A DNA stretch of 64,000 nucleotides from Candidatus Eisenbacteria bacterium (GTDB taxonomy: Bacteria; Eisenbacteria; RBG-16-71-46). The notes under the pieces are model-generated. The model saw only the letters and a program-made list of their open reading frames with translations, ran no database searches and was not told the origin of the DNA. Of this stretch, positions 1 to 64,000 are shown piece after piece. The stretch's first letter is position 1. Each line of letters opens with the position of its first letter. The position numbers and the translations under genes were made by a program. The stretch covers positions 62,001 through 126,000 of the forward strand of contig JADLBL010000008.1 in the NCBI GenBank assembly GCA_020847735.1, read 5' to 3'.

Positions 1-335
1 GTCTCCGAGACGATCAAGACCGGCGCGATGACCGCGGGGACGGCGAGCACCGCGAGGGGCGCCACCGTCGAAGCGTCAAGGACAACCACACCCGCAGCGG
101 GCACCAGGATCGGAGCCATCTCGGGGCACACGCAGCCGTGCGGTGTCTGCTGATCATGCGACTGGTGATCAGCCGGGGTGGACGACTGCGAATCGCAGCA
201 CCCGTGCTCTTCGTGCGAAGCGACGGGCGCCGAACGCGTCTCCGATCCCAGGCACGCACAGTGCAACTGCTCGAGCGGCAGCAGCAGCGCCAGCGCGGCG
301 GCAAGCACCAGATTTGGAATCGACAGACGCTTCAT
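1..335 (-). CDS. Small Cys/His-rich exported protein (3' end outside window)
   Basis: Function not recognised. The frame is open from an ATG at 335 to the window edge (at least 111 codons). GACGGAG lies 6 nt upstream of this ATG, whereas the ATG at 341 abuts the Shine-Dalgarno and is less likely. Residues 1-25 look like a signal peptide (MKRL, then a Leu/Ala-rich core ending LLPLEQLHC). The mature part is rich in metal-ligand residues: HEEHGCC, DHQSHDQQ and HGCVC. Its layout resembles the protein at 11101-11523 (signal peptide ending LMPLELGHC, then His/Asp and Cys clusters). By analogy it may head another efflux operon to the left; periplasmic metal binding is inference. Confidence 0.6.
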   Translation of the reverse strand, partial: MKRLSIPNLVLAAALALLLPLEQLHCACLGSETRSAPVASHEEHGCCDSQSSTPADHQSHDQQTPHGCVCPEMAPILVPAAGVVVLDASTVAPLAVLAVPAVIAPVLIVSE

Positions 336-450
336 CGGCATCTCCGTCCGGGGGAGCCCGCAACGGCCGGCAACTCTGCCGACACGCATGGTAGCTCAAC
401 CCCGCCGATTGCAAGGGCAAGATTCGGGCCGCTGCCCGATTCGCCCCTCA

Positions 451-469
451 CCACCAGACAATCTGGTGG
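451..469. repeat. Perfect inverted repeat upstream of the small exported protein
   Basis: CCACCAGA - CAA - TCTGGTGG, 8-bp perfect arms. It lies about 115 bp upstream of the ATG at 335 and about 150 bp downstream of the copA stop. It could be an operator or a transcript-end hairpin; no T-run follows on the minus strand. Confidence 0.4.
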
Positions 470-617
470 GGATAGTGCGCTAACCTCAAACGCGTTGCGC
501 CACATCCCGGATGACGATTGCCGGCCTCTCAACTCTGAACCCAACCTGACACACTGACGGGCACTCCACCACAACTGGCAGGTATCGTTCGGCAACACGA
601 ACCCGCGAGCTCCCATG

Positions 618-3065
618 TCAGAGCCCCTTCGTTCGCAGCCGGAGTGCATTGCCGATCACCGAGACCGAACTGAGGCTCATGGCGGCCGCTGCGATGATCG
701 GACTGAGCAGCCAGCCGAACGTCGGATAGAGCACGCCGGCCGCGATGGGCACGCCGAGGACGTTGTACACGAACGCGAAGAACAGGTTCTGGCGGATGTT
801 GCCCATCGTCGCCCGACTCAGGCGCCGCGCACGCACGATGCCCCGCAGGTCACCCTTGACCAGGGTGACGCCCGCGCTCTCCATCGCGATATCCGCCCCG
901 GTCCCCATCGCGATGCCGACCTGTGCCTGCGAGAGCGCGGGGGCATCGTTGATCCCGTCGCCGGCCATGGCTACGACCCGGCCGTCAGCCTGCAGTTCCT
1001 TGATCTTCGACGCCTTCTGGTCGGGCAGGACACCGGCGAGGACGTCGTCGATACCGAGTTGCCTTGCGACCGCCCTCGCCGTGGTCTCGCTGTCTCCGGT
1101 CAGCATCACGAGGCGCAACCCCTCCCCATGCAACTGACGGATGGCATCCGCCGTGGTGGACTTGATGGGGTCGGCGACACCGATCAACCCCGCGAGCGCC
1201 CCGTCCACGACGGCGTACATCACGGTCTGCCCCGATAGGCGGAGTTCCTCGGCCCGCGTGCCCGTCGCGCCGGGCTCGACTTGGGCTTCGCTCAGCAGCG
1301 CGGCGTTCCCCAGTTGCACGGCATGTCCCTCGACCTCGCCCGACACGCCCATCCCGGTCCGTGACGCGAAACCGGTGGCGTTGGCGAGTGCGATGGCCCG
1401 TTCCTCGGCGCCGGCGACGATCGCGGCGGCGAGGGGGTGCTCGCTGGCCCGCTCCAGGCTCGCGGCGAGCCGCAGCACGTCGGTCTCGGCCCAGGGAGCG
1501 ATCGGGACCACGCTGACAAGCCGCGGCTTGCCCTCGGTGAGCGTGCCGGTCTTGTCCACGACGAGTGTATCGACGGTACGCAACACCTCGATCGCTTCGG
1601 CGTTCCTGAACAGCACGCCCATCGTGGCCCCGCGGCCGGTGGCCACCATGATGGACACGGGCGTGGCCAGCCCCAGGGCGCACGGGCAGGCGATGATCAG
1701 CACGCCGATGGCGTTGAGCGTGGCGTAGGCCATGCGCGGCTCGGGGCCCACGATGGCCCAGACGATGAACGTGATCGCCGCGACAATCACCACGGCGGGC
1801 ACGAAGACCGCGGACACACGGTCGGCCAGCTTCTGGATCGGGGCGCGGCTGCGCTGCGCCTGCGCGACCATCTGGACGATGCGGGCGAGCAGCGTTTCGG
1901 CTCCGACGCGCTCCGCCTGCATGACCAGTGAGCCGGTTCCGTTGACCGTCGCACCGATGACGCGAGAGCCGCGGACCTTCTCGGACGGGATCGGCTCGCC
2001 CGACACCATCGATTCATCCACCGCGCTCTGGCCCTCGACGACCAGGCCATCCACTGGGACCTTCTCCCCCGGCCGCACGCGGAGTCGGTCACCCACGACG
2101 ACCCTGTCGAGAGGAACGTCCTCCTCGGTGCCATCGGCCTTGATTCGGCGAGCAGTCTTCGGTGCGAGGCCGAGCAGGGCGCGGATCGCCGAACTCGTCC
2201 GGCTCCTCGCGCGCAGCTCGAGCACCTGACCGAGCAGCACGAGCGTGACGATCACCGCGGCGGCCTCGAAGTACGCGGCGACCCGGCCACCATGCTCCCG
2301 GAACGCGTTCGGGAACACCTGCGGCGCGACCGTTGCCAGCACGCTCTCCCCGAACGCCATGGAGACGCCCAGGGCGATCAGCGTGAACATGTTCGGACTG
2401 CGATTCGGGATCGACTGCCACCCGCGAACGAAGAATGGCCATCCCGCCCAGAGCACGACGGGCGTGGCGAGCACGAGCTGAAGCCAGGAGGAGACTGTCG
2501 TTCCGATCAGACGTTCGACGGGGCGCCCCGGCAGCATGTCTCCCATCGCGACGATGAGCAGCGGCACCGTGAGGGCAGCGCCCACCCAGAACCGCTTCGT
2601 CATGTCGGCGAGCTCTGGGTTCTCGGCTTCCTCGAGCGACACCGTTCTCGGTTCGAGGGCCATCCCGCAGATCGGGCATGCACCGGGGGCGTCGCGCACG
2701 ATCTCCGGATGCATCGGGCACACCCACTCGGTCCTGGTGGTCGCGGCGGCCGGCTCAACGGGCTCCAGCGCCATCCCGCACCTCGGGCACGTGCCGGGAC
2801 CGGCCTGCCGCACCTCCGGGTGCATGGGACAGGTGTATATCGCGGCGGACCCAGTCGGCGCAGCGGGATGAGTCGCGGAGGCGTGCAAAGCCGGCTCGGG
2901 CTTCGCGAGGTAGCGCTCCGGCTCCGCACGGAACTTCGCCAGGCAGCCCGCGCTGCAGAATCGGTACTCCACTCCCGTGTGAACGTGCCGGTGAGGCGAC
3001 GTCCCCTTGACCTGCATCCCGCACACGGGGTCACGAGAGGTGTTCACCGCCAGAGCGTCGTTCAC
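618..3065 (-). CDS. copA: P1B-type Cu+-transporting ATPase with YHS and two heavy-metal-binding domains
   Basis: Inner-membrane copper export ATPase, 815 aa. Start is GTG at 3065, preceded by GGGAGGAATACC. Domains: YHS metal-binding domain about residues 11-55 (DPVCGMQV ... CSAGC); two CPMHPE...CGM heavy-metal-binding modules about 77-103 and 114-140; then the P-type core. The transmembrane CPC ([12 protein letters not shown], about 458), phosphorylation site [11 protein letters not shown] (about 503) and hinge GDGINDAP (about 702) are all present. YNVLGVP in the penultimate helix fits the P1B-1 (Cu+/Ag+) class. There is no classical N-terminal GMxCxxC HMA domain; the YHS and CPMHPE modules replace it. 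It is the last gene of the unit starting at 11523. Copper specificity is inferred from motifs. Confidence 0.93.
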
Positions 3066-3092
3066 GGTATTCCTCCCTTCTGGATCATCCGC

Positions 3093-4379
3093 TCACCTGA
3101 GCTCGAGGGTGGCGAGCTTCACCTGAGGTGACATTCCGGCCTCGGTCCAGGCGATCAGGGTGGTCCGTCCCGACGTCAGCACGCGCGGATACCCGCTCGA
3201 TCGGGCCGCCGACGTCCGCGCCACGGTGATCGCGGCGCCGGGCGCTCCGGAAGCGGAGACACGCCGCGTCCGCACCAGAGCGTCGTGGCCACTGGATTCC
3301 AGCCAGGTCACGAGCACGGAGCCGTCGGAGAGAAGCGTGACGCTGACCCGGCCGAGCGCGCTGCCCTCGTCAATCCGAACTGGCGGTTCGAAGTGCCGGC
3401 CAGCATCGTCAGAGAATGCTACGTAGACGCGGGGCGAATCCGCCGCGGCCGTGTACCACGCGATCGCCACGTGCGACTGCTGCGCGGCGAGCGCCGGCCC
3501 GCTCACGGGACACCCGGCGATATGCCAGTCGTCGGAGTGAACAGGTTGTGGCGACGACCAGCCGTCCGCCTCTCGGCGGGTGACGTAGATGTCTCGCACC
3601 TCGTCGGAGCTTCGGTCGCGGTAGGCCACCAGAACGCCTCGGTCCGTCACGACCGCGGCGGTCGGGCAGCAGTCGCACGTTCGGCTGTCGATCTCGCCCT
3701 CATTCCGCAGCCGTCCATCACTCGCGATGGACGCGGTTCTCAGGGTCATGTCCGGCATGGGCCCGGGCGATTCCTCATCGTGGCCCTCGGTCTTGCGGCC
3801 ATCGAGCCAGACCGCCAGCACGCCGCCGGTATCCGCGACAAGCGAGACGAAACCGTGCTCGCTCGCTGTGCCGTCCCGATGCGGTGTGATGGGCCTGCTC
3901 CACGTCCGACCGGCGTCTGCCGATTGGCTCACGCGAACATCGTACGCGTACGTCCCCTTGCCGCTGCGCCACAGCCAGTGAGCCGCGATCCGATCGCCTC
4001 CGAGCGGTCGGATGCTCGGCACGTCCGCCCAGTTCACGAAGAACGAGTCGCCGACGGCGATGGTGGACGCCTTCGACCACCCCTTTCCGTCGAAGATCGC
4101 GAAACGGAGCGCCATGCTCTCGCCGCCCGCGGGCTCCAGCCAGCTCAGCGCGAACCGGCCGTCCGGCATCGTTGCGAGATACGGTTCACGGCTGCCCACC
4201 GGTGCAGGGGAGGCAAGTGGATTCGCGCCCGGGAGTGCAGCCACGACATTCGCGGTCACCGCACGGGCTTCCGGCTGGAGGACAGCGGTGGAGAACATCA
4301 GGGCGAGCAACGTCACGACACCCCACCGCATGAGTTCATGCGGTGGGGGCGTCGTGCGGGATGGCGTTGGGAGCGTCAC
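3093..4379 (-). CDS. Exported sialidase-like beta-propeller protein
   Basis: About 428 aa. GTG at 4379 is chosen because TGGAGG lies 5 nt upstream; an ATG at 4331 (MRWGVV) is the alternative and has no clear Shine-Dalgarno. A signal peptide runs from MRWGVVTLLALMF to EARA. The mature part has repeated blades with Asp-box-like strings (SADAGRTWS, SDDAGRHFE) and a DSRTCDCCP motif common in exo-alpha-sialidase-like proteins of metal clusters. The substrate is unknown; a scaffold or metal-binding role is possible. It sits between the lipoprotein gene and copA in one transcription unit. A strong hairpin overlaps the start region. Confidence 0.65.
   Translation of the reverse strand: MTLPTPSRTTPPPHELMRWGVVTLLALMFSTAVLQPEARAVTANVVAALPGANPLASPAPVGSREPYLATMPDGRFALSWLEPAGGESMALRFAIFDGKGWSKASTIAVGDSFFVNWADVPSIRPLGGDRIAAHWLWRSGKGTYAYDVRVSQSADAGRTWSRPITPHRDGTASEHGFVSLVADTGGVLAVWLDGRKTEGHDEESPGPMPDMTLRTASIASDGRLRNEGEIDSRTCDCCPTAAVVTDRGVLVAYRDRSSDEVRDIYVTRREADGWSSPQPVHSDDWHIAGCPVSGPALAAQQSHVAIAWYTAAADSPRVYVAFSDDAGRHFEPPVRIDEGSALGRVSVTLLSDGSVLVTWLESSGHDALVRTRRVSASGAPGAAITVARTSAARSSGYPRVLTSGRTTLIAWTEAGMSPQVKLATLELR
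4321..4348. repeat. 13-bp perfect hairpin at the start of the sialidase-like gene
   Basis: Left arm 4321-4333, loop GT, right arm 4336-4348; arms are CCCCACCGCATGA and TCATGCGGTGGGG. It covers codons 11-20 if the GTG at 4379 is used and contains the alternative ATG at 4331, so it could affect translation or polarity within the operon. Confidence 0.6.
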
Positions 4380-4423
4380 GGAATCCTCCACTTTGGCGTC
4401 CGCTTCGTGCGCGACGCTGACCA

Positions 4424-4939
4424 CTACTTCCCGCCGGTAACGGACTTGAGGGCACCCAGAACGGTCTCCAGCTTCGCGTACTCGGCCTGCGTCCCGCTCA
4501 GGTTGCCGGCGTCGCCGAGCTCGTCGAGCTTCGTGGCGGACGCCTTGACCTGGGCCACCATGCCGTCGAGCTTCGGCGCGCTCGCCGGCGATGCCGCCTT
4601 GGCCTTGTCCGCCAGCGCCACGACGAGGTCGCGGATCCCGAAGGCGAGGTGGTGGACATCCTTGAGCTGGCCGTTCTGGATTGCCGCCGTCAGCTTGGTC
4701 TGCTCGCCGGCGATCTGCGTCCAGATCTCGGGGATGGTGCCTGCCGGCATCACCATGTCGGGTGACATCTCGTGTCCAGCCTCGCCGCTCGGCGCGGACG
4801 CCGCGGGCGCGGGCTGGGAAGATGCCGCAGGCGCATCCGACGAGCCCTTGTTCGAAGAGCAGCCCGCCACGACCATCACCGCCATCACCATCGCAGCCGC
4901 TGCTGCGACCAAGACCCACTTCTTCAGATTCACGTTCAT
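4424..4939 (-). CDS. Predicted lipoprotein of the copper-efflux unit
   Basis: 171 aa, family not recognised. ATG at 4939 follows GGGAGAGTGGG. The N-terminus MNVNLKKW plus a hydrophobic run ends in a lipobox (VVAGC), so the mature protein should be lipid-anchored. After a low-complexity Ala/Pro/Ser linker the rest is predicted helical and resembles small four-helix metal- or haem-binding bundles, but no CxxCH is present. A His pair (VHHLAFGIRDL) may be a ligand site. It lies 56 bp after the RND gene and just before the sialidase-like gene. Role in metal handling is inferred from context. Confidence 0.6.
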   Translation of the reverse strand: MNVNLKKWVLVAAAAAMVMAVMVVAGCSSNKGSSDAPAASSQPAPAASAPSGEAGHEMSPDMVMPAGTIPEIWTQIAGEQTKLTAAIQNGQLKDVHHLAFGIRDLVVALADKAKAASPASAPKLDGMVAQVKASATKLDELGDAGNLSGTQAEYAKLETVLGALKSVTGGK

Positions 4940-4995
4940 CCCACTCTCCCGTCTTGGAGGACACGGCTTCGTGCGCCCGCGGATCGAGCGCACCC

Positions 4996-7900
4996 CTACG
5001 ACTCTTCCGAGGCTCCCGCCAGGTACTTCTCCGCCGACTTCCGTCCGAACCGGTAGAACACCGCCGGCGTCACGATCGTATCGAGCAGCGTCGAGCTGAT
5101 CAGCCCGCCGAGGATGACCGTGGCCACCGGGTAGAGGATCTCCTTGCCCGGCTCGCCCTTCGCCAGCACCAGCGGGATCAGCGCCAGCCCCGCGGTCAAT
5201 GCGGTCATCAGCACCGGCACCAGCCGCTCGAGCGAGCCGCGCACGACCATGTGCATGTCGAACTGCTCCCCCTCGTCCTTCATCAGGTGCAGGTAGTGCG
5301 AGACCATCATGATCGTGTTTCGCGAGGCGATGCCCGTCAGCGTGATGAATCCGACGAGCGAGGCCACCGAGAATGTGCCGCCGGTCAGGAAGATGGCCAC
5401 AACGCTTCCGATGAGCGCCAACGGGATGTTGAGCAGGATCTGCAGCACGATCGGCACCGACCGGAAATGCGCGAACAGAACGAGGAACATCGCCGCGAGC
5501 GAGAACAGGCTCAGGATGCCGATCAGGCGCGTCGCGGACTCCTGACTCTCGAACTGGCCGCCGTACGTGACGAAGTACCCCGTGGGCAGCGAGACCTGCG
5601 CCCCCACCTTCTTCTCGATCTCGCCAACGACCCGGCCCAGGTCCCTGCCGCTGACGTTGGCCGAGACCACGATGCGGCGTTGGACGTTCTCGTGCTGGAT
5701 GACGTTGGGTCCCCGCGATTCTTCGATCGTGGCGATCGCGGAGAGCGGCACCTTCGCGCCCGAGGGAGTGTCGATGAGCGCGTTGCGGATGGCCTCCAGG
5801 CTCCCGCGGGAGGCATCGTCGAACCTCACCATCAGGTCGAATGTCCGCTGCCCTTCGAGAACCTGTGACACGACACGGCCGTCCAATGCCGTCTCCAGCG
5901 CCTCGTTCAGGTCTCCGACGTTGAGGCCATACCGGGCGAGCGCCACCCGGTCGCCCTGGATCCGCACCTGTGGCACCAGCACCTGCTTCTCCGTCTGCAG
6001 GTCCACCACACCGGGCACGGTGCCCATGACCGCCTGGATCTCGGCGGCCTTGGCGCGCAGCAGGTCCAGATCGTTGCCGAACAGCTTGACCGCGATCTGC
6101 GCCCTCACACCCGAGAGCAGGTGATCGAGCCGGTGCGAGATCGGCTGGCCGATGTTGGAGAACACGCCCGGGATCTCGGCCAACCGCTGCCGAATATCGC
6201 CGAGCACTGCTTCGCGGCTCCGCTTGGAGTGACGGAAGTCGACATCGATCTCAGTGTAGTGCACGCCCTCCGCGTGCTCGTCGAGTTCGGCGCGACCGGT
6301 GCGACGACCGGTCGAGATGACCTCGGGCACGCTCAGCAGCTGCTGCTCGGCGATCGTGCCGATGCGGTTCGACTCGCTGAGCGACGTACCGGGGGCCGCG
6401 ATGACGTTGATCGTGGCCGTCCCTTCGTTGAAGGGCGGCAGGAACTCGCGGCCCATGAGCGGCACCAGCGCGGCCGCCGCGAGCACGAGCACGATCGCCC
6501 CGCCGATCACGACCTCCGGGTGGGGCAGCGTGAAGTGCAGCAACCGCGTGTCCCACTTCTTCAGGTGCCGCACGACGAATGAGTCCCGCTCCTCGGCCAT
6601 GACCTTCGCCTTCGGCAGGAGATACAGGCAGAGCGCCGGCGAGACGGTCAGCGAGACCACGAACGAAGCGAGGATCGAGACGATGTACGCCACCCCGAGC
6701 GGTGCGAACAGGCGGCCCTCGATCCCGCTCAGCGCGAAGAGGGGCAGGAACACGAGCACCACGAGGATGGTGGCGTAGACGATGGAGTTCCGGACCTCGG
6801 ATGATGCCTTGTAGACGACCTCGAGGGCCGGCCGCGGCTCTGCCGCGTGGCGATTCTCGCGCAATCTCCGAAATACGTTCTCGACGTTGACGATTGCGTC
6901 ATCCACGAGTTCGCCGATGGCGATGGCCAGCCCGCCCAGCGTCATCGTGTTGATCGAGATGTTGAAGATGTGGAACACGACCGCGGCTGTGACGAATGAC
7001 AGCGGGATGGCGGTCAGCGTGATCGCGGTCGTGCGGAAGTTGAGCAAGAAGAGGAACAGCACGATGAGCACCAGGATGGCGCCATCGCGGAGTGCTTGCT
7101 CGACGTTTCGGATCGCCGCTTCGATGAAGTTGGCCTGCTTGAACAGGGGCCGCATCTTCACGTCCTTCGGCAGCGAAGGGCGAAGCTCCTTGAGTGCCGC
7201 TTCGATGCTCTTCGTCAGCTCGATCGTGCTGGCACCCGGCTGCTTCTGGATGGAGAGGATCACGGCCGGCTTGCCGTTGACGCTGCCATCGCCGCGCTTC
7301 ACCAGCGTGCCGACCCCGACGCTGCCGACTTCCCTGAGCAGCACCGGCACGCCGTTGTGCGTCGCCACCACCGTGTTGAGCAGCTCATCGGGATTCCGCA
7401 GGCGCCCCAGGTTGCGGATCAGATACTCCTGCGACTGAGCTTCGAGGTAGCCGCCCGTGGTGTTCTCGTTGCTGGCCCCCACCGCCAGCTCGACGTCCTT
7501 GAGGGACAGGCCCAGCGCCGCGAGACGCTGCGGGTTCACCCGCACCTGGTATTGCTTGACCCCGCCGCCGATCGGGATGACCTGCGAGACGCCCGGGATG
7601 GTCAGCAGCCGCTGCCTCACCACCCAATCCGCCAGCGTCCGCATCTCCATCGGCGACGTCGTGCCGTCGGTGCTCTCCAACCCCAGCAGCATGATCTCGC
7701 CCATGATCGAGGAGACCGGCCCCATCGCCGGTGCGACGCCCTTGGGCAGGTGCTCCGCGGCGAGTTGCAGCTTCTCGCCCACCAACTGGCGATCCCGGTA
7801 GATGTCCGTGCCCCAGGCGAACTCGACCGTCACCACCGACAGCCCGATGCCCGACGTGGAGCGCACGCGCTCCACGCCCGGCGCCCCGTTGAGCGTGGTC

Positions 7901-8109
7901 TCGATCGGGAGGCTGACGAGGGTCTCGACTTCCTCGGGGGCGAGGCCCGGGGCTTCGCTCATGACGGTCACGGTCGGACGATTGAGGTCCGGGAACACGT
8001 CAACGGGCAGCTTGATGAGCACCATGCCGCCGTAGATCAGCAGCAGCACGGCTGCCGCAATCACGAACAGCCGGTTGCGCAACGCGAAGAGGATGATGCG
8101 ATCGAGCAT
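4996..8109 (-). CDS. Heavy-metal efflux RND transporter (CusA/CzcA family)
   Basis: 1037 aa, typical for the HAE-RND family. Inner-membrane proton-driven pump of a tripartite complex with the MFP (8122-9600) and outer-membrane factor (9597-10997). The N-terminus LDRIILFALRNR and the porter segment APGLAPEEVETLV are family hallmarks. The proton-relay segment in TM4 (GGLAIAIGELVDDAIVNVEN, about residues 393-415) keeps acidic residues typical of metal pumps. ATG at 8109 follows GAGGGGAACGACC. The neighbouring copA and YHS modules suggest Cu/Ag, but specificity cannot be fixed from sequence alone. Confidence 0.93.
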   Translation of the reverse strand: MLDRIILFALRNRLFVIAAAVLLLIYGGMVLIKLPVDVFPDLNRPTVTVMSEAPGLAPEEVETLVSLPIETTLNGAPGVERVRSTSGIGLSVVTVEFAWGTDIYRDRQLVGEKLQLAAEHLPKGVAPAMGPVSSIMGEIMLLGLESTDGTTSPMEMRTLADWVVRQRLLTIPGVSQVIPIGGGVKQYQVRVNPQRLAALGLSLKDVELAVGASNENTTGGYLEAQSQEYLIRNLGRLRNPDELLNTVVATHNGVPVLLREVGSVGVGTLVKRGDGSVNGKPAVILSIQKQPGASTIELTKSIEAALKELRPSLPKDVKMRPLFKQANFIEAAIRNVEQALRDGAILVLIVLFLFLLNFRTTAITLTAIPLSFVTAAVVFHIFNISINTMTLGGLAIAIGELVDDAIVNVENVFRRLRENRHAAEPRPALEVVYKASSEVRNSIVYATILVVLVFLPLFALSGIEGRLFAPLGVAYIVSILASFVVSLTVSPALCLYLLPKAKVMAEERDSFVVRHLKKWDTRLLHFTLPHPEVVIGGAIVLVLAAAALVPLMGREFLPPFNEGTATINVIAAPGTSLSESNRIGTIAEQQLLSVPEVISTGRRTGRAELDEHAEGVHYTEIDVDFRHSKRSREAVLGDIRQRLAEIPGVFSNIGQPISHRLDHLLSGVRAQIAVKLFGNDLDLLRAKAAEIQAVMGTVPGVVDLQTEKQVLVPQVRIQGDRVALARYGLNVGDLNEALETALDGRVVSQVLEGQRTFDLMVRFDDASRGSLEAIRNALIDTPSGAKVPLSAIATIEESRGPNVIQHENVQRRIVVSANVSGRDLGRVVGEIEKKVGAQVSLPTGYFVTYGGQFESQESATRLIGILSLFSLAAMFLVLFAHFRSVPIVLQILLNIPLALIGSVVAIFLTGGTFSVASLVGFITLTGIASRNTIMMVSHYLHLMKDEGEQFDMHMVVRGSLERLVPVLMTALTAGLALIPLVLAKGEPGKEILYPVATVILGGLISSTLLDTIVTPAVFYRFGRKSAEKYLAGASEES

Positions 8110-8121
8110 GGGTCGTTCCCC

Positions 8122-9600
8122 TCAGTTTCCGAGACTGACGACCGGAGCCGTCAGCAGGGGATAACCACCCGTGGCGACCACCCGGTCGCCGGGAGCGAGC
8201 TCGCCGGTCACCACGACGCGCGCACCGAGGCTGGTCCCGAGCGTGACTTCGCGTGCCGTGAAACGCTCGGGCGCGGTGTGGACGAAGACGAGTTTGCGTC
8301 CGTCCTTCTCGAATACGGCGCTTCTCGGGATCACCAGCGCCGATTCCACTCCGCCCTGCTCGATGCCGACGTCCACCAGCGCCCCGATCCGCAGCCGGCC
8401 ACCGGGATTGGGGACCTCGAACCACACTTCGATGGCGCCCGGTACCTCGCCCTGCGTGACCCCCAGCGCGACGCGCCGGCCCGCAAGCGACAGGTCCGGC
8501 ATGGTCTGTGACGTGATCACCGCATGCGTCGAGGCCTGGACGCTGGCGATGTCCGCCTCGTACACGTCGGCATGCACCCAGACCACCGAGGGATCGAGCA
8601 GGGTCATGAGCCTCTGCCCCGCCTCGACCAGTTGGCCGTTCACGACGAACACGCCCGTGAGCACGCCCGTTATGGGCACGCGAAGCGCGAGGTCGTCTAC
8701 GACCCTGAGCTGCGCGATCGACTGCCCCTTGGTCACGCCCTGCCCCAGCACCGGGGCCTGCCCACCGGCGAAGAAGATGCGCCCCGACTGCGGGGCCACG
8801 ATCTCGATCTCGCCGCCTCCGCGCGGAGCGACTCGCCCGAGCACGCTCAACCGCCTCTGAACCGGCCGGCGCGCGAGCGGCTCGGTACGGATCCCCATCA
8901 GGAACTGGGATTCCTTGGCGACATAGACTTGCGCGCCGGGACCGACCGGAGCGCCGGACGCTGTCGGCGCATCGTCGTGGCCCTCGTGCGCACGCGCGGT
9001 GGGCGCGAGCACGAAGCACAGGATGAGCGATGCCGCGACCGCCGGCGTGCGTCGACGCGCCAGGAGGACCAGTCCCGCGAGCAGAGCGACCGCGAGACCG
9101 AGCAGCCACAGCCACGGCCATCCACCCTGTGACGGGCGGGCAGTGTCCGCATGCTCGCGGCTCACCTCGAGCCCCGAGAGCGCGAAGCGTTCCTCCCCCT
9201 TTGGATCCGCAACCGTGACCAGCACCGTATACGAACCCGTGTCAGCCGGCGCCTGGAAGGAAGCCGTGTACACGCCCGGGCGCGCGGTCGCAGTCGCGGC
9301 CCCCGACCACAGTTCACGTGCCTCGGATCGCAGGACCAACCCGACCTTGGCCCCCGCGACGGGCGCGTTGGTCATGAAATCGCTGAGGTAGAGATCGAAC
9401 TCGCTCTTGAGGCCGGGCGTGAGCGCGTCGTTCTTGAGCACGACTTCGTAGCGGTCCGACTGTGCCGAGAGCACGTGCCGGCTCGAGATCGCGGCGGCAC
9501 CGGTCCCCGGCGCCGCGTCATGCCCTTCGTGGGCGTCCGCGACCCGGGCCAGAGTGCTTCCCGCGAGGAGGAGCACCAGGAGCGTGGCGAGGCGTCTCAT
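8122..9600 (-). CDS. Membrane-fusion protein fused to an N-terminal exported domain
   Basis: 492 aa. ATG at 9600 overlaps the outer-membrane-factor stop (ATGA). Two modules are visible. Residues 1-25 are a signal peptide followed by AHEGHD (about 21-26), then a beta-rich domain like YtkA/FixH-type copper-protein domains, then a TM (about 155-178). A second signal-peptide-like stretch (ILCFVLAPTARA) is followed by another AHEGHDD (about 201-208) and a CusB/CzcB-type adaptor with barrel-sandwich and beta-barrel segments (APQSGRIFF, VWVHADVYEADI). It reads as two exported proteins fused end to end. Role: periplasmic adaptor linking the RND pump to the outer-membrane factor. The His motifs probably bind metal. 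Confidence 0.85.
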   Translation of the reverse strand: MRRLATLLVLLLAGSTLARVADAHEGHDAAPGTGAAAISSRHVLSAQSDRYEVVLKNDALTPGLKSEFDLYLSDFMTNAPVAGAKVGLVLRSEARELWSGAATATARPGVYTASFQAPADTGSYTVLVTVADPKGEERFALSGLEVSREHADTARPSQGGWPWLWLLGLAVALLAGLVLLARRRTPAVAASLILCFVLAPTARAHEGHDDAPTASGAPVGPGAQVYVAKESQFLMGIRTEPLARRPVQRRLSVLGRVAPRGGGEIEIVAPQSGRIFFAGGQAPVLGQGVTKGQSIAQLRVVDDLALRVPITGVLTGVFVVNGQLVEAGQRLMTLLDPSVVWVHADVYEADIASVQASTHAVITSQTMPDLSLAGRRVALGVTQGEVPGAIEVWFEVPNPGGRLRIGALVDVGIEQGGVESALVIPRSAVFEKDGRKLVFVHTAPERFTAREVTLGTSLGARVVVTGELAPGDRVVATGGYPLLTAPVVSLGN

Positions 9601-10997
9601 CGGGCACCTGCCGCGTTGAGGTGAGCCAGATCGAGCCCGACCGCCGCTTCCAGTTGACCACGGGCGTCCCAATAGGCCTCACCCGCCTCCAGTTGCCCGA
9701 GCAACGTGTCCACGAGTCGTCCCTTCTGCGTGAGGTAGGAATCGAGCGAGATGCGTCCGTCGGTGTAGGCCTCGCGGATCAACGCAAGGTCCTGCCGCAC
9801 GTGAGTCGATCGCTCGAGGTAGAGCCGGTAGAGCCCGGCGGCGTCCTCGAACCGCCGCACGGCACCCAGCACTTCCATCTGCGTCAGCAGGCGATAGCGG
9901 TCGTACTCCGCCACGCTGCGACCGATCTCGGCGGACGCCCGGGCGCGACCTGCCTGGTTCTTCTGCCACAGGGGCAGCGGAGCGCTGATGCGGGCGGTCC
10001 AGAGGTTGTCCGTGGAGCTCGCGCCTGAGATTCCACCGATGATCGCGGGATCGCCGCTGAAGTCACCACTGGAGAAGGAGCGGCGGTCCCTCGTCAGTCC
10101 CAGTCCCAGCGTGAGGTCTGGTCGTCCTTCGAGCTCCGCCACCCGGAGTTCCGCCTGGCGCTCGGCGATCTGGCGTCGGAAGACGTCGCCGGCTGCGCGC
10201 ACCCGCAGCGCCGATGCCACGACGGAATCCTCGGGCGCTTGCAGCGAATCCACGCTCACCTCGCCGCTGAGGCGGATGGAGTCGGGAAGCGCCCGGCCGA
10301 TCGCGAGGCCAAGCGAGACAAGCGCCTGACGAAGATCACTGCGCGCGCGGCGGCCCTGCGCTTCCATCCGGAGCAGGTCCAGCTCCGTCAGGCGTCCCGT
10401 CACGGGCGTGATGGAACCGTCCCGCACGCGAGCCTGCGTGGCCTGAACAACGTGGCGGTCCAGATCGGCCAGTTCGTCTGAGAGGACGAGGCGATCCTGA
10501 AGGAAGAGCGCACGCTCGAAACGCGCGCGGATGTCCGACTCGAGCTCCTGCCGTCTCGCGCTCCATTGCGCCGCGGTGGTCAGGGAGCGTGAAGTGGCGG
10601 CCGACTGGCGCGCCGAGCGCTTGCCCCAGAGCTCCAACTCCTGGCTGACGCCGAAGTCCAGCGTGCCCTCGGAACCCGAACCAAGCGTCTGGCCGCCCCG
10701 GGCCGTCTGTAGCTCGAGTTGCGGATTGAACGCGGGAACTCCGGCGAACGCCGAGTCGGCTCGCGCAACGGCAAGATTCCCTGCGGCGACGCGCAGGTCC
10801 GGATGCGAGTAGTAAGCGATGGCGAGCGCCCGCTCCAGCGTGAGAGGGCTCTCGAGGGGCTCGAACGAGCCGCTTGCCGAAGGAGTCACCGTTGCGCTAC
10901 CTAGGTCGGATTGAGCGAGGGAGCGCCTCGCAGCTCCCGGCACGAGGAGTGCAGCGCACGCGATCGCGAAGAGGCGATGCGTCAGCCGTGAAGACAT
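9597..10997 (-). CDS. Outer-membrane efflux protein (TolC/CusC/CzcC family)
   Basis: 466 aa with a signal peptide (LFAIACAALLVPGAARRSLA). Long Ala/Arg/Glu-rich helical repeats match the two tandem OEP domains that form the trimeric outer-membrane channel; the motif LDFGVSQELELWGKR is characteristic of CusC/CzcC. It is upstream of, and overlaps by 4 nt, the membrane-fusion gene, completing a tripartite exporter. About 100 bp separates it from the small exported protein gene upstream. Start ATG at 10997; alternatives were not needed because the signal peptide begins there. Confidence 0.88.
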   Translation of the reverse strand: MSSRLTHRLFAIACAALLVPGAARRSLAQSDLGSATVTPSASGSFEPLESPLTLERALAIAYYSHPDLRVAAGNLAVARADSAFAGVPAFNPQLELQTARGGQTLGSGSEGTLDFGVSQELELWGKRSARQSAATSRSLTTAAQWSARRQELESDIRARFERALFLQDRLVLSDELADLDRHVVQATQARVRDGSITPVTGRLTELDLLRMEAQGRRARSDLRQALVSLGLAIGRALPDSIRLSGEVSVDSLQAPEDSVVASALRVRAAGDVFRRQIAERQAELRVAELEGRPDLTLGLGLTRDRRSFSSGDFSGDPAIIGGISGASSTDNLWTARISAPLPLWQKNQAGRARASAEIGRSVAEYDRYRLLTQMEVLGAVRRFEDAAGLYRLYLERSTHVRQDLALIREAYTDGRISLDSYLTQKGRLVDTLLGQLEAGEAYWDARGQLEAAVGLDLAHLNAAGAR

Positions 10998-11100
10998 TCC
11001 ATTTCCGCCTTTCCGTCAGGGCGCGATGGCACCTGACTCGCATTCCCGCACGCCATTCCATATGGCGCGCCTCGTCCTACGTCAGGACCAGAACGGGATG

Positions 11101-11523
11101 CTAGGCGAAGTAAGGAGGGCTACGCGGCGACTGCGATGCAGTCGAGGGATCGGGCGGCGAAGCCGATCGGGCATCCGGTTCGAGCCGGACGAAAGCACTC
11201 GGAGCGCCAGCCGTCGCCACGCTCGTCGCCACGACGGCGAATGACGTGGCCGCGGACACCGGGGCGTCGATGGAGACCGAGCCTGGCGAGGTGGCAAGCG
11301 GAAGCTGGATGTTCCCGCAACAGCAGCCGTCCGAGGGGGACGTCGGCTTCTGCATGGGACCGGACTCGGGGCAGCAGTCGTGATCGCCGTCGTCGTGATG
11401 GTCGGCAACTGCGGTTACGGCGGCCGCCTGCACGGGCATGAACGCGCAATGGCCCAACTCGAGCGGCATCAGCACCGCGACGAGAAGAGTCAACATCACG
11501 CGCAACCCGAGCAAGAGCTTCAT
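11101..11523 (-). CDS. Small His/Asp- and Cys-rich exported protein heading the copper-efflux unit
   Basis: 140 aa. ATG at 11523 follows GGAGGTGCTGGTCGG; earlier in-frame ATGs would run through the palindromic control region. Signal peptide MKLLLGLRVMLTLLVAVL ends near LELGHC. Then come a His/Asp cluster (ADHHDDGDHDCC) and a Cys cluster (DGCCCGN), plausible metal ligands, followed by an Ala/Ser/Pro-rich tail. It resembles the protein at 1-335 in architecture and sits first in its operon, like the one at 27599-28024. Family unnamed to me; a periplasmic metal sensor or chaperone is inference. Confidence 0.65.
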   Translation of the reverse strand: MKLLLGLRVMLTLLVAVLMPLELGHCAFMPVQAAAVTAVADHHDDGDHDCCPESGPMQKPTSPSDGCCCGNIQLPLATSPGSVSIDAPVSAATSFAVVATSVATAGAPSAFVRLEPDARSASPPDPSTASQSPRSPPYFA

Positions 11524-11555
11524 CCGACCAGCACCTCCATGGATACTCGACTTCC

Positions 11556-11595
11556 AACAGCATTGACTCCCCAACGACCGACAGTCAAGGCTGTT
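11556..11595. promoter_or_regulatory. 40-bp dyad upstream of the copper-efflux unit (candidate operator)
   Basis: Left arm AACAGCATTGACT (11556-11568) and right arm AGTCAAGGCTGTT (11583-11595) pair at 12 of 13 positions across a 14-bp spacer. It starts 33 bp upstream of the ATG at 11523. On the minus strand it contains TTGACT, which could serve as a -35. This geometry would suit a MerR-type or response-regulator operator; the regulator is not identified in the window. Confidence 0.55.
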
Positions 11596-11688
11596 ATCGG
11601 CTTCTGATGCCCGTTCCGTAGGGTTGGTGCATGAAGTCACACGGGCCTGACGCGGCCCGGGCAGGCTGCATGCATCCTGCGGAGTCCC

Positions 11689-11704
11689 TCAGGCGTGCGC
11701 CTGA
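11689..11704 (-). terminator. Short hairpin after the DUF302 gene
   Basis: TCAGGCG-TG-CGCCTGA, perfect 7-bp arms, 12 bp past the DUF302 stop. No clear U-run follows, so an intrinsic terminator is only possible. Confidence 0.3.
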
Positions 11705-11716
11705 TGTCCATTCACC

Positions 11717-12118
11717 TCATGCCTTGCCCAGCGCCCGCTGAAGGCGTTCGCGTGCTTCGCGCATCGGGCCTTCGAGCCCGGCCGAGTGCGGCGCGACCTT
11801 GAGCATGGCCTCCGGATCCAGGATCGAGACGACCGCGCTACCCTCATCGTCCTGTCTGACCACGACATTGCAGGGGAGCAGGAGCCCAACTCCCGGATCC
11901 GTGCTCAGCGCCTGGTGAGCCAAGGTCGGGTTGCACGCTCCCAGGATCACGTAGTTGGGAAAGTCCACGTTCAACTTGGCCCGGAGAGTTGCCCGGACGT
12001 CGATCTCCGTCAGTACGCCGAAGCCTTCTGCCTTGAGCGCCGCTTCGATGCGCCGTCGTGCATCCTCGTACGAGATGCCCTTCAATGTGCGTGTGAACCC
12101 GTATTCGGTGTCCAGCAT
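11717..12118 (-). CDS. DUF302 family protein
   Basis: 133 aa. ATG at 12118 follows AGGAGAGGCGGGCTC; the Shine-Dalgarno abuts the stop of the 26-aa membrane peptide upstream. The DUF302 fold is indicated by YEDARRRIEAALKAEGFGVL, EIDVRATLRAKL and the end motif GACNPTLAHQAL ... LLLPCNVVV. DUF302 proteins are small cytosolic or exported proteins of unknown biochemical role, often linked to metal or sulfur-stress loci. No signal peptide here. It follows the two tiny ORFs in what looks like one transcript. Confidence 0.85.
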   Translation of the reverse strand: MLDTEYGFTRTLKGISYEDARRRIEAALKAEGFGVLTEIDVRATLRAKLNVDFPNYVILGACNPTLAHQALSTDPGVGLLLPCNVVVRQDDEGSAVVSILDPEAMLKVAPHSAGLEGPMREARERLQRALGKA

Positions 12119-12131
12119 GAGCCCGCCTCTC

Positions 12132-12212
12132 CTACTTTCCGCTTCGTCCCTTCGCGAGAAACCAGACAAGCACGATCAGGAGTGCAATCCCGCCGATCCA
12201 CCACAGGACCAT
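12132..12212 (-). CDS. 26-aa single-TM peptide
   Basis: MVLWWIGGIALLIVLVWFLA plus KGRSGK. It has one hydrophobic helix and a positively charged C-terminus, the usual shape of a small inner-membrane peptide. Its ATG directly follows the TAG of the 14-aa ORF and its stop abuts the Shine-Dalgarno of the DUF302 gene, suggesting translational coupling. Small Trp/Gly-rich membrane peptides are common in metal-resistance clusters; function unknown. Confidence 0.5.
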   Translation of the reverse strand: MVLWWIGGIALLIVLVWFLAKGRSGK

Positions 12213-12257
12213 CTATCCGCCCTGCCCGTAGCCACCCATGTTTCCCATGTTGCCCAT
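12213..12257 (-). CDS. 14-aa Met/Gly peptide ORF (leader or tiny protein)
   Basis: MGNMGNMGGYGQGG, with a strong Shine-Dalgarno (GGGGGAG) 6 nt before the ATG at 12257. The TAG is immediately followed by the ATG of the 26-aa peptide. The spaced Met residues resemble Cu(I)-binding Met motifs, or this may be a leader controlling the next ORF. A frameshift that split one longer peptide is also possible. Confidence 0.4.
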   Translation of the reverse strand: MGNMGNMGGYGQGG

Positions 12258-12276
12258 GCATCACTCCCCCGTAGGC

Positions 12277-13485
12277 CTAGAAGGCCCACATCAACTCGGC
12301 GATCGCGCTCTGGTCCCGAGACGCACCGGTCGACTTCAGGAACTGGGTCTCGAGCGTGAGCCGCACCTGAGTCTGCACCCAGAACGATACGCCCATCGTC
12401 GGCCCGTCGGTCGTTTCAGCGTCCCCGACGGGGACGGCGCGACTGGCGTAATCGTAGCGTGCGTATCCGGCCCACCGTTCCGCGAGCAGGACCTCGCCGA
12501 GCAGGAAGCCCCCCTTTGAGGCCAGGGACTTGTCGCCGGCCGGCTTGTCGGTCCCCCAGAGAAGCCCAAGTACGCCCTTGGTCTTCGGTCCGTAGGCATT
12601 GGCGAAGAGCGCCACTCTGTCGTAGTCCAGCGAAACCTGGTCGGGAGTTGCCTCGATCTTGCCCCTGTAGCCGAACCCGCTGAGCGCATTGCCCTTCTCG
12701 CCAATCAGGTACTCGGCGCTAGCATAGAGATCTGTGTGGCCTGGGCCGACGAGACCCTCGATCTGGGGCTGGCCGGCGCCCACATACGCGTTCCAGCGCG
12801 GCAGGTTCACCGCGCCGAGCTCAACTCCTCGCAAGAGCACCGCGGGCGCCCAAGGGCTATTTGCTCGCGAAGGCATCTCAAGGACCACCGGCGCCGACAG
12901 CGGCATTGCCGCGCCGACGCCGTTGAACAGGATCGCGAACGGAACGAGCTGGCCGAAGCGCACGGAAGCGAAACGCGGGCTCCATGATGTGTTGAACTGG
13001 GCGTAGGCCTGTTCCACCGCGACGCCACCGCCCTCGATATCGAAAGCGAAGTTAGCGAGTCCGGACCAGTGCTGATCGAGTGGTCCCCCGATCCAGCCAT
13101 CGATCATCCCCGAGTGAAACGCGGCCTGCTCGTGATTGCGCGCCTCGAAGGTGTGATGTCCCATGACGGTCAGGTAGTGCTGCCATTCCAGCGGCAGCAC
13201 CTCGCCCAGCGGCCGCTCGGTGGCGGCGACCGGAGGCTTCTCGGCCTCTCGCGTCCCCATGACCATGCCCGCCTGCGGTGTCATCCCTCCCCGCTCCTCG
13301 CGAAGGCCGCGGCGGATGTAGGAGTGTCCGTCCTCATTGAGCTCGGGCAGACGGAAGTGACACATCTGGCACTTGGCCGACTCGCGCCGCGCGAAGGCGG
13401 GCACCGCCTGAGAACTCCGGACCCGCAGAAGAGACAGGCCGGCACTGACCAGCAGCAGGCACAAGAAGCCAGTCGCCAGCTTCAT
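12277..13485 (-). CDS. Monohaem cytochrome c-like domain fused to an outer-membrane porin-like domain
   Basis: 402 aa. ATG at 13485 is chosen for its AGGAGAATCGA Shine-Dalgarno and because a signal peptide follows (KLATGFLCLLLVSAGLSLL). One haem-binding CQMCH lies near the mature N-terminus (about residue 40), followed by a long beta-strand-rich segment with aromatic strand ends typical of barrels (FGQLVPFAILFNG, FWVQTQVRLTLETQFL). The C-terminus ends in Phe (LMWAF), as outer-membrane barrels often do. This suggests an outer-membrane electron-transfer or sensing protein. No partner multihaem cytochrome is adjacent, so the role is open. Confidence 0.65.
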   Translation of the reverse strand: MKLATGFLCLLLVSAGLSLLRVRSSQAVPAFARRESAKCQMCHFRLPELNEDGHSYIRRGLREERGGMTPQAGMVMGTREAEKPPVAATERPLGEVLPLEWQHYLTVMGHHTFEARNHEQAAFHSGMIDGWIGGPLDQHWSGLANFAFDIEGGGVAVEQAYAQFNTSWSPRFASVRFGQLVPFAILFNGVGAAMPLSAPVVLEMPSRANSPWAPAVLLRGVELGAVNLPRWNAYVGAGQPQIEGLVGPGHTDLYASAEYLIGEKGNALSGFGYRGKIEATPDQVSLDYDRVALFANAYGPKTKGVLGLLWGTDKPAGDKSLASKGGFLLGEVLLAERWAGYARYDYASRAVPVGDAETTDGPTMGVSFWVQTQVRLTLETQFLKSTGASRDQSAIAELMWAF

Positions 13486-13828
13486 TCGATTCTCCTGCGC
13501 GCGGGGATTCCGCAGCGCATGCGGGGCGTCGAGCATCAGTACTTGGGAGGCGCGGGCCGTCGGGTGCATGTTCCCGAGGAGTGCTGGATGCACTCCACTC
13601 CGAGCGCGTGATAGGCCAGATTCATGCCACCGCGCTACCGCTAGAGGCGGGCTACCAAGTGCAAGCGAGCACAACAGATGGGGCCACCAACACTTGATCC
13701 GGCGAGGCCTCACGACACCGGAGCAGGACCACCAACGGAGAAACCTGCACACGGCGAAGCAGGATCTTCAATGCGATCCCGAGTGAGTGCCCCCGACCTC
13801 GGCTGCTCACACGACCCAGAGAGCAGCG
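13486..13828. other. 343-bp gap without a recognised gene
   Basis: Between the cytochrome/porin-like gene and the methyltransferase gene. I see no supported coding frame or RNA. The minus strand just upstream of 13485 presumably holds the promoter for the cytochrome/porin-like gene. Confidence 0.4.
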
Positions 13829-14446
13829 TCAGCCCACCATTCTGCAGTGGCAGTAGACGAACTCCTGTTCGCTGCCCCACGGAGTCAGGTGCATTTCCTC
13901 GCAGCTTTCGACCTTCTCGAACGGAGAGCCGAACTCACCGTGAAGCTCGTCGGGGCTGTATCGCGTGACCTCAAAGCCACTGCACTGCTTTGGGCCATGC
14001 GGCCCGAACGTGGCGACCACGATGTGTCCGCCTGGCTTCAAGGCACGTCGCACGGCTTCGACGTAGCGGCGGCGGGCCCCGGTCTCGCACAGGAAGTGAA
14101 ACACGGCCCGATCGTGCCAGAAATCAAGGCAGTGCTCCTGGAGCTCTATCTGCGTGATGTCCGCGACCACCCAACTCACCTTTGCGGCTCGTGGGCCGAG
14201 TCGCCTCTTCGCTCCTGCGATGGCGGTCATCGAAATATCGAGCACCGTGAGATCTGTGAAGCCACGATCGAGCAGGTCGTCCACGAGGGTGGACGCGCCC
14301 CCGCCTACATCAATAATCGCGGCCCTCGCTTCGAGATGAGCGCCCTGGATGAAGGCCAAGGAGCGCTCGAGGTGCGGGCGGTACCAGCTCACTCGGTCGG
14401 CGGCTTTCTGGTGATAGATGGCATCCCAATCTTCCTGCTCGGTCAT
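13829..14446 (-). CDS. Class I SAM-dependent methyltransferase
   Basis: 205 aa. ATG at 14446 (MTEQEDWDAIY); an upstream ATG at 14464 would add six residues. Motif I is IIDVGGGAS (about residue 45), followed by the acidic post-I strand (LTVLDIS) and motif II/III segments (VVADITQ, LKPGGHIVVATFGP). The N-terminal WDAIYHQKAADRVSWY is typical of a family of small methyltransferases, some acting on metalloids or thiols. It is the last gene after ArsR, MtrA-like protein, lipoprotein and membrane protein, 38 bp from its neighbour, so it is likely co-transcribed. Substrate unknown; methylation linked to the MtrA-like protein is inference. Confidence 0.8.
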   Translation of the reverse strand: MTEQEDWDAIYHQKAADRVSWYRPHLERSLAFIQGAHLEARAAIIDVGGGASTLVDDLLDRGFTDLTVLDISMTAIAGAKRRLGPRAAKVSWVVADITQIELQEHCLDFWHDRAVFHFLCETGARRRYVEAVRRALKPGGHIVVATFGPHGPKQCSGFEVTRYSPDELHGEFGSPFEKVESCEEMHLTPWGSEQEFVYCHCRMVG

Positions 14447-14484
14447 CTGAAGAAGCCCCCTCATCGCACGTCGCGTTCAAGCTC

Positions 14485-14988
14485 TCAGGGCTTGAGCGGG
14501 AGTTTCGGTGTGCAGTCTGCGCACGCAGGCATTCGAGCCCGCCGGACAATCAATACCGCGCTCAAGACGACGGAAAGTGTCGTGACTAGCGCAACCAGTG
14601 GCTTGAGGAGCCCCAGTATCGACGAACCGAAGAGGGAGAGGTAGACCGCCAGCATCGGCGAGCCGCAGCAACCGATCAGGAAGCAGCCGGCTCCGTAGAG
14701 AACGCCGAGCATGGTCACACCGCCGACGATGCCCTGTGCCGCTTGTCTCCGCTGGCGGATGGTCAGCGCGAGCGCGAAGACGGTGAAGGCAGCCGCGAGC
14801 GCGTAGGAGTAGCCGAACCAGTAGTCGCCCTGCCCGACATACCGCGCCCATGCGGATTGGTCAGGCGCGCCCGCGACATGTACCCAGTGCGACGCGACGT
14901 GGGCGTGCTGCCAACTGAGGACGCCAAAGTGCAGCCCCAGCGTCGCGGCGAAGGCGAGGGCCGCCAGGGCGAAGTCCGACCGGCTCAC
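14485..14988 (-). CDS. Multi-pass membrane protein with Cys-rich helix
   Basis: 167 aa, family not recognised. GTG at 14988 overlaps the preceding stop (GTGA). Four or five hydrophobic helices are visible: about residues 6-25, one after YWFGYSYALAAAF, one around GVLYGAGCFLIGCC, and two C-terminal. Intramembrane Cys (GCFLIGCC) and C-terminal Cys (PACADCTP) could bind metal or form disulfides. It follows the OB-like lipoprotein in the ArsR-led operon; transport is a guess from topology and context. Confidence 0.55.
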   Translation of the reverse strand: MSRSDFALAALAFAATLGLHFGVLSWQHAHVASHWVHVAGAPDQSAWARYVGQGDYWFGYSYALAAAFTVFALALTIRQRRQAAQGIVGGVTMLGVLYGAGCFLIGCCGSPMLAVYLSLFGSSILGLLKPLVALVTTLSVVLSAVLIVRRARMPACADCTPKLPLKP

Positions 14989-15374
14989 CGCACCGCCTCG
15001 ACCCTTTCGGCACGTACGATGTAACGACCCGGCGTGGACTGCTCGAGGCGACCCGACACGCGCACGGCGCTTGCCGTCTCGGGCATTGCGCCCGCGAAGG
15101 CAACCGGTACCTCGTAAGAAGCGCACCCGAGTTCGCGGCAGGAGCGGTACTCCGCCTCGTCGATTACCGTGAACATGTGGCCTTCCGAACCAATCTCCGA
15201 CACCACGCCGCGGACCGTGATGCCCCTGCCCGCGTAGCCCTCCGGCGATTTCGCGAGTTGTTCGACCCCGATATCAGCAGGCTGCGCCGCCTTGGCGAGA
15301 GGTTTGCGGTGGCAGCCGGCGAGCGTGAAGGAAGCGAGCAGTAGGACCACCGCGCCTCGAGCAGTTGCTTTCAC
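14985..15374 (-). CDS. Lipoprotein with OB-fold-like domain
   Basis: 129 aa. GTG at 15374 overlaps the stop of the MtrA-like gene and is preceded by GGAGGGAAG. A short hydrophobic leader ends in LAGC, a clear lipobox. The remainder (YAGRGITVRGVVSEIGSEG ... AVRVSGRLEQ) has the strand pattern of tRNA_anti-like/OB-fold lipoproteins. A pair of Cys (SCRELGC) is present. It should be membrane-anchored outside the cytoplasm. It is part of the ArsR-led operon; function unknown. Confidence 0.6.
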   Translation of the reverse strand: MKATARGAVVLLLASFTLAGCHRKPLAKAAQPADIGVEQLAKSPEGYAGRGITVRGVVSEIGSEGHMFTVIDEAEYRSCRELGCASYEVPVAFAGAMPETASAVRVSGRLEQSTPGRYIVRAERVEAVR

Positions 15375-16543
15375 GACTTCTTCCCTCCCAACATGATGGG
15401 GCTCGAGTGGCAGCCGCACCCGCTCCCGCATTCCGGCTCGGGGGCACGGTCCTGAACATAGGGCTCGCCCGTGGCGAGCGAACGTTCAGCGAGCGACAGT
15501 TCCTTCCCCAGGTACGCAGCGTGGTCGAGCCGAGACACGATGCCGCGGGTGATCACGGTCGCGACCATTTCGTCGGAGCGCACACCCTCCACAACGAGGG
15601 AGAGCACGCCGTCGTTCTTGTAGTGCTCGAGCACGATGACTCCGCGCGCGCGGTCAGGCAGCACGACGAAGTAGCCCTTCGGATCGAGCACCAGCCGAGC
15701 AGGAGGCTCTGCCCAGATCGGCGTCGGACCTACCCCAGCCGTCTCGGCCGGCCGGCGACTCTTCGACGGCGGCAGCGCTGCGACCGAGGCGAGGACGCCC
15801 GGCAGATCCTCGGTTCCGATGCGGTCGACGATGGCGATCTCGCGGCGGAACGTCTCAACGGCCTCCCGGGAGACGTTCTTGATGACCGGCCGCCGCCCCG
15901 GGGCCCCGATGATGAACCCCCGCTCATCGAGACCGTTCGCGACCAGGCTGAGCAGGCTCTGCCCAGGCAGGTGTCCGATCCGCTGCTGCGAGTCGGCCCC
16001 GCAGAGCAGCAGTGTGGTCAGGTTCGAGTTCGCCAGCACGTTCGTGAGGATCCGCTCGATCCCGAGGTTCTCGGTGTAGACGGCGCCGACGATTGCCACG
16101 CGAGCAGGTGCCGCGGTGGCGATGGGTTCGACCAGGTGTTCCGACGTGAGCACGCACACCGCCACGTCGCCTGCGGCATCGAGGACGCGGAAGTTCCCGG
16201 GATAGGGCGGCCATCCGGCCCGACGCTCGGGAATGTCGGTCGGGCACGCCGAATCCGCCTCGATCGCGGCTTCCGGGAACTCCTCGACGGCCAGGTTGAG
16301 TACATTGGCGGGCCAACACACGGTGCAACCGAGGCAGTCGTACTCGCTGGGGATCAGCCGCGAGAGCCCCTCGGTCACGACGGGCAGCAACTCGCGCGTC
16401 GCCTCGGCCGGCAGTGAGGGCATGACCTTGTGCAACTGTTCCACCGTGCCACGGAAGCACCCGCAACGATGGCACTTCTTTGCCGCGGTGGCGGAACGCA
16501 GGTCTGCGAGTAGCGTGGTCAGACGCTCGGCTCGCCCGGGCAT
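15371..16543 (-). CDS. MtrA-like / DUF4346 protein with Cys-rich N-terminus
   Basis: 390 aa. ATG at 16543 lies 8 nt after GAGGGGG; a GTG at 16552 would overlap the ArsR stop. Central residues match the methyltransferase subunit A (MtrA) domain of archaeal tetrahydromethanopterin S-methyltransferase: YTENLGIERILTNVLANSN, LLLCGADS, GHLPGQSL and FIIGAPGRRPVIKN. The C-terminal part matches DUF4346 (LVLDPKGYFVVL). The N-terminal CHRCGCF and CLGCTVCWP clusters suggest an Fe-S or metal site, and the C-terminus has CGSGCGCHSS. MtrA binds a corrinoid in archaea; whether this one does is unknown. Expression under ArsR points to metal(loid) or thiol-linked methyl transfer (inference). Confidence 0.75.
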   Translation of the reverse strand: MPGRAERLTTLLADLRSATAAKKCHRCGCFRGTVEQLHKVMPSLPAEATRELLPVVTEGLSRLIPSEYDCLGCTVCWPANVLNLAVEEFPEAAIEADSACPTDIPERRAGWPPYPGNFRVLDAAGDVAVCVLTSEHLVEPIATAAPARVAIVGAVYTENLGIERILTNVLANSNLTTLLLCGADSQQRIGHLPGQSLLSLVANGLDERGFIIGAPGRRPVIKNVSREAVETFRREIAIVDRIGTEDLPGVLASVAALPPSKSRRPAETAGVGPTPIWAEPPARLVLDPKGYFVVLPDRARGVIVLEHYKNDGVLSLVVEGVRSDEMVATVITRGIVSRLDHAAYLGKELSLAERSLATGEPYVQDRAPEPECGSGCGCHSSPIMLGGKKS

Positions 16544-16548
16544 CGCGC

Positions 16549-16938
16549 TCACCCCCTCGCGCTCGGGAGCAGGTGCGCCTTCTGGATTCCCAGCAGGCAC
16601 TTGCCGTCCTCGCGCAGCCGGAGCCGCTTGCGCAGTTCAGCCCGGTCTCTCTTGACGTGATCGGCCGGAATGCCGGCTACCGCTTGAAGTACGAGTGAAC
16701 GGAACGCCAGTCGATCGTCGGCAACCCGGTAGTAGATCCAGCGTCCCTCGCGCCGGCTCTCGAGAAGGCCCGCCGACCTGAGTGCCGCGCAGTGCTTGGA
16801 GACGTTGTACTGGGATTCCTCGAGGCTGTCGGCCAGCTCGCAGACGCAGAGCTCCGTGCCGCCCTCGAGCAGCAATCGCACCAAGCGCAGGCGCGTCGGA
16901 TCGCCAAGCGCCTTGAAGACTGTCGCAAACTCCTGCAT
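16549..16938 (-). CDS. ArsR-family metalloregulator
   Basis: 129 aa. ATG at 16938 follows GGGAGGCACG. The winged-helix HTH spans ALGDPTRLRLVRLLLE through NVSKHCAALRSAGLLESRREG. ELCVCEL at the start of the DNA-recognition region is the classical As(III)/Sb(III)-type CxC site, and the wing is RREGRWIYYRV. It is the first gene of a five-gene unit (MtrA-like, lipoprotein, membrane protein, methyltransferase), so it probably represses that unit and itself until metal binds. Confidence 0.9.
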   Translation of the reverse strand: MQEFATVFKALGDPTRLRLVRLLLEGGTELCVCELADSLEESQYNVSKHCAALRSAGLLESRREGRWIYYRVADDRLAFRSLVLQAVAGIPADHVKRDRAELRKRLRLREDGKCLLGIQKAHLLPSARG

Positions 16939-16953
16939 CGTGCCTCCCATGCT

Positions 16954-16975
16954 CATATGCGCAACTGGGCATATT
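16954..16975. promoter_or_regulatory. Candidate ArsR operator
   Basis: CATATGC near 16954-16960 and GCATATT near 16969-16975 form an imperfect inverted pair (6 of 7) about 8 bp apart, 16 bp upstream of the ArsR start. ATAT-rich dyads at this place are typical ArsR/SmtB sites. Confidence 0.55.
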
Positions 16976-17054
16976 ATGGAGCTTGAGCTGACCGCGGACA
17001 AGGGAAGAGGGTGGACCGCTCCTAGGTGCGCGATCTCCAGCCGGCAGCCAGCGG

Positions 17055-18074
17055 TCAGCCACCCAGCGAGTTCACCTCACAACCGGCGGTGGAAGCTTCG
17101 CCGCTCGGTCCCTTCGGAACCTGTCTCCGAACCCAGAGATAGGACCCCAGCACGATGACGACGGCCAGCGCCTGTGAGCTCAGGCCCTCGAAGGTCGGGA
17201 AGGTCGCGAACCACACACCCATCCAGGTCGGGATCGGAAGCGCAGCCTGGTGAGTCGGGAGCCAGCCGGCCTGCTGAAGTTCCTGCGCGCTTTCTCCGAC
17301 CATGACGATGAGCACGCCCGCCAGAAGGACTCCCGTGAAGATGAGCATGCGCCGATAAGGCAGCCGCCGGTGAGCGAGAAAAGTCAGCACCGCGACGATG
17401 CCAGTCAGCACGAGGCCGATCCCGACTCCGCCGAGCACGCTGCCAGTGCCGGCCTTCAGTCGGAGGTCCTGCAGGAAGAGCACGACCTCGAAGCCCTCGC
17501 GATAGATCGCCGTGAATCCAAGGAAGGCGAGGCCCATCGTCACGCTCGATGCTGTCGCGTTCGGCTCCTTGAAGAGCTGGTTTCTACGCTGGCAGTGGTG
17601 ACAGATCCAGCCGGTCCAGTACAGCTTGTGGAAGAACCAGTTCATCACCACGAGCAGGACAACGATCGCAATGAGCCCGGTGGCCGCCTGGATCTGCAGT
17701 TCGGAGGCATTCACGGATGAGATGAGCGCAACCGCGACAAACCACGTGGCCACGGTCGCAAGAAGGGCGACGCCGACACCGAGCAGCACCGGTCGCCAGA
17801 AATCCGGTTTGTAGCGGGCCAGCCCCGCGGTCACTGCCGCGAGCACGAGAACCGCTTCGAGTCCTTCCCGGAAGACCAGGATCCCGCTGCTCAGTACAAC
17901 CGCCGAGCGGCTCAAACCGGAGAGCGAGGGATCGGGAACCCCGTGCACTGCGAGCGCCTGCCACGCCAGCACCATGCCTACCGCGAGCAAGCCGGTCACC
18001 GCGACCACCAGTTGCAGCGGGGAGAGCGCTGCCGCGCGACGCATCGGGCCCGCGGGCGTGGCGGTGATGCTCAC
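17055..18074 (-). CDS. FTR1-family iron permease
   Basis: 339 aa. GTG at 18074 overlaps the stop of the upstream ArsR gene (GTGA). Seven or so TM helices. Two iron-binding REGxE motifs are present: VFREGLEAVLVL (about residue 65) and IYREGFEVVLFLQ (about 185). A Cys pair (CHHCQRR) lies between them. In bacteria FTR1 proteins move Fe(III), often with a copper oxidase or EfeO/B partner, none of which is seen here. Coupling to an ArsR regulator suggests metal-responsive expression. Confidence 0.88.
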   Translation of the reverse strand: MSITATPAGPMRRAAALSPLQLVVAVTGLLAVGMVLAWQALAVHGVPDPSLSGLSRSAVVLSSGILVFREGLEAVLVLAAVTAGLARYKPDFWRPVLLGVGVALLATVATWFVAVALISSVNASELQIQAATGLIAIVVLLVVMNWFFHKLYWTGWICHHCQRRNQLFKEPNATASSVTMGLAFLGFTAIYREGFEVVLFLQDLRLKAGTGSVLGGVGIGLVLTGIVAVLTFLAHRRLPYRRMLIFTGVLLAGVLIVMVGESAQELQQAGWLPTHQAALPIPTWMGVWFATFPTFEGLSSQALAVVIVLGSYLWVRRQVPKGPSGEASTAGCEVNSLGG

Positions 18075-18427
18075 GAGCGGTACCTCGTGCAGCCGTAGAT
18101 ACGCTCCGCGACGCGAGCGAGGATTCCCTCGGCGGCCGAGAACACGTCGTGCAGGCCTTCGTCGGCGAGCGAGTAGAAGACGGATCGTCCCTCTTGCCGA
18201 CTCGTGACCAGCCCGCAATCGCGCAGGCATGCGAGATGCCCAGACACGTTGGGCTGGGAAAGCTCCGTGCTCTCGACGATGTCCGACACGGAACTCTCAC
18301 CCGCCAGCAGAACCTTCAGAATCGCCAGACGGGATGGATCGGCCAGTCCCCGAAACAACTTGGCTTCGAGGGTGATGGCCTCCCCACTCGGGAGGGGTCG
18401 CAGGGCTGAGGGCTTCGATCGGCTCAT
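18071..18427 (-). CDS. ArsR/SmtB-family metalloregulator
   Basis: 118 aa. ATG at 18427 is taken over the TTG at 18430. HTH: GLADPSRLAILKVLLAGE ... LSQPNVSGHLACLRDCGLV, wing RQEGRSVFYSL. Cys residues in ACLRDCG and near the C-terminus (YGCTRY) could form a CmtR-like Cd/Pb site rather than the ELCVCEL site of the ArsR at 16549. It overlaps the FTR1 gene and probably controls it. No clear Shine-Dalgarno. Confidence 0.88.
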   Translation of the reverse strand: MSRSKPSALRPLPSGEAITLEAKLFRGLADPSRLAILKVLLAGESSVSDIVESTELSQPNVSGHLACLRDCGLVTSRQEGRSVFYSLADEGLHDVFSAAEGILARVAERIYGCTRYRS

Positions 18428-18432
18428 CAACG

Positions 18433-18450
18433 CATAGTTACATGATTATG
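18433..18450. promoter_or_regulatory. Candidate operator of the second ArsR regulator
   Basis: CATAGTTACATGATTATG, an AT-rich imperfect dyad (CATA...TATG) starting 6 bp upstream of the ATG at 18427. Confidence 0.4.
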
Positions 18451-18484
18451 TTTCGGGGCGCAACTACTCCGCCTTCGACGATGG

Positions 18485-18577
18485 TCAGCGTGCCGCCTCC
18501 TCGAGGATCTCGCTGACGGTCTTCCCCACCTGAGCCGCGACGTCCTCCCAAGTCTCCCACCCCAACCCTTGCCTCAT
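18485..18577 (-). CDS. 30-aa ORF overlapping the zinc-type ATPase gene
   Basis: MRQGLGWETWEDVAAQVGKT then VSEILEEAAR. The ATG overlaps the ATPase stop (ATGA), as other genes in this operon do. Amphipathic helix; no family recognised. The evidence is only its position and sensible composition. Confidence 0.3.
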   Translation of the reverse strand: MRQGLGWETWEDVAAQVGKTVSEILEEAAR

Positions 18578-20796
18578 CTGGAGCCGGGTATGGGGTCCGG
18601 CGAAGACGCAGTCTCCAGACTGCCCCGTGAAATCAGGGGAGCTGGTTGAAGCAGCCGCAGAGCATTGAGGATCACGAGCAAGGACGCTCCCATGTCCGCC
18701 GTGATTGCGCTCCAGAGTGTGGCCCGCCCCGCAAATGTGAGGACGACGAAGACCACCTTTACCAGCAGAGAGAAGGTGATGTTCTCCCGCATGATCGCCA
18801 CCGTGCGCCGCGAGTGGGCGACCAGCCACGGCAGCTTCGACAGGTCGTCGGACATCAGCGCGACGTCGGCGGTCTCGATGGCGGCATCGCTGCCGGCTGC
18901 GCCCATGGCGATCCCGAGACTAGCCGTCGCCATGGCAGGCGCGTCGTTGACGCCGTCTCCGATCATGGCGACGGAACCGTACTGCCCGACCAGTTCACGA
19001 ATGGCCGACACCTTGTCCTCAGGCAGGAGCTCGGAGCGCACTTCGTCGAATCGGAACGCTCGGCTCACGGCTTCGGCGGTGCCGCGGTTGTCGCCGGTGA
19101 GTAGCACCAGTCGCTCGATCCCGAGCTGGCGCAAACTGTCCAGCACGGCCTGGGTTTCAGCGCGTGGGCGATCGGACAAAGCGATCACCCCACAGACGTG
19201 GCGCTCGTTGCCGATGACGACGACCGAGCTGCCAATCCCCGATAGTCGTTCGATCATCGCATGGACCTCGGGCGCCTCCTGGCCGCGCTCCTCCAGGTAG
19301 CGGTGCGATCCGACCCAGAACTCGCGGCCATCGATACGGCCCGTCGTGCCTTTGCCAGGAACAAGGGTGACGCCGTCCGCGGCAGAGGCAGCGACACCCA
19401 GCCTGGCCGCATGTGCCATGACGGCCCGGGCGAGCGGATGGGAGGAGCTCGACTCGAGGGCCACGGCGCGCTCGATCAACTCCCGCTCCGTGTGACCGTT
19501 CAGGGGCTCAACGGAAGTGACTTCGAGTCGCCCCTCGGTCACGGTCCCGGTCTTGTCGAAGGCGATCGCCTTGAGGCGTGCGGGGATCTCCAGGAACAGC
19601 CCGCCTTTCACGAGCACACCGGCCCGTGCCGCAGAAGCGAGCGCCGCGACGATGCTCACGGGCGTCGAGATCACGAGGGCACACGGGCAGGCGATCACCA
19701 GCAGGACGAGCGAGCGGTAGAACCACATGCTCCAGCTTCCCAACGACAGCAGCGGCGGAACCAGAGCGAACACGAGCGCCAGCACCATGACCGTCGGCGT
19801 GTACCGGCGGGCGAACCGGTCGACCCACTGCTCGGCTGTTCCTCGCTTCGACTGGGCGTCGCGCACGAGGCGGATGATCTTGGCGAGTGTCGTGTCGCCG
19901 GCCGCGCGTGTGCTCCGGACGTCCAGCGCGCCATCGCCATTGATGGTACCGGCGAACACGTCGGCGCCGGGCTCCTTGAACACCGGCACGCTTTCACCCG
20001 TGATCGGGGCCTGGTTGATCGCACTGGAACCGGCCACGACGATGCCATCAAGCGGGACGCGGTCGCCGGGGCGCAGCAGGAAGATCGCACCCACCGGAAC
20101 GGATTCGATCGGCATGGTGCGATCCCCCGAGGGCATCTTCACCCGTGCCGTGGGCGGGCTCAGGTCGAGCAGGGCCGCGACGGCCCGCCGTGCCCGGCCG
20201 ATGCTCCACGCTTCGAGCGCCAGCGACAGCGCGAACAGGAAAGCCACGCTCGAGGCCTCGAACCACTCGCCCAGCGCGATCGCTCCGAAGATGGCGACCG
20301 TCATCAGCAGGTTCATGTCGGGGCGAAGCCGAACGGCGGAGATCCACGCCTTGCGGATGACAAATCGCAGGCCGGCGGCGATTCCGATCAGGTAGAGCGC
20401 CATGGAGGCGACGGGGACCGCGTGATCATGTCCGAGCCCCTCCCGCCCAAACGCCTCCAGCACACCGCCCGCGAGCACCGCGTGCGTTGCGAAGCCCGCG
20501 GCCGCGAACAACCCGCTCACTAGCGTGAACAGGTTCCGCTCACGGCGGTCGTCGTGCATCTGCAGCCCGCTCGCGTGCCTTGCCTCGACGACCAGCTCGG
20601 CACGCATCCCGGTCCGGGCCACGGCGGCCAGCACGACGGTCGCAGGCGGCGCCGCTGTCACGGTCATGATGCCGCCCAGGAGATCGAACGACAGGCGCTC
20701 CTCGCCCCCGACGGCGGGCCCGACCTCACGGCGAAGCGCTGCCACCTCTTCGGCGCAGTCGAGACCGTGGACTTTGACGCGCAGCGTATCGCTCAC
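18574..20796 (-). CDS. zntA: P1B-2-type Zn/Cd/Pb-transporting ATPase
   Basis: 740 aa. GTG at 20796 follows TAGGAGCACGCT. A degenerate N-terminal HMA-like domain carries a single Cys motif (GLDCAEEV). The core has CPC (IACPCALVIS, about 368), DKTGTVTEG (about 413) and GDGVNDAP (about 611). A Lys in SLLVKVVF and an Asp in TADMGASLLV, in the last two helices, are the ZntA-type Zn/Cd/Pb determinants. It is at the distal end of the Czc-like unit, 9 bp after the CDF gene. Role: inner-membrane export of divalent soft metals. Confidence 0.92.
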   Translation of the reverse strand: MSDTLRVKVHGLDCAEEVAALRREVGPAVGGEERLSFDLLGGIMTVTAAPPATVVLAAVARTGMRAELVVEARHASGLQMHDDRRERNLFTLVSGLFAAAGFATHAVLAGGVLEAFGREGLGHDHAVPVASMALYLIGIAAGLRFVIRKAWISAVRLRPDMNLLMTVAIFGAIALGEWFEASSVAFLFALSLALEAWSIGRARRAVAALLDLSPPTARVKMPSGDRTMPIESVPVGAIFLLRPGDRVPLDGIVVAGSSAINQAPITGESVPVFKEPGADVFAGTINGDGALDVRSTRAAGDTTLAKIIRLVRDAQSKRGTAEQWVDRFARRYTPTVMVLALVFALVPPLLSLGSWSMWFYRSLVLLVIACPCALVISTPVSIVAALASAARAGVLVKGGLFLEIPARLKAIAFDKTGTVTEGRLEVTSVEPLNGHTERELIERAVALESSSSHPLARAVMAHAARLGVAASAADGVTLVPGKGTTGRIDGREFWVGSHRYLEERGQEAPEVHAMIERLSGIGSSVVVIGNERHVCGVIALSDRPRAETQAVLDSLRQLGIERLVLLTGDNRGTAEAVSRAFRFDEVRSELLPEDKVSAIRELVGQYGSVAMIGDGVNDAPAMATASLGIAMGAAGSDAAIETADVALMSDDLSKLPWLVAHSRRTVAIMRENITFSLLVKVVFVVLTFAGRATLWSAITADMGASLLVILNALRLLQPAPLISRGSLETASSPDPIPGSR

Positions 20797-20805
20797 AGCG
20801 TGCTC

Positions 20806-21705
20806 CTAGACGACATGGTCGGGTGCCTGGCCACATTCGGCGGCACCGTCACCTCGTTCAACCTGGATGGTCGTGTGTTCGATCCCGAAGCGATCGTGAA
20901 GATCGCGACAGATCTTAGCCATGGTGTCGTCGTTGGTGCTCTGGTCGGGCACGACGAGATGGACCGTCAGCGCGGTCTCGGTGGTGCTCATGGCCCAGAT
21001 GTGCAGATCGTGCACAGCCGTCACGCCTGGCAGACCTGCCAGCGCGGCCTGTACACCCTGTAGATCGATACCCTCGGGCACGGCATCCATCGCCAGCCGA
21101 AGCGACTCCCGGAGCAGGTTCCAGGTCCCGACCACGATAATCGCGCCCACGGCGAGACTGACGACCGGGTCCACCCAGGACTTCCCGGTCAGCTGGATGG
21201 CGATACCGGCGAGGATCACGCCGACAGAGACCGCCGCATCCGAGAGCATGTGCAGGAAGGCGCTGCGGACGTTGAGGTCATGGTGACGCCCGGACATGAA
21301 CAACAGAGCGGCCAACCCATTGACGACGATGCCAATCGCCGCGACCACCACGACCGTTTCACCCTCGACGGCGTGCGGGCTGGCCAAGCGTTGCAGTGCC
21401 TCCCACGATATGCCACCAACGGCAACGAGCAGGAGGATGGCGTTGCCGAGCGAGGCGAGGATGGATGCACGTCGCATGCCATAGGTGTGTCGCTCGCTGG
21501 GTGGCCGCTGGGCCAGAATGACCGCACCCCACGAGAGCCCCAGCCCGAGCACATCGCCGAGATTGTGTCCCGCATCGGACAGCAAGGCGAGCGAGTGTGC
21601 TCGAAGCCCATACACGACTTCTACGATCACGAAGAGGACGTTGAGCCCGATCCCGATCGCGAAGGTCCTCGATGAAGTTGGGGCCCCGTGGTTGTGCCCG
21701 TGCAC
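20806..21705 (-). CDS. czcD: Cation diffusion facilitator (CzcD/ZitB type)
   Basis: 299 aa. GTG at 21705 with a strong AGGAGGACGA Shine-Dalgarno. The N-terminus MHGHNHG is a His cluster. Six TM helices with the transport-site motifs SDAGHNLGD (TM2) and HMLSDAAVS (TM5), then a cytoplasmic domain with VHDLHIWAMS. Proton-coupled Zn/Cd efflux from the cytoplasm is the family role. Located between the P-II-like and ZntA-type genes in one operon. Confidence 0.92.
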   Translation of the reverse strand: MHGHNHGAPTSSRTFAIGIGLNVLFVIVEVVYGLRAHSLALLSDAGHNLGDVLGLGLSWGAVILAQRPPSERHTYGMRRASILASLGNAILLLVAVGGISWEALQRLASPHAVEGETVVVVAAIGIVVNGLAALLFMSGRHHDLNVRSAFLHMLSDAAVSVGVILAGIAIQLTGKSWVDPVVSLAVGAIIVVGTWNLLRESLRLAMDAVPEGIDLQGVQAALAGLPGVTAVHDLHIWAMSTTETALTVHLVVPDQSTNDDTMAKICRDLHDRFGIEHTTIQVERGDGAAECGQAPDHVV

Positions 21706-21713
21706 TCGTCCTC

Positions 21714-22052
21714 CTAGATGGCCTCGTCGCCCGATTCCCGGCTGCGGATGCTGACCACGGACTCGACGCTGGTCACGAATACCTTCCCGTCGCCGCGCCG
21801 GCCGGTGTGGGCCCCGCGGACCAGCGCCTCCACGAGGCCGTCGGCGTCGGAATCCCGGCAGAGGATCTCGAGCTTCACCTTGGGAGTGAAATCGACCGCA
21901 TAGTCGGACGCATCGTGGGGGTAGCTCTCGTCCTTCTCGCGCCCGAAACCTCTCACGTCCGACACCGTGAGGCCATGGACGTGCGCTTCCCGAAGCTCGT
22001 GCATCACCCGGGTGAGCATGAAGGGCTGAATGTACGCCTCGATTCGCTTCAT
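21714..22052 (-). CDS. P-II-like signalling protein in the Czc unit
   Basis: 112 aa, the size of a P-II monomer. ATG at 22052 after AGGAGTCGCCG. The fold is signalled by MKRIEAYIQPFMLTRVMHEL, HGLTVSDVRGFG and a C-terminal VRGAHTGRRGDGKVFVTSVE (the usual TGxxGDGKIFV loop). The T-loop (REKDESYPHDASDYAVDF) differs from GlnB/GlnK, so it likely senses or controls something other than nitrogen. It sits 11 bp after czcA and 8 bp before czcD. P-II-like proteins near metal pumps are known; the ligand here is unknown. Confidence 0.82.
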   Translation of the reverse strand: MKRIEAYIQPFMLTRVMHELREAHVHGLTVSDVRGFGREKDESYPHDASDYAVDFTPKVKLEILCRDSDADGLVEALVRGAHTGRRGDGKVFVTSVESVVSIRSRESGDEAI

Positions 22053-22063
22053 CGGCGACTCCT

Positions 22064-25000
22064 TTAGAACTCGACGTCCCGCCGTTCGAGCCAGCGGTAG
22101 AGGATGGGCAGCAGGAACAGGGTCAGCAGCGTGGAGGTGACGAGGCCGCCCACGACCACGGAAGCCAGCGGGCGCTGGATCTCCGAGCCGGGCCCGGACG
22201 CGATCAGGAGCGGGATCAGCCCCAGAGCCCCCACGAGGGCGGTCATGAGGACCGGCCGCAGGCGCAACTCGCCACCGCGCAAGACCGCGTCCTGAAGCGT
22301 GGCGCCCTCCCGCCGGAGCTGGTTGAAGTAGGACACCATCACGACGCCATTGAGGACCGCGACGCCGAACAAGGCGATGAACCCGACAGACGCAGCGACA
22401 CTCAGGTTCTGCCCGGAGATGAACAGCCCGATGACACCGCCGATCAGTGCGAACGGGATGTTGAGCACGATGAGAATGGCGTTTCGCAGCGAGCCGAAGC
22501 TGGTGAACAGCAGCAGGAAGATGAGCAGCACGACCAGCGGCACCACGATGGAGAGCCGCGCCATCGCCCGCTGCTGGTTCTCGAACTGGCCGCCCCAGGT
22601 GATGAAGTACCCGGGCGGCAGGGCGACCTCGCGCGCCACGGCGCGCTGGGCATCAGCCACGAACGAGCCCATGTCCCTCCCCGTGACATTGCACTCGATC
22701 ACGATCCTCCGCTGGCCGCTCTCGCGGCTGACCTGCGCCGGCCCCTCCTCCACCCGGATGTGCGCAAGCTGGCTCAGGGGTACCCGTTGGCCATCCTCGG
22801 CGGTGACCATCAGGTTCTCGAAATGCGCCGGATCGGAGCGCACGCCCTCGGGGAACTTCACGACCACGGCGAAGCTCCGCTGCCCTTCCCGTAGCGTCGT
22901 GGCTTCGCTGCCACCGATCGCGGTCTCGATGATGGCCTGGACGTCGGCCACGTTGATGCCGTAGCGGGCAATGCGCTCTCGGTCGATGTCCACGTCGAGA
23001 TAGGCCGTGCCCGCCGTGCGTTCGAGATTCACGTCGGCGGCTCCTCTCACCTGCCGGATGACCCGCTCGACGGCCTCCCCCTGTTCGCGCAGCACCGCGA
23101 GATCGTCACCGACGATCTTGATCGCGATCTGGGCCTTCACACCCGACACGAGCTCGTCGACGCGCAACTGGATGGGTTGCGAGAAACTGTAGGACATCCC
23201 GGGGATGCTTTCGAGCCGCGTACGGATCTTCTCCACGAGCTCCTCGCGCGTCTTCGCGGTCTTCCATTCCGAGCGCGGGCGCAGGTTGGCGATCACGTCG
23301 CTGACCTCGAGCCCCATCGGGTCGGACGCGATGTCGGCGCGCCCGGTCTTGGAGACGACCGTCGTGATCTCCGGGAAGGAACGCAGCACCCGCTCCACCT
23401 CGAGCTCCATCTGCCGGGAGGTGGTCAGTGAGACGCTCGGCAGTCGGAATGTCTGCATCCCGATCGCGCCTTCATTGAGCGGCGGCAGGAACTCGCGGCC
23501 CAGCCGGGTGAAGAGCACGCCGCTCAGGATCAGCCCCCCCAGCGCCAGGCCCACCGGCACCTGCCAGCGCTTCAGGCACCAGGCGAGCGCGGGGAGGTAG
23601 AGCGCCTTGGCGCGGGCCACGACCCAGGTGTCCTTCTCCGAGAGCTTGCCCTTGAGGATGAACGTGCTCAGCACGGGCACGAGAGTCAGGGACAACACGA
23701 GGGATCCCGCGAGGGCCGCCGCGATCGTGAAGGCGAGCGGGGCGAACATCTTGCCTTCGAAGCCTTCGAGCGTGAAGAGCGGCAGGAACACGACCGTGAT
23801 AATCGAGATGCCAAAGACGATCGGCCGCGCGACCTCAAGGGCGCTCTCGCGCACGACCTCGACGATGTTGCGCTTGCCGTGATCCTCGGCCAGGTGGCGG
23901 AAGATGTTCTCGGTCATCACGACGGCGCCGTCGACGATCATGCCAATACCGATGGCGAGCCCGCCGAGCGACATGAGATTGGCCGAGTACCCGAACGCGT
24001 TGAGCATGATGAACGCCACGAGCGCCGAGAGCGGCAGCACGAGGGTCACGATCAATGCACTGCGGATGTTGCCGAGGAACAGCATGAGGACCAGGAGCAC
24101 CAGCACTCCGCCCTCGAGCAAGGCCTCGCTCACCGTGTGCATCGCTCGGTCCACGAGCTCGGTGCGATCGTAGAAGGGCACGACGCTCACGTCGCGGGGC
24201 AATGCTTTCTGGACCGTGGCGAGCTTGGCCTTGACCGCGGCGACGACGTCACGACCGCTCGCGCCCTTGAGCATGAGCACGATGCCGGCCACGGCCTCGC
24301 CCTTGCCGTCCCGCGTGACGAAGCCCTGCCGTGGCTCCGCCCCGGTGGTCACGTCCGCGATGTCGCGCACGAAGATCGGCGTGCTCCCTCGGTGGGCGAC
24401 GACGACGCGGCCAAGGTCCTCCTTGGACTTGGCCAACCCGAGTCCGCGTACGACGTATTGTTCGCCACTGTGCTCGATGTAGCCGCCGCTGGCATTCGCG
24501 TTGTTCTCGGCCAGGGCTTCGAGCACTTCCCGGAGCGTCAGGCGGTAGCTGGTCAGCTGCTCGGGACGCACGAGGACCTGATACTGCTTCACGAGACCAC
24601 CGAAGCTGTTGACGTCGGTCACTCCCGCGACTCCGCGGAGGATCGGACGCACGACCCAGTCCTGGAGCGTGCGGAGCTCCATGGCGTCGCGCTTGGGGCT
24701 CTCGAGCGTGTACTGGTAGATCTCTCCCAGCCCCGTCGAGATGGGACCCAGTTCGACGTCCACGCCGGGCGGCAGCTTCTCGCGCGCCTGCTGGAGCCGC
24801 TCGAAGACAAGCTGTCGGGCGAAGTAGATGTCGACGTTGTCCTTGAATACCACCGTCGTGAGCGAGAGCCCGAGCTTGGACAGGGATCGAGTCTCCGCCA
24901 GACCCGGCAACCCTCCCATGCTCACCTCGACGGGGTAGGTCACGAGCTGCTCGACCTCGACCGGCGCCATTCCGGGAGCTTCGGCGAGGATCTGCACCTG

Positions 25001-25132
25001 GACGTTCGTGACATCGGGGAATGCATCGATTGGGAGCTCGTTGACCGCGTGAACGCCGAAGCCGATCAGCGCGAGGCAGACGAGAATAATGAGCAGGCGC
25101 TGTCGCAGCGCGAAGGTGACGAGGCGGTCCAT
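22064..25132 (-). CDS. czcA: CzcA-type heavy-metal efflux RND transporter
   Basis: 1022 aa. ATG at 25132 follows GAGGAGTGAGCCC. Hallmarks: LPIDAFPDVTNVQVQI at the first periplasmic entry and TM4 proton relay GGLAIGIGMIVDGAVVMTEN (about 388-410). It forms a tripartite pump with the adjacent czcB and czcC products and exports divalent metals; the ZntA-type and CDF neighbours argue for Zn/Cd/Co rather than Cu. It differs clearly from the RND at 4996-8109, so the window has two complete systems. Confidence 0.94.
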   Translation of the reverse strand: MDRLVTFALRQRLLIILVCLALIGFGVHAVNELPIDAFPDVTNVQVQILAEAPGMAPVEVEQLVTYPVEVSMGGLPGLAETRSLSKLGLSLTTVVFKDNVDIYFARQLVFERLQQAREKLPPGVDVELGPISTGLGEIYQYTLESPKRDAMELRTLQDWVVRPILRGVAGVTDVNSFGGLVKQYQVLVRPEQLTSYRLTLREVLEALAENNANASGGYIEHSGEQYVVRGLGLAKSKEDLGRVVVAHRGSTPIFVRDIADVTTGAEPRQGFVTRDGKGEAVAGIVLMLKGASGRDVVAAVKAKLATVQKALPRDVSVVPFYDRTELVDRAMHTVSEALLEGGVLVLLVLMLFLGNIRSALIVTLVLPLSALVAFIMLNAFGYSANLMSLGGLAIGIGMIVDGAVVMTENIFRHLAEDHGKRNIVEVVRESALEVARPIVFGISIITVVFLPLFTLEGFEGKMFAPLAFTIAAALAGSLVLSLTLVPVLSTFILKGKLSEKDTWVVARAKALYLPALAWCLKRWQVPVGLALGGLILSGVLFTRLGREFLPPLNEGAIGMQTFRLPSVSLTTSRQMELEVERVLRSFPEITTVVSKTGRADIASDPMGLEVSDVIANLRPRSEWKTAKTREELVEKIRTRLESIPGMSYSFSQPIQLRVDELVSGVKAQIAIKIVGDDLAVLREQGEAVERVIRQVRGAADVNLERTAGTAYLDVDIDRERIARYGINVADVQAIIETAIGGSEATTLREGQRSFAVVVKFPEGVRSDPAHFENLMVTAEDGQRVPLSQLAHIRVEEGPAQVSRESGQRRIVIECNVTGRDMGSFVADAQRAVAREVALPPGYFITWGGQFENQQRAMARLSIVVPLVVLLIFLLLFTSFGSLRNAILIVLNIPFALIGGVIGLFISGQNLSVAASVGFIALFGVAVLNGVVMVSYFNQLRREGATLQDAVLRGGELRLRPVLMTALVGALGLIPLLIASGPGSEIQRPLASVVVGGLVTSTLLTLFLLPILYRWLERRDVEF

Positions 25133-25136
25133 GGGC

Positions 25137-26246
25137 TCACTCCTCGCCCAGCTGGCTCTTGGACGCCTGCGACTTGAGCAGGAATCCTCCGCGGGTCGCG
25201 ACCCGCTCGCCGGCACGAACGCCCGTGAGGATCTCGGCTCGGTTTCCGCCCAGCGAGCGCACTTCCACCAGCCGGACCACGAACGTCGAATCCGTCATCG
25301 CGACGTACACGACCTTGGAATCGCCCTGGGACTGGATCGCCGCTTCGTCGATCACGAGCGCATTGCGCGTCGTACCCGTTGCGATGCGGGCCGAGACGAA
25401 CATGCCGGGACGGAGCTTGAGATCGGGGTTCCCCACCTCCAGCCGCACGTCGAGCGTGCGTGTCGTCTCCTTGATCGAACCTTCGAGGCTCACGACGTGC
25501 CCACGAAAGCCGAGGCTGGGAAACGCCGTCGCAGCAAGGACTGCCGGCTGCCCGACGTGCAGCCGATCGAGGTCACGCTCATAGGCGTCGACGACTGCCC
25601 ACACTTCTCTGAGGTTCACAATGCCGAACAGGTCGGTCCCGCCCGGGACCTGCCGGCCTGTACCAGCTTCGACCTCCGTGACGACGCCAGAGATGGGACT
25701 GCGCAGCGGCAGGTACGGAATCGCTTCGTGAGTGCGATCGAGGCGATCGAGATCTTCGGCGCCCGCACCCAGGAGCTCGAGGCGTTGGCGCGCCGAATGC
25801 GCGACCTTCACGAACTCGCTGGCATCACCCGACATCGACTCGGCGCGTTCATGGGCGAGGAGGTAGTCACCTTCGGCTGCGGAGAACTCCGGGCTGTAGA
25901 GCGTCGCAAGGATCTGTCCCTTGGAGACGTGGTCGCCGATCACCGCCTGGACGCTCTGGATCGTCCCCGAGACGCGCGTCGAGACATGCGCCAGGTTGAG
26001 AGGCTTGGGTTGGATCTGGCCGTTCACGACCACGGTGTCGGCAAGCGGCACTGCGCGCATGGCTTCCACCTGCACCTCGCCGCTCGCCAGACTGGTCGCA
26101 GGGAGGTGGATCAAGGAATCCGCGGCGGCAGCTTCCGGCGCCGGGTCGCTCTTCTCGGAGCCACAGCTCGCGATGAGCATGGCCAGCGACAACATGGGCA
26201 GCAGGTACTTCGACAAACGGATGGCGAATCGCATCGGGGTGATCAC
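25137..26246 (-). CDS. czcB: CzcB-type membrane-fusion lipoprotein
   Basis: 369 aa. GTG at 26246 overlaps the czcC stop (GTGA); ATG at 26234 is the alternative start, with GGAG upstream. Lipobox LIASC. Adaptor domains: STRVSGTIQSVQAVIGDHVS (lipoyl-like), helical hairpin, PLRSPISGVVTEVE, then beta-barrel (VWAVVDAYERDLDRL). Periplasmic adaptor between CzcA and CzcC. Confidence 0.92.
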   Translation of the reverse strand: MITPMRFAIRLSKYLLPMLSLAMLIASCGSEKSDPAPEAAAADSLIHLPATSLASGEVQVEAMRAVPLADTVVVNGQIQPKPLNLAHVSTRVSGTIQSVQAVIGDHVSKGQILATLYSPEFSAAEGDYLLAHERAESMSGDASEFVKVAHSARQRLELLGAGAEDLDRLDRTHEAIPYLPLRSPISGVVTEVEAGTGRQVPGGTDLFGIVNLREVWAVVDAYERDLDRLHVGQPAVLAATAFPSLGFRGHVVSLEGSIKETTRTLDVRLEVGNPDLKLRPGMFVSARIATGTTRNALVIDEAAIQSQGDSKVVYVAMTDSTFVVRLVEVRSLGGNRAEILTGVRAGERVATRGGFLLKSQASKSQLGEE

Positions 26247-27502
26247 TCCGCGACCGAGAGGTCGGTCAGGGCAAGCTCGTAGTTGAGCAGCGCCCGGATG
26301 TATTCGAGCTCGATCGAGCGGAAGGTCCGCAGCGTCTCGAAGAGTTCGAGCCCGTCGATCTGGCCGGTCTGGTAGTTCTGTGTGGCGGTTCGAATCGCGT
26401 CAGCAGCATCGGCCAGCAGCACGCGGTTGAACCGCTGCACCTGCTGTTCGGCGGAGCGGGCGGCCTCATAGGCGTTCCGCACGGCGAGATCCACCTCGCG
26501 TTGTGTGGTTTCCAACCGGGCTCTCGCACCACTCGATGTCGCGTGCGCCTCAGTGATGCGTGACCGGCGGTCTGTCCATGGTGCGAAGGGCAGCGTGAAC
26601 GAGATCTCGCCGCCGATCCCCGGGCTCTCGGAGCCGGGCACTCGGTCAAGCCCGGCACTGATCGAGGCCGAGGGCATCCGGCCGCTACGAGCAAGCCCGA
26701 CCTGCGATTCGCCGCGCTCGACCTCCAACTGTGCGGCTCGCAGACGCGGACGATTCGCCATCGCCGTTGTCAGCAGAGATTGGAGGCTGTCGGCGAGGGG
26801 GACATAGACCAACGAGTCCGCCGGCTCGAGTGGCTCCTCGGTGCCTCGTGCCATGAGGGTGTTTAGCGTTCGGCGATCCTCTTGGAGCGCGCGGAGGCCC
26901 TCCACCGCATCATTCTCAATCCGGGCCCTCTCCGAGCGAGCCCGAAGGACATCCAGGTACCGTGCGCCTCCCGTGCGAAGGCGAGCGCTCACCATCTGCT
27001 CGAAATCGACAGCCGTCCGGCGCAGGCTCTCCAGCCTGAGGAGGCTGAGGGCGTCAGCCTGCAGGCGGCGGTAGGCGCGAGTGGCGTCGCCTCTCAGCTT
27101 GAGGGCGAGGGATGCTCGCGTCGCCTCGGCGATCGCCAGCTCGGTTCGAGCGACCGTCTTGGCGCGACCTCTGGCGCCAGGCGCGCCCAGTTCCTGCGAC
27201 AACCGCACAGAAGTTTCGTGCTCATCGCGACTGACTGGAGTGCCGAGCTTCCCCGCCTCATAGGACAGGCTCGGGGCTTCGAACGCTCCTGCTTGTCCGA
27301 TTCGAGCTCGGGCCGCCTTGATGTCCTGATCGGCGACGCGAAGCCCCGGATTGTGAACCAAGGCCCGGACAACGCACGAGTCGAGAGTCAGCGCCTCGGA
27401 TCGTGCTCGGCCCGGCAGGCCGACCAGCCATGCGCAGAGGCCGACGCATGCGAGACTGGTCCAGAGACGATTGGATCGGTAGAAAGCATGGAAAGGCTGC
27501 AT
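26243..27502 (-). CDS. czcC: CzcC-type outer-membrane factor
   Basis: 419 aa, ATG at 27502 (TTG just before it is ignored), Shine-Dalgarno GGAGGAG. Signal peptide, then two OEP repeats (ALTLDSCVVRALVHNPGLRV at the N-terminus; RLSQELGAPGARGRAK). It provides the outer-membrane channel for the CzcBA pump; it is the first pump gene, 96 bp after the small exported protein gene. Confidence 0.88.
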   Translation of the reverse strand: MQPFHAFYRSNRLWTSLACVGLCAWLVGLPGRARSEALTLDSCVVRALVHNPGLRVADQDIKAARARIGQAGAFEAPSLSYEAGKLGTPVSRDEHETSVRLSQELGAPGARGRAKTVARTELAIAEATRASLALKLRGDATRAYRRLQADALSLLRLESLRRTAVDFEQMVSARLRTGGARYLDVLRARSERARIENDAVEGLRALQEDRRTLNTLMARGTEEPLEPADSLVYVPLADSLQSLLTTAMANRPRLRAAQLEVERGESQVGLARSGRMPSASISAGLDRVPGSESPGIGGEISFTLPFAPWTDRRSRITEAHATSSGARARLETTQREVDLAVRNAYEAARSAEQQVQRFNRVLLADAADAIRTATQNYQTGQIDGLELFETLRTFRSIELEYIRALLNYELALTDLSVAE

Positions 27503-27598
27503 CAAGGGATGGCTCCTCCGGAGAGCGAGTAAGGGACTCGGCCGAAATGGAAACGGCAGCGAGGACCATGTGGTCTCGCGGTCGAACGGCGGAGGAGC

Positions 27599-28024
27599 TC
27601 AGTTTCGGAGGACGGTCGTCCGGGAGGGTGGGAACGCCGGGCGAGAGGATTCGACTTGCGCCACGGCGACCCGCACAGTCGCACCGGTCAGGTCGGCGAC
27701 AGGCGCGCTGCTCGCGTTCAGCGTCAGTGAGGCGAATGACGCGTGCGTGCTGGGCGCCCCGTGGTGCGCGGAGCTGAGGACCTGCTTGCCCATGGGGAGG
27801 TCGACACAACTAGCGCACCCATCCGGCGTCGTGCAGACGCCGGAGTTCTCGAGGTCTCTGCTGGAGGTGGCGGAATAGTCTCCGCACCTGCCCCCTCCCA
27901 CCTCGATCGCCACGTGCCCGTTCGGGGCAACGCACAGCACGGCCCGGCAGGCACCAGCGGGCACACCGGCCAGGACCGCAAGGACCAAGTAGAAATGGGT
28001 CAAGTAGAGGAGGACGGAACGCAT
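27599..28024 (-). CDS. Small Cys-rich exported protein heading the Czc-like unit
   Basis: 141 aa. Signal peptide (LLYLTHFYLVLAVLAGVPAG), then six or so Cys in a pattern (GACRAVLC, GGRCGDY, GVCTT, GCASCVDLP). The GCxxCVDLP-type motif recurs in small secreted proteins upstream of czc genes in other bacteria as I recall, but I cannot name the family. Metal binding or redox sensing is inference. It takes the same operon-leading place as the proteins at 11101-11523 and 1-335. Confidence 0.6.
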   Translation of the reverse strand: MRSVLLYLTHFYLVLAVLAGVPAGACRAVLCVAPNGHVAIEVGGGRCGDYSATSSRDLENSGVCTTPDGCASCVDLPMGKQVLSSAHHGAPSTHASFASLTLNASSAPVADLTGATVRVAVAQVESSRPAFPPSRTTVLRN

Positions 28025-28119
28025 GAGCGTGTGAGGCTAGATGCGTGCCGATGGCTCTGTCAATGCCCATGCGTCGCGGGCGCCCCGACCTTGCTGACAG
28101 GCGAGGGCACGAAGGACTA

Positions 28120-28131
28120 GTCTGTCCAGAC
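28120..28131. promoter_or_regulatory. Dyad at the start of the XRE/ImmA gene
   Basis: GTCTG-TC-CAGAC, perfect 5-bp arms ending 1 bp before the ATG at 28133. Position fits autorepression by the XRE domain of the encoded protein. Confidence 0.4.
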
Positions 28132-28132
28132 C

Positions 28133-29323
28133 ATGTCTCCCACCCCTTCGATCGCTGTGAACCCTGAAGTCCTCCGCTGGGCCCGCGAGGAGAGCGGCTA
28201 CGCGCCCGAACGGGTCGCCACCCGACTCCACGTGAAGGAAGAGCGAGTCCGAGCGTGGGAGAAAGGCGAGAGGCAGCCAACCGAACGCCAGCTCGAGGAG
28301 CTCGCCAAGTTCCTGCGGCGTCCGCTCGGGGTCTTCTTCCAGTCCCGCCCACCTCAGCTCGTTCCGCTTGGGGCCGAGTACAGACGGCTCCCCGGGGTTA
28401 CACCGGGGCAGGAGTCTCCCGAGTTGCGCATCGCGCTTCGCCAGATGCTCGCGCGCAGGGAGAACGCGCTGAACCTCATGGAGGAACTCGGCGAGAAGGT
28501 CGAAACCTTCCCGCTTCGAGCTCGCCTGAGCGAACCCGCGGCCGAGGTGGCTTCCCGTCTCAGGCGCGCCACGGGGATCGACATCGACACCCAGTTTGCA
28601 TGGCCGAACGAGTGGCGCGCCTGGGCAGGTTGGCGTACCGCCGTCGAGGACATGGGCGTCTTCGTGTTCGTGTTCCCGAGCGTCGCCCTCGACGAGGCTC
28701 GCGGCCTCGCCATACTCCGCGACCCCCTCCCCGTTGTCGCGATCAACAGCAAGGAGATGCCTGAGGCACGAGCGTTCACGCTCTTCCACGAGCTGGTGCA
28801 CGTCATGCTTGCCGCCGGCAACGAGGAAGTCCCGGCGATCCGAGAGCAGCGTTCGACCGAGGCGTGGGCGGTGGTGGAGCGCTTCGGCGAAAGCGTGGCA
28901 AGCCACGTCCTGATACCAGAGCAGGTCCTTCGAGCCGCGCTGCCGTCTCAGGGTGCCGATCGCGCCTGGAGTCTGTCGGAGATTCGGGCGCTAGCGAGAC
29001 GCTTCCGGGTCACGCCGCTGGCGATGGCCACGCGACTCCGCGAATCCGGGTTCATGAGTTGGCCCAAGTACAACGCCTGGCGCCGCGAGTGGGACGGTTT
29101 CGTGGCCACCCTCCAGCCGCGACGGGGTGGGTTCGCCACTCCCGTAGAAAAGGCTGTGAACCGGGCGGGCCGGCCTTTCGCCACCCTCGTGCTCGACGCC
29201 CTGGCGGCCAATCGCATCACGTCCGTCGACGCGGCTCGTTATCTCGATCTGAAGTTCGAACACTTCGAGAAGTTGGGCGATCACCTGCGCGAGGGCGCCC
29301 TGGGCGCCGGCGCTGGCGAGTAG
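28133..29323 (+). CDS. XRE-HTH / ImmA-IrrE metallopeptidase (probable antitoxin)
   Basis: 396 aa. N-terminal XRE helix-turn-helix (about 12-62: REESGYAPERVATRLHVKEE), then an ImmA/IrrE-type peptidase domain with zinc site FHELVHVML (about 218-226). Such proteins control phage or element genes by cleaving repressors, or act as antitoxins next to DUF4411 toxins. The DUF4411 gene follows after 7 bp, making a toxin-antitoxin unit the likely reading. It lies at the left edge of the accessory region, with the strand switching from the metal operons. Confidence 0.85.
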   Translation: MSPTPSIAVNPEVLRWAREESGYAPERVATRLHVKEERVRAWEKGERQPTERQLEELAKFLRRPLGVFFQSRPPQLVPLGAEYRRLPGVTPGQESPELRIALRQMLARRENALNLMEELGEKVETFPLRARLSEPAAEVASRLRRATGIDIDTQFAWPNEWRAWAGWRTAVEDMGVFVFVFPSVALDEARGLAILRDPLPVVAINSKEMPEARAFTLFHELVHVMLAAGNEEVPAIREQRSTEAWAVVERFGESVASHVLIPEQVLRAALPSQGADRAWSLSEIRALARRFRVTPLAMATRLRESGFMSWPKYNAWRREWDGFVATLQPRRGGFATPVEKAVNRAGRPFATLVLDALAANRITSVDAARYLDLKFEHFEKLGDHLREGALGAGAGE

Positions 29324-29330
29324 GCTGGCC

Positions 29331-29810
29331 GTGGCCGCAATCTACTCGGTGGATTCCAGCTCGCTGATGGACTGGCAGGCCCGCCACTTCCCCACCGACG
29401 TCTTCGTGGGTCTGGCGTCGAGCATGGACGCTCTGGTTGGAGCCGGCCGTCTTATGGCCCCTGCACTGGTTCGAGAGGAACTCGACAAGGTCGGCACGTC
29501 TGGCCTCAAGCAGTGGACCGACTCGCACGCCGGGATCTTCGTGCGCACAGGGGACCTTCTGGCACCCGCTCAGGCCATCCAGGGCCAGTTCCCAGGGCTT
29601 CTCGATCCCAGAGCCGAGTTCGAGGAGGCGGACGCCTACGTGATCGCGTTGGCCCAGCTGCGCGACGGGATCGTGGTCACGCAGGAGACCCCAGCCTCCG
29701 AGAAGCGCAACCCACGGCGGACACATTTCATTCCCGATGTCTGCCGGGACCTCGGCCTTCCGTGCATCAACCTGTTGGGGCTGATGCGGCGTGAGGGGTG
29801 GCGGTTCTAG
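29331..29810 (+). CDS. DUF4411 PIN-like protein (probable toxin)
   Basis: 159 aa, GTG start 7 bp after the previous stop. PIN-fold acidic residues: IYSVDSSSLMDW (first Asp), REELDKVG, EEADAYVIALAQ (Glu/Asp pair), and VTQETP where Asp is often found. DUF4411 proteins are predicted RNases paired with XRE/ImmA antitoxins. Converges with the HTH gene at 29818. Confidence 0.8.
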   Translation: MAAIYSVDSSSLMDWQARHFPTDVFVGLASSMDALVGAGRLMAPALVREELDKVGTSGLKQWTDSHAGIFVRTGDLLAPAQAIQGQFPGLLDPRAEFEEADAYVIALAQLRDGIVVTQETPASEKRNPRRTHFIPDVCRDLGLPCINLLGLMRREGWRF

Positions 29811-29817
29811 TGCCGCC

Positions 29818-30174
29818 TCACGCTGCACCCTTTTGGGGCCCTTGCGCGGCCTGCCACCGCTTCAACCCGAGCTCCGAGAACCGTAGGGCTTTCCTGGACA
29901 GCCGCCTTGCGAAGGGCAGTCTGGGCGCGTGCCGGTAGAGCCAGCGCGGCGTGACGCCGAGTCGTCCGGCGGCGTCCTCGACCGAGATGAGCCGGTCTTC
30001 CTCCTGCCGCCGGACCGGGCCCGGTTGGGCGATCGATGCCACGCGGGCCGCCAGCGTCGCTTGGATTGCAGCGACCTGAGCGAGCAACACGGCGGCATCC
30101 TCGACCTCGAGCTGATGCACGCGGCCTGGATCGGCCAGTACCGCGGCAAGCAGTGCACTGCGGTCGGAGTTCAT
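29818..30174 (-). CDS. Helix-turn-helix protein (AlpA/excisionase-like C-terminus)
   Basis: 118 aa. ATG at 30174 after GAAAGGGCAGGTC. C-terminal half DRLISVEDAAGRLGVTPRWL followed by YRHAPRLPFARRLSRKALRF is a MerR-like winged HTH of the AlpA/Xis kind, ending SELGLKRWQ. The N-terminal half is helical. Last gene of the long minus-strand run; may act in excision or regulation of the element (inference). Confidence 0.65.
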   Translation of the reverse strand: MNSDRSALLAAVLADPGRVHQLEVEDAAVLLAQVAAIQATLAARVASIAQPGPVRRQEEDRLISVEDAAGRLGVTPRWLYRHAPRLPFARRLSRKALRFSELGLKRWQAAQGPQKGAA

Positions 30175-30316
30175 GACCTGCCCTTTCCGTGATTCAGCGG
30201 CCGGGAGGCGCCGACCCGCTTGAGCCGCAGGTTCAACCTGCAGGCTCGGCGGTCCGGGAAGCCGTTCCGCTTGATCCCGCGCGTGCAGCCGGCGTGTTGC
30301 TCTCAGACTCGTCCGG

Positions 30317-30640
30317 TCACTCGCCGCCAGCCAGCAAGCCCCTGCCGAGGCGTCGAAGCCAACGTGAGCGCAGGCCGTGGTAGAGCACAAAGACACCGAG
30401 CACCAGCACGACGGGCTCGAGAATCACGTGCCCTGGGGGCCAGATCCCGGCCTCGTCCAGCTGAGCGCTGACGGGGTTCGGAGTGCTCAAGGCCACTGCC
30501 AGTCCCACGAGGACCAGCAACGTCTTCGGTTTGAAGCGTGCCAGCACGGACAACGAGTGCCACACCAGTCGTGAGACGCCCACGACGGGAAGCAGCACGA
30601 GCCAAAGGAGCGCGCCCAGGATTCGTCGAGACATAGGCAT
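30317..30640 (-). CDS. Small membrane protein
   Basis: About 107 aa from ATG at 30640 (another ATG at 30634). Three hydrophobic stretches: ILGALLWLVLLPVVGV, TLLVLVGLAVAL and VILEPVVLVLGVFVLY. The middle one ends in NPVSAQ, resembling a signal-peptidase site. No family recognised. Separated by 41 bp from the 61-aa gene upstream. Confidence 0.5.
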   Translation of the reverse strand: MPMSRRILGALLWLVLLPVVGVSRLVWHSLSVLARFKPKTLLVLVGLAVALSTPNPVSAQLDEAGIWPPGHVILEPVVLVLGVFVLYHGLRSRWLRRLGRGLLAGGE

Positions 30641-30681
30641 GTTGGTTACGGTTAGTGAGCCAACGCTCCCGGCCATCTTCT

Positions 30682-30867
30682 TTAGTCCTCTTCGAGTTCG
30701 GCGGTGGCGCTGTCGACACCGCCATCCATGTGGATCGAGTTGTTGCCGTCGTCGATCGCCTCCAGGTCGAGCGCCTTCTCCTCGGCCTCGGCCCCCGAGT
30801 TGGCGATGATGTTGTGGTAGCGAAAGACGTCCCAGCGCCTGACAGTCACGGTGAAGGTCGGACTCAT
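30682..30867 (-). CDS. 61-aa acidic protein
   Basis: ATG at 30867 overlaps the preceding stop (ATGA), with GGGAGAGTGG as Shine-Dalgarno. Sequence starts MSPTFTVTVRRWDVFRYHNI and continues with an acidic helix (GAEAEEKALDLEAID), ending ATAELEED. Not recognised; a beta-hairpin plus helix small fold is plausible. Confidence 0.6.
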   Translation of the reverse strand: MSPTFTVTVRRWDVFRYHNIIANSGAEAEEKALDLEAIDDGNNSIHMDGGVDSATAELEED

Positions 30868-31379
30868 GTCCACTCTCCCAGCGGGTCCCGGGTCACGGGC
30901 ACGATTGTCGCGCCCCCTCCCGCGAGTTGCCGCAACAAGGCCTTGGCCGATCCACCCACGATTTCGTGAAGCATGGTCAGCCAGATCCGGACCGCCTCCT
31001 CCTGCGCGAGTCCGTGGGGCATCGACAGGCGCCACCACTCGCCGGCGAAGGCCAGCGACGAGAGGCGTCGCTTGAGCCAAGACGGCGATAACGTCGTCAG
31101 GGTGAGCACCTCGAGGTGGATGCCGGCGGCGCGGCACCCGACCCAGTACGACAGGTCCGGAACCCAACGGTGGGTGACGATGAGGAACTCGCGGACATCC
31201 CGCCGGCGTCGCGGGTCCAGGCTCGCGAGTCCGCGCGTCCAGCGGGACGAGCCGTCGAGACCGCAGCGCTCGAGTTCCACTTCGATCGCGTCGAGGAGTT
31301 CGGCGCCAAGGTCGGCAGCTCCCTCGAGCAGCAACGAATCTCGTTCCAGGATGAGATCCGCCCGAATCGGCCGACTCAT
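30864..31379 (-). CDS. Uncharacterised protein of the element operon
   Basis: 171 aa. ATG at 31379 overlaps the stop of the replication-relaxation gene. Mostly helical, Leu/Arg-rich; no signal or TM. Not recognised. Fixed in the operon by ATGA overlaps at both ends, so presumably functional with its neighbours. Confidence 0.6.
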   Translation of the reverse strand: MSRPIRADLILERDSLLLEGAADLGAELLDAIEVELERCGLDGSSRWTRGLASLDPRRRRDVREFLIVTHRWVPDLSYWVGCRAAGIHLEVLTLTTLSPSWLKRRLSSLAFAGEWWRLSMPHGLAQEEAVRIWLTMLHEIVGGSAKALLRQLAGGGATIVPVTRDPLGEWT

Positions 31380-32296
31380 GAGCGATCCTCCTCACGCCTC
31401 GGGGCCACGACGTAGTGCGTTTCGTCACGCGGATCGAGAGACACCCAGCCGTGCTCGAGCAGGCTCGTGCTGTGGAGGGCACCTCGTGTCGTGAGCCAGA
31501 TGAAGCGCTTCGCCATCTCGTGCTCCATGGGCATGGAGCCCCATCGGTCCCGAATCGTCTGCACACGAGCAGCGGAGGCCGTTACCACGAGCACCCGGAA
31601 GCCGCGGAGCCCTTCTGGAAGGCCCAGCCGAGCTCGGAGACCATCGAAGGAACCGTTCACAAGGGCGCGAAGGTAGAAGCGCACGAACAACCCGACACCG
31701 CGCTTGGGGTCCCCCACGACCTCAGTCCCGCGATCGATCTCGACGAGGAAGAACGCTTGGCGCTCGCCACGCCGCATGGCGAAGGCGAGGTCCGGCGTAT
31801 GCGTGATGCGCTCCGCCGGCTCGCCGCCGAACGCCACCGTCTCGGCGAGCAGCGCCCGCGGCTGCGCGGCCGCTGCAACAGCCGTGCGATCGGTGTCGGC
31901 GATCACATTCAACAGGTCGACATCCGGCCGCTGGCCGGCCGACAGCACAATGGAGATTCGGAAATCATTGACCTCGAGTTGGTGTCGCAGGAAGTAGGTG
32001 CCCGGCAAAGCGACGGGCCTACATCGCGCGACCGCAGCGCCAACGCCCGGCGTAGCGTTCGCGTTCAGAGTGGCCACTCCCAGCGGCGAGAGCGAGATGA
32101 TCTGTGTCGGCACGCCGTCGCTCCGTCTGCGAACAACCAGCCCGGCCTGCTCGAGGCGACGGAGGCGGCGAAGCGCCGTCTGGGCCGACTGGAAGTGCAG
32201 CCGCTCGAGCTGCTCGCTGGTGAGCAGCCGGTACTCCGCAAGCGAGCGGAGAAGGGAGCGGTCGCGCTCCGTGACGATCGGGCCGGGGCGGGTCAC
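31376..32296 (-). CDS. Replication-relaxation family protein
   Basis: 306 aa. GTG at 32296 overlaps the stop of the ATPase gene. An N-terminal winged HTH (ERDRSLLRSLAEYRLLTSEQ, LRRLRRLEQAGLV) is followed by the Replic_Relax domain with a nuclease-like core (THTPDLAFAMRRGE ... FFLVEIDRGTE). Members occur on conjugative plasmids and ICEs next to the coupling ATPase, as here. Confidence 0.75.
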   Translation of the reverse strand: MTRPGPIVTERDRSLLRSLAEYRLLTSEQLERLHFQSAQTALRRLRRLEQAGLVVRRRSDGVPTQIISLSPLGVATLNANATPGVGAAVARCRPVALPGTYFLRHQLEVNDFRISIVLSAGQRPDVDLLNVIADTDRTAVAAAAQPRALLAETVAFGGEPAERITHTPDLAFAMRRGERQAFFLVEIDRGTEVVGDPKRGVGLFVRFYLRALVNGSFDGLRARLGLPEGLRGFRVLVVTASAARVQTIRDRWGSMPMEHEMAKRFIWLTTRGALHSTSLLEHGWVSLDPRDETHYVVAPRREEDRS

Positions 32297-33885
32297 AGTG
32301 CCTCTCCCGGGTTCAGGCCATTCAGGCCGTTCGTGCGCGGCGCGCGCTCGGCGGTGGCGGCGGGACGCGCGTAGCGGGCGCGAGAGCGGCGAATGACCTC
32401 CTCGCGCACTTTCGGGTGACCGCCCGCGGGTGGCGGAAGCGTCCTGAGCCGGAAGACGCTTCGGCCGATCCGGCACACGGCCTCGCCCGTGCGCAGGCTC
32501 ACGAGCTGCTCCGCCTCCACCGGCATGAGGTGCCCGTCGACTTCGCCGACGAGTTCACGCGAGAGGCGGCGTGCGTCGCTGGCCCCGACCTGAAACGCGA
32601 CAACCGTGCCGACGTTGCCGAGGATCTCGCGCATCAGGTTCTCGCCGATCTGGCCGGTCTGCTGGTGCGCGAGCACGAGTCCGAGACCGTACTTGCGAGC
32701 GCGCGACAGCATCACCTCGTACGAGGTTGCGGCCACGTTCGCGAAACGCTGGAACTCGTCGACGTAGACCATGAAGAGCCGGCGCTGGTGCTGCGGGATG
32801 TTCGCGCGACTCAGTGCTGCGATCTGCAGCTTGGCCACCACAAGCTGCCCGAGCAGTTGGGCGTTCTCCTCGCCCAAGAGTCCATCGGACAGCTTGAAGA
32901 GAATGACTCTCTGCTCGTCCATCGCCCGGCGAACGTTGAAGCTCGGGCCGGGCTGGCAGAGCAGGTTGCGCACCGTGCGCGGCCGCAGGAATCGCCCCAG
33001 GCGATTGACGAGCGAGAGGTGGGCGTCCTTGGGGTAGGCCGAGTAGATGTCGCGCCAAAACCGACGGGTCTCCTCATCTCGGGTCTGCTCGATGATCCAG
33101 CGGCGGAAGCCGTCGTCCTGGCGGTCGAGGAGTCGCTCGATGTCGAGCAAGGTCGTGTTGGGAATCGGCAGCAGAGCGTAGAGGGCCTGCCGCAGAATCA
33201 TCTCCATCCGAGGCGCAGCAGTCGCCGTGTCCTCCGCCAGCCGCTGGAAGATCGCCATCAGCTCGGCGCTCTTGAGGTCGAGGTCCTCGCCCTCGTCTAG
33301 GTGGAGCGGGTTGAACGACACCGGGAAGTTCAGGTCCCCGGGGTCGACGACCACGACGTCGTCCCACCGCGACCTGGGGATGTACGGCAACAACTCGTCC
33401 GAGATCATCTCCGCCTCGGGGGCGACCACGGCGAGCCCGTGCCCCGCCTCGAGGTCTTGCAGGATCATCCGACGCAGCGCGGTCGTCTTGCCGGTTCCGG
33501 TCCGCCCCACCTGGTACTGGTGACGGGCCCGAAGCGAGTCCGGCAACCGAACCGGGATCTCCTCCCCGTCGCGGTCGAGGTAGCCGAGCAGCGGCCCGGA
33601 GATGGACTCTGCTCGGGCATCCAGTTCGGCCCTCAGGTCGGCCGGGGAGATTCCGCCATCGATCCAGCCGCGAATGTCCGACCCCTTGGCGACGTGGCCG
33701 GCGAGGTATCCGCGCGTGCTGTTGAAGTCGCGCAGCACAGCATCGCACTCACGTCGCCGGCGCGCATCGAGTCGCCGGCGGACCAGTGCATGCTCTTCCT
33801 GAGCCTGCCCGTGCCGCGCGTGGATTCGCGAGAGGGCGTACCCGCCAACCCCCAGCGCACCGAGTCCAACCAGCCAGCCATTCAT
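32293..33885 (-). CDS. Coupling-protein-like ATPase (VirD4/TraD superfamily)
   Basis: 530 aa. N-terminal single TM (WLVGLGALGVGGYAL), Walker A GRTGTGKTT (about 130), Walker B LFMVYVDEFQ (about 375) and a HQQTGQ sensor. Family role: hexameric inner-membrane ATPase that feeds DNA or protein into a secretion or conjugation channel. ATG at 33885 overlaps the 53-aa gene. No relaxase or other T4SS genes are visible nearby. Confidence 0.85.
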   Translation of the reverse strand: MNGWLVGLGALGVGGYALSRIHARHGQAQEEHALVRRRLDARRRRECDAVLRDFNSTRGYLAGHVAKGSDIRGWIDGGISPADLRAELDARAESISGPLLGYLDRDGEEIPVRLPDSLRARHQYQVGRTGTGKTTALRRMILQDLEAGHGLAVVAPEAEMISDELLPYIPRSRWDDVVVVDPGDLNFPVSFNPLHLDEGEDLDLKSAELMAIFQRLAEDTATAAPRMEMILRQALYALLPIPNTTLLDIERLLDRQDDGFRRWIIEQTRDEETRRFWRDIYSAYPKDAHLSLVNRLGRFLRPRTVRNLLCQPGPSFNVRRAMDEQRVILFKLSDGLLGEENAQLLGQLVVAKLQIAALSRANIPQHQRRLFMVYVDEFQRFANVAATSYEVMLSRARKYGLGLVLAHQQTGQIGENLMREILGNVGTVVAFQVGASDARRLSRELVGEVDGHLMPVEAEQLVSLRTGEAVCRIGRSVFRLRTLPPPAGGHPKVREEVIRRSRARYARPAATAERAPRTNGLNGLNPGEAL

Positions 33886-34043
33886 GACCAGCGCCTCTCC
33901 GAAGTGAGGTCGATGCCCTCGCCACCCTGTATCTCGACCCCGTACAGGGCCTGTACTTCCGGTCCGTACAGGGTGCGCGGCTGCAACTCTTGGCTCTGCC
34001 GCGAGCTCACCATCGCTCGAAGCGCCCGACTGCCGTGCCTCAT
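33882..34043 (-). CDS. 53-aa protein coupled to the ATPase gene
   Basis: ATG at 34043 overlaps the stop of the 91-aa gene, and its own stop overlaps the ATPase start (ATGA both ends); Shine-Dalgarno GGAGAGG. N-terminus MRHGSRALRAMVSSRQSQEL is basic, and the C-terminal half contains two TLYG/ALYG repeats (RTLYGPEVQALYGVEIQ). Not recognised. Confidence 0.6.
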   Translation of the reverse strand: MRHGSRALRAMVSSRQSQELQPRTLYGPEVQALYGVEIQGGEGIDLTSERRWS

Positions 34044-34315
34044 GGCCTACCTCTCCGCTGAGTGGTGCGTGGGGTCATCCAATGGGCCCTCGCTGGCAGT
34101 TGCGGAGCCCTGACGACTCGGGTGTTCCGCCTCGGCCGGAACTTCCTGACGAAGTGCCATGCCTTGAAGCTCAGATAGCTGGTGACGCCTAAGGCGAGCA
34201 GCACCGGTATCCAAGCGTGGTCACCCTGCACTGAAGCTCGGGCCGCACCGAATACGACAGCGCAGACGAGAAGCAGTCCGGCGAGTCGCTGGGCCGAACG
34301 GACGAGCCGGTCCAT
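34040..34315 (-). CDS. Small two-TM protein
   Basis: 91 aa. ATG at 34315 shares a base with the previous stop (TAATG). Two hydrophobic helices (LAGLLLVCAVVFGAA; IPVLLALGVTSYLSF) and a strongly basic C-terminal tail. Topology suggests an inner-membrane partner of the neighbouring coupling-like ATPase; no family recognised. Confidence 0.6.
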   Translation of the reverse strand: MDRLVRSAQRLAGLLLVCAVVFGAARASVQGDHAWIPVLLALGVTSYLSFKAWHFVRKFRPRRNTRVVRAPQLPARAHWMTPRTTQRRGRP

Positions 34316-35073
34316 TACCAGTCCTCCCCGAAGGCGTCGCGGTACAGATCGCGAGCCTCGGCTGGCGAGAAGCCGAGCCCGAGCGGCTGGCCGTCCCGGC
34401 GCAGCTCGAAATGCACCTCACCCCATCCGTCAGGTCGATAAGCGTGGCTCGTTCCGGAGGCTCCGCTCATGCCGATGACCTCACCCTCATGCACTCGCGT
34501 GCCTGGCTTGAGGTCGGCGCGAACGGAATCCAGATGGGAGTAGCTGGCCGTGTAGAGGTGGCCATCGCGCACCCCCAGGTTGAGAGTGATGCGACGCCCG
34601 TGCAGCGCCCTCAAGACTTCGGGCGGCGTGTTCCCCAGCTCGCGGCACTCACGGAGCAGGGCGTTGCGCTGTACCTCAGGTAGCACGGGCTCGTTCTCGA
34701 TCGTGAGTACGGTCGCATCCTCAGCCGCGTGGACAGGCGTTCCGCGCAGGCACCGGAAGTCGACTCCTTCATGAACGCCGCCGCGGTAGGCACGAGCAGC
34801 GCCGGGAAGCCGATCTGGTGACGTCGGCACGACGACGCCGTCGATGGGTTCCGCAAGTTCGGGCAGGTCCACCGGTATCTCGACCGCGGGTTCCTGAGCA
34901 GCATCGCGAACCACGAGATCACAGTCATCGACCGGCGTGGTCGCGATCGGGCGCGTGCGCTGCATCGCAACTCGCAAGGCAGCCCCCTGGACGCCGACAC
35001 TCAGGACGAACAGCAGCAACGCCGCGTGCGAGCGCACGAAGCTGGGCGTGAGCCGGAGGAGGTCAACGAACAT
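34315..35073 (-). CDS. M23/LytM-like cell-wall peptidase domain protein
   Basis: 252 aa. ATG at 35073 overlaps the SH3-gene end by 11 bp. An N-terminal hydrophobic anchor (ALLLFVLSVGVQGAAL) places the domain outside the membrane. Zinc-site motifs: GGVHEGVDF (first His and Asp) and GEVHFELRRDGQP (second zinc His), with YSHLDS between. In the usual HxH the first His is catalytic; here it is Glu (EVH), so activity may be changed or lost. In transfer operons such enzymes open the murein for the channel; paired here with an SH3 protein. Confidence 0.75.
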   Translation of the reverse strand: MFVDLLRLTPSFVRSHAALLLFVLSVGVQGAALRVAMQRTRPIATTPVDDCDLVVRDAAQEPAVEIPVDLPELAEPIDGVVVPTSPDRLPGAARAYRGGVHEGVDFRCLRGTPVHAAEDATVLTIENEPVLPEVQRNALLRECRELGNTPPEVLRALHGRRITLNLGVRDGHLYTASYSHLDSVRADLKPGTRVHEGEVIGMSGASGTSHAYRPDGWGEVHFELRRDGQPLGLGFSPAEARDLYRDAFGEDW

Positions 35074-35917
35074 CGGCGAGCCCTCCCTCATCGACGGCCA
35101 TCCGACGTCCGTCGGCCAGAAGGGCGGTGCTGCGTCCGTCATCGCTCCGCTCATGGAGCACACGATCACCAGGTCGCAGCACGACGCGTGAGCTGCCCGC
35201 GCCGCCGACCATGAGGCGGCGAACGACAGCTGGCACCAGAATCGTGCTCGGCGCGCCACTAACGTAGGCACCGAAGACCCACCCCGTGGCTCCCGAGTTC
35301 GTGGCGATCGAGACCCATCCGTCTCGCTGTTCGCGAATCTCTACCGGCTGCCGATCCATCAGCTTGGTCACGACGGCGTAGCCCAGCCCCGGACCCGCAC
35401 GGAGGTTCACGTTGACTCCGCTGATAACGCCTCTTGGCGTGGATTCGCCGGGCGTCGGGCTCGCAGTCGTGTCCTGCCTCGGCTGAGCCACGATGTTCTC
35501 GAGAACCGAGGGGCGATCCCCGAGCCGATTGCCATAGCGCGCCCCGGCGTTGAGCGCGAGGGCTACCGCAATCCCAGCACAAACCAGCGCCATTCCGAAC
35601 GGCACCGGCGCGGTGAACATTCGAGGCACGGGGATTCGGATCTCGAGAGGCTGGGCCGGCGGCAAGTTGGGCGCTGGTGGCACGAACCTCGGAGCCACTG
35701 GACGCACCGGAACGGGCGCAGGAATGTCGGCCCGCGCCGGCGGTACCGCAGCCGGTTGAGCCGCAGCCGGTACGACAGGTGCGGGCGCCCCGGCCGCCTC
35801 CGGCCACCCGATTTCAGGCGCGAGTGGCAGCGGACCATCGGGCACGTTCTGGATAGCGCGGGCGACCTCGGGCCGCAGCCGGCCGTTGTCGTCAGTCAGG
35901 TCGGGGCCGATGGTCAC
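35063..35917 (-). CDS. Membrane protein with bacterial SH3 domain
   Basis: 284 aa. GTG at 35917 overlaps the E1-like stop. A Pro/Ala-rich N-terminal region is followed by a TM (FGMALVCAGIAVALALNA), then an SH3b domain (NVNLRAGPGLGYAVVTKLMD, RDGWVSIATNSGATGWVFGAYV). SH3b domains usually bind peptidoglycan, fitting the M23-like neighbour. No family name recognised for the whole protein. Confidence 0.7.
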   Translation of the reverse strand: MTIGPDLTDDNGRLRPEVARAIQNVPDGPLPLAPEIGWPEAAGAPAPVVPAAAQPAAVPPARADIPAPVPVRPVAPRFVPPAPNLPPAQPLEIRIPVPRMFTAPVPFGMALVCAGIAVALALNAGARYGNRLGDRPSVLENIVAQPRQDTTASPTPGESTPRGVISGVNVNLRAGPGLGYAVVTKLMDRQPVEIREQRDGWVSIATNSGATGWVFGAYVSGAPSTILVPAVVRRLMVGGAGSSRVVLRPGDRVLHERSDDGRSTALLADGRRMAVDEGGLADVR

Positions 35918-37041
35918 GAGCGCACCTCCGGAGACGAGCGGAAGCCGCACACAGGGCACGCGTCTTCGCGGATGACGCGCGCATGGACAACGTCCAGCGG
36001 TCGACGGAAGAGGTTCGAGTACTCCGCCTGCGGAGCGCTCGGGCCATGAAGGAGAGTGAAGCAGCCGTGTGCGAGCAGATCAGCTCGACTCCCCGCCGGG
36101 TCGAGCACGGCGAGCACGTGCGCCGCGACCACCGATGCGAGGTAAGTGATGTCCAGCCCCAGGCCTGGCTCGGCCGTGAGCCTGCTCATGTCGGCGCGCT
36201 GGTAGGCCTGCCGCCGCTCGTGTGGCCCCGCTGCCGGGGAGACGGTGGCCCTGAATCCGGTCGCGCAGTAGAGGCACGGCCCCTTGCCGGGACGCACGAC
36301 CAGCACCTCGCCAGCTCGTGCGAGCTCGTACGCGCCCGCGAAGACGCCGATCTTGCCGGTTCGAACGACTGACTCGTTGACCAGGAACTGCACGACCGGC
36401 GAGTCGGTTGTGGCCACGACGACGTCAGCGGGCTTGAGGAGGAGATCCAGTTGGCGGTCGTCGACCTTCTCGATGTCGACCGTCACGCCAAGGGCGTTGC
36501 AGCCGGCCATCGAGAGGTGCTCAGTCGTCGCGATGGCCTTTTCACGTCCGAGATCGGTGAGTCCACAGATGTGGCGCGTGAGATTGGCGGTGTCGAGAAC
36601 GTCGCGGTCGTAGACGCGATGAAGCCCGACACCCGCCTGGGCGAGCAGCAACCCAACTCCCGAGCCAAGCGACCCAGCGCCGACGTAGTGCGCCTCGAAG
36701 CTCGCCAGCCCATGCTCGGGGACCAGACCGCGGCGACGATCGTCGAGGTCGCCGACCCTGCCGAGCACGAGGAGAGAAGCAGGCGTCGGCAGGTCCTTCT
36801 CGAGCTCGATCTCGACCTCACCACCCTCGAGCGCGACTGAAAGGCGCGGGCCAAGGACGCGCGAGCCCGGATTCACCCATCCCACGCGACGGAATGCGGG
36901 ATTGGCCTGCTTGAAGCGCGACAGCACCTGAACGAGCGATTCCTGCGGGCGGTAGATTCCAAAGAGGGGTTGGCGCCTCCCCGCGGTAGCTGCGGCGGCC
37001 AGCACCTCCGGGATCACGGCCAAGCGGGTCTGGGTGGGCAT
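35914..37041 (-). CDS. E1-like ThiF/MoeB/HesA adenylating enzyme
   Basis: 375 aa. ATG at 37041 with GGGAGGAATGAC upstream, 1 bp after the JAB gene stop. The nucleotide-binding loop VGAGSLGSGVGLLLAQAGVG (about residue 118) and the segment DVLDTANLTRH are E1/ThiF hallmarks; VVATTDSPVVQFLVNE gives the later active-site strand. A zinc site is suggested by CLYC and CPVC. An extra N-terminal domain of about 110 residues precedes the fold. Role: ATP-dependent adenylation of a ubiquitin-like partner for the E2-like protein. No Ubl gene is certain nearby. Confidence 0.85.
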   Translation of the reverse strand: MPTQTRLAVIPEVLAAAATAGRRQPLFGIYRPQESLVQVLSRFKQANPAFRRVGWVNPGSRVLGPRLSVALEGGEVEIELEKDLPTPASLLVLGRVGDLDDRRRGLVPEHGLASFEAHYVGAGSLGSGVGLLLAQAGVGLHRVYDRDVLDTANLTRHICGLTDLGREKAIATTEHLSMAGCNALGVTVDIEKVDDRQLDLLLKPADVVVATTDSPVVQFLVNESVVRTGKIGVFAGAYELARAGEVLVVRPGKGPCLYCATGFRATVSPAAGPHERRQAYQRADMSRLTAEPGLGLDITYLASVVAAHVLAVLDPAGSRADLLAHGCFTLLHGPSAPQAEYSNLFRRPLDVVHARVIREDACPVCGFRSSPEVRS

Positions 37042-37042
37042 G

Positions 37043-37561
37043 TCATTCCTCCCTCGCACTCGCGGTCGGCCCGCCGAGTGCTTCGAGGATGAGCGGGTCG
37101 TCGTCAGGCACGACTTTGAACGGAATCTCACGGAAGTCGGGCGCGTCCCGGTGCATCAGGTATGCACGCACGCACACCTCGCCGTCGCGCACGATGGCGA
37201 TCGGGAAGACCGCCTGGACGAGGTCCCAGCCCGCGTCGGTGACGATGTGGCGCGCGGTCGCGTGATCCACCGCGCTGGGCGAGTCGAAGTGGCCGGGGTG
37301 TCGGTGCCATGCGCCGACGAACGTGCAGCCGAAGTTCTCGTAGGCGTGGTCGAGCAACGCTTGCTGATACTCGACGTCCGGACTGAAGCGTGCCCGGGCC
37401 CTCACCGCCTTCGGACCACCGGGAATCGTGAAGGGTGCCACCAGCGCACCGCCGATCACGCGGCCGGGCAGCAGCCCACCGGTTTCGACGCCCGGGAAGG
37501 CGAAGATGCTCGATTCGATCTGCTGGAATCCGCGCTTGGCCGTCACGAACCGGGCGATCAT
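37043..37561 (-). CDS. JAB/MPN (JAMM) metallopeptidase
   Basis: 172 aa. ATG at 37561 overlaps the E2-like stop (ATGA). The JAMM site is complete: Glu in PGVETGG, then HRHPGHFDSPSAVD (HxHP x6 SxxD). JAMM proteins next to E1/E2 pairs remove or process ubiquitin-like tags, or cut a precursor at its C-terminus. Its coupling to E2 and E1 makes that role likely here. Confidence 0.88.
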   Translation of the reverse strand: MIARFVTAKRGFQQIESSIFAFPGVETGGLLPGRVIGGALVAPFTIPGGPKAVRARARFSPDVEYQQALLDHAYENFGCTFVGAWHRHPGHFDSPSAVDHATARHIVTDAGWDLVQAVFPIAIVRDGEVCVRAYLMHRDAPDFREIPFKVVPDDDPLILEALGGPTASAREE

Positions 37562-37938
37562 CGGGACCACTCCCCGGTTCGCCGCCAGGTCTGGTAGTGA
37601 CGAAGCCAGTCGGTCGCGTTCGCGATCGTCTGCACGACCGTGTCCCGGTCCGGGTTCCAGCGATTGAGATAGACGCAGAGCGAGCCGTCGACGTACCGGT
37701 GCGGGCAGCCACCAACGAGCGCAGGTGATAGGACGTGCAGCTTCGGCGCCTCGTTCGGATAGCGATCGGGCAACTCGGCGGAGACCTGATAGGTCCGGCC
37801 GCCACGAACACGCAGCCAGCCGCGCCATGCCAACCGACCACCTGGCAGCTTGAACAAACGGAACCCTGGGAAGTGCGCTCTCATGGCATGCAACTCCGCG
37901 CTCAGACGTGTGGCGCCTCGTTGGCTTGCGAACCACAT
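37558..37938 (-). CDS. E2-like ubiquitin-conjugating-fold protein
   Basis: 126 aa. ATG at 37938 follows GGAGGAG. The UBC-like core reads RTYQVSAELPDRYPNEAPKL (strands plus the YP...P turn), then CPHRYVDGSLCVYLNRW: the Cys in GSLCVY is at the place of the E2 catalytic Cys, after the HPN-like His. The last third is helical (TVVQTIANATDWLRHYQTW). This matches bacterial E2 proteins found with JAB and E1 genes. First gene of the coupled E2-JAB-E1 set. Confidence 0.85.
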   Translation of the reverse strand: MWFASQRGATRLSAELHAMRAHFPGFRLFKLPGGRLAWRGWLRVRGGRTYQVSAELPDRYPNEAPKLHVLSPALVGGCPHRYVDGSLCVYLNRWNPDRDTVVQTIANATDWLRHYQTWRRTGEWSR

Positions 37939-38118
37939 GTTCAGCTCCTCCTCCCTTGCTCACTTGCTGTCGATTTGGGGTTTGGGTCGCGCCTGCAGGA
38001 GGCGGGGGCGGTCGTCAATCGGGGAGCCTTCGTGCCAACGGGCACTCGCCGCCACTGCGCGAAGGAACCGTTGGTCTAGTGGACCCGCAGTCGCACGACC
38101 ACCCCGCTCCCACTCTTT

Positions 38119-38289
38119 CTAGGCCTTGCCGAACGTGTGCGGCGACAACTTCGTCGGCTTCACCGGCGTCGGCGCCAAGCCGGCCGCCTCGACTGGCTGC
38201 ACATCGCGGACGACGCCGTCGGGCGTCAGCTCGACTTCACGTGCGCCATCGTCGTTGCCGGCGCCGGGCTGCTCACGCGTGTCCCTCAT
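38119..38289 (-). CDS. 56-aa protein upstream of the E2-like gene
   Basis: ATG at 38289 with AAGGAGGAG 6-7 nt upstream; stop TAG at 38119. Sequence begins MRDTREQPGAGNDDGAREVE and ends KLSPHTFGKA. Acidic, Pro-rich, probably disordered; no C-terminal Gly-Gly, so it is not an obvious ubiquitin-like protein, but its place before E2-JAB-E1 makes it a candidate substrate or adaptor (inference). Confidence 0.55.
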   Translation of the reverse strand: MRDTREQPGAGNDDGAREVELTPDGVVRDVQPVEAAGLAPTPVKPTKLSPHTFGKA

Positions 38290-38347
38290 CTTCGTCTCCT
38301 CCTTTGATCTAGTGCCCCAAGAACCCTTGGGGCGGCGGAAGATGGCC

Positions 38348-38908
38348 CTAGGCCGTTCTCATGAACCTGGAGCCACAGCGGTTGCAGGTGGCGTCGAACT
38401 GGTCTGACGCCACGCGGACCTTCACCTCGCACTCGCACTGCCAGAGCCGGAGACGCGTGGTCTGCTTGGGTTGCTCAACGACCGAGAGCGCCGCATGCGG
38501 CAGAGGGCCGAGCGCATCGGCGATGGCGTTTAAACGACGGCCGAGTTCGGGCCCCGCCGTGGTCGCGGTTGGCGGTCCGACCAGCCCGCACGCGCGCGCC
38601 ACTGTGACGAACTTGCCGCGGTGCCCACAGTTGGTACCGACGGCGGCGTGCACGAGCTCGTGCAGAAGCACGTCGAGGATCCGCTCCGCGTTCACCAGCA
38701 CGGGTGAGACGAAGACGGCGGGGCGCCCGTCGGCTGCAGCCTGCTCGGGCCAGCACTGGCCGATTGATCGGCCCCGCCCACGGGCACCCTTCGGGAAGCC
38801 CATGGAGACCGAGACGGGAGGACACTCGACGCCGGCGTCGCGCAACAGGGGGCGGAGGTGCTCGCATGCCTCCAGGAGCCAGGCCTCGCGCGTGTCCATC
38901 GTCCTCAT
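38348..38908 (-). CDS. SprT-like zinc metallopeptidase
   Basis: 186 aa. ATG at 38908 after GGGAGCGAGAGC. Active-site helix LHELVHAAVGTNCGHRGKF (HExxH plus a third His), and a C-terminal zinc ribbon (CECEV ... CNRCG). SprT/Spartan proteins cut DNA-protein crosslinks; element-borne copies may act on replication or transfer intermediates. Shine-Dalgarno and position suggest it starts the next part of the operon after the hairpin at 38965. Confidence 0.8.
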   Translation of the reverse strand: MRTMDTREAWLLEACEHLRPLLRDAGVECPPVSVSMGFPKGARGRGRSIGQCWPEQAAADGRPAVFVSPVLVNAERILDVLLHELVHAAVGTNCGHRGKFVTVARACGLVGPPTATTAGPELGRRLNAIADALGPLPHAALSVVEQPKQTTRLRLWQCECEVKVRVASDQFDATCNRCGSRFMRTA

Positions 38909-38964
38909 GCTCTCGCTCCCTTCGTGCTGCGCCGAGAACTCGGCGAAGGGCGAACAACAAGAAC

Positions 38965-38991
38965 GCCCTTCCGCCGTACTGGCGAAAGGGC
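38965..38991 (-). terminator. Hairpin with T-rich tail after the 72-aa gene
   Basis: GCCCTTCCGCC-GTACT-GGCGAAAGGGC, 10 of 11 arm bases pair; on the minus strand it is followed by GTTCTTGTTGTT. A fair intrinsic terminator between the genes at 39059 and 38908. Confidence 0.5.
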
Positions 38992-39058
38992 TGGGGCCCG
39001 TGAGGGCGCGCGCCTCTTCTACAAGGTGTCGCTGATCTTCCCCGGCTCGCGAAGCCGG

Positions 39059-39277
39059 TCAGTTCGCGCTCGGACCTCCCATTCGCCTAAGTGCGCTCAG
39101 CAGCGCTTGGATCTGGATGACACATCGTCGCCCCTGCCGTCGGATGACGATCTCGCCGTTGCGAAACGCCTCCGCCACCTTCTGATCGTCCGAGTTCCTC
39201 ACCACGAGGCGATCCCCAGCCGGGAAGAACCGAGCAGCGTCGCCGCGAACATGCTCATCGCCGTTGTCGCGCCCCAT
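39059..39277 (-). CDS. 72-aa protein, unrecognised
   Basis: ATG at 39277 with GGGGGAGGTCGAC upstream; an upstream ATG at 39304 is less likely. Strand-like segments (RLVVRNSDD, EIVIRRQGRRCVIQI) and a helix (QALLSALRRM) end in GGPSAN. The Gly-Gly four residues from the end resembles a processable ubiquitin-like tail, but the fold cannot be assigned from sequence alone. Confidence 0.5.
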   Translation of the reverse strand: MGRDNGDEHVRGDAARFFPAGDRLVVRNSDDQKVAEAFRNGEIVIRRQGRRCVIQIQALLSALRRMGGPSAN

Positions 39278-39785
39278 GTCGACCTCCCCCGTGCCGAGTT
39301 GCACCTAAGTGATGCCAGGGGGCCGAAGACCCGCGGGAAGTCGCCTGCCGCGTCTCGGTTCGTCGCACTCAGGACTCATTCTGTAGCGAGTCCTCGCACC
39401 CCCCAGCGATCGAGAGCAAGGTCGCTCTCGAATGCCGACCAGCCGACGGGATGCGAAGCGGTTGCGGGGTTTCGTGGCCAGATCAGCCTCGGCCCCAGAA
39501 CAACCGGGTCATCTGCTCAACCGCTTCGAGAAGCAGCTCTACCGTCTGCCATCCCACCTTCGTCGGGCCGCGGGAGCCGCCTGTGTGGCCTGTCGCTTCA
39601 ACCTCGCGCCCCTGCCGCCCGACAGCCAAAATGGTGCCAGTTGCGGCGGGGGCGGTCAACCTCTATTTTATTGAGCTGCAATCAGTTGCGGGTATATTGC
39701 GGTCAAATATTTCGACGTCGCCTCAAGCTGATTCACTACTTTGGTGCAGGTTCGGCGAAGTTCCGTCAGACATTCACTCGATGTT
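39278..39785. other. 508-bp gap with an AT-rich patch
   Basis: No supported gene on either strand. About 39660-39730 is much more AT-rich than its surroundings. On the minus strand it contains TTGACC near 39700 and an AATAAAAT stretch downstream of it, a possible promoter for the genes reading toward 39277. Confidence 0.45.
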
Positions 39786-40313
39786 TCAGCCGGATCTGGG
39801 AGTCATCGGCCCAATGTTCACCAATGGTTCCAAGAACTCCCTTGGCTGGCGAGCATTGAAGACCTGCTTCCACGCTTCGGGAAGTCGAGGTGCAAGATGT
39901 TCCCAAACACCAGCCATGAGTTGAACGAAGGGCTCATCCATGCCAGCTCGCCTGGGGCACACGCCCGACACGCTGAACGTGATTGAGTCAGCAGCAAACA
40001 CCGGGACCATCGGGTAGGTCCTGCAGTCGACTGGCCGATGGGGATGAATCGCGCACCGTCGACTCTGAAAGAACGGACAGTGCTGACACCCCGCAATGCC
40101 CTTCACCTCTTCCAACGACACTCTCATGCCGGCGTGCTCGAGCCGCTGCACGATGAACTCGGCCTCGAACGGAAGGAGCGTCACCTGTTCTGGCCCGACC
40201 TCGCAGGGCGCATCTGCACAGTCCGTGCAGATCTTGAGTTCACCGCGCGGGTGGGCAGTCTCGGCGTAGATTCGTTCCAAGTGCGAGAACCATGCGCTCT
40301 GATTGTCTTCCAT
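39786..40313 (-). CDS. YkgJ-family cysteine-cluster protein
   Basis: 175 aa. Cys motif pattern of the YkgJ/zinc- or Fe-S-cluster family: CTDCADAPC, AGCQHCPFF, RRCAIH, RPVDCRTYP, VCPRR. Function unknown; the cluster is thought to bind metal. It lies 11 bp after the unrecognised gene at 40325-40996 on the same strand. Confidence 0.8.
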   Translation of the reverse strand: MEDNQSAWFSHLERIYAETAHPRGELKICTDCADAPCEVGPEQVTLLPFEAEFIVQRLEHAGMRVSLEEVKGIAGCQHCPFFQSRRCAIHPHRPVDCRTYPMVPVFAADSITFSVSGVCPRRAGMDEPFVQLMAGVWEHLAPRLPEAWKQVFNARQPREFLEPLVNIGPMTPRSG

Positions 40314-40324
40314 GGCTCCTCCGC

Positions 40325-40996
40325 TCAGCCCTTCCGCCCAACACGAGCCTTCTTGGCCGTTCGCTTCTTCGCATTCTTGGCAGACGAGGTCCGCCTGCCA
40401 GCTGAATCGCCCTTCTTCGTTGAGGGCAGTGTTGCCTTGGGGGTGCGGAAACCGAGCTCCGATACGAGCTCAAGGTAAGGACGTTCCTCCTCAACGGTCT
40501 TGGAGTTCAACTCGTAGGCGCCCGTCGTGGTCTCCTGAAAGTAGCCCTTGATGTCATTGATCGGCTTACTCCGCAAGTCGATCCGCTTGAGCACCTCATC
40601 CTCCGGGAGACTCACCTTGCCTGAGCACACCCTGACCGCGTGCTCCAGCGGAAACTGGTCGTCCATGTCTGCGAGTTCGGAAATGGCAAGCACGATCCGC
40701 GCGTCAGTCCGGTCGAGGATCAGAGTCGGAGCGGTGTAGTCCTCATGCAGCAGGTAGCGCTTGCCTGACTTGCCGCCTTTGAGCCCGAAATAGTTCTGTC
40801 GAAGGAAGACGGCACAGGCATCATCGATCACCTCTCGGTCGGGGCTTTCCTTCGCCCCGAAGTGCCGAGACAGCTCTTCGCTGATCTGGCGCTTCGTGAG
40901 GCCATGCCCGGCCTGCGGGCCGCGAACATCTGACTTGCGGCCCTGCACATTGTCGTGTGCCACAACGTAGAGAATCTTCGCGAAGTCGGCTCTCAC
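40325..40996 (-). CDS. Unrecognised protein with basic C-terminal tail
   Basis: 223 aa from GTG at 40996, chosen because AGGGGGC lies 6 nt upstream; earlier in-frame starts lack support. N-terminal half may be winged-helix-like (GLTKRQISEELSRHFGAKES). The last 30 residues are Lys/Arg-rich (AKNAKKRTAKKARVGRKG), suggesting DNA or RNA binding. It may share an operon with the YkgJ-like gene; no family named. Confidence 0.5.
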   Translation of the reverse strand: MRADFAKILYVVAHDNVQGRKSDVRGPQAGHGLTKRQISEELSRHFGAKESPDREVIDDACAVFLRQNYFGLKGGKSGKRYLLHEDYTAPTLILDRTDARIVLAISELADMDDQFPLEHAVRVCSGKVSLPEDEVLKRIDLRSKPINDIKGYFQETTTGAYELNSKTVEEERPYLELVSELGFRTPKATLPSTKKGDSAGRRTSSAKNAKKRTAKKARVGRKG

Positions 40997-41346
40997 GTCA
41001 TGCCCCCTGGTGGATACGGCGGCTCTCGTGGCTGGGGTGGACGCCACCGAAGGATCTTTGAGGTGCACTTCTCGGGCGGATCTCAGAGGTTCACGGCAAT
41101 GCTCCGCGGCCCCGCATGGTCTCGCTCCGAATTTCGTCTCTTGACGGAGTCTCGCCCCCCCGCCTTCAAAGCAGACCGGGAAGGCCGTGTATTCTAGAAC
41201 ATGAAGTTGAGCGACAACAGTCGGCTCCGCGACCCTGTATCGTGGCCCGCGACCAGCCTTGCCCTGTTGACTTGGGGCCCTGGTGTCGGGAGGTGCTGGG
41301 CCCAGCTCAGGTTGCATCTCTCCACGTCGTCAAGGAAGGAGCACCG
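40997..41346. other. 350-bp divergent intergenic region
   Basis: Between the minus-strand gene starting at 40996 and the plus-strand AbiTii gene at 41347; presumably holds both promoters. I see no supported gene or RNA. Confidence 0.4.
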
Positions 41347-42246
41347 ATGGCTTCGATCGTCCTTGAACTTCAGCAGGATGCGCTCGACCGCACCGTCCGC
41401 GTCTCCGACCTGCTGCGGAAAGCGCTCGTCGTCGCTCGAAAGCTCGGACTCACTGAGATTCAAGGGTGGCTTGAGCACGAACTCAATGGCTACGCCGCAT
41501 CCGAGCAGTGTCCCCAGTACCGCGAGGTCACGGGCCGTGTGATGGGATGGAACCCATATCGGGGGTGGATTCCCGTCGGCTTCAACGACGCCGAGGACCA
41601 GAAGCGACTCTCGGCTCGGAAGTGTGGGCAATCGATCGCAGAGCTCGAATCGCTCGTTACCGACTCAGGTAGAGATTCGGGCTACCACATGCCCTTCCCC
41701 GTGGACCAGACGCTCCGCCTCAGTTCCGGCCTCGAGTTGCGCACGCAACTCAGCCTCTTCACGCAGCGGTCAGCCCTCGTCGGGATCATCGACTCGGTGC
41801 GAAACACGGTCCTCGATTGGGCGCTGAAGCTCGAAGAAGGCGGTGTCTTGGGTGAGGGGCTGACCTTCTCTCCAACTGAGAAGGCAGCAGCGGCGACTGC
41901 AACGCACAATGTGACCAACTTCTACGGAGCTGTCTCCGGAGTGCAGGTTCAGCAGGCGGGGAGCAACGCGATTCAGCTCTCGACTACCCTGCCCGATCCC
42001 GAGGCTTTGGGAGCGTTCTTAGAGCAGATCCGAGCGGAGACACCAAAGCTGGGACTCAGCACCGAGTTGCAGGCCGAACTCGTAGCCGAAGCGGACACTC
42101 TCGAGATTCAGGCTCGCTCGCCTCGCCCAAAGCCGACAATCATCAAGGAGAGCCTGCGTTCGGTTCGCACGATCCTCGAAGGCGCAGCCGGTGGGGCTGC
42201 GGGGCAGGCTCTGCTCGTGGGCCTGACGAAGCTACTCGGGGGCTGA
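41347..42246 (+). CDS. AbiTii-domain protein
   Basis: 299 aa. ATG at 41347 with AAGGAGCACCG. The AbiTii domain covers about residues 1-100 (SIVLELQQDALDRTVRVSDL, LLRKALVVARKLGL, LEHELNGY). The middle contains NFYGAVSGVQVQQAGSNAIQ, a short repeat-rich linker, and the C-terminus a Gly/Ala-rich helix (EGAAGGAAGQALLVGL) that could sit in or on a membrane. AbiTii domains are linked to abortive-infection-like defence; the mechanism here is unknown. Confidence 0.8.
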   Translation: MASIVLELQQDALDRTVRVSDLLRKALVVARKLGLTEIQGWLEHELNGYAASEQCPQYREVTGRVMGWNPYRGWIPVGFNDAEDQKRLSARKCGQSIAELESLVTDSGRDSGYHMPFPVDQTLRLSSGLELRTQLSLFTQRSALVGIIDSVRNTVLDWALKLEEGGVLGEGLTFSPTEKAAAATATHNVTNFYGAVSGVQVQQAGSNAIQLSTTLPDPEALGAFLEQIRAETPKLGLSTELQAELVAEADTLEIQARSPRPKPTIIKESLRSVRTILEGAAGGAAGQALLVGLTKLLGG

Positions 42247-42277
42247 GCGACTTCTGCGCAGCCTGGACAGGTGAAAG

Positions 42278-42303
42278 GAGGCCGTCCATTGCCGGACGGC
42301 CTC
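42278..42303. terminator. Hairpin between convergent genes
   Basis: GAGGCCGTCC-ATTGCC-GGACGGCCTC, perfect 10-bp arms, between the AbiTii stop (42246) and the DUF932 remnant (42317). An A-run follows on the plus strand rather than a U-run, so it is a plausible but atypical bidirectional terminator. Confidence 0.45.
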
Positions 42304-42316
42304 GCGAAAAAACGGT

Positions 42317-42733
42317 TCAGTTGAGCGCAAGCTCTCTGCGGAACATCGCCGACAACCGCAGGCTCCCCTCCATCTGCGCGTGCGGCGCGTTGGCCTTCTG
42401 CACCTCCGTGAAGGCGTTGAAGAGCGACCAGGCCGTCCTCGGCGCGAACTCCGGGTGCGGAGGCTCCTCCCAGGCCTCGATCACCTTGGGGAGTCGCGAG
42501 GCTGGCAGGACGCGCGCGCGGATCGCCTCGACCATGATGTGATGCGCGTGAGCCTGCGGGAGATCGAGGGCCTTCATCGCCGCGATCTCCGCGTCCATGC
42601 GCTCCCGCATGGACGAGACCTGCCCGAGCATCCGGTAGATCAGGTCCGGCAGGTCGCGGAACACGTTGATCGTGTGTTTCCGGCTCATGGACACCTCACC
42701 TGAGAAGGCGAGGTTGTCGCAGACGAAGCAGCG
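42317..42733 (-). pseudogene. DUF932 gene, 3' (C-terminal) half
   Basis: Encodes CFVCDNLAFSGEVSMSRKHT then a helical region and APRTAWSLFNAFTEVQKA, the C-terminal half of a DUF932 protein. Joined to 51988-52300, with one copy of AGCG removed, it gives an open 241-codon frame (GSR + CFVCDN), so the gene was intact before the 42734-51987 insertion. A separate start at 42688 (with a Shine-Dalgarno) could still make a shorter protein. Confidence 0.9.
42730..42733. repeat. Target-site duplication AGCG (left)
   Basis: Matches AGCG at 51988-51991; the two copies flank the RIT element. Confidence 0.75.
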
Positions 42734-42735
42734 AC

Positions 42736-42759
42736 TTTATGGGCAGTTGCACATTATGC
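42736..42759. repeat. RIT left terminal repeat
   Basis: TTTATGGGCAG-TTGCAC-ATTATGC; counterpart of the inverted repeat at 51938-51963. Confidence 0.75.
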
Positions 42760-42762
42760 TCA

Positions 42763-42809
42763 GAAGGTCAGGGAGCCCGGCGCAGTACGCCGACTTCTCC
42801 CTGGCCTTC
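42763..42809. repeat. Inverted repeat inside the left RIT end
   Basis: GAAGGTCAGGGAG and CTCCCTGGCCTTC pair at 12 of 13 positions round a 21-nt loop. It lies downstream of the cargo operon and may stop its transcription. Confidence 0.4.
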
Positions 42810-42894
42810 CTTCACATAACTACTCCCACCTGAACCTCGCACGCCCACTCGACTACTGCGCGGCCTTAAGGGTCCGCCCAGTACGCAGTCACTT

Positions 42895-43413
42895 CTACCT
42901 GCGCTTGCGGATTTCGGAGATCATGGCCGAACGCGTGCCCATGTCTAGCCTGGTCCCGTGTTTGAGGACGATTGTGCAGGTCACCTTGTCACCGGGCATC
43001 GCCCCCAGCGCGGCGTCATCACCGACGCTATGGCCGCGGCCAGAAGCGGACCACGACGCCACGACTGCGACCCGAATTGAAGCTGGCTTCCTCGCTGTCA
43101 TGGTCAGCCGATACGATCCGGTCGTCGGTTCTCGGACGTAGAATCTGGTGTAGTCGAGGCTGTCCGGCACCCCGCCTACCTCGGGAACGTCGAGTCGCTG
43201 ACATCCTTTGAAGGTGCTCTCCCTTCCCGCTGGAGTGATCAGGCTGGCGCGCCCTGCTGGGTCAAGTAGTACAAGGTCAGCGTACATCCCGGTCACGGTG
43301 ATGGAGAGATACGCGTCGGGCCTAGGCCCGCTACGCTCTACGATGGGGGCTGCGGCCGCTAGTGCCAAGATGGACAGTACGAAAAGGACAAGAGCCAATG
43401 GTCGCTGGAGCAT
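42895..43413 (-). CDS. Exported cargo protein, unrecognised
   Basis: 172 aa. Signal peptide PLALVLFVLSILALAAAA, then a beta-rich domain (DAYLSITVTGMYADLVLLD ... SYRLTMTARKPASIRVAVV) ending in KRR. It follows directly after the stop of the C39-like gene (43414), so both are probably co-expressed. Family unknown. Confidence 0.6.
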   Translation of the reverse strand: MLQRPLALVLFVLSILALAAAAPIVERSGPRPDAYLSITVTGMYADLVLLDPAGRASLITPAGRESTFKGCQRLDVPEVGGVPDSLDYTRFYVREPTTGSYRLTMTARKPASIRVAVVASWSASGRGHSVGDDAALGAMPGDKVTCTIVLKHGTRLDMGTRSAMISEIRKRR

Positions 43414-45762
43414 CTACTCGCTCCGAGAGTCGAGACGCAAGCAACGCGCCACGATGGTCTCACCGGCGGCCTGAAGGCGAACGAAGTACAGCCCAGCCCG
43501 CATGAGAGTTCCAACGTCCCCGCGCCCATCCCACACCTCAACGTACGACCCGGCCGCGAGGACTCCGTCGGTCAGGGTGCGCACCCGTCGTCCGCTCACA
43601 TCGTAGATGTCGATGCGGCTCTTTCCACCGAAGGGCAGATTGAACGCGATTCGGGAACTCCCCGCCGAAGGATTGGGCGCAATGCGCATACGCAGGCTCG
43701 ACGGGGTTGCTTCCTCAAGCACCCCGACGGTCGAGTTCAGGGTGAGGGCGACAGGGTTCGGCGCTGCGGGGTCGACCGTCATGCCGAAGTAGCCCCTGCC
43801 ACCGTTAGAGAGCGTTGCGCTCACGGCGACACCGCGCGCGGAGCCAAGGCCGTCTCGGTAGGTTGCGCTAAGTGCCATCGCCCCCGCGGCGGACGCCGTA
43901 GCTGTAAGCGCATAGGTCGTGGGGCCACTTACCGGCAAAACGATGAGATCGGCTGGGACGTTGTCAGAGGCCGGTGCTGTGGAGTTCCCAGGCTGCGCTT
44001 GTCGGACGGCGATGGCACCCGGAATGTTTGTTGAGTAGTCGTCGGTCACGGAATCGTAGGTGAGCACCTCGCCACCCGAACCCGTGAATTGCAGGTGCGC
44101 GTTTCCCGTCTGCCAGAGAGTCACGGTCGCGGGTTCAGTCTGAACGCCCGTTGCCGCAAAGGGGCCAGCCTGGGGCTCGGATCCGGGAAGTAGGCGTCCA
44201 ACCCACGCACCAACAAAGCGATTTGCGTAGGACGCGAAGAGACTCGAGAGACCTGTCAGGTCAATCGGATTTGCGATCCCATACGTGCCGCGCGCCGCAT
44301 GAGCTGACACGAACGCGGGACGCCATCCCGCTGACAGCACCCAGTGGGGGTTGGTCTTGCTTTCGCCGACGAAGAGAAGCGACGGCAGCGAATCGATCAT
44401 CGCCGATTCCACTGCCTGCGCGGGGCTGTGTGAGGGCCCAAAGTAATCAAAGCCCAGCTTGGTCGTGCTCGTCGCAGTCGCGAGTCTCGCGACCTTGTCC
44501 ACGTTCACCCCGCGGTACACCCATCCCTGCTGCCCCGGAGCAATCGGCAAACCCAAGTCGGGATGCGTGAGAATCAGGGCGTGAGCGCTGTCCACCACGG
44601 TGAAAGTGGCCAAGGCACCGCTGTAGTTCTCCGAAGTGCGATTCACGACGAAATCCGACCAGTTGCTAATCGCCAGGGAGGGCAATCCTGGCGGCGGGCT
44701 AATGGTCACTGTATCGCCCACGGCCTGCCCGCTTACTGCGACAATCTTGCACACGGCCTCGGGCTCGAAGCCTTGGTCCATCTGCATCGCGGCGTTCAGG
44801 GCAGGAACGCTGATCGGCGTTCCAACGTAAGTAAGCGCCGTAGCCAGATCAGCAAGGAAACAGCCGTACCCTCCGACCGTATGGTACGAGCCGACGATTG
44901 CTCCCGTCACGGGATCCTTGTAGCCACCATAATCATCACCGGAATAGGATTGCCCGCTCTGGTATTGTGGCACGATGCCCGCCCCCGTGCGGCTCTGCAG
45001 GTCGAATCGTGGCCACAGCGAGACCGCGTATAGTCTGCACCCCGCGTAGATGTGCGGCACGAAAGTACTGCAGAAGTGATCCAGGCTGATTGCCTCGACG
45101 CGGATCTTGCTGACCTTCTTCGGGACGCGTGGCAGGCGCAGTTCCTGCATGTCCAGGTAGTAGCCACCCGAGGCATAGAGCTGAACGACTAGCGGATCGT
45201 ACGGCAAGCTTGTTGCCGGGAAGATGACGGTTGAGCCGCAGTTCACGTTGCTCTGAACGAAGTTGCGCACGTGCTGCTCGACGTTCAGTGTCGCAGCCCA
45301 CGTCGAATTGTCCTCGTAGGTTACGGTCACGGTCGTCAGCGGCTTCAGGAAGTCGTAGAACTGATCGAATCCCGCGAAGACTAAGTAGGCGTTCACGCTG
45401 ACGGCGACTGAAGTCGTCAGCCGCGGTGGGATGACGGCAAACTCGGCGTACGACGCTGGCGTTGCGCCGTTGACCTCCATGCCGGTTGCATCGTTGGGCT
45501 GGAGATTCAGGAGCGCCACTGTGTCCGTCACGCTTCCCACTGTGTGGAGCACCAAGTAGGCGGTGTCACTGAGCGACACCGGATAGAGGTTGACGTGATC
45601 CGTGGTGCCCGCCGCTCCACTTCGGTCGGCGTAAAGCGAGAACGTCTTGAACGCCGCGGCGTCGTTCGATGGCTGCGCCTGACCAACAGCGAGGCGGGCA
45701 TCGCTCGCAATGGCAAGAAGTACAACGAGCACTACGCTCTTTGCTTGCACGCGAGTCGTCAT
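43414..45762 (-). CDS. Exported C39-like cysteine peptidase with C-terminal FlgD/T9SS-like sorting domain
   Basis: 782 aa. ATG at 45762 with GGAGGGCCGCG upstream; ORF extensions before it lack support. Signal peptide (KSVVLVVLLAIASDARLAVG). A papain-like (peptidase C39_2) core is suggested by GGYGCFLADLATALTYVG (catalytic Cys) and TNPHWVLSAGW (His). The C-terminal 90 residues (RIAPNPSAGSSRIAFNLPFG ... GLYFVRLQAAG) form a FlgD/T9SS type A-like sorting domain, which would attach or export the protein at the outer surface. Cargo of the RIT element. Confidence 0.7.
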   Translation of the reverse strand: MTTRVQAKSVVLVVLLAIASDARLAVGQAQPSNDAAAFKTFSLYADRSGAAGTTDHVNLYPVSLSDTAYLVLHTVGSVTDTVALLNLQPNDATGMEVNGATPASYAEFAVIPPRLTTSVAVSVNAYLVFAGFDQFYDFLKPLTTVTVTYEDNSTWAATLNVEQHVRNFVQSNVNCGSTVIFPATSLPYDPLVVQLYASGGYYLDMQELRLPRVPKKVSKIRVEAISLDHFCSTFVPHIYAGCRLYAVSLWPRFDLQSRTGAGIVPQYQSGQSYSGDDYGGYKDPVTGAIVGSYHTVGGYGCFLADLATALTYVGTPISVPALNAAMQMDQGFEPEAVCKIVAVSGQAVGDTVTISPPPGLPSLAISNWSDFVVNRTSENYSGALATFTVVDSAHALILTHPDLGLPIAPGQQGWVYRGVNVDKVARLATATSTTKLGFDYFGPSHSPAQAVESAMIDSLPSLLFVGESKTNPHWVLSAGWRPAFVSAHAARGTYGIANPIDLTGLSSLFASYANRFVGAWVGRLLPGSEPQAGPFAATGVQTEPATVTLWQTGNAHLQFTGSGGEVLTYDSVTDDYSTNIPGAIAVRQAQPGNSTAPASDNVPADLIVLPVSGPTTYALTATASAAGAMALSATYRDGLGSARGVAVSATLSNGGRGYFGMTVDPAAPNPVALTLNSTVGVLEEATPSSLRMRIAPNPSAGSSRIAFNLPFGGKSRIDIYDVSGRRVRTLTDGVLAAGSYVEVWDGRGDVGTLMRAGLYFVRLQAAGETIVARCLRLDSRSE

Positions 45763-45914
45763 CGCGGCCCTCCGTTTGGGCGCGAGGTGCCGGCTTGCTC
45801 GCTGAGCCGGCATCGCCGGCCCCGGCACGGATGTGCGTCGAGAGCGAGAACCGCTCGCCCCTTGAGAGCTAAGACTACACCCGGTGCGACACGGGTCAAT
45901 GCCTCCTTGGTGGA

Positions 45915-46931
45915 TCACAGCGAGTCAAGCCACGCCAACAGCGCCGCATCCCTCCTCCATCGTGGCGGCCGTGATGGACGCGCAATGCCATCGACCTGCT
46001 CAAGAGCCTGTCGCTTGGTCTCGACATTCGCCTGAGCGTAGAGGAACGTCGTGTCGAGGTGCGAGTGCCCCAGCCAGCTCTGGATCACGGTGACGTCGAC
46101 GCCGGCGGCGACGAGGTGGACGGCCGCCGTGTGCCGGAACGTGTGCGGCGTGACGCGCTTCTCGCGCAGGTGCGGATGCAGTCGCTCGGCGGCGATCACG
46201 TACTGGCGGAGCCGAAGCCGCACACCCGAGGCGTGTAGTGGCTGGCCAAAGCGGTTGGTGAAGAGCGGCTCATCCAGGCCACGCGGACAGCGCCCGAGCA
46301 AGGCGCCGATGAGGTCGGCGGTCTCGGGCCAGAGCGGGCAGATGCGTTCCTTCCGGCCCTTCCCCATGAAGCGGACCTGGGCCGGAGCATCGAGCCGGGT
46401 GGCGCTCGGCGTCAGGGTGAGGGCTTCCTGAATCCGGGCGCCGGTGTTGTAGAGCAGCGCCAACAGTGCGTGGTCACGCTGGCCGGTGAGACTCTTCCGA
46501 TCTGGCTGGGCCAGGATCGCGGCGACCTATTCGGGATCGAGGTAAGTGATCGATCGACGCGTCGACCGCTTTGTCGGAATCCTCAGCACGGCCGCACACT
46601 GCTCCGCCACGAATGGCTCGCGCGCGGCTACGAACAGGAAGAAGCTGCGCAGCGCCGCCAGCCGACAGTTGCGCGTGCTGACGCTGCCGTGCCGCACGCG
46701 CTCAACATGCTCGAGGAACGCCAGCACCTCGACCGCAGTGAGATCAGCGAAACCGAGAGCGGCCACCTCGCGGCGGCGGCGTCCGGCCACAAAGCGCAGG
46801 AATAGGCGCCAGCTGTCGCGGTAGGCATGGATCGTGTGGGGTGAGGCGTCGCGCTGCCGGGCCAGCCAGTCGTGGAAGAATGCCTGGAGCAGTTGCGGGA
46901 GCGACGGGGTCGTGAGCATGATGTCCTCCAT
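45915..46931 (-). pseudogene. RIT recombinase C, amber-interrupted
   Basis: Tyrosine recombinase of about 337 codons from ATG at 46931. One in-frame TAG at 46527-46529 falls inside YLDPE-stop-VAAIL, where relatives have Glu (GAG to TAG is one change). Downstream sequence keeps the catalytic R (YNTGARIQEAL), HTFRHTAAVH and WLGHSHLDTTFLYA. Unless amber is suppressed it is dead. Confidence 0.85.
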
Positions 46932-47696
46932 CGAGGCTGGCGAGGAGCGCCGCACCGTGGGCGCGGAAACGCTCGCTCGCCAGGCCGAGCAACTCCTGGG
47001 TGATGGTGAGATAGACGAGCGTCGCGTGGATGTCGCGGTGCCCGAGATAGGTTGAGAGGTAGGGCAGTCGGCTCTGCGGGTTGATCCCTTGTCGGTACCA
47101 CTCGAGCATCCGGTGGACGACGAACGTGTGGCGAAGATCGTGGACGCGAGGCCCGCGACGGCCCGCCTCCGGCTTGAGGCCCGCGGCGCGGATGACGAGG
47201 CGCAGGAGTTGTTCGGCAGTGATGTACGCGTAGCCACCCGACTCGTGGCAGAACAGCCGCGCATCGGGCTGTTGCGAGAGCCCGGCCCGTGCTCGCAGTT
47301 CGAGGTAGTCGCTGAGGGCGGCCACAACCGTCGGCTTGATCGGCAATCGGCGGGACTTGAAGAACTTGGTCTCGCGGATCTCGAGCGAGTTCTCCCCGGG
47401 CCGGAGATCACGCAGTTCCAGCCCGACGATCTCGCCCATCCGCAGGCCGACGCAGTAGCCCAGGACGATCATGGTGTGGAGCGTCGGCGGACGCAGTGGA
47501 GCGTGCGGCGATGGGAACTCGCGTGCCGTGCGCAGCAGGAGCCCGATCTCTTCGCGCGAATAGATGTGCGGGCGGCGCCGCTGTCGGAGCACGGCTTGCT
47601 TCAGCAAGCGGTCGAGAGCCGGCGGAGCCGGGACCTGCTGGTCGACCCGCTGCAGGGCTCGCAATAGCGTCCGTCCGATCCGGACGTGTTCGTACT
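46744..47696 (-). pseudogene. RIT recombinase B, C-terminal part (split by IS21)
   Basis: Continues the frame from 50001-50588: AVQY joins EHVRIGRTLLRALQRVD after removal of the IS and one GTACT. Catalytic motifs: CVGLRMGEIVGL, HDLRHTFVVHRML, YLGHRDIHATLVYL. Joined length about 511 aa. It overlaps the start of recombinase C by about 190 bp. Confidence 0.85.
47692..47696. repeat. Target-site duplication GTACT (left)
   Basis: Second copy at 50001-50005; flanks the IS21 element. Confidence 0.85.
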
Positions 47697-47749
47697 TGTG
47701 AACGAACATGGAAAAGTGATCCATCCCGAACATTGAAAAGTAGACCACC
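47697..47749. repeat. IS21 left end
   Basis: TGTGAACGAACATGGAAAAG followed by a second GAACATTGAAAAGTAGACC copy; mirrors the right end. Confidence 0.8.
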
Positions 47750-47842
47750 CCTGTCGGGGGGCTCCGCCGGGGCCACGACCCGACACGCCGTAGGCTGACC
47801 CTCCGAGAGGGCGCGTGGAGCGCCCCGGTCCGGAGGGAGCCG

Positions 47843-49120
47843 ATGGTCCGACAGGAGGTCTGGATGGACATCAAGCTGATGCACCGGCAGGGCCAGTCCC
47901 TGCGACAGATCGCCCGGGTCACCGGGCTCTCCCGCGTGACGGTGCGACGCATCCTGAGCTCGCCGGCGCCCAAGGGCTATGGCCCGCGCCGACCGCGACC
48001 GAGCAAGTTGGAACCGTACGTTTCCCGGGTCGAGGCGCTGCTGGCCGAACGCCCGCGCTCGACCGCGAGTTGGTTGCACCGCCAACTCGGCCGCGAGGGC
48101 TTCGCCGGCTGCTACGAGACGGTGAAGCGCTGGGTCCGCGAGCGGCGACGCGAAGAGCGGGCTCGCGCACGAGCGTGCGTGCGCTTCGAGACTGCAGCCG
48201 GGATCGAGGCGCAGTTCGACTGGAAGGGCCCGGTCCGCGGCCTGATCGAGGGGCAGCCTGGCCTGCCGGTGCACTTCTTCCGCTTCGTACTCGCGTGGTC
48301 GCGCGCGCGCTGGACGCTGGTCGTGCCCGACCTTCGGCTCGCCGCGACGCTGGCGGCGATCCGCTGGGCGTTCGAGCGTGCCGGCGGCGTGCCGGCCCGG
48401 CTGGTGCCCGACAACCCGAAGACGCTGGTGCTGCGGCCCAAGCCGCATCTCGAGATGCACCCGCAGTTCCTCGCGTTCTGCCGTCACTACGGCTGCGAGC
48501 CCGACCCGGCCTGGCCGTATCACCCCGAGCGCAAGGGCAAGACCGAGCGATCGCTGCGGGACCTCGACGAGGAGGGCGTGCTCGGGACAACCTACCCGAG
48601 CGTCGCCGCGCTGCAGGCGGCGGTCAGCGGCGTCGACGCGCTGCGCTTGGAGCGCGTGCACACCACCACGGGCGAAGCCCCCGCGGCGCGACTCGAACGT
48701 GAGCGTGCGGCGTTGCAGCCGCTACCCGAGATCGCGTTCGATCCGCGCGTCGCCGAGATCCGGCGCGTCCTGTCCGACTGCACCGTCAGCCTGCACGGTG
48801 CGCGTTACTCGGTGCCCTACGTGCACGTCGGCCGACGCGTCGTGCTCAAGGCCGATCCGCTCGGGGACCAGCTCGAGATCTTCGCGGGCGCCGAGTGCGT
48901 GGCGCGTCATGCGCTGGCCTCGCGCGGCACCTGGACGGTGCTCGAGGAACACGTGGCGCCGCTGCGCCGGCCACGCTTCGAGCGGTTGCGCGAACGGGCT
49001 GCGGTCGCGACGCCCGCACCGACCCCGCCGGCGCCGCGATCGGTCGTGCCGTGGCCGCTCGAGCGCGTCGAGCAGCGCGACATCGCCGCGTACGAGCAGG
49101 CCGTGGGAGGTCCGCGATGA
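47843..49120 (+). CDS. istA: IS21 transposase
   Basis: 425 aa. ATG at 47843 with GGAGGGAGCCG. N-terminal HTH (SLRQIARVTGLSRVTVRRIL), then DDE core: first Asp in EAQFDWKG, second in LVPDNPKTLV, Glu in HPERKGKTERSL. Cuts and joins IS ends together with IstB. It appears intact. Confidence 0.95.
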   Translation: MVRQEVWMDIKLMHRQGQSLRQIARVTGLSRVTVRRILSSPAPKGYGPRRPRPSKLEPYVSRVEALLAERPRSTASWLHRQLGREGFAGCYETVKRWVRERRREERARARACVRFETAAGIEAQFDWKGPVRGLIEGQPGLPVHFFRFVLAWSRARWTLVVPDLRLAATLAAIRWAFERAGGVPARLVPDNPKTLVLRPKPHLEMHPQFLAFCRHYGCEPDPAWPYHPERKGKTERSLRDLDEEGVLGTTYPSVAALQAAVSGVDALRLERVHTTTGEAPAARLERERAALQPLPEIAFDPRVAEIRRVLSDCTVSLHGARYSVPYVHVGRRVVLKADPLGDQLEIFAGAECVARHALASRGTWTVLEEHVAPLRRPRFERLRERAAVATPAPTPPAPRSVVPWPLERVEQRDIAAYEQAVGGPR

Positions 49121-49905
49121 GTCAGCCGACCTACGATCGTCTCGTCACCCATCTGGACCGGCTCGGGCTGGTGCGCGCCAAGGACATCCTGCCCGAGGTC
49201 TTGAAGGCGGCGGAGCAAAACGCCGATGGCCATGCCGCCGTGCTCGATCGGCTGTTCGAGGAGGAGATCGCCGCCCGCGAGGAACGCCGCATCCGCGGCT
49301 CGCTGCGCCTGGCCGGGCTGCCGTTCGTGCGCACGCTCGACACGTTCGACTTCGCCTTCCAGCCCTCGCTCGATCGGGCGCAGGTCCTCGACCTCGCCTC
49401 GCTGGCGTTCCTCGCGCGCAAGGAGAACGTCCTGCTGCTCGGGCCGCCCGGCGTCGGCAAGACGCACCTCGCCGTCGCACTCGCCATCTGCGCGTGCCAG
49501 AACGGCGCCTCGGTCTACTTCACCACGCTCGACGACATGATCCGCAAGCTGGCAGCCGCCGATCGTGTCGGCAAGCTCGACGCCAAGCTGCGCACGTTCA
49601 CGACCAAGAGCCAGCTGCTCGTCGTCGACGAGGTCGGCTACCTGCCGCTGACGCGAGCCGAGGCCAACTACCTCTTCCAGGTCGTCTCGCACCGCTACGA
49701 ACGCACCAGCGTGATCCTGACGTCGAACAAGTCGGTCAGCGAGTGGCCGGAGGTCTTCGGCGACCACGCCATCGCCACCGCGATCCTCGACCGGCTGCTG
49801 CACCACAGTCACGTGCTCTCGATCAAGGGCAACAGCTACCGGCTCCGCGAGCGGGCCATCGCTGCGACCCGCGTCCCCGAACCCCAACCCGTACCGGTGG
49901 CGTGA
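49117..49905 (+). CDS. istB: IS21 helper ATPase
   Basis: 262 aa. ATG at 49117 overlaps the istA stop (ATGA). Walker A GPPGVGKTHL, Walker B LLVVDEVGYLPL. AAA+ protein needed for IstA target selection. Intact. Confidence 0.95.
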   Translation: MSQPTYDRLVTHLDRLGLVRAKDILPEVLKAAEQNADGHAAVLDRLFEEEIAAREERRIRGSLRLAGLPFVRTLDTFDFAFQPSLDRAQVLDLASLAFLARKENVLLLGPPGVGKTHLAVALAICACQNGASVYFTTLDDMIRKLAAADRVGKLDAKLRTFTTKSQLLVVDEVGYLPLTRAEANYLFQVVSHRYERTSVILTSNKSVSEWPEVFGDHAIATAILDRLLHHSHVLSIKGNSYRLRERAIAATRVPEPQPVPVA

Positions 49906-49949
49906 GGACCCCGGACGACCCCGTCCACACACCGCCCCGCCCCAGGGGG

Positions 49950-50000
49950 TGGTCCACTTTTCAATGTTCGAAGTGGTCTACTTCTCAATGTTCGTTGACA
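49950..50000. repeat. IS21 right end
   Basis: Inverted counterpart of the left end: GTCCACTTTTCAATGTTCG and CTACTTCTCAATGTTCGTTG then ACA. Confidence 0.8.
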
Positions 50001-50005
50001 GTACT
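50001..50005. repeat. Target-site duplication GTACT (right)
   Basis: Second copy at 47692-47696. Confidence 0.85.
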
Positions 50006-50588
50006 GGACTGCCGGCGAGCGGGGCTCGGCGGCGTAGGCGTGGATCAGACCATCGAGCGGCTCCGTGTCAGCCCCGGCTCGCTCCTGGGCAAAGCGGTCC
50101 AGGCGGAGGTACGGCTTCTCGTCGCACTTGTATCCGAGTGCCCGCATGCGCTCGACGTGATCCCGCAGCGCCGGGCCAACGTGGCTGCCGTAGCGAGGTG
50201 GTGGCCGCAGTCGTGCGAGAGCTGCGTCTGGATCCTCACTGAGCAGAGCGGGCACGATCGAGCGTGTTCCGCGGGGGCGACACGCCGCACGCAGTTCCGC
50301 AAACGGGTTGGCTTGCAGGTGGCCGCCGGCCACCAACCAGTCGAGGAAGGTGTCAACGATCTGGGCACGTCGGATCACGAGGGAGCGCGGCGAGACCGTG
50401 TCTCCCGCCCGCAGCCATGACTCGATCACTCCTCGGGACAGGGTCGTCGTCCGCGATCGCGCCATTACGAACCGCTGGAAGCGTCGCAGGACCGAAGCAC
50501 AGCGTCGCCGCGAACGCAGGCCCCGATAGCCGAGTTGATCGACGTACTGCTTGAGCAGTGCGAACGAGGCATCCGGCCAGCCAGTCAT
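50001..50588 (-). pseudogene. RIT recombinase B, N-terminal part (split by IS21)
   Basis: ATG at 50588 overlaps the stop of recombinase A (ATGA). It contains the SAM-like DNA-binding half (LLKQYVDQLGYRGLRSRRRC) but no catalytic residues; the frame continues into the IS for a few codons only. The C-terminal part is at 46744-47696. Confidence 0.85.
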
Positions 50589-51835
50589 GGCGTCACCTCC
50601 GGTGGCAACTCCAGCCCGACGTCGCGAAGGTCCTCAGTGGCGAGCTTGAGGTAGCTGTCGGTGGAGCTCGGTGAGCGGTGGCCGAGGATGTCGCTGATCG
50701 CCTTGAGCGAGACGGCCGCACGCAAGAGGCTGACCGCCCGGGCGTAGCGGAAGGCGTGGCAGCCGTGCTTGCCAGTCGGGGTGATCCCGGCCTGGCTTAG
50801 GCGTCTCCGGACGATGGAACCCAGCGACGATCCGCACGCGAAAGGTCGGTAGGGCGCGCGGGTAAAGAGAAACACCTGGCGATGCTCACTTCGAGGCCGC
50901 ACGTGCTCGAGGTAATCGAGGATCGCGCGTCCGACGGGCGCCAGCAGCGGCAACTGCGATGGGCGATGGCTCTTGGACTGCGTGATCGAGAATCGCTCCC
51001 GCCGCCAATCGATGTCGTCGAGTCGCAGTCGGGTGATCTCACCTGCGCGCAGCCCGTAGGTCGAGAGCAGAAGCAAAATCGCGTAGTCGCGCCGACCAAC
51101 GTCCGAGCGGTCACGGCGCGTCGTTGTGAGCATCGCCCTCACCTCTGCCTCCGTGAACGCCGAGGGGATGCCCTCGTTCCAGTAGAGCGGCGGGCGCGTG
51201 ACGCATGCAGACAGGTCGCGACCAATGAAGCCGGCGCCGTGGAGGTATCGCAGGAAACTGCGCAGCCCCTGACACACGCCAACGCGGGTCGCGCGCCGAA
51301 TCCCGGGCGCGCGCCAGGCCAGGAAGCCGTCGAGATCGGTCGGACCAAGCCCCTGAAGCGAGGCCGGACTTGCCCGAGTGCCAAGCCAGTCGAGGAATCG
51401 GTCGGCGGTACACCAGTCCTTGGTGAAGGTCAGGACAGAGAGCCCACGGATCTCCATCATCCAGTGGCGGTAGCCGTCATGCAGTTCCTTGCGGAATCGC
51501 TCGCGTGGGGTCGCTGGCGGCGGTGGAGGTGGTGGCCAGCTCCCTTGCGCCAAACGAAAGAGCAGGTGGATGGGCGCCGCATGACGCGTGAGCCATCCAC
51601 CTGCGTTGGGATCTCGGCCGTGGCGCCGCTGGAAACGGCGGCGCTCGGCCGCAAGGTACGAACTGACGTGGGAGCACTGGGCGCTGCTGATGTCGACACG
51701 TCGGCGTTGCAGGAACGCGAGGAAACGGCGTGTCGTGGCACGAAAGCGCTTGAAGGTCTCGACCGTGTAACCGTGTGCGGCCAGGTGGACCCTGCCGCGT
51801 TCCACCCACGGCTCGTCCGAATCGAAGCGCGTCAT
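50585..51835 (-). CDS. RIT recombinase A (tyrosine recombinase)
   Basis: 416 aa. ATG at 51835 with GGGGAGGTGCACC. Catalytic residues: Arg in STYGLRAGEITRL, HxxR in HGCHAFRYARAV, His and Tyr in LGHRSPSSTDSYLKL. First gene of the trio and the only one left intact. Confidence 0.88.
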   Translation of the reverse strand: MTRFDSDEPWVERGRVHLAAHGYTVETFKRFRATTRRFLAFLQRRRVDISSAQCSHVSSYLAAERRRFQRRHGRDPNAGGWLTRHAAPIHLLFRLAQGSWPPPPPPPATPRERFRKELHDGYRHWMMEIRGLSVLTFTKDWCTADRFLDWLGTRASPASLQGLGPTDLDGFLAWRAPGIRRATRVGVCQGLRSFLRYLHGAGFIGRDLSACVTRPPLYWNEGIPSAFTEAEVRAMLTTTRRDRSDVGRRDYAILLLLSTYGLRAGEITRLRLDDIDWRRERFSITQSKSHRPSQLPLLAPVGRAILDYLEHVRPRSEHRQVFLFTRAPYRPFACGSSLGSIVRRRLSQAGITPTGKHGCHAFRYARAVSLLRAAVSLKAISDILGHRSPSSTDSYLKLATEDLRDVGLELPPEVTP

Positions 51836-51937
51836 GGTGCACCTCCCCGGGTTGGAACCGGAATGGTGCACCCCTCCCGTTATGTTGAGGAACAGTGGTT
51901 CGATCTGTCGGCCGGGGCGGCTTCTGTGGCGTCAGAT

Positions 51938-51987
51938 GCGCATAATCAGGCCCTGCCCATAATGCCGGTTATGACGAGGTACGCATA
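51938..51987. repeat. RIT right terminal repeats
   Basis: Contains GCGCATAAT-CAGGCC-CTGCCCATAAT (51938-51963), the inverted counterpart of the left end, plus an outer pair GGTTATG / CGCATAAG within 51968-51990 that could be the recombinase core site. Confidence 0.7.
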
Positions 51988-51991
51988 AGCG
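51988..51991. repeat. Target-site duplication AGCG (right)
   Basis: Matches 42730-42733. Confidence 0.75.
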
Positions 51992-52300
51992 GGAGCCGAA
52001 CGTGGCGCCAACGGCCAGGGACCGGTCGTACGACGACCTGAGCCCGATCGCGAGCGCGTAGTCGCGGGCGCTGTGACCGTTGGTGCAGGTCAGGACGCCG
52101 AACATCTGCGCCCCTTCCCGCGCCAGCGCGAACTGCGACGACGTGATCTCGAGCCCGAAGCGCGGGATGTGCAGCTCGACTTCTTCGACGAAGCGGTCGT
52201 ACGGCACCGGGAAGTAGCTCTCGGTCGGCTCGGGAACGGGAACGGCGGCGAGGTCGGCCTTGGTGGCCTCCCACCCGCCACGGTGCAGCATGAGCGTCAT
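51988..52300 (-). pseudogene. DUF932 gene, 5' (N-terminal) half
   Basis: ATG at 52300, Shine-Dalgarno AGGAGGGCGCC. Encodes the DUF932 N-terminal half (YFPVPYDRFVEEVELHIPRF, DYALAIGLRSSYDRSLAVG, ATFGSR) before running into the RIT end. DUF932 proteins are common on plasmids and phages; role unclear. Confidence 0.9.
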
Positions 52301-52309
52301 GGCGCCCTC

Positions 52310-52630
52310 CTATGATCTTGGGCTTGGGGTGATTGCCTTGTCGGGATTGAAAGGTACGATGCGGGCGGCGAGTGAAGCCTCCCGCGCGGCGAGATCCGCC
52401 GGGAACACCGACCAGTCGCCGTAGTACGTGCCGTCGTAGAAGACGAGGTCTTCGACGAAGTGGAGATCGCCGTCGCCGGCAGGCTCAGGAAGCCCCAGCT
52501 TGATCTCGCTTAGGTAGGTCACATGCACGTAGTCCACCAAGAAGACCGGGCCCTGCGAGCCCCAGTTGTCGAGGCTCTCGTCGGGGCGCAAGCGTCCGTG
52601 GAACAACTCGAGGGCCACCTGGGCGCTCAC
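52310..52630 (-). CDS. Unrecognised protein between RadC-like and DUF932 genes
   Basis: 106 aa. GTG at 52630 overlaps the RadC-like stop. Contains aromatic-rich strands (VFLVDYVHVTYLSEIKL, DLVFYDGTYYGDW). No family recognised. It ends 10 bp before the DUF932 start, so it probably shares a transcript. Confidence 0.6.
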   Translation of the reverse strand: MSAQVALELFHGRLRPDESLDNWGSQGPVFLVDYVHVTYLSEIKLGLPEPAGDGDLHFVEDLVFYDGTYYGDWSVFPADLAAREASLAARIVPFNPDKAITPSPRS

Positions 52631-53046
52631 AGCAGCTGCCGCGAGCGGAAGCTCACGACACCGCGACTGGCGACCACGACGTGATCGAGCACGCCGATGC
52701 CCAGCAACTCGCCAACCTCGACGAGTCGCTTGGTGATTGCGAGATCCTCCTCTGAGGGCTCGGGGTCGCCCGAGGGGTGGTTGTGCACCAGCACCACGGA
52801 AGCGGCTGAGGCCAGGATGGCGGGCTTGAACACCTCGCGCGGATGAACGATCGAGGCGTTGAGGCTGCCGACCGAGACGGTCTCGACGGCGTCCACCTCG
52901 TGCCGAGCGTTCAGCAGGACCACGAGGAAGTGCTCGCGCTCGAGCCGCCTCATACGCGGCAGGAGCTTGGCGACGTCCTCGGGGCCTCGGATCAGGACGG
53001 GCTTCCTTCCACGGTAGCGGCGGCGGGTGAGTTCTCGGACATACAC
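52627..53046 (-). CDS. RadC-like JAB domain protein
   Basis: 139 aa. GTG at 53046 with AAGGAG 7-8 nt upstream; longer in-frame starts to 53211 are unsupported. JAMM signature HNHPSGDPEPSEEDLAIT and DHVVVASRGVVSFR identify a stand-alone RadC domain, often found on mobile elements near anti-restriction genes. Function unsettled. Confidence 0.88.
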   Translation of the reverse strand: MYVRELTRRRYRGRKPVLIRGPEDVAKLLPRMRRLEREHFLVVLLNARHEVDAVETVSVGSLNASIVHPREVFKPAILASAASVVLVHNHPSGDPEPSEEDLAITKRLVEVGELLGIGVLDHVVVASRGVVSFRSRQLL

Positions 53047-53219
53047 GGGGTGGCTCCTTGCAGGGGCGGGAAAGAAGAAGGGCCCCAAGCGACGTGCGCG
53101 AGGAGCCCCATGGTTGGAAAGAGCGAACAACTGACGGGAGAAGGTGCGACGAGTCGCCGACGTTTCGGAATCAGCAGCCGTCCGTGGCCCCCGATAGCAC
53201 GCAACGACCACTGAGGGTC

Positions 53220-54053
53220 CTACGCGCCAGCGATCTCGCCGACACCTTCCCCGTCACTGATGGCCACGAGTTGCTCGTCGGGCCAGGTGCCGCGCCACTG
53301 TTGGCAGTGGGCGAAGTACTCGCACTCGGTGCAACGCCAGCTCGGGTTGGGAAAGAAGTGCTCGGTCTCGATCGCGAGGGACACCTCGCGGATGAGGCGA
53401 GCGGTCCAGCCGAGATCCTCGACCGACCGGGTGGTTGGGTGCCGCTCCAGCCGCGGCTTCGCGGTCTTGAGCAACATGTCGAGGCGGAGCTTGGGGATGT
53501 CCCCGTGCTGGAGAAGGAACGCGAGCGCGTACGTCGAGAGCTGCAGGTGCCGTTCGAGCCCTCCTTGTTCGAGGGTCCGGCCGGCAGTCTTCAGGTCGAC
53601 GAGCGTCTGGTCTGCTTCCACGAGGTCGATGATCCCGCGGATACGCACATCGAGGAGTTCTCCGGTCTCGGGATCGACCAGGTCGAGCTCGAATGGCTGC
53701 TCGACCGCGACCGGCATGGTTCCGTTCCCGGACTCCACGTAGAGCTGGAGCATCGCGCGGCCCTTCTCGGCCAAGGAGTCCTTCGACTCCCGCTCCGAGA
53801 AGACGAGCGGCTCCACGTTCTGTGCGTACCAGTCCGCGTCAAAGACCTTGAGGACTTCGGCCATGTCAGCCGTGCGCCCGGCGAGCCGCTCCTTGTGGAA
53901 CCACTCGACGGCGGCATGCACCGACGTGCCGAATGCCATGGAGGCGACCCGCCACGGCCTCGGGATCTTGTCGATGTACTGGAAGCGGTACTTGAGAGGG
54001 CAGCCGAGGTAGGTGTTGACCTGGCTAACGGAGATGACGCGCTTCGGCTCCAT
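53220..54053 (-). CDS. PD-(D/E)XK nuclease (RecB/Cas4-like)
   Basis: 277 aa. N-terminal SVSQVNTYLGCPLKYRFQYI carries the first Cys, and the C-terminal CTECEYFAHC completes a four-Cys Fe-S-type set. Active-site segment: GIIDLVEADQTLVDLKTAG (Asp ... DLK). Start ATG overlaps the annealing-protein candidate by 29 bp. Family role: single-strand exonuclease in recombination. Confidence 0.85.
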   Translation of the reverse strand: MEPKRVISVSQVNTYLGCPLKYRFQYIDKIPRPWRVASMAFGTSVHAAVEWFHKERLAGRTADMAEVLKVFDADWYAQNVEPLVFSERESKDSLAEKGRAMLQLYVESGNGTMPVAVEQPFELDLVDPETGELLDVRIRGIIDLVEADQTLVDLKTAGRTLEQGGLERHLQLSTYALAFLLQHGDIPKLRLDMLLKTAKPRLERHPTTRSVEDLGWTARLIREVSLAIETEHFFPNPSWRCTECEYFAHCQQWRGTWPDEQLVAISDGEGVGEIAGA

Positions 54054-54750
54054 TCCCGCCGTTCCCGTTGCCGGGGGCGGCGTTCAGGAGCTCGTCGATC
54101 ATCTTCGTGGCGGCCACCTTCGTGATCTCGGCGAGATCCGAGACCTCGAAGAGGTCCTTCAGGCGATTCTCGGCGGCTTCCTTCTGGAATCCCTGGCCCG
54201 ACATGATGCGGAACAGGTACCTGCGCTGCGCTTCGGACATCGGCTCGTTGCCATTGCTCGACCGGGGCGGTCGGCTGTGGCCGTTGCTGCGCGAGCGCGC
54301 AGTTCCGTTGCCGTTGCCGGAGTGGCGAGGTGAGCGGGCGGCGATCGGGGCACCCGACCCGGGGCTAGAGTCCCGGTTCAGGCTGACGCCGTCCAACTCC
54401 TCGTAGGAGACGACGCCGACATTGACGGCGTCGCGGAGAGCGCGGGCCTTGGCCCGGGTCTCGGCCACGCGGATCAGGTGCGGTGCGAGGAACTCATCGA
54501 CGTTCTCGGGACAAGCATCGCCGACAGCTTCGAAGAGTCCCTTCGCGGTCTGGACCTCGGCCTTGACGATGGCGAGGCGACCATTCTCCTCCGTGGGGAT
54601 CTGGAGGATCGAGGTGCAGACCTTGAGCAGGCCTTCCTCGTGCGCCTGGTTGAGCAGGCCGGCATAGAGTACGACGTCCTTGGAACCGACGACGTTGCCC
54701 ACGCGGTCATGGACATCGACCGTGCGGACGAGTTGCTGATCGGCCTTCAT
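54025..54750 (-). CDS. Erf/Rad52-like single-strand annealing protein candidate
   Basis: 241 aa. ATG at 54750 with AGGAGGCCTTCC. Resembles phage/plasmid annealing proteins: LLNQAHEEGLLKVCTSILQI, then IRVAETRAKARALRDAVNVG, an Asn/Gly/Ser-rich linker and a C-terminal helical domain (SEAQRRYLFRIMSGQGF). Coupled to the PD-(D/E)XK gene, an exonuclease-annealing pair as in phage recombination modules. Assignment from motif resemblance only. Confidence 0.55.
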   Translation of the reverse strand: MKADQQLVRTVDVHDRVGNVVGSKDVVLYAGLLNQAHEEGLLKVCTSILQIPTEENGRLAIVKAEVQTAKGLFEAVGDACPENVDEFLAPHLIRVAETRAKARALRDAVNVGVVSYEELDGVSLNRDSSPGSGAPIAARSPRHSGNGNGTARSRSNGHSRPPRSSNGNEPMSEAQRRYLFRIMSGQGFQKEAAENRLKDLFEVSDLAEITKVAATKMIDELLNAAPGNGNGGNGAEARHLR

Positions 54751-54935
54751 GGAAGGCCTCCTGACAAGGGGCGGGTGAGCCGGAGGCACGAGCGCTTCCG
54801 AACTGCGTTGTCAGCGTAGGGCATTGGTGATCAGCTTCGTAGGGGGGCTGACGTGCGCTAGACTACGCATCATTGTGGACAAGTGTCGGTGCGAGCATGC
54901 GCTACGCATTGCAGGGCCTCGTTCAGGTTGAGGGT

Positions 54936-56345
54936 ATGCGCGACATCCTATTCGTCAGCCATGCAAATCCAGAGGACAACGCCTTTGCCGAATGGCTGGC
55001 GCTTCAGCTCGCCGTCGCCGGCTACCCGGTGTGGTGCGACCTAACGCGGCTTCTGGGCGGTGAAGACTTCTGGAATGACATCGAAGTGGCGATCAGGACT
55101 CGCTCGATCAAGTTCCTCTTCGTACTCAGCCGCACATCCAACACAAAGCAAGGGGCTCTCAAAGAGCTCCAAGTCGCCGAAAATGTGGCTCGCGATGACA
55201 AGCTGGACCGTTTCATCCTGCCCTTGGCGATCGATGATCTCCCGCCGCGACAGGCGAATATCGCCCTAACGCGTCTGACATCCTTGAGCTTCTCGCCCAG
55301 TTGGGCGCGCGGCCTCGCCCAGCTCTTGAAGCGCTTGGAGGAGGACGGCGTACCGAAGGCACCGCAGTTCGGGCCGGAGACCGTGACGAAGTGGTGGCGA
55401 ACACGCTTCAGTTCGTCCATGGGCGTACGCTCGCAGCCGGAGCAGCTTGTCTCGAACTGGTTTCCGATACTCAGTCCCGTACGGTTGCACTTTCACACCG
55501 TGCGCTATCGCCCATCGCCTGCAGTCGGCGTTGGCCCGATCGCGCTTCCAACCGCACTACCCTGGCACTGCGTCAGCAAGGATCCTTATCTCGTCTCGTT
55601 CGCACCAGCCTCCGCGCTGGACGGACACCTAGGACCCTTTGTTTCGATCCAGCGCAGTGAAGTGTTGGAACTTGACGAGGCTGCAGCACCAGCCCGCCGC
55701 AAGTACTGGACGGAAGACGAGGAACGCGCAGGCCTCGTTGAGTTGCTCTCAGCGGCGTGGGACCAGATGGTCAGAACCAAGGGGCTCTCGACCTACGCCT
55801 TTTCCAATCGTGGCCGGGCTTTCTACTTCGTGGATGGAACTTCCTCAGAGAACCGTGTCACCTTCAGAGCGCTGGACGACGGAAGCGCCCGCTATCGGCA
55901 AGTCGTTGGTTTCAAGACGGTGCAGAAGGCCACGCCTGGCCAAGGTCCACGGCTTCGTTACTGGCATTTCGCGCTCGAGGCGCGACCAATCCTCTCTCCC
56001 TCGCTCGGCTTCGCGATCAAGCCCCACCTGCTCTTCTCAGACGATGGACGAGTGCTTTGGTCAAGCAAGGAGCGGATGCACAAGGCTGGCCGCTCGCAGC
56101 GGCGCAACTGGTGGAACGATGACTGGCGGGACCGAATCATCGGCTCCATGGCCTGGTTGGCTGAAGGTGATGAGAAGATTTCACTTCCGACGAGCGCAGG
56201 CGACGCAATCCCGGTGAGCCGGCTGCCGCTTCAGTTTGAATGTCCGCTTTCTTTCGATGAGGACGATCTTGAGGGACCGCCGCTCGAAGAAGACTTCGTC
56301 GACACCGAAGACGACGAGGCCGACGACTCGGAAGAGCTCGTCTGA
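54936..56345 (+). CDS. TIR-APAZ effector of a short-Argonaute (SPARTA-like) system
   Basis: About 469 aa if ATG at 54936 is used (MRDILFVSHANPED); ATG at 54897 or TTG at 54873 would lengthen it. TIR domain: DILFVSHANPEDNAFAEWL, GYPVWCDLTRLLGGEDFWND with the acidic residues of an NADase site. From about residue 160 the APAZ-like half follows (NWFPILSPVRLHFHTVRYRP). The tail is acidic. The pair with the downstream Argonaute matches SPARTA, where guide-target binding by Ago triggers TIR NAD+ depletion. Confidence 0.88.
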   Translation: MRDILFVSHANPEDNAFAEWLALQLAVAGYPVWCDLTRLLGGEDFWNDIEVAIRTRSIKFLFVLSRTSNTKQGALKELQVAENVARDDKLDRFILPLAIDDLPPRQANIALTRLTSLSFSPSWARGLAQLLKRLEEDGVPKAPQFGPETVTKWWRTRFSSSMGVRSQPEQLVSNWFPILSPVRLHFHTVRYRPSPAVGVGPIALPTALPWHCVSKDPYLVSFAPASALDGHLGPFVSIQRSEVLELDEAAAPARRKYWTEDEERAGLVELLSAAWDQMVRTKGLSTYAFSNRGRAFYFVDGTSSENRVTFRALDDGSARYRQVVGFKTVQKATPGQGPRLRYWHFALEARPILSPSLGFAIKPHLLFSDDGRVLWSSKERMHKAGRSQRRNWWNDDWRDRIIGSMAWLAEGDEKISLPTSAGDAIPVSRLPLQFECPLSFDEDDLEGPPLEEDFVDTEDDEADDSEELV

Positions 56346-57897
56346 CCTGGGCCGCAACGCAAGCGCCCCGGCCCAGTCGCCTGGGCCGTCCGTCATCGTC
56401 CTGGAAGAGCCGACGCTCAGCTTCCGCCACGGCCAGGCGGTAGAGGATCCACGCGACGGGCTGACATTGTTCGGCCCACTCGAGACCGCGAGCCCATACG
56501 GGCTACGCGTTGGCGTTATCGGAACTCAGGGCGGTCTCGCGCTCTATCGTGCCTGGGTCGAGCGCATCCAGGGGCCGCTTCAGGATGCTGGAGCGCCCAT
56601 CTCGAACCCTCCGTTTCCGGGCTTCGAAAGCGCGTTCCGGATTCCTTGGGCGCCGACGCCAACAACCGCGATCGTGATCACTGAGGCCATGCTCAACGCG
56701 GTCGTCTTCTTGAGCGACCGCCACGAACGGGTCTTCAAGACGGTCGGACTATTCTCCGACCGCATCATTGCCGCGCTACAAAGCGATGACGTCGCCGTGG
56801 ACTTGTGGTACGTCGTCATCCCCGATGTGGTCCACGAGAACTGCAGGCCCCGCTCGACTATAGCGACAGGGTTGAAGCTCGCGTCCCCTAGCAGCCTCTC
56901 CCCCAGTCGTGCCCGAAAGCTCTGGGGTGCCCCATCACTGTTCGCTGAGGACAACGCGCTGGCCGACATCCACCGCTACGAGGTGGACTTTCACGACCAA
57001 CTGAAGGCGCGACTCCTGCACCACAACGCTCCGACCCAGATCGTGCGTGAGAGCACGCTCTGCCTCGCCGCTCCCGGAGCGACACCGCCGCCACGCGGAC
57101 GGGACAAGAGTGGGCTTCAAGCCGCGATCGCTTGGAGCCTTTCGACTGCGGCGTTCTACAAGGCGGGAGGCCGGCCGTGGAAGATCGAGCGCATCAGGGA
57201 TGGTGTCTGTTACGTGGGCCTCGTGTTCAAGCAGGATCTGAAGCATCAGGACCCTCGCACGGCGTGTTGCGCCGCTCAGATGTTCCTCGACTCCGGGGAC
57301 GGCATCGTGTTTCGCGGTGCCGTGGGTCCGTGGTTGACCCGCGGCCGCAGTGAGTTCCATCTCACGCGGGCGGCCGCGCGCGAGTTAGTGTCCCTTGCCG
57401 TCGAGGCGTACCGCCAGAAGACGGGAGCCCCGCCGAAGGAACTCTTCCTGCATGGCAAGGTCTTCTTCGAGCATGAGGAATGGAGCGGCTTCCAAGAGGC
57501 GGTCGACCCAGCGGTTACAAACATCGTGGGCATTCGCATCCGCGACGAGTTCGACCTTCGGCTCTATCGACTGGGCACCCGTCCAGTCCTTCGTGGTACG
57601 GCGCTCTTGCGGCATCCACGCTCGGCCTACCTGTGGACGCGAGGTTTCACTCCGCGCCTTCGCACCTATGTGGGCCGGGAGGTGCCGCGCCCGCTTCGGG
57701 TGGACATCTTGCGTGGTTCTGCAGATCTTCGGACAGTGCTTGGCGATATCCTGGCGCTCACCAAGCTCAACTACAACACGTGCATACTCGGCGACGGCCT
57801 TCCGGTCACACTGCGGTTCGCCGACCATGTCGGCGAAGTCCTGACCGCAGCGCCACTCAAGGAGCACAATCCGCTCCCATTCAAGCTCTACATCTGA
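56236..57897 (+). CDS. Short prokaryotic Argonaute (MID-PIWI)
   Basis: Homology starts near residue 53 (VIVLEEPTLSFRHGQAVEDP) and ends with the Argonaute tail NPLPFKLYI. LTKLNYNTCILGDGLPVTLR is the PIWI C-terminal core. Length and lack of a PAZ or N domain fit short pAgo. The start is uncertain: ATG 56236 overlaps the TIR gene by 110 bp; TTG 56269 has GAGG 6 nt upstream. No catalytic DEDX tetrad is evident, so it is probably guide-dependent but non-cleaving. Confidence 0.85.
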   Translation: MNVRFLSMRTILRDRRSKKTSSTPKTTRPTTRKSSSDLGRNASAPAQSPGPSVIVLEEPTLSFRHGQAVEDPRDGLTLFGPLETASPYGLRVGVIGTQGGLALYRAWVERIQGPLQDAGAPISNPPFPGFESAFRIPWAPTPTTAIVITEAMLNAVVFLSDRHERVFKTVGLFSDRIIAALQSDDVAVDLWYVVIPDVVHENCRPRSTIATGLKLASPSSLSPSRARKLWGAPSLFAEDNALADIHRYEVDFHDQLKARLLHHNAPTQIVRESTLCLAAPGATPPPRGRDKSGLQAAIAWSLSTAAFYKAGGRPWKIERIRDGVCYVGLVFKQDLKHQDPRTACCAAQMFLDSGDGIVFRGAVGPWLTRGRSEFHLTRAAARELVSLAVEAYRQKTGAPPKELFLHGKVFFEHEEWSGFQEAVDPAVTNIVGIRIRDEFDLRLYRLGTRPVLRGTALLRHPRSAYLWTRGFTPRLRTYVGREVPRPLRVDILRGSADLRTVLGDILALTKLNYNTCILGDGLPVTLRFADHVGEVLTAAPLKEHNPLPFKLYI

Positions 57898-58403
57898 CGG
57901 CCAGCCGCCACCGCCAACCCCAGCGCGTCGAACATGTGGAGCCAGTACTTGTCGCGTGGACGCAGCCCAAGCGCTGCCCGCGCGGGGCGCTTCGGGACCA
58001 GATCAAAGAGCTGCTTGAAGTCCCCGGCCACGAGCCTCTCAGCCACGTCGATCTTCGTTGCGCGTGGGTTGCCCACGACGACCTGCCGCACCTGCTCGGG
58101 CGTCAGTTCGACGACCCGCAGTCCGAGATCCTCGGCCCTTCCTCGCAGTTCCTGATCGATCACCGAGAGGAGTGCCGCCCGCTTGGTGGGCAGCGCGTAC
58201 GGCTTCTCGATGGCGACGACCTGCGGGCCGTGTTCCTCGATTGCGGCGAGCACGATACGCCGCGCTTGCCCGATGACATCGTGTGGGCGGTGCCCGTTGC
58301 GCAGCGTGTGCACGCCGAACGAGACGAGTTGGCGATCGCGGATGATGGCGAGGCCCATCTCCTTGGTTCCCGGATCGATTCCGAGGATGGTGTTCTGTTG
58401 CAT
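57888..58403 (-). CDS. RuvC-like nuclease 1
   Basis: 171 aa, RuvC/RNase H fold. First Asp in LGIDPGTKEMGLAI, Glu in VVAIEKPYALP, last Asp in KYWLHMFDALGLAVA. Likely a Holliday-junction resolvase. Its end overlaps the Argonaute gene tail by 10 bp (convergent). Resembles the second RuvC-like protein at 58521 in the C-terminal motif. Confidence 0.75.
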   Translation of the reverse strand: MQQNTILGIDPGTKEMGLAIIRDRQLVSFGVHTLRNGHRPHDVIGQARRIVLAAIEEHGPQVVAIEKPYALPTKRAALLSVIDQELRGRAEDLGLRVVELTPEQVRQVVVGNPRATKIDVAERLVAGDFKQLFDLVPKRPARAALGLRPRDKYWLHMFDALGLAVAAGRQM

Positions 58404-58520
58404 GACGGTGGTTCGTGACAGGTATTCAAATGCCCTCCCGGGCTGCCCGTGTTGGGTTCCCTGCGGACCCCATGGAGACAGCGGCGTTCCGGCAAGGCGG
58501 AATCGCAGACTTCGACCGGA

Positions 58521-59036
58521 TTACCGGCCGCGGGAGGGCGGTTGCGAGGACCGCTGGTGATGAATCGCCAGCGCCACCGCGTCGAAGAGGTTGTACCAGT
58601 ACCGCTCCTTCCAGCGGCGGTCCTGCGTGAGATGCACGCGGAGCTGCGGGAAGCGGTGTGCGACGGCCACGGCAACCTCAGCCTTCCTGGCCCAGCCATT
58701 GCCGACGAGGCCCTTGCGCACGGTCTGGGGCGCGTAGCCAGCGAATGTGGCCGACTTCCGACTCGCAACGCGACGAACGGCGCGGGTGAGCTTGTGCAGG
58801 TCGTCCAGCCACGGCAGCGGGTGGGCGTGCGTCTTCTCCACGACGATCGCCGTCGGCTTGTGGCTGTTTGCCCACCGCTGCACGTGCTGGCGCGCTACGG
58901 CAAGCCGGCGCGTCCGCGGCACGTCTCGCAGGTTGAGTACGCCGCTGGCGGCGAGTCGGCGACCGGCGAGGACGGCGTAGCCGAGTTCGCGGAGTCCGGG
59001 ATCGAGGGCGAGGATGGTCTCAGGTGTCTTGCGCAT
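58521..59036 (-). CDS. RuvC-like nuclease 2
   Basis: 171 aa, same fold and size as the neighbour at 57888-58403: ILALDPGLRELGYAV, IVVEKTHAHPLP, RYWYNLFDAVALAI. Overlaps the end of the HTH gene at 59020 by 17 bp. The two copies may resolve different junctions or act as a heterodimer (inference). Confidence 0.72.
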   Translation of the reverse strand: MRKTPETILALDPGLRELGYAVLAGRRLAASGVLNLRDVPRTRRLAVARQHVQRWANSHKPTAIVVEKTHAHPLPWLDDLHKLTRAVRRVASRKSATFAGYAPQTVRKGLVGNGWARKAEVAVAVAHRFPQLRVHLTQDRRWKERYWYNLFDAVALAIHHQRSSQPPSRGR

Positions 59037-59556
59037 GGCGTTTGAGGAGATAAATGAAAAGCGCGGTTCGTGAGCGACGGATGCGTTCCGCCGGGACGGC
59101 CATCGTTCTGGCCAGTGCCCGCTGGATCACGCGGTCCGGGTAGAGGTTCAACGCGGCCTGTAATGGCTCCTCATCTCCCGCTTCACCGAGTGCCTTCTGT
59201 AGGCTCACCACCGAGAAGAGGCGGCTGGGATCGGGCGCCGGAGCCTGCGCCGTCCTGGGAGTGGGCGCTTCAACTCGCCGCATGGTCACGCGAACATGGC
59301 CGTTGAGCCGCTGGGCATCGAGGTAGCCTGACTTCCGAAGATGGCCGAGCCACGAGCGAACCGTTCCCTCTGGGAGTCCCATCTCGAGCCCGATCGACGC
59401 TGGCTCCACCTCGAAGCTGTCAGCTCCGGCGGGCTGCCGTGCCAACAACTCGAGGTAGAGCCAGATACCCGCGCGCATGCGTCGCAGGTGAACTGCCTGT
59501 GGGTGCGCGATCAGGCGGCGCTCGAGGGTGAGGGTGATGGGGCTAGACGTGTTCAC
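59020..59556 (-). CDS. HTH protein A of a paralogous pair
   Basis: 178 aa, GTG at 59556. A winged-HTH (GLEMGLPEGTVRSWLGHLRK, SGYLDAQRLNGHVRVTMRR) is followed by a C-terminal region with PAERIRRSRTALFIYLLKR, nearly repeated in the next gene. The pattern resembles plasmid initiator or control proteins, but I cannot name a family. Overlaps neighbours on both sides. Confidence 0.6.
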   Translation of the reverse strand: MNTSSPITLTLERRLIAHPQAVHLRRMRAGIWLYLELLARQPAGADSFEVEPASIGLEMGLPEGTVRSWLGHLRKSGYLDAQRLNGHVRVTMRRVEAPTPRTAQAPAPDPSRLFSVVSLQKALGEAGDEEPLQAALNLYPDRVIQRALARTMAVPAERIRRSRTALFIYLLKRHAQDT

Positions 59557-60175
59557 GATGGGGTTGGCTTAGCTTGGTGAGCAGGAAGCGGAAGAGAGCT
59601 GTCCTGGAGCGACGAATCTGCCGGGCGGGAGTCGCCTCGACGCGCTGGAGCGCGCGACGAACGGTCTCCTCAGGATGCGCCCCGAGAAGGTCGCGCATCT
59701 CCTCGACATCTGCCTCGGGGCCGAGGACCGTGAGAACACGATCGAGCAACTCGCCTCCTTCCCCCTGCCCCCCAACCTCCGGCTGTGATGCTGAAGCTGC
59801 TGCTGCAGCGCTGCTGCTGACGGGAACCTCACCTTGTGCGCGGCGCATTTCGCTGCTCGCAGCGGGCGCACTTGCGCGTGGAGAGTCCACCTTGCCAGGC
59901 CACAATGCGAGCTGGATGACAAGGTACGGAGCCGGGTTCAAGGTGCGGATCAGGCCGAGGTCGGTGAGCTTGGCGAGATCGGCGAGCAACGCCGGCTCGT
60001 CGATCATCAGCGCCGCAGTGACTTGCTCGGAGCGCTTGCTGACCACACCATTGAAGTTGGCGGCCTTGATGAGTGCGAGATACGTCCAGACGGCATCGCC
60101 GACGTTGCTCCGAAACTCGGGCACGGCGAGCAGCCCGCCAATCAGGACGTCGTGAAGTTGCGCGACGCTCGTCAT
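59543..60175 (-). CDS. HTH protein B of a paralogous pair
   Basis: 210 aa, ATG at 60175 overlaps the XRE stop (ATGA). N-terminal winged-HTH-like region (GDAVWTYLALIKAANFNGVV ... LADLAKLTDLGLI), Ala/Ser linker, then PARQIRRSRTALFRFLLTK as in protein A. Possible DNA-binding replication or regulation factor, unproven. Confidence 0.6.
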   Translation of the reverse strand: MTSVAQLHDVLIGGLLAVPEFRSNVGDAVWTYLALIKAANFNGVVSKRSEQVTAALMIDEPALLADLAKLTDLGLIRTLNPAPYLVIQLALWPGKVDSPRASAPAASSEMRRAQGEVPVSSSAAAAASASQPEVGGQGEGGELLDRVLTVLGPEADVEEMRDLLGAHPEETVRRALQRVEATPARQIRRSRTALFRFLLTKLSQPHREHV

Positions 60176-60456
60176 GTATGCGGCTGGACTTCCTCCGCGA
60201 AGGTGCTGCCGGCCTGCGTGTACAGGCCCCAGTAGAGCGACTCGACCAGCGTGTCGAGGGCTCTCGCGAGAAGGAACAGATTGGTTACCGATGGCAGGTA
60301 GCGCCCACGCTCCCACGCAGAGACGACCGAACGGGTGCGCCCAATACGAGCGCCGAGGTCGCGCTGGCTGAGGCCGGCCGCGATCCGGTAGCTGCGGATC
60401 TGGTTCGGGTGGCGCGACGGTTGCTGGTTGAGGCGTGGGGTCTTCTGGATCGGCAT
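60172..60456 (-). CDS. XRE-family transcriptional regulator
   Basis: 94 aa. HTH: IRSYRIAAGLSQRDLGARIG, RTRSVVSAWERGRYLPS. First gene of the unit running to 57888; probably its repressor. No Shine-Dalgarno is obvious; the transcript may be nearly leaderless. Confidence 0.82.
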   Translation of the reverse strand: MPIQKTPRLNQQPSRHPNQIRSYRIAAGLSQRDLGARIGRTRSVVSAWERGRYLPSVTNLFLLARALDTLVESLYWGLYTQAGSTFAEEVQPHT

Positions 60457-60521
60457 GCCGCCACTCTACAAGCTAATAGAATCCTGCCAAGATGGGGGCA
60501 CGCGCCGTTTTCGCGCCAGCG

Positions 60522-60867
60522 TGTGGATAAGTGGCGCTTGACCACCCCTCAGAAGCGTGTTTGACGCGTCCGCCCCACTTCCCGAGTTGTCCACAGGGTG
60601 GCAGGCTCAGAGCATGTCCAAGTCCGCTTCCCCTTCCCCCGATCGCCCGAATGTGGCGTGCTCACGATCAGACGGCATCGCGAACGAACGCTTCGCGCTG
60701 GGCCTGACACGAGGTGACGTCGATGAGTTCCGAGAACTTATCCACATGGAGTGCGGCGAGTCGTTGAGCCACGAAGAGGCCTGGAATCGGGCCACGGAAG
60801 TGCTCGCACTCTTCCGGATGCTCCTCGGCCCGTTGCCGGAGGATCAATCGGGCTCGACTTATCCACA
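60522..60867. promoter_or_regulatory. Cluster of DnaA-box-like sites (candidate origin)
   Basis: TGTGGATAA at 60522-60530, TTGTCCACA at 60587-60595 (one mismatch), TTATCCACA at 60738-60746 and 60859-60867. Three exact consensus boxes and one near match in 346 bp, beside the HTH/XRE genes and the recombinase. The last two lie inside the ORF at 60614-60913. Confidence 0.55.
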
Positions 60868-60913
60868 GGCCGGGCCCTTGACGGCAACGCGCGGAGCCGG
60901 AATTACTGAATAG
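60614..60913 (+). CDS. Small unrecognised protein over the DnaA-box cluster
   Basis: 99 aa from ATG at 60614. Helical, acidic middle (GDVDEFRELIHMECGESLSH ... ATEVLALFRMLLG). No family recognised. It ends 5 bp before the recombinase start, and a shared transcript is likely. It could instead be a chance frame over an origin. Confidence 0.45.
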   Translation: MSKSASPSPDRPNVACSRSDGIANERFALGLTRGDVDEFRELIHMECGESLSHEEAWNRATEVLALFRMLLGPLPEDQSGSTYPQAGPLTATRGAGITE

Positions 60914-60918
60914 GCAGC

Positions 60919-62520
60919 ATGCCATCGCCCGTTCACGTCATCTACGCCCGCAAGTCGACCGAATCCGAGGACCGCCAGGTCCTGTCCATCGATTCGCAGA
61001 TTCGGGAGCTTCAAGACCTCGCCATGCGACGGGGTGCTGCTGTGGCCGAGGTTCTGACAGAAGCCCATTCCGCGAAGGCTCCCGGCCGACCCGTGTTCGG
61101 ATCGCTGATGAAGCGGATTCACCGCGGCGAGATCGCTTCGGTCTTCTGCTGGAAGATGGATCGCCTCGCACGAAACCCGCTCGATTCAGGCCACATCCTG
61201 CAGGCTCTCGCCGATCGCAAGATCGAGCAGGTCGTGACGCCCGAGCGCTGCTACACCGCGGACGGGAATGACCGGTTCCTCGGCACGTTCGAGTTTGGGA
61301 TGGCCACAAAGTACATCGACGATTTGCGGCAGAACGTGACGCGCGGCAACCGCGAGCGCTTTCGCCGTGGTTGGCCCAACTTCCGGCCACCAGTCGGGTA
61401 CCTCGAGGACCGCGCCACCAAGACCGTGGTCAAGGACCCCGAGCGCTTCGACCTGATGCGGCGTGCGTGGGACTTGGTGCTCTCGGGCGCCATGCGGCTG
61501 AGCCAGGCGCTGCACGTACTCAACGACCAGTGGCAGTTCCGGACGCGGCGCACAGCACGCCAGGGTGGGCGGCCCATGTCCTACAGTCACTTCTACGCAC
61601 TGCTCTCAAACCCCTACTACGCTGGCACGATCCGACTCACATCCGGTGAGTCGTTCAAGGGCGCGCACCCGCCCATGGTCACCTACGAGGAGTTCGCGCG
61701 GGTCCAGGAGCTACTTGGCCGGGTGACGCACAAGGGCAAGAAGCGGCACGAGTTCGCCTATTCGGGTTTGCTGACCTGCGCCGAATGCGGTCGCACACTC
61801 GTGGGTGAGCAGCACATCAAGCCCTCCGGCGTGCGGTATGTCTACTACCGCTGCCACAGACACCGTGCCGACGCGCGCTGCGCACAGCCTACTCTTCCCG
61901 AGCAGGCCTTCGAGGCACAACTCGCTGCCGACCTCGAAAGAGTGCAACTACCGGAGGGGATTGCATCGTGGGTGCGCCGAATGCTCGAACAATCACTCAC
62001 CCAAGAACTTGCGCAGCGAGGAGTATCGCGGGACTCCGCTGAGCGGGCATTGCGCGAGGCGAAGGCCGAAGCGGACAACTTGCTCACGCTGCGGATTCGT
62101 GGCCTGGTGGACGATGGCACATTCGTCGAGCGCCGGAACGACATCCTCACCCGGCAGGAGGCGATCCAGGAGCAACTCGCTCGCCCGCAGGCGAGCCCCG
62201 CAGAACTCCTCGCCCGCTTCGATCTGGTCCTCGACTTCTCCCGTCGGGCCCCGGCAACGCTAAGGAACGGCACCCCAGTTCAGCGCCGGCAGATCGTCCA
62301 GACCATTGGTTCGAACTGGCAGGTCCGCGACCGATTTGCGCTCTACTCAGCGAAACAGCCGTTCTCCGCGATGGCGGGGACGGCTTCGAGTCCGGGCTGG
62401 TGGACCATCGTTGATGATCTTCGAACTTGGCTGTTCGAGACGACCGAGTCTTGCCTACCGGATTTGAAGATTGAGACGAAGCATGACGGAAGTGTGGCAG
62501 AGCATTCGGCTACGGCGTAG
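60919..62520 (+). CDS. Large serine recombinase (probable integrase)
   Basis: 533 aa. Resolvase domain with catalytic Ser13 (IYARKSTESEDRQVLSIDSQ) and the Arg segment WKMDRLARNPLD; then the Recombinase domain (FRPPVGYL, FYALLSNPYYAGTI), a zinc ribbon (CAECGRTLVG ... CHRHRADARC) and a coiled coil (about 370-440). Such enzymes integrate and excise elements at att sites; it lies at the right edge of the accessory region. Confidence 0.92.
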   Translation: MPSPVHVIYARKSTESEDRQVLSIDSQIRELQDLAMRRGAAVAEVLTEAHSAKAPGRPVFGSLMKRIHRGEIASVFCWKMDRLARNPLDSGHILQALADRKIEQVVTPERCYTADGNDRFLGTFEFGMATKYIDDLRQNVTRGNRERFRRGWPNFRPPVGYLEDRATKTVVKDPERFDLMRRAWDLVLSGAMRLSQALHVLNDQWQFRTRRTARQGGRPMSYSHFYALLSNPYYAGTIRLTSGESFKGAHPPMVTYEEFARVQELLGRVTHKGKKRHEFAYSGLLTCAECGRTLVGEQHIKPSGVRYVYYRCHRHRADARCAQPTLPEQAFEAQLAADLERVQLPEGIASWVRRMLEQSLTQELAQRGVSRDSAERALREAKAEADNLLTLRIRGLVDDGTFVERRNDILTRQEAIQEQLARPQASPAELLARFDLVLDFSRRAPATLRNGTPVQRRQIVQTIGSNWQVRDRFALYSAKQPFSAMAGTASSPGWWTIVDDLRTWLFETTESCLPDLKIETKHDGSVAEHSATA

Positions 62521-62556
62521 AGGGGTTGAGGCAATGGCGATGGAGCAGCCTGTGGA

Positions 62557-63105
62557 CTACAGGAGTCGCCCGACGACGGTTACGAGCTCCGCTGCCTCCG
62601 TGATCGAAGCATCGTGGTAGCGCACGATACCGCGAGCGTCGATAACGTAGGTCATTTCGAACCCAGTCAACCGGAAGTCGCGGATGAGCTGCCCGGCCCC
62701 GCTCGCCTGTGCGTACTCCCATGGCGTCTGGATCCTCGTGCGAAACGTGTCGATGGCTGCCGGCGTGTCCTGCGGATCTATGTCGACGGTAAGAACTATT
62801 GCGCCGCGGGCCGCCTCCTGGTTGTAAACGCTGGCCAGTTGCTCCGCCTCAAGAGCACAGGTCTGGCACCAGGCCGCCGCCGAAGTCAGAATAACGATCT
62901 GCCCGCTAAGATCCTTGCTCCGCAGTATGGCGCCATCCGTCGTCGTGACCTCGAAGGCCGGTGCTGTTTGCCCGATGTCCGTGCCGAGGGATGCCGTGCC
63001 GCCTGTGGATTCCGGCCGAGCGACTCGTACGGAAAGGAGCAGCAGAACCACGAGCACTCCTGCTCCCAAGCTCCCGGCGATCAGCCACGTGCGACGCAAC
63101 CTCAT
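62557..63105 (-). CDS. TlpA-like membrane-anchored thioredoxin/redoxin
   Basis: 182 aa. ATG at 63105 overlaps the stop of the membrane gene (ATGA). N-terminal TM (TWLIAGSLGAGVLVVLLLLS), then a redoxin domain with active site AAAWCQTCALEAEQL (WCxxC) and DIDPQDTPAAIDTF. Periplasmic disulfide chemistry; in this mer context it may reduce or carry mercury-binding thiols (inference). Confidence 0.85.
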   Translation of the reverse strand: MRLRRTWLIAGSLGAGVLVVLLLLSVRVARPESTGGTASLGTDIGQTAPAFEVTTTDGAILRSKDLSGQIVILTSAAAWCQTCALEAEQLASVYNQEAARGAIVLTVDIDPQDTPAAIDTFRTRIQTPWEYAQASGAGQLIRDFRLTGFEMTYVIDARGIVRYHDASITEAAELVTVVGRLL

Positions 63106-63639
63106 GGCTTCGCTTGTTCGGGCACTCGCTCGCACTCCTCCCAATATCCCTGAACACGGCGGGCGGTCGTCAGCAGGGCGATCAGCACTACGGCGAAGGC
63201 CACTAGTACGACTGGCGTCCGATGCCGGACGATGAACAAGGTGCTTGCCCGCTCCCAGAAAGCCGAGGAACACAGCAATACAGGAGGAACAGGCGGCCGT
63301 GGCCAGCAGACCGCCGAACACCACCGACCACACGCCCACGCCGCCCCGTCCAACAGCGGTAATTCTTGCGGTCCCGCGCGTCCGCCGGAACAGGAAGACC
63401 TGCTTCAGGACCAGCAGAGCCGTGGCGAGGCCAAGGACAACGAAGAGCACATGATCCTGGGCGCGCAGCAGCTGCAGCTGAAAACGGAGGTAGTTGCCAG
63501 GAATGAGCCACACCGGCAACGACACGTAGGCGCCGTAGATAAGGTGCGCCAGTGGCAGGAACCACACACGGTAGCCCCGCCCCGCTTTGAATACGGCCCG
63601 GCTAGCCGAGAGGATGATCGGTGGACGCCACGAACTCAT
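63102..63639 (-). pseudogene. Membrane protein with a frameshift
   Basis: ATG at 63639 overlaps the merA stop. Frame 1 gives several TM helices to FLGFLGAG (about 63245), after which the other frame continues naturally (STLFIVRHRTPVVLVAFAVV ... VPEQAKP) to the TGA overlapping the TlpA gene. One extra base near 63243-63248 explains it; a sequencing error is possible. Family unrecognised; a mercury or thiol transport partner is conceivable. Confidence 0.65.
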
Positions 63640-64000
63640 ACGCAACAGCTGAGTTTCGAGACATCCGTCACCAGCGAGAGGGCGTTGATCTTCAGGCTCT
63701 CGGAGAGAGTCGGGAAGATGGGCATGGTGTCGAGTACCTGCTCGATCCTCATGTTGTTCTTCAGGATGAGCTCGGCTGAGTTAATGATGTCCCCCGCGTT
63801 TGGCGCGAGGATATGGACGCCAACGATGCGACTGGTCTTTCGATCCGCTACCATCTTAGAGATTCCTCGCGTGTCGCCGAGAATGTGGGCCTTGGCGATA
63901 TGCTCGAAGCTGATCGTGTTGCACGTGCACGAGAGGCCGTGCTTCGCAGTCTCCTCGTCGAGCAGTCCCACCCCGGAGAGCTGAGGATCGGTGAACACCG
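63636..64000 (-). CDS. merA: Mercuric reductase, C-terminal part (5' end outside window)
   Basis: Pyridine-nucleotide disulfide reductase dimerisation domain: FTDPQLSGVGLLDEE, AHILGDTRGISKMVADRKT, VGVHILAPNAGDIINSAEL. It ends KLSCCV; the vicinal Cys pair is the Hg(II)-binding tail specific to MerA. About 121 C-terminal codons are in the window. Confidence 0.92.
   Translation of the reverse strand, partial: VFTDPQLSGVGLLDEETAKHGLSCTCNTISFEHIAKAHILGDTRGISKMVADRKTSRIVGVHILAPNAGDIINSAELILKNNMRIEQVLDTMPIFPTLSESLKINALSLVTDVSKLSCCV

Follow-up and report, generated by a model that had tools for sequence, protein, structure and literature searches.

A metal-sensor-linked MtrA/DUF4346 operon in Candidatus Eisenbacteria as a candidate for methyl transfer to toxic metal(loid)s

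Our analysis of a 64-kb stretch of DNA from a Candidatus Eisenbacteria bacterium (the whole of which is here called the window) revealed a compact operon that places a bacterial MtrA-like protein behind an ArsR/SmtB-family metal sensor. A metal-regulated resistance function of this operon is very likely, and metal control of MtrA-like genes in general is well supported. There is nearly an even chance that the operon encodes a corrinoid protein, induced by metal(loid)s, which transfers methyl groups to Sb, As, Hg, Pb or related elements. No description of a metal-sensor-linked bacterial MtrA/DUF4346 system was found in the literature available as open-licence PMC text.

The unit consists of five genes, all on the minus strand, at positions 13829-16938 (Table 1). 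The first four genes, from arsR to the membrane protein gene, are joined by three 4-bp GTGA overlaps, while the last joint, before the SAM methyltransferase gene, is a gap of 20 bp. The gene calls were mechanical, and some open reading frames (ORFs) are spurious. The near relatives L007, L008 and L065 keep the order ArsR-MtrA/DUF4346-lipoprotein-membrane protein, and chance can therefore be excluded for this arrangement.

Table 1. Features of the operon and its upstream region, in window positions
Feature	Position	Strand	Remarks
Operator-like dyad ATATGC-N8-GCATAT	16955..16974	.	just upstream of arsR
ArsR/SmtB-family regulator	16549..16938	-	HTH_5 4.8e-12; NF033788 above cut-off; ELCVCEL metal-site motif, C-terminal GKC
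MtrA/DUF4346 fusion	15371..16552	-	GTG start, ATG possible at 16543; Pfam MtrA and PterinBD-DUF4346
LipOB, small secreted lipoprotein, possibly OB-like	14985..15374	-	two conserved Cys (EYRSCRELGCA)
MemCC membrane protein, GCFLIGCCGSPML motif	14485..14988	-	about five hydrophobic segments; no Pfam family
Class I SAM-dependent methyltransferase, optional member	13829..14464	-	Methyltransf_25 4.7e-13

The regulator scores 96.6 against the 55-bit cut-off of NF033788 (ArsR/SmtB metalloregulator family), is 60-66% identical to its counterparts in L007-L009 and L065, and finds SmtB and ArsR as its best PDB matches (3e-10). The AntR structure 6uvu was not among its PDB matches at 1e-8. AntR was accordingly rejected as the regulator of the window operon, whose ArsR is of another type, AntR-like types occurring in related loci only. 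The dyad has no mismatches and is the sole match within the 64 kb; when up to one mismatch is allowed, the chance expectation is 0.03 occurrences, and one appeared in 3 of 100 shuffled sequences. A comparable element, ATATGAG-N6-CTCATAT, lies upstream of the ArsR gene of locus L080. Thus, the first-pass annotation of the region, which had described a five-gene unit with an ArsR-type dyad, was borne out, and the operon is probably switched on by a toxic-metal sensor, with the dyad as the candidate operator.

In the numbering of the 393-residue product, the MtrA-like protein comprises a six-Cys N-domain, an MtrA corrinoid domain (about 112-276), DUF4346 (about 289-368) and a Cys-rich C-terminal tail, CGSGCGC. 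Pfam MtrA (PF04208) matched with an E value of 4.6e-32 (111.5 against a 25-bit gathering cut-off) and PterinBD-DUF4346 with one of 1e-18, also above gathering, which together with the Cys-rich N-domain and tail confirmed the fusion with Cys clusters proposed earlier; in a Pfam scan at E values up to 0.1, these were the only two families on the protein. The predicted model (pLDDT 86.8) has the Rossmann-type fold of MtrA; it matched MtrA with cobalamin (5laa) with a Z score of 24.5 over 158 residues and 5l8x with a Z score of 24.0 and an rmsd of 1.6 over 159 residues, the whole-model search having covered the MtrA part only. Likewise, a profile built from 48 homologues matched MtrA chains at 7e-51.

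The axial His84 and supporting Glu54, described for MtrA in PMC4915002, correspond to H194 and E161 of the window protein. All 89 aligned homologues keep these two residues; the same holds for T160, G164 and N171, which correspond to contact residues given in that source. The tree and the alignment hold 89 rows because nine of the 98 related loci lack a single MtrA-like ORF of at least 340 residues and were omitted. The six Cys of the N-domain are invariant in the homologues as well; three Planococcus rows are N-terminally shortened, which makes their N-terminal columns and long branch unreliable, and the full-length protein has all six. At least two Cys in the tail were found in only 51 of 74 rows. 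On the strength of these residues and of the fold, we consider it likely that the window protein binds a corrinoid.

The protein also matched NF002128 (PRK00964.1-6), named 'tetrahydromethanopterin S-methyltransferase subunit A', over its full length with an E value of 5.3e-123, although its 411 bits stay under the cut-off of 568 bits; a member from Dechloromonas hortensis exceeds that cut-off with 572.6 bits. The MtrA-like family is therefore already in the databases as NF002128, probably under a wrong name.

Partner genes form two recurrent modules across the related loci. The first, LipOB-MemCC, is the one found in the window; the second, Trx-CcdA, combines DsbD_TM/CcdA with a thioredoxin-like protein for which Pfam support is weak. 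None of the tallied recurring modules was present in 22 of the 98 loci. LipOB carries LAGC, which we take to be a lipobox-like motif, and its family recurs next to MtrA-like genes in related loci; the lipoprotein part of the earlier description thus stood, whereas its OB assignment is weak (tRNA_anti-like, E value of 0.022, below gathering). The MemCC seed cluster held 22 genes in 22 loci, and the window gene was recognised by the HMM. The SAM methyltransferase, which the first-pass annotation had treated as a defining part, could not keep that place: its family accounts for 10 ORFs over the 98 loci, with none seen in L007, L008 and L065, the closest relatives, and it was rejected as a core part for this reason. 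Nor is it an ArsM, given its 17.9 bits against 510 for NF041537 and 16.1 against 240 for NF040539.

One set of the related loci comprises the best 80 of 508 relatives, which biases it toward the kin of the window; in all, 98 loci entered the neighbourhood counts. These counts are not independent, as duplicate or near-copy loci (L003-L005; L035 and L118) are present. ArsR lies within three genes upstream of the MtrA-like gene in 59 of the 98 loci. In 42 of the 98 it is the directly preceding gene on that strand, whereas 7 of 352 control genes from these stretches of DNA are so preceded. Neighbourhoods of homologues had been proposed as the test of the ArsR link, and the link held for these loci; it did not for the 34 of 98 without ArsR within four genes, among them truncated contigs and loci with MerR-type, P-type ATPase or Czc genes in its place. 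Among 13 loci sampled irrespective of similarity to the window (L114-L126), ArsR was found within four genes in 5. The suggested pairing of an MtrA-type corrinoid protein with a thiol-type metal(loid) sensor is supported and recurs in many bacteria.

Classified by sequence pattern, with only L037 and L052 compared with solved structures, the regulators of the 98 loci included 29 AntR-like, 21 CadC-like and 13 of the window type or similar. All 29 AntR-like regulators contain Cys-X9-Cys, and one is 61% identical to 6uvu, the 'AntR antimony-specific transcriptional repressor' according to its PDB title; the search model was poor (pLDDT 58.5) and served for the title only. Other metal genes adjoin as well: a divergent CadR/PbrR-like MerR in L006 (148.5 bits, under the 151.45 cut-off), a mer operon next to L011, a Cd/Zn/Pb/Hg-type ATPase directly upstream of the MtrA-like gene on Planococcus plasmids, and a MerC-family gene between ArsR and the MtrA-like gene in L018, L039 and L040. 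Sensors of different types thus serve one and the same gene.

In the window, the MtrA-like gene is located in a metal-efflux island. Of the 47 genomes of the phylum including this one, the other 46 gave no match to the gene, and vertical inheritance was rejected on this ground. A phage or viral origin was rejected as there was no viral_contigs match, and a defence system as no PADLOC family was found for the three proteins tested.

The genome encodes no MtrH; the system is therefore not archaeal methanogenesis, and archaeal-type methyl transfer with MtrH as the donor partner was rejected for this host. The MtrH family cut-off was reached in 2 of 31 host genomes, with a near full-length protein only in genome G101. 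Hence, of the 'archaeal methanogenesis domain' named in the first-pass annotation, the MtrA fold remains and the methanogenic context does not. TIGR00284, considered as a partner, was dismissed with a near full-length protein in 2 of 21 hosts only. No fixed methyl donor partner is seen among the hosts, an observation that counts against methyl transfer to metal. This genome has MetH and therefore uses a corrinoid; of 48 host genomes, many of them metagenome-assembled, 29 gave a match to Met_synt_B12. Control by a B12 riboswitch was rejected, no cobalamin riboswitch reaching the threshold in the window and six related loci. Among the observations that count against metal methylation are also B12 use that is not evident in all hosts, the negative riboswitch result, the ArsR-free and module-free loci, and the variable Cys tail.

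Beyond the computed gene order, domain identity, corrinoid-ligand conservation, dyad and metal-sensor association, we infer corrinoid occupancy, an Fe-S cluster, the identity of the metal, and the transfer of methyl groups together with the direction in which they move. ArsR, with its CVC and GKC thiol site, would come off the dyad in response to a soft metal or metalloid, e.g., As(III), Sb(III), Pb, Cd or Hg, and the genes of this resistance unit would then be expressed. The MtrA-like protein would hold the corrinoid via His194, which shares a hydrogen bond with Glu161. Reducing the cobalt or holding the metal could fall to the six-Cys N-domain, a possible Fe-S or metal site, and the Cys tail of many members would capture metal. 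The methyl donor may be bound or presented by DUF4346, and the methyl-corrinoid would pass its methyl to the bound metal(loid); the product would be more volatile or easier to export. In the envelope, the partner proteins (lipoprotein and MemCC here, thioredoxin-like protein and CcdA elsewhere) might handle thiols, electrons or this product.

Several alternatives have to be weighed against this mechanism. A corrinoid-dependent demethylase or dealkylase would move the methyl or alkyl group of an organometal (methyl-As, methyl-Sb, methyl-Hg, organo-Pb or organo-Sn) to cob(I)alamin and leave the freed metal to the adjoining efflux pumps. Small transporters of the SMR and MerC types are linked to organometals, and MerC-like proteins are among the neighbours in L018, L039, L040 and L115; SMR-type transporters occur in 6 loci and MerA-like proteins in 4, and many loci border on metal pumps (P-type ATPase, Czc). 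However, the sensors resemble those for inorganic Sb, Cd, Pb and Hg, and no MerB-type lyase was recognised among the annotated neighbours; we regard this direction as improbable. Equally doubtful is a protein that has borrowed the MtrA fold to bind metals or act in redox reactions, whose N-terminal and tail Cys would sequester soft metals and pass them to pumps or a CcdA/thioredoxin relay without methyl chemistry. The invariant N-terminal Cys, the frequent Cys tails, the thiol-type partners (DsbD_TM/CcdA, the thioredoxin-like protein and MemCC) and locus L033, where the MtrA-like ORF continues in frame into a thioredoxin-like protein, are consistent with such a protein. A mere metal binder would nevertheless have no use for corrinoid ligands, and yet H194, E161 and T160 are kept in all 89 rows.

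The MtrA-like and DUF4346 domains could also serve a non-metal methyl transfer needed under metal stress. One such case would be a bypass of one-carbon metabolism, where a methyl carrier of the corrinoid type replaces a thiol- or zinc-dependent methyltransferase poisoned by soft metals, the metal not being a substrate. DUF4346 is common to the MtrA-like protein and the dihydropteroate-synthase-like family TIGR00284, a hint of a pterin link, and SAM methyltransferases lie near some members, yet the nearest relatives do without the latter and the partners are not folate enzymes but thiol proteins of the envelope, which makes such a bypass highly improbable.

Returning to metal(loid) methylation, a bolder version, which we offer as speculative and rather unlikely, is that many bacteria share, through horizontal transfer, a system in which a dedicated MtrA-type corrinoid protein methylates antimony and other soft metal(loid)s. 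It would do in one protein what HgcAB does in two, with a Cys domain of its own that may be of the Fe-S type and a metal-capturing tail; it would be switched on by Sb, As, Cd, Pb or Hg sensors and be a first gene candidate for antimony biomethylation. A 2021 review (PMC8453088) gives methylcobalamin, which had been proposed as a donor, a possible part in the methylation of Sb(V) and calls the genes unknown. An MtrA-type corrinoid protein behind Sb-, Cd-, Pb- and Hg-type sensors is a concrete, testable candidate for this reaction. As related gene groups stand beside such sensors in many bacteria, they may constitute an unrecognised route that adds methyl groups to toxic metals or removes them. 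We also suggest that bacterial 'subunit A' names based on NF002128 are wrong and that metagenome studies should leave these genes out of their counts of methanogenesis genes.

Among known systems, MtrA (PF04208; 5laa, 5l8x), the corrinoid subunit of tetrahydromethanopterin:coenzyme M methyltransferase, shares the domain, the fold and the axial His with its supporting Glu. Unlike MtrA, the window protein has no membrane helix that we could find and no MtrH partner; it adds the six-Cys N-domain and DUF4346, with the Cys tail in many members, and the MtrA-like genes are bacterial and adjoin metal sensors. In the ant operon (AntR, 6uvu), the likeness lies in AntR-like regulators, found at 29 of the 98 related loci (the 61% identity refers to the one tested), whereas the window's own ArsR is of another type; to our knowledge, MtrA-like genes are not known from the ant operon. 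Mercury methylation by HgcAB relies on a corrinoid protein and a Cys-rich partner, and in some hosts it is reportedly controlled by an ArsR-type regulator. The MtrA-like system resembles it in its way of working, a corrinoid with a Cys-rich domain, rather than by any homology shown; an identity with HgcA was rejected, as the Pfam scan (E up to 0.1) gave no CdhD-type corrinoid domain. In contrast to HgcA, the MtrA-like protein has an MtrA-family rather than a CdhD-type corrinoid domain, places His instead of Cys below the cobalt, and is one fused protein.

Five genes of the window form a run on the minus strand, in which the first four are linked by 4-bp GTGA overlaps and the SAM methyltransferase starts 20 bp past the membrane-protein gene. 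Searches against Pfam and NCBIfam bore out the identities that the first-pass annotation had given to ArsR, MtrA, DUF4346 and the methyltransferase. The lipoprotein gene is likewise present in the operon, but its OB-like designation drew a weak match only, and the membrane protein matches no family. The dyad upstream of ArsR is the single match across the window, against a chance expectation of 0.03 at up to one mismatch. The flank opposite the CopA-like ATPase carries an Ftr1-like permease, a second ArsR, a Cd/Zn/Pb/Hg-type ATPase, a CDF transporter and a second RND pump.

Features of the operon and of the rest of the window
Feature	Positions	Strand	Remark
CopA-like ATPase with YHS and HMBD domains	618-3065		one side of the operon
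RND, CusB-like and OEP efflux genes	4996-10997		same side as the CopA-like ATPase
ArsR, MtrA/DUF4346, small lipoprotein, membrane protein, SAM methyltransferase (in this order)	16938 down to 13829	minus	operon
Dyad ATATGC-N8-GCATAT	16955-16974		upstream of ArsR; sequence pattern
Dense metal-efflux island	618-27505		includes a DUF302 protein
Phage-type integrase and serine recombinase genes	45915-62520		farther from the operon; suggests a mobile region
Pyridine nucleotide-disulphide oxidoreductase, C-terminal portion	63636-63998		window end; MerA (mercuric reductase)-like by eye

The link between ArsR and the MtrA-like gene was followed across 98 loci, comprising the best 80 of 508 relatives from a scan of species genomes, Planococcus and Paraburkholderia loci from four plasmid records, 13 further stretches (L114-L126) chosen without regard to similarity to the window, and the window itself. 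The ArsR neighbourhood proposed in the first-pass annotation was recovered at 59 of these loci, with ArsR at most three genes upstream (directly upstream and on the same strand at 42), whereas 34 loci lack ArsR within four genes. In control genes at least six places off in the same DNA, ArsR is the gene directly upstream in 7/352. When MerR is counted too and both flanks are taken, 62/98 loci have a regulator of one of these two kinds at most three genes away. In the similarity-blind set, several of whose contigs are short, ArsR occurs within four genes at only 5 of 13 loci.

The partner genes vary. The small lipoprotein and membrane protein (LipOB and MemCC) are the sole module at 18/98 loci, and so are a weakly thioredoxin-like protein (Trx6) and a CcdA protein matching DsbD_TM (1.3e-23) at another 18/98; further loci carry one module member or mixtures, and 22 have none of the counted modules. 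At one locus (L033) the MtrA-like and Trx-like proteins share one frame. The family of the operon's SAM methyltransferase yields 10 ORFs over the 98 loci. A V4R-domain protein lies between ArsR and the MtrA-like gene at L019, L023 and L081. At L016, L034, L029 and L044 the MtrA-like gene or its ArsR is adjoined by pairs of small transporters, which were assigned to the SMR type by eye and possibly serve lipophilic methylated metal cations.

Sequence patterns applied to the 98 loci assigned AntR-like regulators to 29, all 29 with a Cys-X9-Cys pair, CadC-like regulators to 21, and the window's ELCVCEL-type ArsR or similar to 13. The regulator of L037 matches 6uvu, 'AntR antimony-specific transcriptional repressor' (9e-38, 61% identity), and the one CadC-like regulator tested, that of L052, matches 9t6r at 1.4e-21 and CadC 1u2w at 4e-19. 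The Paraburkholderia locus has a divergent CadR/PbrR-like MerR scoring slightly below the cut-off, L011 a true MerR adjoined by MerA-like and MerC proteins, and the Planococcus plasmids the order ArsR, HMA, metal ATPase, MtrA-like. At L018, L039 and L040, a MerC-family protein separates ArsR from the MtrA-like gene, as called by scanning the L018 protein and assigning the other two by shared cluster. The tree places the window in one group with L007, L008, L009 and L065 (support 100/100), all with the window's ArsR type, while the remaining types are scattered. The strongest indication that the gene handles soft metals is its adjacency to sensors of several distinct kinds, every one of them for soft metals. 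P-type ATPases at L003, L005, L076 and L085 and at L022, L036, L061, L077 and L114 carry CSC or APC in place of the usual CPC and possibly represent a metalloid-type subclass.

Of the 47 phylum genomes searched, the window's is the only one with the MtrA-like gene. In three groups, each built around a known carrier genome, full or near-full matches occur in 6/274 genomes of the class of G062 (13/274 at E 0.001, including seven tiny ones), and matches, partial ones included, in 8/247 genomes of the phylum of G066 and 4/299 of that of G101. Such rarity and scatter are typical of a mobile resistance gene. Two record titles (L053, L063) carry the tag Afr_mines, which fits metal-rich habitats.

A profile built from 48 homologues, drawn from the 85 loci in hand, matched solved MtrA at 7e-51. 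The AlphaFold model of the MtrA/DUF4346 protein (pLDDT 86.8, pTM 0.62) aligned with cobalamin-bound MtrA (5laa) at Z 24.5 across 158 residues and with apo MtrA (5l8x) at Z 24.0, rmsd 1.6. As described for MtrA in PMC4915002, His84, held by Glu54, binds cobalt, and Thr53, Gly57 and Asn64 contact the nucleotide tail; in the alignment these residues correspond to H194, E161, T160, G164 and N171, each conserved in 89/89 rows. Six N-terminal Cys (C27, C30, C32, C73, C76 and C79) never vary, either in the 48-row alignment or in the 86 rows of the larger one that are not truncated; the other three rows are truncated Planococcus sequences, and the full-length Planococcus protein carries all six. The tail past DUF4346 has at least two Cys in 51 of 74 rows, 15 of the 89 being missed by the tail-finding pattern. 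In a Dethiobacter MAG (L076:7382-8179 and the preceding MTRA-type ORF), the six-Cys N-domain is encoded by a different ORF from the MtrA-DUF4346 part, and the whole-genome search read an internal stop.

B12-dependent methionine synthase is present in the window's genome and in 29 of 48 hosts (48 of the best 80 of 508 relatives' loci), and a search for cobalamin riboswitches in the window and six other loci gave nothing at threshold. Candidate methyl donors are methyl-THF, SAM or another. No single donor is fixed, since MtrH is absent from the window's genome and both MtrH (above cut-off in 2/31 host genomes) and a near-full-length protein of TIGR00284, the dihydropteroate-synthase-like family that shares DUF4346 (2/21 hosts), occur in few hosts. 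According to PMC9635834, numerous archaea and bacteria have MtrAH, and what it does there is unclear.

Collectively, the claim with the firmest support is that resistance islands harbour a corrinoid protein under metal(loid) control, its corrinoid occupancy being predicted from conserved ligands and the model. We found no description of such an operon in the open-licence texts searched, and one review calls the genes for Sb methylation unknown (PMC8453088). Plain metal binding by the MtrA-like protein, without methyl chemistry, and the reverse reaction, in which a methyl group would be taken off the metal, seem to us less likely than transfer of a methyl group onto the metal. Its corrinoid ligands and Cys domains, together with the adjoining sensors and known chemistry, lead us to infer that the protein may carry out such a transfer; a review states that methylcobalamin can methylate As(III) non-enzymatically under reducing conditions (PMC6950371).

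Follow-up and report, generated by a model that had tools for sequence, protein, structure and literature searches.

A putative small-protein conjugation cassette in an AICE-like transfer operon of Candidatus Eisenbacteria

On which protein does a bacterial E1, E2 and JAB enzyme set act when it is encoded among genes of DNA-transfer type, and what could it do there? The question is raised by a 64,000-nucleotide stretch of Candidatus Eisenbacteria DNA (assembly GCA_020847735.1, contig JADLBL010000008.1, positions 62,001–126,000; referred to here as the window), the host of which is represented only by a MAG. The original prediction held that E2-, JAMM- and E1-like genes lie back to back at 37043–38289, that a chain of overlaps carries on from them into transfer-type genes, and that the modifier may be a 56-aa protein (38119) or a second small protein (39059).

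Operon layout and conjugation enzymes

The operon runs on the minus strand from 38908 to 29818 and encodes, in order, a SprT-like protein, the 56-aa protein, E2, JAB, E1, an SH3 protein, an M23 peptidase, a 91-aa transmembrane protein, a 53-aa ORF, a VirD4/TraG-type ATPase, a replication-relaxation protein, a 171-aa protein, a 119-aa transmembrane protein and an HTH protein. The interval 37043–38289 holds the E2, JAB and 56-aa genes, while the E1 gene (35914–37041) lies outside it. Overlap is seen between the E2 and JAB genes (ATGA), and the JAB and E1 genes nearly touch, but the 56-aa gene does not belong to this chain, as it stands 180 nt from E2 (158 nt in the relative) and carries its own ribosome-binding site (AAAGGAGGAGACGAAG-ATG).

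The three enzymes are securely assigned from sequence, with profile matches and intact catalytic residues that agree with the original prediction. The E2-like enzyme (37558–37938; PADLOC E2 1e-20, UQ_con 0.002, PDB E2 matches) contains Cys88 in HRYVDGSLC, which is invariant across four aligned homologues, and its closest relatives are found in short type II CBASS on plasmids, as the single E2 of each system (L013, L014, L101 and L102). The JAB/JAMM isopeptidase (37043–37561; Pfam Prok-JAB 3e-6, above the cut-off, and ICE_VC0181 8e-14) contains the motif HRHPGHFDSPSAVD of the form E...HxHx(7)SxxD, where H86, H88, S96 and D99 are invariant in six sequences; its start is the ATG at 37561, and the 306-aa ORF at 37043–37963 is an over-extension. 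The E1/ThiF-like adenylating enzyme (Pfam ThiF 1e-23) contains GxGxxG, R156, K168 and D213, all invariant in homologues, and a CxxC...CxxC zinc site with four conserved cysteines. The core of its predicted structure has the E1 fold, with the NEDD8 E1 subunit UBA3 as best Foldseek match (6e-13), while the N-terminal region of about 110 aa is modelled with an AF2 confidence below 50.

Besides the zinc cysteines, C159 (RHIC) is the sole candidate cysteine of the E1. It is found in the window, L018, L012 and L112, but has no counterpart in L019 (Chloroflexi) and L030 (Hydrogenedentes), and no non-zinc cysteine is common to all homologues; lack of conservation of an active-site cysteine, named in the original prediction as evidence against it, is therefore seen on the E1 side in part and not at all in the E2. 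Since C159 is missing from L019 and L030, the E1 might only adenylate its substrate, with direct hand-over to the E2. Many E1-like enzymes work without a catalytic cysteine.

The best PDB sequence match of the E1 profile is MccB, an enzyme activating a short peptide, and the N-terminal region of the E1 could bind one. An MccB-like E1 tailoring the small peptide into a secreted microcin- or RiPP-like product, with the JAB as leader or tail protease, is nevertheless very improbable, as a canonical E2 with a conserved cysteine has no role in such pathways, and no exporter or immunity gene is seen in the operon.

The types of gene predicted downstream of the enzymes are found there. The SH3-domain membrane protein (35063–35959; Pfam SH3_3 8e-13; ORF start uncertain) has one hydrophobic segment and a homologue in L016/L018, and the membrane-anchored M23 peptidase (34315–35100, ORF open to 35271; Pfam 3e-13) has a 49% identical homologue in L016. 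The 91-aa membrane protein (34040–34315), also with one hydrophobic segment, has a weakly matching positional counterpart in the same locus. These are followed by the VirD4/TraG-type (T4CP-type) ATPase (32293–33885; TrwB_AAD_bind 9e-11, TraG-D_C 2e-5), the replication-relaxation protein with a winged helix and a Replic_Relax domain (31376–32476; PF13814, 6e-21), the 171-aa protein (30864–31379), an ORF without a Pfam match, the 119-aa membrane protein of three segments (30317–30676; 50% identical to L128 11224–11496, beside the Replic_Relax gene of that locus) and the HTH protein (29818–30396), which occupies an excisionase-like position and is 78% identical to L132 2675–3013, also placed after Replic_Relax. 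Of the genes that would mark an AICE-like element, a Tra-type ATPase, a Rep/relaxation gene, Xis and an integrase in one region, the window has ATPase, Replic_Relax and HTH genes in this order, and the integrase of its element, a serine recombinase, lies at 60919–62520; the tyrosine integrases of L127/L128 are adjacent.

At the other end, the operon starts with the SprT-like zinc protein (38348–38908; 6e-4, below the cut-off), for which tblastn against the related loci finds no counterpart. A terminator-like hairpin (38965–38991, minus strand), identified by pattern match only, lies upstream and separates the operon from the second candidate modifier. This protein (39059; 81 aa from GTG, 72 aa from ATG) was rejected, as it has no counterpart in related loci and lies beyond the hairpin.

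The element and its surroundings contain several other genes. A SPARTA-type pair at 54873–57897 (+) consists of a TIR-APAZ protein (PADLOC Aga_TIR 5e-119) and a short Argonaute (pAgo_I 3e-191), and an AbiTii abortive-infection-type protein (Pfam 6e-47) is encoded at 41116–42246 (+). A DUF932-like gene that is intact in L016 (477–1202) is present in the window as two pieces about 9 kb apart (42317–42694 and 51932–52300, minus strand), split by an insertion that contains istA/istB, several tyrosine recombinases and a large secreted protein. By eye, the tandem RuvC-like genes at 57888–58403 and 58521–59036 (−) seem to be diverged duplicates, and the element appears to be flanked by a Czc/Cus-type efflux set (22064–27505) and by TlpA-like and mercuric-reductase-like genes (62557–64000).

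The 56-aa protein and its relatives

The 56-aa protein (38119–38289) holds up as a candidate partner, and three other loci encode a member of its family immediately before E2. The relative in another Candidatus Eisenbacteria species (SJ457; L018, the same locus as L016) has 58 aa, is 48% identical and has its own ribosome-binding site, while those on a Mesorhizobium plasmid (L012, 57 aa) and in a genome from a third phylum (L112, 69 aa) are 70% identical to each other. The four proteins share the pattern (V/I)xxxP(D/N)GxxRxx, a variable linker, KP and a tail consisting of a glycine plus extra residues. The window copy ends in KPTKLSPHTFG-KA, where two residues follow Gly54, and the tails of the four members read TFG-KA, TFG-AA, LGG-EY and LGG-EYTTLIKENIVNGLA. 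They resemble the tail of a trimmed precursor, because the extension after the glycine differs in length among members (2 aa, and 15 aa in L112). The family members are only about 57 aa long and the E-values of their matches are modest; dN/dS values of the small gene (0.51/0.80) are not decisive. The family is undescribed so far: the window copy matches no family of Pfam, NCBIfam or PADLOC and has one marginal match to a PHROG of unknown function, and no family match was found for the relatives tested. On plasmids, members were found in Mesorhizobium only. Scans of IMG/VR with E1, E2 and small-protein queries returned nothing relevant (L103 is a chance peptide match), and phage records contain no match to the E1 or the small protein.

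Three further loci were considered for membership and left out. The Chloroflexi locus L019 has E2, JAB and E1, and no small gene was found upstream; the 64-aa ORF before E2 in the Hydrogenedentes locus L030 looks unrelated. A tiny ORF in L127 (5519–5623, +), ending in KKPLIPPGTFRR and located upstream of E2-like and JAB-E1 genes, has a tail resembling that of the small protein and is suggestive only, as its glycine is not at the right place. In L030 (275–2091 for the whole locus), a membrane JAB carrying LPVRTFGTKA near its C-terminus precedes the 64-aa ORF, E2 and E1.

A beta-grasp fold, hoped for in the original prediction, is not predicted for the 56-aa protein: AF2, with an alignment of two sequences, shows one beta-hairpin (residues 18–30) in a mostly low-confidence chain (mean pLDDT 63). 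The modifier might then be a ThiS/MoaD-type Ubl encoded elsewhere, with the small protein as regulator or target. Ubls are the normal substrates of the E1 and E2 fold classes, and the use of endogenous ThiS/MoaD proteins has been proposed for some sets (Iyer 2006, PMC1779556). This alternative is nonetheless improbable, as the four cassettes, across phyla, share a single extra gene, that of the small protein, whose conservation is concentrated at the C-terminal tail, and Cap2 accepts non-Ubl tails (PMC10097602). The 56-aa protein itself is probably the tag of the cassette, judging from its conserved position and tail.

Recurrence beside transfer genes

The search for similar neighbourhoods covered 47 genomes of the phylum and, in a single scan, the GTDB representatives, and found recurrence where the original prediction had allowed for an isolated chance arrangement. 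L016, in the second species, repeats the order small protein-E2-JAB-E1-SH3-M23-TM-ATPase, with about 41–51% identity for the proteins compared; the exact architecture of the window is present in these two species only (2 of the 47 genomes). As the L016 contig stops inside the ATPase gene, we infer the remainder of its operon from L132, on another contig of the SJ457 genome, where an ATPase nearly identical to that of L016 is followed by Replic_Relax and by an HTH protein 78% identical to that of the window. The ATPase of the window has no match at 1e-20 to that of the second species, which is of a different subfamily; it is therefore the ATPase slot, rather than the exact protein, that is conserved.

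In the genome of the window (G000), JAB and E1 are fused in two further elements (L127 on contig C21 and L128 on contig C3), where the fusion gene stands immediately ahead of ATPase, Replic_Relax and tyrosine integrase genes. Their E2-like genes have no library match and match the profile of window-type E2s weakly (hhalign probability 25%). Each of the three Replic_Relax loci in this genome lies 3.6–5.5 kb from a JAB gene; nine JAB hits in 3.66 Mb give an expectation of about 2.7% per locus, and of 7e-4 for the pair of loci that was not preselected. Across the phylum, a cassette or its JAB-E1 form accompanies 4/7 Replic_Relax loci (one of them inferred across contigs), and the ATPase/Replic_Relax loci L133–L135 (3/7) are without it. 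ATPase and Replic_Relax are also combined with an NlpC/P60 hydrolase on Embleya and Streptomyces plasmids (L138 and L139), where the regions looked at contain no E1, E2 or JAB. Because this layout exists there without the conjugation enzymes, the ATPase/Replic_Relax module appears to be a true transfer module that would have acquired the enzymes in this lineage.

With so few carriers (2/47 genomes), the arrangement could be coincidental or decaying and have no joint function. This is the least probable of the alternatives, as reading frames are open, catalytic residues and gene order are conserved at about 50% identity, and the association is repeated in separate elements. The tie between cassette and DNA-transfer genes proposed in the original prediction looks real from these comparisons, and its purpose is putative.

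The small-protein loci L012 and L112 have a different companion, an MBL-fold protein in place of transfer genes, in the order small protein-E2-E2'-E1-JAB-MBL, and look like a split 6A-MBL system with the same small-protein family, at scores far below the curated cut-offs. Their second E2-like protein (L012 9379–9909; L112 6826–7407) has a Phd/YefM antitoxin-like N-terminus, and at the position of the usual cysteine L012 has Ser (DGSLS), whereas L112 has Cys (DGSLC).

The 6A-MBL-like MBL protein that accompanies the small protein in these loci bears on the main rival reading, in which the cassette is anti-phage or anti-plasmid defence cargo of the element, perhaps with the ATPase and the nuclease-like replication-relaxation protein as effectors. 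The related CBASS, 6A-MBL and Bil systems all serve defence, TIR-APAZ with pAgo and AbiTii are carried on the window element too, and the ATPase scores against MADS mad8 (PADLOC). Against this, the cassette shares its operon with M23, SH3, TM and transfer genes in an order kept in the second species, and in two further elements its slot is taken by a JAB-E1 of different build, whereas cargo tends to be less fixed. The genome has no CD-NTase (SMODS) hit, and the cassette contains no nuclease or phospholipase effector. Defence cargo is a serious rival, judged less likely than the preferred reading given below, and the external Ubl and MccB-like tailoring are less likely still.

Known systems and a proposed mechanism

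Short type II CBASS, which consists of CD-NTase, a single E2 and an effector, contains the closest E2 family, and its partner is processed and conjugated via a C-terminal tail, likewise with no Ubl. It differs in that the window has no CD-NTase or effector, and instead has separate E1 and JAB genes and a free 56-aa partner. CD-NTase tails of CBASS loci often have a hydrophobic residue near the glycine and a short extension (KHDFHGGRV, SYFGDDAPR, NMGGEWFLD), although about 26% of background ORFs end in this way and the likeness is weak alone. The prokaryotic E2 that acts on cGAS reportedly processes the cGAS tail as well. Jenson et al. described the conjugation of cGAS, which has no beta-grasp, by Cap2 via a C-terminal Gly/Ala, and its reversal by Cap3 (PMC10097602), and PMC12135389 cites Yan et al. 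2024 for 'cGASylation' by a prokaryotic E2. Type II CBASS with Cap2/Cap3 (Iyer type 6b), often found on ICEs and plasmids, thus combines E1, E2 and JAB activities with a non-beta-grasp substrate, whereas in the window E1 and E2 are separate genes, the order is E2-JAB-E1, transfer genes are co-operonic, and no CD-NTase is found in the operon by Pfam, NCBIfam and PADLOC searches.

The 6A-MBL system (Iyer type 6a, an E2-E1-JAB fusion plus MBL) is matched weakly by the E1 and JAB of the window (NF058523; 58 and 30 bits against a cut-off of 320); the window genes are split, no MBL gene is present in the operon, and 6A-MBL as described does not include the small protein. Bil (BilABCD) follows the same four-part logic of modifier, E2, E1 and JAB, but BilA is a double beta-grasp Ubl. 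The PRTRC plasmid cassette is likewise a mobile-element set with ThiF and JAB proteins; PRTRC_ThiF gives 16.6 bits against a cut-off of 144.75, and the other window proteins have no PRTRC match. As in the window, the transfer regions of actinomycete AICEs and linear plasmids contain an ATPase, a replication-relaxation protein, a cell-wall hydrolase, an Xis-like HTH protein and an integrase, the last being a tyrosine integrase in L127/L128 and a serine recombinase in the window. Pup, a small modifier that is for the most part disordered and has a Gly motif at its C-terminus, resembles the 56-aa candidate, but the ligase PafA attaches it to a C-terminal Glu, and no PafA/Dop-type ligase is seen in the operon. 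The original prediction contrasted known E1/E2/JAB sets, as defence or tagging systems, with the tie to transfer genes seen here. The co-operonic link is indeed new, as is the small protein, but the mobile setting is not, since Iyer 2006 placed type 6b operons 'mostly in ICE-like mobile elements and plasmids' (PMC1779556).

Our preferred reading, held at somewhat less than an even chance, is a small-protein conjugation cassette in an AICE-like transfer operon, with the 56-aa protein as modifier in place of a beta-grasp Ubl, that would regulate the envelope and DNA-pump machinery. By analogy, we read it as Pup-like or cGAS-like small-protein conjugation in AICE-like transfer operons. The JAB or the E2 would trim the two residues after Gly54 (TFG-KA), and the new C-terminal glycine would be adenylated by the E1. 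The peptide would then pass to Cys88 of the E2, directly or via an E1 thioester, and on to a target lysine, from which the JAB could take the tag off again. Components of the cell-wall module or the DNA pump would be the likeliest targets, because the cassette is translated with the SH3, M23 and TM proteins, a VirD4/HerA-type ATPase and the replication-relaxation protein; the tag might switch transfer on or off. The basis of this reading is the genes, the conserved catalytic residues, the conserved small protein and the conserved neighbourhood. In its favour, four loci from three phyla keep the small protein in the same position and with a conserved tail, and the related CBASS E2s and Cap2 offer an analogy in partners with non-Ubl tails. 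Against it, two of the four small-protein loci (L012 and L112) are without transfer genes.

Bacterial ubiquitin-like systems have been explained so far mostly as immunity. The conserved cassette in transfer operons would be, to our knowledge, the first such system with a likely DNA-moving role. It is possible, though doubtful, that the small proteins form a new class of modifiers, of 55–70 residues, mostly disordered, trimmed to a C-terminal glycine and served by a dedicated E1-E2-JAB set, and that in some lineages they would control conjugative DNA transfer rather than defence. The idea is directly testable in E. coli, given the short small protein and the few genes. If true, small disordered modifiers served by E1, E2 and JAB would separate these enzymes from the beta-grasp fold, and would support the view raised by CBASS that the enzymes recognise tails and not a fold.
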